DNA of 22,389 nucleotides, from IMG/VR virus record IMGVR_UViG_3300007510_000076, positions 1-22,389 of that record; one strand, written 5' to 3'. The stretch is from a virus. The notes under the pieces are model-generated. The model saw nothing but the letters and a program-made list of their open reading frames with translations, was not told the DNA's origin and made no database searches. Every line of letters begins with the position of its first letter. The first letter of the stretch is position 1. Below, one piece after another: positions 1-22,389 of this stretch. The translations under genes were made by a program, and so were the position numbers.

Positions 1-800
1 CTTCTGACCTCTTGCTGAATTCTGTTAGTTTCTGTGTTTTTTTCAGGTGTTGCTGGTTTTATTGGTTTCAATGCTGGCGTTGCTGCTGTTGCTTTTTCTT
101 CTGCTGTTTTTTCTGCTGCTGTTTTCTTCTTAGCTTCACTTAATCTAGCCCTTACACCTCTAAAGATTTCTGTGTATTCTTTAGGAGATTTTTTTGATTC
201 AGTTAAACGCTCCCGTAGAAGAGTAGAAAATACCTTTTGCTCAGTTACACGGGGGAGAACCTCATTAAGTATTTCTTCAACAAGGATGCTTTGTCTGTTT
301 TCTGCTAATGTAGGATATGCTCCTCTAGTGGAAGGGTCAGCTACAATATCCCAAGTAATAAGGCGAAAGTCTTCATTTACATAACGCTTCCCATCATCAC
401 CTTCAGATAAAGTACCCATCCCTCTAGATGAAATACCTATTTGAACCCCACCTTCTACAAGAGCCCTAGCTACCTGACCCATAGGAGTATTTAATATCTC
501 TGCTTCTCCAATAATTTCATTACCTTTAACATCCAATTTAGTAATTAGATGAGAAACATTAGAAAGCTTTACACTATCATGTTGAGGGTGATCAAGCTCA
601 CCCATCAATCTACGATTATTCATAGATTCAGTTAATTTTTCAACCTCTCTAGTAAGGAGAGCTTTAGGATAAATTCTTTTGTTATTATTCTCTTCATCTG
701 CTCGTTGAAAAACACCTCTAACTTTCATAGAGGAGTTCTGCCCTTTACCCTCAGTGAGGATCTCCATTTTTTCAATAATAAAAACATCTTCTAATAACAT
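1..800 (-). CDS. Prohead core protease, T4 gp21-like (C-terminus cut by window edge)
   Basis: This is a serine protease of the T4 gp21 (prohead core protease) family. In T4 it cleaves scaffold, core and capsid proteins inside the prohead before DNA packaging. The 266 visible codons begin at the ATG at 798-800, 1 bp after the stop of the upstream gene, with an AAGGT-like ribosome site in the end of that gene. Family signatures seen are NKRIYP (residues 40-45), MGELDHP (66-72, carrying the probable catalytic His71), GEAEILNTPMG (98-108), GISSRGMGT (122-130, carrying the probable nucleophile at Ser124 or Ser125) and DIVADPSTRGAY (151-162). The protease core ends near residue 165, whereas T4 gp21 is about 210 residues in total. 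This protein continues for at least 100 more residues, with a Lys/Ala/Glu-rich stretch (222-245) and a Pro/Thr-rich one (241-258), and the frame is still open at the window edge. The extension could be a fused scaffold-like or core-binding tail, which is inference. The protease assignment is firm. Confidence 0.93.
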   Translation of the reverse strand, partial: MLLEDVFIIEKMEILTEGKGQNSSMKVRGVFQRADEENNNKRIYPKALLTREVEKLTESMNNRRLMGELDHPQHDSVKLSNVSHLITKLDVKGNEIIGEAEILNTPMGQVARALVEGGVQIGISSRGMGTLSEGDDGKRYVNEDFRLITWDIVADPSTRGAYPTLAENRQSILVEEILNEVLPRVTEQKVFSTLLRERLTESKKSPKEYTEIFRGVRARLSEAKKKTAAEKTAEEKATAATPALKPIKPATPEKNTETNRIQQEVR

Positions 801-801
801 A

Positions 802-1221
802 TTACTTACCTTTATCCTTTTTTCTTCTAGCTTTCGCTTTTAGACTTGAAGCAGTGGACCCGCCATGCTTTATTTTTGTTCTTGCAGCATGGCTTCTAAC
901 ACTAGACCATTTTGCAGAAGGGGTTGCGCTGCCTGGGGTAAAACCTTTAGCGGTTCTACCAGAAACCCTCTGCTGCTTGCTTTTGCCCCACCCACCAGAG
1001 GTGGTTACATACATCCTATAGGACCCTTTAGTTGAAAATATAGTACCAGGGGTAGTTTTCCTTAAAGCATCTTTAATAGTTTTATAAATAGGGGCTCTAC
1101 TTTTACGAGAAGTTACCTTATCTTTTCGTTTATAAGTACCCCTACCAGAAGGATACCTATTAGACTTCTTCTCATTTAGGTTTCTTTCTTCTAGATCTTG
1201 TACCGTTTGAATTAAGCTCAT
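802..1221 (-). CDS. Very basic small protein, probable prohead core component
   Basis: I do not recognise a family. The 139-residue product is extremely basic: about 36 Lys/Arg against about 7 Asp/Glu. A short N-terminal helix with mixed charge (residues 1-19) is followed by a Gly/Ser/Thr/Lys/Arg-rich body with a hydrophobic patch around residues 60-78 (TIFSTKGSYRMYV and GGWG) and ends in a Lys/Arg cluster. The start at 1221 is well supported: a G-rich Shine-Dalgarno lies 7 nt upstream and the next in-frame ATG is only at residue 70. The gene overlaps the upstream gene by 50 bp and ends 1 bp before the protease start. In T4 the genes just upstream of gene 21 encode the small core proteins gp67 and gp68. 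By position and charge this may be an internal head or scaffold protein that is processed by the protease, or a DNA-condensing internal protein. That role is inference from context only. Confidence 0.8.
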   Translation of the reverse strand: MSLIQTVQDLEERNLNEKKSNRYPSGRGTYKRKDKVTSRKSRAPIYKTIKDALRKTTPGTIFSTKGSYRMYVTTSGGWGKSKQQRVSGRTAKGFTPGSATPSAKWSSVRSHAARTKIKHGGSTASSLKAKARRKKDKGK

Positions 1222-1576
1222 TGGACTTCCCCCCTAACTTAACACCAAGTCCTCCTGTAGTTGTTGAGCCAGGAGTTACGCCAAGCTCAGTAAGGAGAGA
1301 CTTTAATTCACTAATTTTTTGTTTAATTTCTTCTTTTAATTGCACTTTTCTATTTTTTTTAATACTAACTTCAGGCTTAGTAGGATTACTTATACCAAAA
1401 GAATTAGAAAGAACATTATCAACAGACTCTTGAATAACTTCTACATCAGAAATATCAGGGACATTTCCAGGCAAATTACTCCTCTTAGGTTTAGGGGTAG
1501 GACTAGCTATCTCTTGCTCAAACAAACTTTGAGCAAAATCACCAACGCTAATTCCTAAACTATTAGTAGAACCCAT
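1172..1576 (-). CDS. Small charged protein in the head-core block, unknown function
   Basis: The 134-residue product has no family I recognise. Residues 1-25 look helical. They are followed by a Pro/Lys linker (SPTPKPKRSNLP, residues 25-36), an acidic helix-prone segment (DISDVEVIQESVDNVL) and a Lys-rich amphipathic helix or coiled coil with regularly spaced Leu (residues about 74-98, including LKEEIKQKISELKSLL). A flexible Gly/Thr-rich segment and a basic tail ending RSRRKKPK complete it. The start has a TAAGG ribosome site about 6 nt upstream, 8 bp after the stop of the acidic gene. The 3' 50 bp overlap the next gene in another frame. Position between an acidic and a very basic small protein, just before the prohead protease, suggests a prohead core or scaffold role. 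This is inference from T4-like gene order, not from sequence homology. Confidence 0.75.
   Translation of the reverse strand: MGSTNSLGISVGDFAQSLFEQEIASPTPKPKRSNLPGNVPDISDVEVIQESVDNVLSNSFGISNPTKPEVSIKKNRKVQLKEEIKQKISELKSLLTELGVTPGSTTTGGLGVKLGGKSNELNSNGTRSRRKKPK
1229..1235 (-). promoter_or_regulatory. G-rich ribosome binding site inside the upstream gene
   Basis: On the minus strand AGGGGGG sits 7 nt before the ATG at 1219-1221. It lies inside the coding sequence of the 134-residue gene, where it encodes two Gly codons. It is the only plausible initiation signal for the 139-residue gene and fixes its start, and therefore the 50-bp overlap. A run of six G is also a possible slippage site, but the independent start is the simpler reading. 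Confidence 0.6.
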
Positions 1577-1584
1577 AAGAAACC

Positions 1585-1956
1585 TTACTTTGTTTCAACC
1601 TTTTTAGATTTAAGTTCACGGGACATTTTAGCTAGAAATTGAATATCTTCCTCATCAAGACCCTCAAGAAGGTCTTCTTCATCACCCTCTTCCTCTTCTT
1701 TCTCAGACTCAACAATGATGTTCTCAGCCTCTTGGAATACCTCTAGCATTTGGTCAGCATGTTCAAGCAAAACCTCGTCAGAAAGCTGCTCATCAAGCTT
1801 AGATTCGCAAAGGGGACAGGAATGCTCCTCAGAAACCTCTTTACCCTCTTCAATAACCTCTTGCTCCTCAACAGCAGCAACAGATTCAGTAATTACACCT
1901 ACCTGTTTCCAAGCGGCAGTGCCTAGTACGGCTTCTCTCAATTGATCTTTGTTCAT
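1585..1956 (-). CDS. Acidic protein with a CPxC zinc-hook-like motif, possible gp67-like core protein
   Basis: The 123-residue product is strongly acidic. Asp/Glu are abundant throughout and form a solid run at about residues 82-95 (SEKEEEEGDEEDL). Most of it looks helical. Between two acidic segments lies HSCPLCESKL (residues 45-54), a Cys-Pro-Leu-Cys knuckle with an adjacent His. Only one CxxC pair is present, so metal binding would need His45 or a second chain. The start has an AAGGAG ribosome site 7 nt upstream, directly preceded by a small palindrome. The gene is the first of the head-core group after the longest gap in the window. T4 gp67 is also a small acidic prohead core protein encoded near gene 21, so a similar role is plausible; the CPxC motif is not something I associate with gp67. 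Function is not established. Confidence 0.78.
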   Translation of the reverse strand: MNKDQLREAVLGTAAWKQVGVITESVAAVEEQEVIEEGKEVSEEHSCPLCESKLDEQLSDEVLLEHADQMLEVFQEAENIIVESEKEEEEGDEEDLLEGLDEEDIQFLAKMSRELKSKKVETK

Positions 1957-2031
1957 AATAAAACTCCTTACGGTAATACCGTCTTAAATATGTATATCTA
2001 ATTAAATTTAATAAACGATTTTTACTAATTT
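1957..2031 (-). other. Intergenic region between tail and head-core blocks
   Basis: At 75 bp this is the longest gap between genes in the window. It is very AT-rich. It holds a 9-bp direct repeat (atttttact on the plus strand at 2018-2026 and 2028-2036, the second copy running into the stop of the PAAR gene), AT-rich sequence resembling -10 elements at about 1985-2000, and the palindrome at 1970-1982. A promoter for the head-core genes could lie here. I see no perfect -35/-10 pair, no exact T4 late element (TATAAATA) on the minus strand, and no strong terminator hairpin. Confidence 0.35.
1970..1982 (-). promoter_or_regulatory. 13-nt palindrome next to the ribosome site of the acidic gene
   Basis: On the minus strand ACGGTATTACCGT is a perfect inverted repeat with 5-6 bp arms and a 1-3 nt loop. 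It is followed immediately by AAGGAG and then, 7 nt later, the ATG of the 123-residue gene. As RNA it could form a small hairpin abutting the Shine-Dalgarno; as DNA it could be a protein site. The symmetry is seen directly. Any regulatory role is inference, and a palindrome this short can occur by chance. Confidence 0.35.
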
Positions 2032-2352
2032 TTACTCATTACAAAACACATTTACGCTAATATTATCTAGATTGGTGATGGTTTCGTGAAGTAAGCATGA
2101 TCGGGAGTCGTTTTCTCTATGTAAAGGCTTCCCATTAACAAAAATATTAGGCGACCCTTCTGAAGGGTAACATCTTTTATCGGTTTGGGAAGTATGCACT
2201 CCGTTACACCCATGCTCTAAATCAGTAACACCAAACAAAGCAACAAACCTCCCACCAGCAGTAACATTATCTGAAGATTCTTCTTCTGATAAGGCTCCAT
2301 CAAAAAGACAGGTTTCCCCAGTATCATCCCCCACCATTGCTATTCTTGCCAT
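2032..2352 (-). CDS. PAAR-like spike tip protein
   Basis: PAAR-repeat proteins form the sharp, zinc-bound tip on the central spike of contractile tails and type VI secretion systems (T4 gp5.4 is the phage example). This 106-residue product shows the hallmark PAAR segment GSPNIFVNGKPLHREND (residues 66-82), followed by Cys86 and His89. The first half (MARIAMVGDD) fits the usual N-terminal strand. His47, His53, His78, Cys86 and His89 are candidate ligands; which of them bind metal cannot be told by eye. The usual Ala-Ala-Arg of the motif reads Leu-His-Arg here, and the middle (residues 15-62) is less canonical, with additional Cys at 15, 49, 61 and 104. An AGGAG site precedes the ATG, which begins 1 bp after the stop of the 1434-residue gene. 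It closes the tail block before the head-core genes. Confidence 0.8.
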   Translation of the reverse strand: MARIAMVGDDTGETCLFDGALSEEESSDNVTAGGRFVALFGVTDLEHGCNGVHTSQTDKRCYPSEGSPNIFVNGKPLHRENDSRSCLLHETITNLDNISVNVFCNE

Positions 2353-2353
2353 A

Positions 2354-5300
2354 TTATTCTCCTGGGAATTCCTCTAGGGAATCCTCCACTAACTTTTCTA
2401 TAGTTAGTTTTCCTGCTACTTTAGGAACATATTTAGAAATATTTTTAATATTTGAATTCACTGAATCTTTTATTTTCCCGAATTCAGCATTGATAGTATC
2501 ATTACTACTGATTTTACCCAAAAGGAACTTAGATTTTAAATCTTGGAAATTAAAGGAATCTACTAAAGCAATAGATTTCTTATCTTGCTTACTCATCCTT
2601 TTATAAACTGATCCCCAAGTGATAGTATTAGAATTTCTTTCTACAAACTCATTCCCATCTTCAATTACTCCTCGTATTGCCTTAAATAAGGCCCTAGTGG
2701 CTGGTTCTGGTCTTGGTAATATCTCATAACCTTTCTTGAAAGGTTTTAGAGTATCCTTTACTTTTGAATCATTATACTCGTAAGTAAAGGATTCAAAATA
2801 CTTGTCACCAGTAGCAGTATTTAAATAATAATCAGAATGAACCTCATCTAAAATAGGAGAATTAAAATTTTGTTTATAATCAGATGTTTTAGAAGTTATA
2901 TTGAAATTAAGAATCCTTGTTTGATAATCAACCAACTTAGAAGTACCTATTGAGGTTATAATATCATTTCTGTCCGTAGGTATAACAACTATGTACCAAG
3001 GTATTCTTCTAGGAAGTACGGCAAAATCTTCAGATTCTGAGGGAGCAAAGGTATCAAAACTTATATCTTTATACTCCACATTCAATTGTTTCTTTTTTTC
3101 CATATGATCTAAAAATAAATCAGTATGATGAATATAGAAATTATAAAAGGGGTAAACTTTTGTTTTTACCCAATCCTCAATCTCAACAGGGTCCGTTATA
3201 AGATCATAATTACAAGATGTTAACCTTATTAGTGAATTCTCCCTATCTAAATCTGTTAAAGATGCTGTATTTAGTTTGAAGACATATTTACTAGACCTTT
3301 CAGAACTTAATGAAGCATCTTCCTCAATTTTAGCAACAGCAGCAGAACTTACTGTTAATTTAATATTAAAGGTATCCTTTATTTTCTTAAATGAATTAGT
3401 AAGATCTTCAAAATCCATAACTTTAGATCTATGAATTTGAGTGTCTAAGTCTAAAATAGAGTGATTCCCGTCTGCATACACGAAGTTTATTTGATCGAAA
3501 TCTGTTATAGGGAGTGATGAAGTAGTCCCGTCACTTAAAGCCAAATCAATAACATCTGTATCATGAACAAATAATTGTTCTACACTTAAATCAGACTCTA
3601 TTATAGGTAAATTCTTACTTAAATCACTAGCAATAGTTTTCCATCTAAGAACCCTTTCTTTATTTGATCCCCAATATTCTCTAGGATTTAGACTTTTAGA
3701 ATTATTAACAGTTTTAATAATCTCATTAAGAGCAGTAAAAGTAGGGTTAACTACTAAGCCTGGATTACTCTTTTTACTTAAAGTGCCCATATTATCAATA
3801 TCAGATATATCAAAACTGCTTAACTGGTCTTTGATAATCAAATCTTTGATTTTCTGTAGAATAGTGTTCTTTAAAGGGCTCCCATCAGCATGTTTTAAAT
3901 TGTTTACCTTAACTCTAAATTCTTTTGTAAGACTAAGATGGATGTTTTCAAGTGTTAGATCTGAGAATATAGATTCACTATAGTCTGTTTCATTATCTGT
4001 AGAATTATAATACTTATTAATAAGGTGTATCCTATAATCAATTATGTTTGAAAATATATTATTATAATATCTCCCCGTAGGCTTATAAGGAATAAAGGGT
4101 AATCTTCTCCTTGGGGCGTATCTTTCATTAGAGGTAACTGGATCAAAAAGTAATTCACTAGATCTCCTATTAGATAAGTGATTTAAGTAGTCTTTTTGAG
4201 CGGAAGCTTTTGATAATTGCTTAGTTGAATATGATGCCCTAAAATTTCTAAGACTATTCCTACCTGACAAAAAGTTTAATATTTTTGTACCTAACCCTAC
4301 TGTTTCACCTGTTCCTGGTCCTCCTGGGTCAGTGGGATCAGAATCACCACAATTACTACCTGTTGGAGGGGGAGAACTAGGCAAGTTGAAGGATGCAGTA
4401 TTATCCACTCCATTTACTCCAACATGAAATGCTGTAGTACTAGCATTTGTTAGTGTCATTGTTAAAAATAGTTTTAATAGACCCTGCCCGTTTGTTTCTA
4501 TAATGCCTGGGGGTAAATTCCAGAACTTTGCCTTATATCTATAAGCATCTCCTTGAATAGGAGAAAATTGCCAATCTCCTAAAGTATTACCTTGCGATGG
4601 AGCTAGAACAATACTATCAATTTTAGTAATAGCTCCTGTATTATCCAACGCTTCTATAATTAAAGTTCCACGGTTTTCTATGTCTTGTCCAATGTCTGGG
4701 TCAGTCCAAGTATTAGTACACATTATTATGTGTGGCGCAGGATCTCCAACCCAGTAGCAACTAGCCCCAGTGCCAGTAAATATTAACTCTTCTGTAGTAT
4801 TTTGTATTTGTTTAATATTTAAACCAGCTATAGGGTTGGTGTTAGGAGCTACACATTGAAATGGTTGAGGATACTCAAAATCAGGGATTTCGCCCCCTGC
4901 GTTATCTGCTCGACAATGCAATTTAAGAAATTTAAAACCTACCCAATCAGTAAATGTTAATCTAGTAAAATGAAACCCATTGTTCTTTTCCGCATCCCTA
5001 GCATCCCCAGCCATATTAACAAGTTCAACCCTTTTTCTACCTTTATCTATAGTAGTAATATTATGTATGTCAAATGATAATCCAGGAGTCGAAGGAAAAT
5101 CAAAATTAATGCTGGTAACATTTACTGGTTCCCCAAGGTCATTAAAAGTTAATACATCAATAACAGAAGTCCCGTCTTCTGTACACTTCTTCCAAGCAGT
5201 GTTCTCAGCAAAACCTGTTGCAGTTAAATAAGCCTCTCCTCCTGGAGGAGCATCAAACTGAATTTGATCTGACCCATTAATGATATCATTAATAGGCTGA

Positions 5301-6658
5301 ACTTGGATAATTTGAATTTTAGCTACAGTGTCTTGGTCTGAAGTATATCCACAATTATTGGAATCAAAAGAGCAAGACTCGAAACTGTCACATATGGTAA
5401 GATCTTCTGGATCAAACTGTAATAGCACAGAACCAGTTAAGGGTTCAGTTGCACACCCACCGACTGTTAAAGTTACTGTTAAGGTTTGTGTTCCAGTTGA
5501 ATTATTCAGAGCAGTAGTGCTTATAGTTATATGCCCAGAATTATTATCAATTGTAGAACCTAATCCTCCATCAATAGAAAGATTAGTGTTTATATTAGGA
5601 TCAGATATCAGAACCGCTAAAGAGCCTCCCTGAGGGGAGAAAACTATAATATTGTCATCTGGGCAAACTGTCCAACCAAGATCACCTGCAGGATCATTAA
5701 AAGGTTCATTTATATGACTATAAGCGTCTGATAAAATTGTCTCTACTTCATCTGGGTCTGGGCAGTTATTAGGTACACATTTCAATACTACTACCATATC
5801 ATCACAGTCCCCACCGCAAGAACCTTGATCCATACAGTCTGCATAAAGGTTCCCAGTTTCTGACACTGTTGTACAAGAAAGACCAGCCCCGACAGTAGCC
5901 TTCCAATTAGTAATTATTGCTCGATTTACAGCCTCCCCTATTTGAGCCTCCTGGGGAGTAACGCCGTCACATACTTGGGTAAATGTTGCTTCTTTTATAA
6001 ACCCCCCAGGGGATATTGGGGTAGTCTGTATCTGAGGGTTATTTGGGTTTATTTCACATCTACAAAATTCAATAGGGCCAGACCCCCCTCCACCTCCACC
6101 ACCTCCATCACCAGGAGCGTCAAAATCTCTACAACAACCGTTGTTTGCATCCTTACAATCTTGTGGGTCTTTATACCCTGTTTTATTAGCAAAAACGAAT
6201 ACATCTGGGGTATTACTCTCATTTTCACTATTAAATGAGACATCTATAAAAGTTGTACACCCCTGAGAATTATCGCAAGGATTGGCCGCATGTATAGGTG
6301 AACAATAATAATAACGGACAGTAGTGCAACAAGTAGTAGGTTGTGTTATAAAATATGTAACACCATCCTTAGTGAAAGAATCAACAGTTACTATGTCACT
6401 ACACTCATCTATAACTCCCAAGACTACTAGTTCTTCTTTGGTAAAAGTAGTATTATTTTGACCAGTACTTGCGCCACAATTAGGTGAGTCACTATAAGTA
6501 CAATAGAAAACAGTAACTTCTATATCGCAATCACTACCACCACCGCCAGGGGGATCTCCTCCTCCACCACCAGGGTCTCCTCCTCCTCCACCATCAGGGG
6601 GTTGAGGCCCCCCAACAATGTTTATAGCCTTAAGTATACATGAATAAAGGGTTCCCAT
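2354..6658 (-). CDS. Large two-part virion protein: Cys-rich polyglycine N-half, charged C-half
   Basis: The 1434-residue product is of unrecognised family and is probably a tail or baseplate-associated structural protein, judged from its neighbours. After about 18 residues a polyglycine/Asp-Pro linker (21-42) leads into a beta-rich, Cys-rich region with 33 of the protein's 34 cysteines in residues 1-770, including Cys-Cys pairs at 110-111 and 175-176. A second polyglycine linker lies at 184-194 and a Pro/Gly linker at about 762-785. The remaining 650 residues contain one Cys, are rich in Asn, Asp, Lys and Ile, and look like a mixed alpha/beta structural domain. The start lacks a clear Shine-Dalgarno. 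The ATG at 6658 follows the stop of the 845-residue gene by 8 bp, so reinitiation or coupling is likely; an ATG 5 nt earlier is in another frame. It could be a fibre, a baseplate decoration or a spike-linked protein. It ends 1 bp before the PAAR gene. Confidence 0.85.
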   Translation of the reverse strand: MGTLYSCILKAINIVGGPQPPDGGGGGDPGGGGGDPPGGGGSDCDIEVTVFYCTYSDSPNCGASTGQNNTTFTKEELVVLGVIDECSDIVTVDSFTKDGVTYFITQPTTCCTTVRYYYCSPIHAANPCDNSQGCTTFIDVSFNSENESNTPDVFVFANKTGYKDPQDCKDANNGCCRDFDAPGDGGGGGGGGSGPIEFCRCEINPNNPQIQTTPISPGGFIKEATFTQVCDGVTPQEAQIGEAVNRAIITNWKATVGAGLSCTTVSETGNLYADCMDQGSCGGDCDDMVVVLKCVPNNCPDPDEVETILSDAYSHINEPFNDPAGDLGWTVCPDDNIIVFSPQGGSLAVLISDPNINTNLSIDGGLGSTIDNNSGHITISTTALNNSTGTQTLTVTLTVGGCATEPLTGSVLLQFDPEDLTICDSFESCSFDSNNCGYTSDQDTVAKIQIIQVQPINDIINGSDQIQFDAPPGGEAYLTATGFAENTAWKKCTEDGTSVIDVLTFNDLGEPVNVTSINFDFPSTPGLSFDIHNITTIDKGRKRVELVNMAGDARDAEKNNGFHFTRLTFTDWVGFKFLKLHCRADNAGGEIPDFEYPQPFQCVAPNTNPIAGLNIKQIQNTTEELIFTGTGASCYWVGDPAPHIIMCTNTWTDPDIGQDIENRGTLIIEALDNTGAITKIDSIVLAPSQGNTLGDWQFSPIQGDAYRYKAKFWNLPPGIIETNGQGLLKLFLTMTLTNASTTAFHVGVNGVDNTASFNLPSSPPPTGSNCGDSDPTDPGGPGTGETVGLGTKILNFLSGRNSLRNFRASYSTKQLSKASAQKDYLNHLSNRRSSELLFDPVTSNERYAPRRRLPFIPYKPTGRYYNNIFSNIIDYRIHLINKYYNSTDNETDYSESIFSDLTLENIHLSLTKEFRVKVNNLKHADGSPLKNTILQKIKDLIIKDQLSSFDISDIDNMGTLSKKSNPGLVVNPTFTALNEIIKTVNNSKSLNPREYWGSNKERVLRWKTIASDLSKNLPIIESDLSVEQLFVHDTDVIDLALSDGTTSSLPITDFDQINFVYADGNHSILDLDTQIHRSKVMDFEDLTNSFKKIKDTFNIKLTVSSAAVAKIEEDASLSSERSSKYVFKLNTASLTDLDRENSLIRLTSCNYDLITDPVEIEDWVKTKVYPFYNFYIHHTDLFLDHMEKKKQLNVEYKDISFDTFAPSESEDFAVLPRRIPWYIVVIPTDRNDIITSIGTSKLVDYQTRILNFNITSKTSDYKQNFNSPILDEVHSDYYLNTATGDKYFESFTYEYNDSKVKDTLKPFKKGYEILPRPEPATRALFKAIRGVIEDGNEFVERNSNTITWGSVYKRMSKQDKKSIALVDSFNFQDLKSKFLLGKISSNDTINAEFGKIKDSVNSNIKNISKYVPKVAGKLTIEKLVEDSLEEFPGE
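6077..6109 (-). repeat. Second polyglycine tract in the 1434-residue gene
   Basis: This low-complexity G-rich stretch encodes Asp followed by eight Gly, then Ser-Gly (residues 184-194). It separates two cysteine-rich segments and probably acts as a hinge. Confidence 0.65.
6533..6598 (-). repeat. Polyglycine/Asp-Pro tandem repeat in the 1434-residue gene
   Basis: Imperfect tandem repeats of a G-rich unit encode residues 21-42, roughly three copies of an Asp-Pro-Gly(4-5) block. It is a flexible linker near the N-terminus and a likely site of repeat-number variation. Confidence 0.7.
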
Positions 6659-6666
6659 GACATGTT

Positions 6667-9204
6667 TTAAATTGTTCCATCGGCTTCCTCACCATTTACA
6701 CTAAAGACTTGCTTTCTAGCATAAGGAGGTACATCGTCCTTATAACCCACAATAGTAAAGTTAACTGTAGGATAAGTTACCAGCATTGGACTAAAAGTTT
6801 GCTTTTGGTTTCCCGATACACCATCATCAAAGGTATCAAAGCTAGTTCCGTGGAAGGTCATTGCTGTGCCTTGGGGTGTTGTTCTAGCTCCCGCTATGTT
6901 AGGGGTTTTTGTTGCGCCTGCATCAATTAACTTACTGGTAATTACACCAACTCTACTAAAATAATGACTCTTTCTAAAAAATTCTTCTTGAGACCTATTA
7001 TAGCTATGACCAACAATATTATTAGAATTATCAGGCTGTCCAAACCAAGGTGCCCCTTCATGAGCGGCAGGACTCCCAACACATACAAAAATAGTAAACC
7101 CAAGGGGACCACCAGCAGCATCACGGTTCTTTTCTACAAAAATACCTGTTTGGTGAGCCCCAGTTCTAATATCAGCGTTTCCTCCAATATCAATCGAAGG
7201 CGCACCAGCCATTAACGAGCAATTTATTAAATCAACTCTAACATCAAAATCAGTATATCCTAGTTCTTGTAATAGTAGTTGACTAAATGTAAATGTCTTT
7301 TTTACAAAAAGTGATCCATACATAGGGCACATACGCCCGTGACTAGTGGCTGCTCCTATATAACCAAACTGACTTACAGGCATATCTGTTATGAGAGGAT
7401 TACCTTCTGCATCAAATTCATTTATATTAGTTGGAAAATTGAATTTTCCCTCAGCGTTATGTTTAACAGCGGAAAATAATCTATCATTCCTATGATTACC
7501 TCCACCAGGAAACCATTCCTCGTTAATATCCCACCCAGGAAACCTAGGAAGTTCTCCCACTATAGAAGGGACATGATAAGTTTTTAAAATACCCAATGCT
7601 TTTTCCTCTGGATCAGTAATGTCATTCCATTGGGCCCACTCCAGTTCCGTTAATATACCTTCTGGTCCCCATAAAGTTCCTCCATAAATGGTTCCCATAG
7701 CTACTGGTTGAGATATTGGGTTTGGTTTATTGATCTCAGTCATTAAAACATCCCTAACATCAAGAATGTCTTTTTGAACCTCTACTTTACCAACAGCGGG
7801 GTTAGCAAAAGATAAAGGAGGGTTTGCTGCCGCAACTCCAGCCCTTTCGTTATAGGATAGTTCCGCAGTTCTCATGAACGGTCTAATATCAAACAGGTCA
7901 TTAGTTACAATAATGGGTTGTCCCCTCTTAACAATTACATAAGCAATAGGTAAAACACTTTGACCAACTAAAGCTAAGTTGTCTTTAGACAACTGACTCT
8001 CAAACAAAGGTGTTAAATTTAATAAATCTTCTGGGGACGGTATATTTGAAAAATTCCCTCTTAGCCCAATTTGTGTTTGCTGAGTATCCGCTAAAGTAGA
8101 AATCATTCTATTATGTAGGATATCTAAATCTACTGTATTTTCTGAAGTAAAGTAATTTGCTGAATTACCAGAGGCTGTTGCATAAGCCCCAGTATCAAAA
8201 TAACCAGCCTCATTATCATAATTATTTACCCCATTACCATGACCTTGATTAAGAGCTATGACACCAGCCCCCTTTAAAATACCTAATCTTGGTGCTGATA
8301 TTTGTTCTGGTGTCCCTGGGGGGTTCATAATTGTAGTTGAAACAGAATCAATAGGATGGGAATAAACGAATAATAAATCTATTCTAGTTGCTGGGGTTAG
8401 GTCAGTAGTGTTTGCGTAATCATTTTCATCAAAGTCGGGAATGGATATTGATAAAGTTTCAGCTACATCAACAATAGCAGTTCTAATAGAACCTCCCCAA
8501 AAACGAGTAAATTCTACGGACTCTTGTTGAAGGTCATTTTGAAATGCTGTAATACCATAGTTATGTCCAAAAGATCTCCAAATCGCAGCCTTGCTTTTAG
8601 GCATACCAGGAACAGTTAATCCTGAGTTAATTCTAAAGTCCACACTGTTAGAAAACTCAAGAGTATTTCCAACTAACGGTTCAGAGTTATGATGCTGTAA
8701 AAAGGTATAAAGACCAGTATCAAGTAAGGGTTGATCAATTATCTCTCCTGCTAAAGTCTTAAGAACATTTAAAGGTAGAGTAAATTCTTTAGTCTTTCGA
8801 TTAGCCAAATTGGCATAACCGCTGTCAATAGGAGGACCTGACCCACCAGGAGGATTCCAGTTTGCATACACCTCATTAAGTAAATTAATACCTTTATTAT
8901 AAGCATCATTTATTCTTGCAGTATATCGACCAGGATTTACAAAAACAGTCCTATCAGCCCCATTAACAAAAGGTTTAAGCTCTGCTAAATCCTCTCTGCC
9001 TATTCCAGAAATACTTAAGTTATTAGCAACTTGGTCCCTAAGGAAAAGAATATTCTCCTCTAACTGTTTAATAGGGATATTATCAACTTCCCAATAGTAA
9101 GGGTCGTTACTTTTAAAATATCTTACTGGTTGAACGAATTTGTGAGAACTCTCAACAAACTGCTCAGACGCTTCATTAAATAAATTTCCGTTTAGTTCTG
9201 ACAT
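6667..9204 (-). CDS. Putative fibre or baseplate-attached virion protein (WE-DN-P docking motif)
   Basis: The 845-residue product is a putative structural protein. Its N-terminus holds FVQPVRYF then DPYYWEVDNIPIKQLEENIL (residues 23-53), matching the N-terminus of the neighbouring 1174-residue protein in a WE-x-DN-x-P segment followed by a helix. I infer a shared docking element for the baseplate. The rest is beta-rich and unlike the neighbour, with a Gly/Pro linker at about 118-127 and long Asn/Gly-rich stretches. I do not recognise a catalytic or receptor-binding fold. No signal peptide or membrane segment is evident. An AGGAG site lies 7 nt upstream of the ATG, 12 bp after the stop of the 1174-residue gene. 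Position among tail genes supports a virion role; the precise role is unknown. Confidence 0.82.
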   Translation of the reverse strand: MSELNGNLFNEASEQFVESSHKFVQPVRYFKSNDPYYWEVDNIPIKQLEENILFLRDQVANNLSISGIGREDLAELKPFVNGADRTVFVNPGRYTARINDAYNKGINLLNEVYANWNPPGGSGPPIDSGYANLANRKTKEFTLPLNVLKTLAGEIIDQPLLDTGLYTFLQHHNSEPLVGNTLEFSNSVDFRINSGLTVPGMPKSKAAIWRSFGHNYGITAFQNDLQQESVEFTRFWGGSIRTAIVDVAETLSISIPDFDENDYANTTDLTPATRIDLLFVYSHPIDSVSTTIMNPPGTPEQISAPRLGILKGAGVIALNQGHGNGVNNYDNEAGYFDTGAYATASGNSANYFTSENTVDLDILHNRMISTLADTQQTQIGLRGNFSNIPSPEDLLNLTPLFESQLSKDNLALVGQSVLPIAYVIVKRGQPIIVTNDLFDIRPFMRTAELSYNERAGVAAANPPLSFANPAVGKVEVQKDILDVRDVLMTEINKPNPISQPVAMGTIYGGTLWGPEGILTELEWAQWNDITDPEEKALGILKTYHVPSIVGELPRFPGWDINEEWFPGGGNHRNDRLFSAVKHNAEGKFNFPTNINEFDAEGNPLITDMPVSQFGYIGAATSHGRMCPMYGSLFVKKTFTFSQLLLQELGYTDFDVRVDLINCSLMAGAPSIDIGGNADIRTGAHQTGIFVEKNRDAAGGPLGFTIFVCVGSPAAHEGAPWFGQPDNSNNIVGHSYNRSQEEFFRKSHYFSRVGVITSKLIDAGATKTPNIAGARTTPQGTAMTFHGTSFDTFDDGVSGNQKQTFSPMLVTYPTVNFTIVGYKDDVPPYARKQVFSVNGEEADGTI

Positions 9205-9216
9205 TGTTAACTCCTA

Positions 9217-12200
9217 TTAAATACCTTTATCAAGATTAAATATGTTTGTTGTTTTAAACCCTTGACCATGACCAGATGTAGCAAATGAAGTGGTACCCCC
9301 TTCCTCAGTTGTTGCTCTATAAATTTCCACCAACTTAGGTCTTCCTAATATTGGAAGGGAGGCGTTTTTTGCATTAGCAAAAGTATTAGATGCTGAATCA
9401 TCTAACATAATATTATAGTTATTAGGCAAACAGAAATCTTTTGGATGGAAATACCCTGATGTTACAAACCCAGACAAGGCGGTTCCTGAGGCATCCCTAG
9501 CTGTATCAAGTAAATCAAAGTAGTAATCCTGCATGGAAGACAAGGTAGAGGAACACCCACCAGACAAGAAATACCCTTGAGCCAATGTTTGGAACGGTCT
9601 ATTGTCATAAGAAGACAAGTCTGCGTTATAATAACTCAAGGCTTTTGCTGTGGGGTTAATTTCCAGGAATAACCTAAACGGACCCCAGTTTTGGTAAGTA
9701 GAACTAGTACCATAACCATAAGGGTTACTATCACCAAATCTCTTTTTAGACCATGCTCTAAAGTATTCTACTTCTGCTGTTGAATTTACACCAGAAATAT
9801 CGCTAAGAGCAGAACACCCTAATCCAAAGAAATCAAGTATAGACAAAGAACTAAGAGGCATATCATCATAAAAACCAGCCCCACTTAAAGCAGACACATC
9901 AGCAGCTAGACCAGCAAGCGTAGTTGTTAGATTTACTAACGGAGGTAGGTTCTTTATAAACTGCTGTCCACTTAAGTAAGGAGAGTCTACAAACGCACTT
10001 AGGGCAGCAGCAGAGCAATCATAGGTAGTGTCAGTATAATAAATACCTCTAGGTCCATGATACCCAGCATCGCCTGGGTAGTTACCACTTACACTTAAAT
10101 TATTAGCATTGAGGGTAGATCCCCCAGCTATAGCCCATATTCTAATGTCATTACACCCTCCTGCTATATTTTGAGTAGGGTCTAGGTAAACCTCATCAGC
10201 ATTTACAGGGCCACATATAAAGTTAACATTTTCAACATTAACTGTACTATTATTAACTGCTTTTACACATACCCCACCTTTGGTTAACCTTCTGAAGTGT
10301 GTAATCCCAAAAGCAGGGGATGAAATGTTTCTTACGAACCAATTATAGCCACCATAACCAACTCCACCAACTTCAGAAGTAAACACTCTAGTAGAAGGGT
10401 CAGATGTTGGTAACAGATCTGCGTTACCGTAGCTAGAGTCTCTGAAATTTGCTTCAGGTGGGTTACCTATATTAGCAGTATTATAAGGATAGAAAGTAAA
10501 TGACCCAGCACTGGTATAAAGAGCATCTTGCTTTGGGCTGTCTGAATTGAGATAAATTTCATCAGTGGAGTGACCAGCCTCCCAATTAGTATACCAAGAC
10601 CCTAAATCTCTTATATTGATGGTAGAATTATTATTTGCTATTAAACAACCTACTCTTCCATATACTTCAACAGATGTATGGTTAGCAGGATTATGTAAAT
10701 CCCACTCACTGGTTGCTAGAGTTTTAATATCTGCTTTCATATGGGGTACAAATGATACATTTGAATTGTCTTCACATAAAACAGCGGAATCTTGTTGAGA
10801 TATATGAGTAGGGCCTGCTACAATTAAGTTAGAGTTACCTTGTACATGGATACTTGTCCCAACAACCCCAAGATCGGCTGTACTAAATATGGTAGAACCA
10901 CCAACTGAGCCACGAAGAAGGGCTGTAGAGGAATTTAAAACACCTAAATGCCTACCTCTAGTTTTTCTGGTTTCTTGGTAGTTGGTCCAAAAATAAGGAT
11001 GAACCAATTCACAAAAACTATTTTGAAGTTCTACCCCAGGAAGATTGTATAACGCTGCACTACCATCAAAACCAACATTTGCTAGAAGAGTAAACTCACC
11101 ATGCTTAGTAGGCATGGAATCAGCATAAGTAGGTTTTATTTTAGAAGAGGTTGCTTTTATATGTTGTCCGTTAGCATGGAAAAAATTCTTAGTAATGCGA
11201 TAATTTATACCTTTATCTACCAAAGGCCAAGAAACAGGTTTTGATAAGTTTTTATTGTATTGAAAGGTAGACTCCTCAAGCTCAACAGCACCTTTTGTAC
11301 TACATTGACCAATTATAGAATCAGTTATTAAACTAGATTGCCTTGCAAGTATACCTGTTGTATTATTATAAACATCCAAAACACCATTAAGGTCAATAAC
11401 CGAGGATATTAGTTCTATTCCAACCTCACTCTGCTGAACAGTAGTTACAGGAGTAGTTCCTTGGTCAACGGAAACTGCTGTACCACCAGTAAGCTGAGAA
11501 TTTACAAGTTTAATACCTGTCTTTTGGTGAGCTACTACAAGAATACTACTAACACTAGTAGAGTAGGAATCTTGATCAAAAGATAGTTTGGAATTATTAG
11601 CAAGTATACCATAATCCTCCACCACACCCCTTGAGGAGTGATCATAATTTCTACAAGATATAAATTTCCTTCTAAGACTAATAAAGGAATCGTCAACAAC
11701 AAGACCAGCGACACCAGCCCTCGCTACACCACAATCCTCGACAACTAAACCCTCAGTGTTTGAAATATGTATACCGTAATCATGTATTGGGGCAGGAGGG
11801 CCAGTTCCGCTTGCCGCATTAACTTGAAATCCTCTAATATAAATAGGACCATCACAATTAGACACTTTAATCTTGCGAAGGAAGTTTCCTGTATAAATTC
11901 CTACCAGATCAGCCCCATTGGTGAAGTCTTGCCTTCCGTAAAGAATATCATCAGCAATCGGATTACCATTATACAGTAGACCAGAAGTGTCAATAGTGTT
12001 GTCTGGATATGGTGCTAAGGCTAATTTAACATCATGGGTATTAAAATAAACACGGTCGGCAGTTGCCGTAAGTTTACTAGTGTCAGCACCCAACATAAGG
12101 TTTACATACCCAATCTTATGAGTATCGTCTAAATACTTATTAACAACCAATGCCATGGCCGATGTACTTAAGAAGAGAGATGATGTTTGTGAACCAGTAT

Positions 12201-12741
12201 GTAAGCAAGAAGTATCAAATACACTACGGTACAAACTACCACCATCTTCTTTTAGTGAGTTAATTCTGCCTACAACTCCTTTATCAGTTATGTCGTAGGC
12301 ATTATCTGCTGTTGGAACTTCAAGAGTGCTAAAAACCCTATTTATAATCTCTAAAGCACCATTACCCTCACATTTAACATTATTTAAATTTAGTTCTCCT
12401 ATATCTCCACTAACTGCCACTTCAATAAGAGTGGGGAATCTAAGTATCTCTGGTAATGCGTCTACTGCCCCTTGAAGAGTTGTAAATACATTAGAAGATA
12501 CATCTAAATGAGTTGGTATGCTTGAGGATACTGATAGCACAAGACCAGGGACAGAAGAAGTAGCCCATCCAAGCTTCTCCCATAAATAATCAGTCCTCTC
12601 TTCTAAATCATATAAAGGGGTGTTATCTTGCTCCCAGCTATAAAAAGAAGAACTGTCAAATTTAGTTACGAAAGGATTCCAGAAATTAAAAATCTCTGTC
12701 CCAGCACTTACTGTATAAAGGTCTAATTTGTTAAATGTCAT
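9217..12741 (-). CDS. Putative tailspike/fibre with parallel beta-helix and WE-DN-P docking motif
   Basis: The 1174-residue product looks like a tailspike or fibre that contacts the host. Residues 20-58 contain FWNPF then SFYSWEQDNTPLYDLEER, the same motif as in the 845-residue protein. A pectate-lyase-like entry follows (FTTLQGAVDALP, 86-97). From about residue 285 short rungs recur, such as YGIHISNTEGLVVEDC, AGLVVDDSFISL, YGILANNSKLSF, TGIKLVNSQL, VGIELISSVIDL and TGILARQSSLI. This is typical of right-handed parallel beta-helix proteins. Similar rungs recur further on (GCLIANNNSTINI, GVCVKAVNNSTVNV), so the helix may span most of the protein. Such proteins can bind or cut polysaccharide; I cannot identify catalytic residues. 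The start lies 1 bp after the stop of the 192-residue gene with only a weak TTGGA-like site, so coupling is likely. Confidence 0.85.
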   Translation of the reverse strand: MTFNKLDLYTVSAGTEIFNFWNPFVTKFDSSSFYSWEQDNTPLYDLEERTDYLWEKLGWATSSVPGLVLSVSSSIPTHLDVSSNVFTTLQGAVDALPEILRFPTLIEVAVSGDIGELNLNNVKCEGNGALEIINRVFSTLEVPTADNAYDITDKGVVGRINSLKEDGGSLYRSVFDTSCLHTGSQTSSLFLSTSAMALVVNKYLDDTHKIGYVNLMLGADTSKLTATADRVYFNTHDVKLALAPYPDNTIDTSGLLYNGNPIADDILYGRQDFTNGADLVGIYTGNFLRKIKVSNCDGPIYIRGFQVNAASGTGPPAPIHDYGIHISNTEGLVVEDCGVARAGVAGLVVDDSFISLRRKFISCRNYDHSSRGVVEDYGILANNSKLSFDQDSYSTSVSSILVVAHQKTGIKLVNSQLTGGTAVSVDQGTTPVTTVQQSEVGIELISSVIDLNGVLDVYNNTTGILARQSSLITDSIIGQCSTKGAVELEESTFQYNKNLSKPVSWPLVDKGINYRITKNFFHANGQHIKATSSKIKPTYADSMPTKHGEFTLLANVGFDGSAALYNLPGVELQNSFCELVHPYFWTNYQETRKTRGRHLGVLNSSTALLRGSVGGSTIFSTADLGVVGTSIHVQGNSNLIVAGPTHISQQDSAVLCEDNSNVSFVPHMKADIKTLATSEWDLHNPANHTSVEVYGRVGCLIANNNSTINIRDLGSWYTNWEAGHSTDEIYLNSDSPKQDALYTSAGSFTFYPYNTANIGNPPEANFRDSSYGNADLLPTSDPSTRVFTSEVGGVGYGGYNWFVRNISSPAFGITHFRRLTKGGVCVKAVNNSTVNVENVNFICGPVNADEVYLDPTQNIAGGCNDIRIWAIAGGSTLNANNLSVSGNYPGDAGYHGPRGIYYTDTTYDCSAAALSAFVDSPYLSGQQFIKNLPPLVNLTTTLAGLAADVSALSGAGFYDDMPLSSLSILDFFGLGCSALSDISGVNSTAEVEYFRAWSKKRFGDSNPYGYGTSSTYQNWGPFRLFLEINPTAKALSYYNADLSSYDNRPFQTLAQGYFLSGGCSSTLSSMQDYYFDLLDTARDASGTALSGFVTSGYFHPKDFCLPNNYNIMLDDSASNTFANAKNASLPILGRPKLVEIYRATTEEGGTTSFATSGHGQGFKTTNIFNLDKGI

Positions 12742-12742
12742 G

Positions 12743-13321
12743 TTAGAATTGCAATGTCCAAAGGAACACTAGGGTAAAGAAACGAGTCTTTTTTATAGGA
12801 ATGAAGGGTCTGTAGGCAACCAAGATGGGGCTAGATGTAGCAGCCCCAGTAGGATTTCTCATAAACAACCCAACCTCATTTAATTCATCATCAGAATTAC
12901 CAGTCCTATCGTCCAAAACTAAAGTATATCTTACAGCAGTTTTAGATACTCTATGAATATTTGAATAAGGTATTCCTGCGAAAGCTTGAGAGGCGACCAC
13001 GCTTCCGTTTTGTATTGGTTGTAAGTCTTCTACATGTACGAAACTTTTGAGACCATAAGGCTTTACTCCACCTAAAGGATTTTTTAATTTAAAAGAGGAT
13101 ACTCCATAATCAGTTAAATCACCAGAAGTACCTACTTGATAATTAAGTATTTGATAATCAATTATAGAACCAGAACCAGAGGCAGCATATAAGTGAGCTA
13201 AACCAACACCCATACCAGATGTAATAACATTATTATCTGTCCAATGCATCTCTTTAGAGCCATCAGGGTAAACCTTCCATATCTCTATGTGCCCTGTAGG
13301 TGTAAATTTATCTTTAGTCAT
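12743..13321 (-). CDS. Minimal member of a three-paralogue virion module family
   Basis: The 192-residue product is a putative structural protein and the shortest of three neighbouring homologues. Its N-half (residues 10-75) has GHIEIWKVYPDGSKE, NNVITSGMGVGL and a YQVGTSGD segment. Its C-half (147-192) has ELNEVGLFMRNPTG, PILVAYRPFIPIKKT and ends FLWTLQF. Both halves align by eye with the 863-residue protein and, less closely, with the 595-residue protein. With no added effector domain it could be a base, cap or adaptor for fibre assembly, which is inference. The start has a GAGGG-like site about 9 nt upstream, 27 bp after the stop of the 863-residue gene. The stop is 1 bp from the start of the 1174-residue gene. 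Confidence 0.82.
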   Translation of the reverse strand: MTKDKFTPTGHIEIWKVYPDGSKEMHWTDNNVITSGMGVGLAHLYAASGSGSIIDYQILNYQVGTSGDLTDYGVSSFKLKNPLGGVKPYGLKSFVHVEDLQPIQNGSVVASQAFAGIPYSNIHRVSKTAVRYTLVLDDRTGNSDDELNEVGLFMRNPTGAATSSPILVAYRPFIPIKKTRFFTLVFLWTLQF

Positions 13322-13348
13322 TGATAATACCCTCTTTATTTATTATAT
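13322..13348 (-). promoter_or_regulatory. Possible promoter -10 element in a 27-bp gap
   Basis: On the minus strand this AT-rich gap contains a perfect TATAAT (13342-13347) that runs into TAATAAATA, close to a T4 late-type element (TATAAATA) but not identical. No good -35 hexamer is visible at the usual spacing. It is the only gap longer than 12 bp in the tail block, so a secondary promoter ahead of the 192-residue gene is possible. In AT-rich DNA this match could be chance. Confidence 0.25.
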
Positions 13349-15940
13349 CTAGAACGAAACAGTCACTTTCTGTTTTCCTAAGGTTGGTGACAGGAACACA
13401 TTTCCAAGTGGTTCCCAAAAATCATTAACTCTTGGTTGATATATTCTTGGAAATCTCCTATCATGAGTGTCTGTTTGCAAAGTCTCCTCGTACTGCCCCC
13501 AAGCGTGTACAGTCCCAGAGAGAACCTCTGGTGCGCTATTTATAGTACCAGTATACCCAGGCAACTTAAGACCGCCACTGCCCTTAGTTCCTGAACAGGT
13601 CGGGAAAATAAAATATTGAGATACAGCGCCACTACCGTCATAATTAAGCTCTGCATTTGTAGCAGCCTCTGTAACCGCTGTTGGGACTGCTGTAGTTAAG
13701 TAAATTCTATACCAACCATCTCTACCAGCCCACGGATCCTGGTACCCAAACTTAGCTATATCACCCACAGTTCCAGAAAAACAACCCGCACTTACATAAA
13801 TATCTGTGGAACTAAAGGCTCCTGTAGCTTCCAAATCTATCAAATCTAACCCACCAGCAGAGTTCCATTTAAAAGAAGCCCAACATCCTTTAGAGTTTGC
13901 TCCTGGGGTTACAGAGTCACCAGTTTCTTTAAATCCTCTAGAAAACAATTCTATATGAATACGATCATTACTAGAAACCGTGCTAGATTCTTTAATCCTT
14001 GGATTAGCTACTTGAATAGTTTCAGACAACTTCTTTACATAAATTGAAAAAACAATTGATGACATTGAAGAATTATATTCCATGGTTTGAGATTGTCTAC
14101 CAATATTTCTATTTAAAGAATCAGATTCAAAAGTTGAGTAAGTCCTTCTAATTTTAGGAGGAGAGTCTACTGGTTTTGGTTGTCCTGTACTAGCATAATT
14201 AGCTGCATTTATTGATTTGTTTTCAGGCCAGATATAAATTGCAGAGGTAGCATAACTAAGGGTAGCATCTTGAACACCATCAGGAGCTTTTATAGATGGC
14301 AAGAAATAACTATGCATATACATTTCCATGGGAGGATTAACTGTATAAGTGTCATTCCCAGAATGAGTTGCAAGAGTTGGGTATCCTGGTAGATAAAGTC
14401 TCCCTGCTCCTACATTTTCCCTCCACCACCTATTTTTAGGTATAAGAAGATCTTGGGCATGGTCAGTTATATCCTGTATACTTATAGAACAAGATGGTTC
14501 AAACTCTGGTCTAAAGTCGTTTGAATACGCATATTTATTAACTTCATCAGACCCAGAAACTATATTATAAGAAGATACTACAACTCCATCTCCACCCACA
14601 CCAGAAGCTATTACAGTCCCAGATGTAGAAGAAGCAGGTATAGTTAATATAAGCCCACTGGTCCCTGCTGATATTGACGATAATAAAAGTGATCCTCCTA
14701 AAGATGCTGGGTCTCTAACTTCTACTGGTCCATTAGAAGAAAAATCCAAGTAAACACTAACAGGACTTAAACAACTAACATCTAATAAACCAGAAACAAT
14801 GCTACTGGTCCCAAGATTATCTACACCTAATTCTACTACAGGGGGGTCATTATTGGATTTAAAATATATTATGAAATTTGGGGGAGTACCGTCTCTTAGT
14901 AGTTTAGGTATTCCCATCCCCCCAGTGAAACTCTCCATATGTAAATCTAGTCTAGTGTTAGAAGGGTAGTAAGAAGTAGTATCCAACGCACTAACAGGTA
15001 TAGTGATTAAAGTTGTTCCTCTGGGGACGAATAATGGGGAAGCGTAGTCAGAATCAATTGAATAGTGTGCCCCAGACACAGCATTTCCTTGTAAGGAATA
15101 GGATAAGTAACCGTCATGTGGTGTTGGAGTTGTACTTTGGATAAGAACATCATAAGAGCTATTCTTATCCATAGTGTGTAGATAAAAAGTAGCGGAGGGT
15201 GCTTTCACAGAAGGATAGAATCGTAAAACATCTCCAATCCTAAGTAGATCCCAAAAATCATAATAATCATGAGTTCTTTTAGGATAAGGGTTAAGTTGAA
15301 TTATCCATTCAACATCCAGACTAAACTCTTCCGTTTTAACAATAGGCTCAGGTAAGGATTTATATGCTGAAAGTACGGGTCTTGGTATAAATAACCCTTC
15401 GGGGTTTTCTGAGAAAAGTCCAAACTCCTTTATAGATACACCATTTAAAGACTCCCTATCTATAGTTATCTTAGTATTAACAGATTGATCTGTTAAATTG
15501 GTAGTAGGGTTATTAGGAAGTATAGCAAGCAATAAAGAAGATGTAGTATAGTTAAGACTTTCCTGTGGCTGGAATGGGTTGGTTACAGTTAAAACTTCCT
15601 TCTCTACTAAATCAATATCACCACCATAACTAGAAACAGAAGTTAAAGCAGAAGATAATTCATAAAAGTTATTGTGAGTTGTTAAAGGGAGTGAGTATGC
15701 CCACTCAGTATGGTCAATTATTTGAGGAGTTATAATTTGTGGTAAATCTTGGTGATAACCAGAAACCCCTACTTGAAAATACTTAAAATGGAACCTATCA
15801 ATTAAGTCAGTGGGTGAAGTAGAAAGCATTGAAGCTACACTAATCCCAAAACCGTCAGTTAGAACATTACAACTATCTTCTAGAATACGCTCCTTTCTTC
15901 CATCTTTAAAGATTTTGGTTACTGTTACTAAGCCTCTCAT
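13349..15940 (-). CDS. Virion protein: shared module plus Calx-beta-like and lectin-like domains
   Basis: The 863-residue product is a likely host-contact or decoration protein of the tail. Residues 1-216 are the same module as the 192-residue neighbour: VTVTKIFKDGRKE, NVLTDGFGISVA, FQVGVSGY, then IKEFGLFSENPEG, RPVLSAYKS and EWIIQL. Residues about 265-362 resemble a Calx-beta fold (LSYSLQGNAVSGAHYSI, then LFVPRGTTLITIPVSALD). Residues about 620-825 resemble the concanavalin/laminin-G-like domain common in phage minor structural proteins, with SIVFSIYVKK, DGWYRIYLT (741-749) and HAWGQYEE (812-819). The start overlaps the stop of the 595-residue gene in an ATGA, with a GGAGG site at a suitable distance. 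Domain calls are by eye; the module homology is the firmest part. The carbohydrate-binding role is inference. Confidence 0.84.
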   Translation of the reverse strand: MRGLVTVTKIFKDGRKERILEDSCNVLTDGFGISVASMLSTSPTDLIDRFHFKYFQVGVSGYHQDLPQIITPQIIDHTEWAYSLPLTTHNNFYELSSALTSVSSYGGDIDLVEKEVLTVTNPFQPQESLNYTTSSLLLAILPNNPTTNLTDQSVNTKITIDRESLNGVSIKEFGLFSENPEGLFIPRPVLSAYKSLPEPIVKTEEFSLDVEWIIQLNPYPKRTHDYYDFWDLLRIGDVLRFYPSVKAPSATFYLHTMDKNSSYDVLIQSTTPTPHDGYLSYSLQGNAVSGAHYSIDSDYASPLFVPRGTTLITIPVSALDTTSYYPSNTRLDLHMESFTGGMGIPKLLRDGTPPNFIIYFKSNNDPPVVELGVDNLGTSSIVSGLLDVSCLSPVSVYLDFSSNGPVEVRDPASLGGSLLLSSISAGTSGLILTIPASSTSGTVIASGVGGDGVVVSSYNIVSGSDEVNKYAYSNDFRPEFEPSCSISIQDITDHAQDLLIPKNRWWRENVGAGRLYLPGYPTLATHSGNDTYTVNPPMEMYMHSYFLPSIKAPDGVQDATLSYATSAIYIWPENKSINAANYASTGQPKPVDSPPKIRRTYSTFESDSLNRNIGRQSQTMEYNSSMSSIVFSIYVKKLSETIQVANPRIKESSTVSSNDRIHIELFSRGFKETGDSVTPGANSKGCWASFKWNSAGGLDLIDLEATGAFSSTDIYVSAGCFSGTVGDIAKFGYQDPWAGRDGWYRIYLTTAVPTAVTEAATNAELNYDGSGAVSQYFIFPTCSGTKGSGGLKLPGYTGTINSAPEVLSGTVHAWGQYEETLQTDTHDRRFPRIYQPRVNDFWEPLGNVFLSPTLGKQKVTVSF

Positions 15941-17724
15941 ACGAATTCAAGCCTCCATTTTATAGTAAGTGCTGCGTTAGCAGATAAAGCAGCCCCTGTC
16001 ACGGAAAAATCACTTGTAGCTGTTATACTCTCATTAAATACTTTCCTTGAGAAAACCCTAAACTCCATATCATCACCAGTATCTACATCCTTATCAATTG
16101 ATCTATCAAAAGGAATTCCATTAGATACCATTTTTCTATAATCTAATGAATAAAGTCCCATTGTCATTATACCCCCAAAAGCGTTATTAGTTGCCATATC
16201 ATTATCCGATAACTCAACTTCAAACTCTACTATGCCAGTAGTAGGGGAGGTAGCTCCATGTTTACATGCCAAGAAAGCTGCTGGTAAAGTCCCCGTAACA
16301 GCTTCCCCAAGTGTCTGGTATCTTGCTCTTGTATACCCAAATAAATCCGTACTCCTGGCTACATTAAGTCCCCCTATATTTCTTGACTGAGTTGTTATTG
16401 GGTTATTAAAAGATTCGTAACTTAAAGAGGATACTAAAGTATAGTGAGATTTACCAGCCCCAGTAAACCCATGACCTCCTAGCCACCTACAATCAGACAT
16501 CATAGCCGATGTGGCTAAGGTTTCATCAACACTCCAGTTATCTAAATAATTGTATATATTTTTAGATTTTCCATAAAAACCAGCAAAATTTAAATTATGA
16601 TCTGCTTTTATTGTTCCATCAATAACAGAGGCGTAATCAGTAATTGATCCAGGCTCTAACCCACTAAGAATTGGATTCTGCTTTTGAGGTAAAGTTAAAT
16701 AAGGGTCATATCCACTAGTATTATTTCTAAGAGTTCCAGGACCATTCAATAAGATTATTGAACTAACATTTGTACTGTCAATACCTGATAAGCATGGAAT
16801 AGATGATGCTAATACAGGAAATTCTTGAAAATCTTTAGTTGAATCAAACTCGGACTCGCTTCCAAGGAAGTAGTTTAAAGGTACACTACCTAAATTTAAA
16901 GAAGGTCTTGATAATAAAACTCCTCCTGATGGGGAAGTAGAGACATAAGAAAAGGTTCCATCAGCTTGTGTTCCCCCTGGGAAAACAAATGCTTCAGGAG
17001 AGGTGCTAGTGACTGCTACTCCGCTAGGAGAAACTAGTCCTAATCTATACCAACCTCCTCCTAAATCTTTAATTAAGGTGTCTCCCCCAGGTTTAATATC
17101 ACAAACGCCCTTACCATCAGAGTCCCAGTAAAAGGAACCACTAGTGGATGAACCGTGCCTGTCTAGTCTTAAGCTAGTTATGCTTCTTCCTACGCCCATA
17201 CCACTATCTATATTCTCAGGAGGATACTCAAAATCGTATTTACAATCAACAGTAAATATCATTGGGGCATTAACCATCCCTGATAAATGAGCGTTAAATC
17301 CACTGAAGTTTATATAAGAACTTGTGGTTATGCCTTGCATAGAATTTATCTTTAAAACATGGCTTGATAAATCAAAGGGGCTCCTGTCTCCATCAAGACT
17401 ATTGTTAACATTAAGATCAGAATAAGGAATAGGGGCTTCCCCAATAGTACCAGCACTAACAATAAAATTATGTTTTTTGTATTTATGAAGGTTTTGAAGA
17501 TAGCCACCAGCGCCCTTTCCTACAGTAAACCCTTGTATGATATAATTTGAAGCATCAAGAACCCTTTCTTGGACTACCCCATCAACTATAGATACTGATG
17601 ATGGCATAGTAAGAAAGTCTACAACGGATTCAGCAGCACCATCCATAATTAGATTGCTTTCCGAGAGTATTAACTCCGACTTCCCATCAGAAGGATTTCT
17701 ATATATTTCTACTACGCCTTTCAT
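15937..17724 (-). CDS. Virion protein: shared module apparently split by a lectin-like insertion
   Basis: The 595-residue product is the third paralogue of the module family. The N-half is at residues 3-78 (GVVEIYRNPSDGKSELIL, NLIMDGAAESVVDFL, QGFTVGKGAGG). A matching C-half seems to appear only at about 518-595, with MTMGLYSLDY, EFRVFSRKVFNESIT and a final LTIKWRLEF. Between them lies a domain with IFTVDCKYDF, a Gly-rich GGGWYRLGLVSPSG (222-235) and YVSTSPSGGVLLSRPSL, like the GWYR-type lectin domain of the 863-residue protein, plus about 200 residues I cannot assign. The gene starts in a TAATG overlap with the wedge gene and has no clear Shine-Dalgarno, so coupling is likely. It probably attaches near the baseplate and contacts the host surface; this is inference. 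Confidence 0.83.
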   Translation of the reverse strand: MKGVVEIYRNPSDGKSELILSESNLIMDGAAESVVDFLTMPSSVSIVDGVVQERVLDASNYIIQGFTVGKGAGGYLQNLHKYKKHNFIVSAGTIGEAPIPYSDLNVNNSLDGDRSPFDLSSHVLKINSMQGITTSSYINFSGFNAHLSGMVNAPMIFTVDCKYDFEYPPENIDSGMGVGRSITSLRLDRHGSSTSGSFYWDSDGKGVCDIKPGGDTLIKDLGGGWYRLGLVSPSGVAVTSTSPEAFVFPGGTQADGTFSYVSTSPSGGVLLSRPSLNLGSVPLNYFLGSESEFDSTKDFQEFPVLASSIPCLSGIDSTNVSSIILLNGPGTLRNNTSGYDPYLTLPQKQNPILSGLEPGSITDYASVIDGTIKADHNLNFAGFYGKSKNIYNYLDNWSVDETLATSAMMSDCRWLGGHGFTGAGKSHYTLVSSLSYESFNNPITTQSRNIGGLNVARSTDLFGYTRARYQTLGEAVTGTLPAAFLACKHGATSPTTGIVEFEVELSDNDMATNNAFGGIMTMGLYSLDYRKMVSNGIPFDRSIDKDVDTGDDMEFRVFSRKVFNESITATSDFSVTGAALSANAALTIKWRLEFV

Positions 17725-20700
17725 TAATTTATTATACTAATATTAGTATACCTCTGAGCAAGTAATAATACCCCAGCAGGCCAATTACCTTGAACAACAA
17801 TATCCCTATAATTTAGTCTACCACCACCATAAAACCCGTTAGGGCCTGCCTTAAACTCAATTGAAGGACCTTGATTTGCTCTTTTTTGTGCTGTTATTGC
17901 TTGATTTTTATAAAAACTCATTATTTCTAAAATCTGATAAGGCTCTAAGTCTTCATACTCAGTAAAATTAGATTTTATATAACTACCTCTAGTAGTCCCA
18001 ATAACCTTAACAGAAGATAAAGAAAAATTATTATTATAATCTACTTGCCTTAGCAAACCAGTATATTGCTTCTGTGGTTTAACAGTTCCATTAGAATAGA
18101 ACTTTTGTAAAGTATATGCATTTATTTTTATAAATAATTTAGGAATAGCTATTGGAGCCCCAGTATTAGGACTTAACCCTATTGCTGCTGTTACTTTTGC
18201 ATTATCAAAAAACATATTCCCACTTAAATCTATAGAAATATCATTTCCACTAGGTATTAAAGAACCATCCTCTTTGAAAAATCTTACAGGGTCGTATGTA
18301 ACTATATTCTCTAAAGAGTAATCATCAATATCAGAGGATATTTCCAATCTAGAATAAGATTTCAAAGTTTCATCTACAGTAGATATGCCATCTAGTATCC
18401 AAATCTTACTACTATCAATACTGGCGTTAGGAATTAATTCTATAACATACTTTTGATCTTCTCTATGAACTTGGTTATAAGCTCTATAGTAACTTAAAGG
18501 TACTTTTATAGGTTGGTTATTAGTATTAAAGTTTAAACGATCTACAACTAAATTATCTTTTTTAAGATTCCATAGTTTTGACAAATTAGTAACTTCAGAA
18601 AAACAAGCGTTACCTGCATCAGTAAGAGAGGATTGAGGATGTTCTATGTTATGAGATAAATCATTTATTAGATTTTGTAGCCCTTTAGTTTTAGAAGTTA
18701 CTGTAGATACAGGCTTCATCTCCCATTTTCCATTTGGCGAATAATTCCAGAACACATAATTTCCATCAAAATCCTTCTCTGCCTCTGTGTGAATCCATAC
18801 GCTGTAGGACCTACCACCAGTAAGCAAGTTTTGGTCATTCATGAAAATAGATTTTGTTGTGACGCTAAACTCATGTTCTGGGGAGAATAATACATCTTGG
18901 TCTCCATAATCAAAGGAGAATCTTAATCTACTTCCAGGTAAAGTAACTTTAAGACCTAGCAAGTTATTTTCTAATAAAGCAGAGTCATCATCTAAAATAT
19001 TTCCATTATCCGACAAGGAGAATACAGACATTTTATTAGGGGTAGCCTTATCATAAATAATTTCAACCCCACTGAAGTAATAAGGATTTCTATATTCAGG
19101 ATTTTTTACATATAAAGAAGAGGTTTCTGATTTATAAATCGAATCATCACCTATAGCTGACAATAGAAATTCATTATTATCATTAATACTCCTATTCTTT
19201 TTATTAGTTTTGGTTGTATCTACCCCTGACCCATCTAAAGTTAAAAGACCATTCCATAAATAGGGTCCATTAATTTTAGAAAGTATGTTACCACCTCCAT
19301 TAATATAACTAGTAAGTAAGTTATAAGAAGTAGTTTGATTAAAGGAATCTTTAGCAAAGAAATTCTCATAAAGATAAGGTAATCCTCTTATGCTGCTTTT
19401 ACTTCCTCTCCTGTAATATTTACCAAACTTTTTATTATAAAACTCGTCCTGTGTTAAATCATAGGAATCCCATAAGGCGTTATATACATTTCCGTAGAAG
19501 TCTTTCCAATTATTAAATAGGAATAAATGTTTATTTACATCTAAAAACTTTAAAGTTTTATAATGTATTTTTCTTTTAATTAAATCGTAAATTAATTTAG
19601 GAAGATCTTCTATATCATCTCTATATCTATAATTATGTCCTTCATAAACCTCTATAGCATCCAAACCTCTAATACTAAATGTATTAGAAGTATCTACTCC
19701 ATAAAAGACTCCTGAAGAATCTAAAGTTTCACAAGATTCATAAACCCCAGGTAAATCAAAGGTATCTGTTACAGGAGTAAAAGAATAAGAACTAAAATTA
19801 AATCCCAATGGGATATACCCACTAACCCCCCAATCATAAGATTGTTTAATCCCAGCCCCTGTTACTGTTCCTTTATTAAGCCTTATAGGGTTGTTAAAAC
19901 CATCTCTAGTAAACCAATCACCTTTCCATAAGGTCTTTGAATTATCCCTTCTTCTTTTTGAGGATCTTCCAAGACAAGGTATATAATCCCCACTGAGGGT
20001 TAACGGGTATCCACTTAAAATATAATTAGTTGAAATCTGATCTTTAATTATACCAAATCTTAATCTATCTCTTTTAAAAACTGATTTGTTTAAATGAGTT
20101 GTTCTAGATTTAGTATCATCAAATCCAGGAAGAATGTATCTAGCTAATAAACCAGCCTTTTCACTCCTCATGTCAACGGAACATAGTTGAAAACCACCCA
20201 TAGTACCAGAAGCACTAGGTTGATCTAAGAAAGATACAGTAGCTCTAGGGGCTAACGCCACAAAAGTTATGTAAGGATCTCCAAGAAGTAAATCAATATG
20301 AGATCTAGGAATAGCTTTAGCAGGTACAAACTTATGTATAGACTCTAATGATGCGAAAAAGTCTTCTCTATCAAAAGCCCCAGGATTAAAAAATTCGCCA
20401 TCTATATTAGTTGATGATATACTTAAATTGAAATGAGAGGATTTTCCATTCCATATAGGAATAAAATCAAAACTATCCCTGTCGTAATTATTCATTAAAG
20501 TTGAATAGTTAGGGGGTAGATTCATAGAGGAGGTCAAAAAGAAAAACCCATTATTATAATATTTTGGGTCTTGTTGCCCTTTTACAGTGTTATCTAAAAC
20601 ATAATTATAAAATGCTTCCGCAGAACTAATAGTTACGCCTAAACATATAAGTTTATTTTTAAGAAATTCTACTAAGTCTTCAGAAATGGAGCAGTCTTTA

Positions 20701-22157
20701 TAAAACTTTTCATACTCCCAAGGAGGTATACCAAAGTTCCTATTTCTAAAATTAAATGAAAAAGAAGGATCATTAAGATTAAATGCGTAACCTTTCAAAT
20801 TAAATAAATGAGGATAAGCTTCTACAGAATCTAAAAGAATATTATCAATTACAAAACGAATAGAATTATCTAAATTAGTATTATCCCTTTCCCCATTTGA
20901 AAAACTTTGCGCTTTATCTTGTGTCCATGAATCTAATCCACTAAACAGAGTTGAATCTGTTTTTAAAAGATAATACATTAAATTTGGAACATAAGACTCA
21001 TAAAACTCATTATATTGAGATGAGAAATCTAAGTTAAAGCTGGGTAGAACTACTTTAATAAGATTCTCTAACCCTTGTCTTGTCCCTTTTTGTTTATATA
21101 AAGATATTGCTGACCTTAATTGCCTTCTCCAAGCATCAGTATTGGATGTATAAAATTCCCACCCAATTATATCTGCTAAATATGGTAAAAGATCATTAGG
21201 GCAATCCTCTATAGAATGTAAAGTTTCTAAAGAAACAATTTGATCATTTATATCTGATATAAGAAACCCTGCTGCTCTCTGTAATCTATAAAAGGGTCCA
21301 CCTGGGAGGAGGTCATCTGGGTAAAAACCATTCTCTACAAAATCAGCAACAGAATCCCTGATATAAGTATCTGATTCTGAGCCATAGGCTTCTGTATACA
21401 TGATATTGGCCCATGTCTTTATTTTATCTAATGATTGTGTTCCACTTGTCCAAAGGTCAGTTCCTGATGCAAAAGGGGAGGGGAAAGCTACTGCTTTAGT
21501 AGTGGCATCAGTACAATTCCAAAGCCCAGTTTTTAATATCTTGATAGCATCAACTAAGCCTACAGTAAAACCAGAATATAATTTATCAGCTAGTAAATCT
21601 GCTAATAATGTTTGAAAATCTAAATTAGGTGTTGCTCTTGTATAATTTAAAATATGAAATAAGCCTAAAGATTCTAATAAAAATTTATGAGAAGCTTCAT
21701 CATCACTACCGTATGCCCCCTCTGTAGCGGTATATAAATCATTTACCGAACTGTCTGTACCTAAAGCTATTTGAGGTAATAGAGTTTCTGTAAGAAAAGT
21801 TTTAAATTCTCCTGAAGTGTTATAATTATCTATCTCATAGCCTAATGGTTTTAAGATAGATAAATCAAATTCAGAATGAGTTATTTCAGTTAATTTATTT
21901 TGCTTTATTAAATAATTTACTAACTTTTTACTGTATCCTTCACCAGCATCCCAATCTAGAAGGCTACTAAGACTAAGAGGAAATGAGCTAAGAGGTTGTA
22001 TAAAAAAGTTATTTTTTACAAGATTAAGCTCCGTAGTTAGTATTTGTGCTACTAAATCTGTGGAGTCGGTTGCAGACTCCTTATCTAAACCCTTGTAATA
22101 AGAAGGGGTTATAACCTGGAGTACATCAACATAATTTCTCTTAAAAGATTTAGACAT
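17724..22157 (-). CDS. Baseplate wedge protein with Tail_P2_I core (P2 gpI / T4 gp7-like)
   Basis: In contractile tails gpI/gp7-type proteins join gp6/gpJ dimers to form the baseplate wedge. The 1477-residue product shows the family signature at residues 323-369: LLPYLADIIGWEF, WRRQLRSAISLYKQKGTRQG and LENLIKVVLP. P2 gpI is under 200 residues and T4 gp7 about 1030, so this is a very large member with about 320 residues before the core and about 1100 after it. The C-terminal part is beta-rich, Tyr/Asn/Asp-rich and unassigned; in T4 gp7 the extra domains reach outward in the wedge and contact peripheral proteins. The preceding gene resembles gpJ/gp6, giving the usual J-I order. The ATG at 22157 overlaps the upstream stop by 8 bp. 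A GAG in the upstream coding sequence is at most a weak ribosome site, so coupling is likely. Confidence 0.86.
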   Translation of the reverse strand: MSKSFKRNYVDVLQVITPSYYKGLDKESATDSTDLVAQILTTELNLVKNNFFIQPLSSFPLSLSSLLDWDAGEGYSKKLVNYLIKQNKLTEITHSEFDLSILKPLGYEIDNYNTSGEFKTFLTETLLPQIALGTDSSVNDLYTATEGAYGSDDEASHKFLLESLGLFHILNYTRATPNLDFQTLLADLLADKLYSGFTVGLVDAIKILKTGLWNCTDATTKAVAFPSPFASGTDLWTSGTQSLDKIKTWANIMYTEAYGSESDTYIRDSVADFVENGFYPDDLLPGGPFYRLQRAAGFLISDINDQIVSLETLHSIEDCPNDLLPYLADIIGWEFYTSNTDAWRRQLRSAISLYKQKGTRQGLENLIKVVLPSFNLDFSSQYNEFYESYVPNLMYYLLKTDSTLFSGLDSWTQDKAQSFSNGERDNTNLDNSIRFVIDNILLDSVEAYPHLFNLKGYAFNLNDPSFSFNFRNRNFGIPPWEYEKFYKDCSISEDLVEFLKNKLICLGVTISSAEAFYNYVLDNTVKGQQDPKYYNNGFFFLTSSMNLPPNYSTLMNNYDRDSFDFIPIWNGKSSHFNLSISSTNIDGEFFNPGAFDREDFFASLESIHKFVPAKAIPRSHIDLLLGDPYITFVALAPRATVSFLDQPSASGTMGGFQLCSVDMRSEKAGLLARYILPGFDDTKSRTTHLNKSVFKRDRLRFGIIKDQISTNYILSGYPLTLSGDYIPCLGRSSKRRRDNSKTLWKGDWFTRDGFNNPIRLNKGTVTGAGIKQSYDWGVSGYIPLGFNFSSYSFTPVTDTFDLPGVYESCETLDSSGVFYGVDTSNTFSIRGLDAIEVYEGHNYRYRDDIEDLPKLIYDLIKRKIHYKTLKFLDVNKHLFLFNNWKDFYGNVYNALWDSYDLTQDEFYNKKFGKYYRRGSKSSIRGLPYLYENFFAKDSFNQTTSYNLLTSYINGGGNILSKINGPYLWNGLLTLDGSGVDTTKTNKKNRSINDNNEFLLSAIGDDSIYKSETSSLYVKNPEYRNPYYFSGVEIIYDKATPNKMSVFSLSDNGNILDDDSALLENNLLGLKVTLPGSRLRFSFDYGDQDVLFSPEHEFSVTTKSIFMNDQNLLTGGRSYSVWIHTEAEKDFDGNYVFWNYSPNGKWEMKPVSTVTSKTKGLQNLINDLSHNIEHPQSSLTDAGNACFSEVTNLSKLWNLKKDNLVVDRLNFNTNNQPIKVPLSYYRAYNQVHREDQKYVIELIPNASIDSSKIWILDGISTVDETLKSYSRLEISSDIDDYSLENIVTYDPVRFFKEDGSLIPSGNDISIDLSGNMFFDNAKVTAAIGLSPNTGAPIAIPKLFIKINAYTLQKFYSNGTVKPQKQYTGLLRQVDYNNNFSLSSVKVIGTTRGSYIKSNFTEYEDLEPYQILEIMSFYKNQAITAQKRANQGPSIEFKAGPNGFYGGGRLNYRDIVVQGNWPAGVLLLAQRYTNISIIN

Positions 22158-22389
22158 AGTTAAGAGTTATGTTAAAGTTATTTAACTGAAGAATTTCGTT
22201 AAACTCTAAGGTTATGGGTTTTTCATAATTGGTAACTTCCGCTAACCTTACCTCTGGTATAGCTGTAAAAATTTCTCTTGAAATATCTTGAGGAAAGAAG
22301 CTTTCCCCGAATTCTCTATTTGATACATTGAAATAATCTAAAACGATTCTTGACGCATTAGCTTTAATAGATGCCTCTTTATTTTGAAA
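22150..22389 (-). CDS. C-terminus of a probable baseplate wedge protein, gp6/gpJ-like (partial)
   Basis: Eighty codons are open from the window edge to the TAA at 22150-22152: 79 residues plus the stop. The fragment contains ASRIVLDYFNVSNREFGESF, then PQDISREIFTAIPEVRLAEV and ends FNEILQLNNFNITLNYV. This pattern matches the C-terminus of baseplate J/T4 gp6-type proteins: a helix with an aromatic Tyr-Phe, a Phe-Gly-x-x-Phe segment, an Ile-rich helix with a Pro-Glu-Val turn, and a closing Asn-Glu-Ile strand. It lies directly before the gpI-like gene and overlaps it by 8 bp, which fits J-I order. The identity is inferred from a short fragment and context, so moderate confidence for function and high for coding. 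Confidence 0.65.
   Translation of the reverse strand, partial: FQNKEASIKANASRIVLDYFNVSNREFGESFFPQDISREIFTAIPEVRLAEVTNYEKPITLEFNEILQLNNFNITLNYV

Follow-up and report, generated by a model that had tools for sequence, protein, structure and literature searches.

Disulfide bonds have been described in the virion proteins of the Agrobacterium phages Milano and 7-7-1, where they lie mostly between subunits and where the Cys content of the proteome is raised to ~1.4% (PMC10811340, PMC12796354); whole-proteome values for T4 and A511 are 0.9% and 0.7%, respectively (PMC10811340). We analysed a window of 22,389 nucleotides, a fragment recorded for an uncultured virus, in which a single protein of 1434 residues exhibits a Cys share of 2.4% versus 0.4–1.4% in the other large window proteins. 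Cys richness is therefore not general to this phage, and the enrichment across structural proteins that marks the Milano type was not found here.

A second point of comparison is given by the receptor-binding proteins and fibres of tailed phages, in which a conserved attachment part is combined with a fast-evolving part and modules are exchanged. We favour, with a probability of roughly 0.6, a reading of the 1434-residue protein as a two-part tail or baseplate protein, whose conserved anchor displays a variable, disulfide-locked and probably host-contacting array. The literature searched held no description of this protein family, and no virion proteomics, structure or experiment on the lineage.

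The cysteine-rich protein and its gene neighbourhood

The protein, its segments and the two adjoining genes are as follows.

2032..2352, minus strand: PAAR-like tail-tip protein, the next gene (Pfam PAAR_motif, E = 6.6e-5, below the curated cut-off; PHROG 281)
2354..6658, minus strand: Cys-rich/anchor protein, 1434 aa, 34 Cys (open reading frame, with homologues in synteny on ~90 contigs)
6608..6658, minus strand: conserved N-terminal peptide, residues 1–17, holding the lone Cys7 (family pattern ~F-x-C-G-E-F-x-P-G)
6533..6607, minus strand: linker rich in Gly/Pro, residues 18–42 (sequence composition)
6119..6532, minus strand: Cys-rich domain, residues 43–180, 12 Cys (10 of the 12 invariant in alignment A3)
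6077..6106, minus strand: polyglycine linker, residues 185–194 (sequence)
5339..6076, minus strand: Cys-rich region, residues 195–440, 14 Cys (Cys count and alignment A3)
4379..5338, minus strand: Cys-poorer segment, residues 441–760 (alignment A3)
4304..4378, minus strand: Pro/Gly linker, residues 761–785, with Cys770 (sequence and alignment A3)
2357..4291, minus strand: conserved Cys-poor C-half, residues 790–1434, putative virion anchor (alignments A1/A6)
6667..9204, minus strand: conserved neighbour, the NDPYYWEVDNIP protein, used as bait to collect the family

A preliminary description of this DNA had reported a strong Cys skew, and its count proved exact: 33 of the 34 Cys fall in residues 1–770 (window positions 4349–6658), the remaining one being residue 1149. 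By a binomial calculated by hand for a uniform draw, the probability of at least 33 of 34 Cys falling within this 54% of the protein is ~2e-8. The two Cys-Cys pairs (residues 110–111 and 175–176), the Gly runs (residues 23–27, 30–34, 38–41 and 185–192) and the Pro/Gly linker (~761–785) are likewise present. Two points refine this picture: the density of Cys peaks at residues 44–436, with only five Cys in residues 440–769. Secondly, the conserved part begins at ~residue 790–825, and residues 1–17 are conserved separately. Within residues 195–440, the Cys invariant in alignment A3 are C262, C275, C281, C294, C332, C423, C429 and C436. The same alignment revealed a ~160-aa insertion with four Cys (~residues 502–664) in the window protein, next to relatives without it.

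Upstream of the Cys protein in transcription order, a 1477-aa protein contains a Tail_P2_I domain; downstream come the PAAR-like protein and a T4-type prohead protease (~40–45% identity to cyanophage gp21), to which L028, one of the relatives, adds a T4-type major head protein. These genes place the Cys protein gene within the tail module of a T4-like phage, and we consider, with moderate confidence, that such a neighbourhood indicates a virion location for the protein. Relatives also encode PAAR at the same place, with ~19 of 68 members lacking a PAAR-like gene directly after; from this gene order, the adjoining PAAR gene suggests that the C-half may sit at the tail tip. Two contigs of the lineage come from genome collections, one from a Prochlorococcus assembly (L052, the same as contig L049) and one from an Altibacter MAG (L053); neither proves the host. 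A marine lineage would be consistent with these two contigs together with the cyanophage kinship of the head genes.

A conserved C-half and a variable N-module

We collected the family from IMG/VR with the neighbour protein as bait, obtaining 48 loci and then two overlapping sets of 80, from which 89 complete members remained once duplicates were removed. In nearly all bait loci of sufficient length, the next gene encoded a homologue of the Cys protein. A direct search with the 1434-aa protein returned only its own near-identical copies (L001/L002), and neither it nor its relatives gave a match among 50,697 phage records. Similarly, Pfam and PHROGs held no family for either half, and a search with the N-half alignment added no further relatives.

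The C-half is common to all 89 members, measuring 577–788 aa (~610 typical) with a median of one Cys; as the constant part of the protein, it is taken to be the putative virion anchor. AlphaFold2 predicted residues 825–1434 with a pLDDT of 79.6 and a pTM of 0.82, and the predicted fold had no match in PDB or BFVD. Searches by sequence or fold in PHROGs, Pfam, PDB and BFVD identified no known baseplate protein. One profile matched the Milano baseplate hub weakly (E = 0.05); with a deeper, 79-sequence profile the match was lost, and this identity was rejected.

The N-module ranges over the same 89 members from 0 to 1838 aa (median 425) and from 0 to 111 Cys (median 17), with at least 5 Cys in 78 and a run of at least four Gly in 56 of them. 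All 18 homologue pairs compared showed lower identity in the N part than in the C part, which bears out the suggested fusion of a variable N-terminal to a conserved C-terminal part and corresponds to the attachment-plus-variable organisation of receptor-binding proteins. The window protein (as L002) and L007, for example, share 33% identity in the N part and 62% in the C part. Closer pairs diverge in the same way: L010 and L011 carry 101 and 89 Cys despite 87% C-half identity, and L022 and L027 carry 41 and 17 despite 83%. Such differences between close pairs, together with the insertion in the window protein, indicate that the array changes by whole units. The expectation that the C-half might occur without the N-half was nearly realised in L028, L049 and L052, in which ~31 aa, without Cys, precede the C-half.

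The N-terminal peptide behaves separately from the array. Of 90 N-modules, 88 have a Cys by residue 20, and it is kept even where the N-module has no other Cys (L029, L053, L071 and L101). We sought a partner for it in the neighbour protein. Several members with the N-terminal Cys do not have the best-conserved Cys of that protein (28 of 35); we therefore claim no pairing.

Parity of the cysteine counts and the repeated modules

If Cys pair within a protein, they are gained and lost in pairs. The N-modules of 58 homologues in the first set, counted with the N-terminal Cys left out, gave 50 even and 8 odd numbers of Cys (p = 1.6e-8), the N/C boundary being the HMM start, a shift of which could add or remove a Cys in a few members. 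Controls exhibited no bias (40:37 for the neighbour protein and 35:40 for an upstream beta-helix-like protein). Clustering of the N-modules at 50% identity, which lessens but does not remove the kinship among metagenomic contigs of shared ancestry, gave 47:7 for the equivalent total count. Furthermore, we tested the prediction on a fresh scan, in which families were clusters without an earlier member: 19 of 22 were even and 3 odd (p = 8.6e-4), and one of the odd families (L167) is so only since its N-terminal Cys lies at residue 21, past the cutoff. The merged set at 50% clustering comprised 60 even and 11 odd.

Conservation followed the same direction. Across the five closest N-halves (28–31% identity to the window), 20 of 33 Cys were invariant compared with 49 of 791 other residues (Fisher 4e-15), so that full-length homologues retain their Cys at ~30% identity, non-conserved Cys being the outcome the preliminary description had named as contrary. 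From the pairwise gain and loss we strongly infer that the N-module Cys form disulfides, in agreement with the first of its suggestions; the even counts, the conserved Cys and the gain or loss of whole modules all point this way. We hold this more firmly than the location and function of the protein.

Tandem modules with six or four Cys span 30–75 aa in several relatives. The six-Cys module (~47–62 aa; C-x4-C-x3-10-C-long-C-long-C-x3-C) occurs in 13 copies in L010 and 11 in L011, and in one or two copies in L007, L009, L014, L058, L060 and L062. L088, L091 and L099 carry repeats of the four-Cys form, [YFW]-x-C ... C ... [YFW]-x3-6-C-x3-C, of which other members have single copies. The two patterns were counted 24 and 28 times, respectively, versus 0.006 and 0.5 in composition shuffles. 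The four-Cys form is without the first and fourth Cys and a copy in L009 without the third and fifth; their joint loss, in few events, suggests the pairs 1–4 and 3–5 and, by exclusion, 2–6. By eye, the twelve Cys of window residues 44–176 resemble two six-Cys modules (44–111 and 119–176); the module HMM gave no match there.

AlphaFold2 on 31 aligned modules predicted four short strands and a C-terminal helix (pLDDT 93.7, pTM 0.75). Foldseek returned seven PDB matches for this model, none of them significant, of which the first four were all Kunitz-fold chains (E 2.7–5.2, TMq 0.43–0.52). The Kunitz spacing, C-x8-C-x15-C-x7-C-x12-C-x3-C, is not that of the module, only the last pair agreeing. 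Pfam detected no family at E ≤ 0.1 in nine N-modules, Kunitz included, and we therefore do not assign the module to Kunitz; the likeness is a weak resemblance of the predicted fold rather than membership.

These data also bear on other explanations of the Cys. They could mainly cross-link virion subunits and so stabilise the particle, in line with the virion-wide networks known from Milano (PMC10811340) and 7-7-1 (PMC12796354), and the lone N-terminal Cys could serve as an inter-subunit link. We find this unlikely, however, given that the large neighbour proteins are Cys-poor and show no parity, that the Cys sit in repeated modules each with an even count, and that the array is dispensable and variable.

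Metal binding at zinc-ribbon-like or cluster sites instead of disulfides, also raised in the preliminary description, appears improbable. The CC and C-x3-C pairs do look like metal ligands, and four-Cys sites would also yield even counts, but of the 50 even counts 28 leave a remainder of two when divided by four, for which four-Cys sites alone are insufficient; none of the eight His in the window N-half is invariant, and the modules end in a predicted helix with C-x3-C preceded by an aromatic residue, rather than in knuckle pairs.

Lateral acquisition of the N-half from a host or eukaryotic extracellular protein has a slightly poorer standing, although secreted proteins typically contain small domains rich in disulfides and joined by linkers, and the nearest solved folds to the module are Kunitz domains. 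The suggested capture from a host found no support: the N-half had no Pfam match and no notable PDB sequence match, and the module was absent from 149 and 151 genomes (300 together) of two associated families, in a search whose positive control was detected. Moreover, the array is found in some form across most of the lineage, joined to the same N-terminal peptide. Finally, protease inhibition by Kunitz-like modules, to protect the virion or to block an enzyme of the host, is highly improbable, as the four best Foldseek matches that favour it are not significant, Pfam found no Kunitz match, the Cys spacing differs and a minimal four-Cys form exists.

Proposed function and comparison with known systems

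In the two-part reading that we favour, the C-half (~610 aa) would anchor the protein in the virion, probably close to the PAAR protein at the tip of the tail. The N-half would start with the conserved peptide and its one unpaired Cys and project from the tail flexibly, as small modules locked by disulfides and strung together by Gly/Pro linkers. Synthesised in the cytoplasm in its reduced state, it would become oxidised once lysis releases it into oxygenated water, yielding compact, protease-resistant beads. Modules are gained, lost, duplicated and replaced at a far higher rate than that at which the anchor evolves. Speculatively, the lone N-terminal Cys could tether the N-terminus to another virion protein.

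The weakest step is to the role of the array, which is probably a replaceable surface contact that binds the host cell or its envelope and not a component needed for assembly. The fast turnover of the beads and their near-absence in one branch suggest that they contact the host or its surroundings, and exposure and host contact, judged from variability and position alone, can be held with weak to moderate confidence. In phage fibres the variable part generally lies at the C-terminus; its N-terminal position here was counted against the favoured reading.

The construction of the N-module looks like one not described for phages before. We advance only tentatively, as somewhat short of an even chance, that it represents a novel host-contact device: tandem disulfide micro-domains shuffled as beads by the tail tip of widespread uncultured T4-like marine phages, with final folding only after release. 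A widespread family with as many as 111 Cys, retained pairwise, in the N-part of one tail-module protein is unexpected given the reducing cytoplasm, and suggests virion parts completed by oxidation outside the cell. The family thereby marks a candidate for fast-evolving host contact in a large lineage that is without a match in the phage records searched. Furthermore, counting Cys pairs provides a simple sequence test for disulfides, which is applicable to other phage proteins.

Compared with receptor-binding proteins and fibres, the protein likewise joins a conserved attachment part to a fast-changing modular part, whereas its variable part lies at the N-terminus and consists of presumed disulfide beads, and neither its sequence nor its fold matches a known fibre. 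Its connection with the PAAR tail-tip genes of contractile systems is the PAAR-like gene that adjoins it in many members; the Cys protein is not of the PAAR type, nor does it resemble the PAAR-associated proteins in the libraries searched. The predicted module weakly recalls Kunitz/BPTI domains in its small size, its beta hairpin and its C-terminal helix, in which C-x3-C stands a few residues downstream of an aromatic one, but differs in its other Cys spacing, its four-Cys minimal form and the lack of a Pfam match. Milano and 7-7-1 share contractile tails and virion disulfides with the system proposed here, and demonstrate that phage particles can be oxidised structures; in those phages many structural proteins are modestly Cys-rich, whereas here as many as 111 Cys are concentrated in the small arrayed modules of one protein, whose large neighbours are Cys-poor.

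N-terminal motifs of neighbouring proteins

Three neighbouring proteins are encoded in series and share an alike N-terminal stretch:
12743-13321, first protein of the series
13349-15940, second protein of the series
15937-17724, third protein of the series

The stretch runs from an opening strand through G-x-x-E to N-x-I/L; this sequence likeness suggests that the three are paralogous virion proteins.

A related motif opens the beta-helix-like protein (9217-12741; SSFYSWEQDNTPLYDLEERT) and the conserved neighbour protein (6667-9204; NDPYYWEVDNIPIKQLEEN). It exhibited almost no variation among relatives, and is probably a common virion attachment motif.

Cysteine-containing proteins

The beta-helix-like protein (16 Cys; range in relatives, 7-24) and its relatives revealed no even/odd bias in Cys counts, in contrast to the N-terminal half of the Cys-rich protein. 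The homologue of the latter in the related contig L018 begins with an additional bead (small Cys-rich domain), since its N-terminal peptide motif is preceded by a Cys module (L018:11897-12140); this was the sole such case seen.

1585-1956, CPLC motif in a small acidic protein

This motif, found as HSCPLC here and HTCPLC in the related contig L010, is possibly a metal knuckle.

GC content and host hints

GC content was 36-41% over most of the tail module, higher than the ~30-33% at 2500-4000 (conserved C-terminal half of the Cys-rich protein) and 17500-21500 (Tail_P2_I protein). Two phage contigs of the lineage, L052 (QCKN01000003.1; 130 kb) and L053 (NZTP01000017.1), lie within a Prochlorococcus assembly and an Altibacter MAG, respectively, placements that hint at hosts, short of proof.
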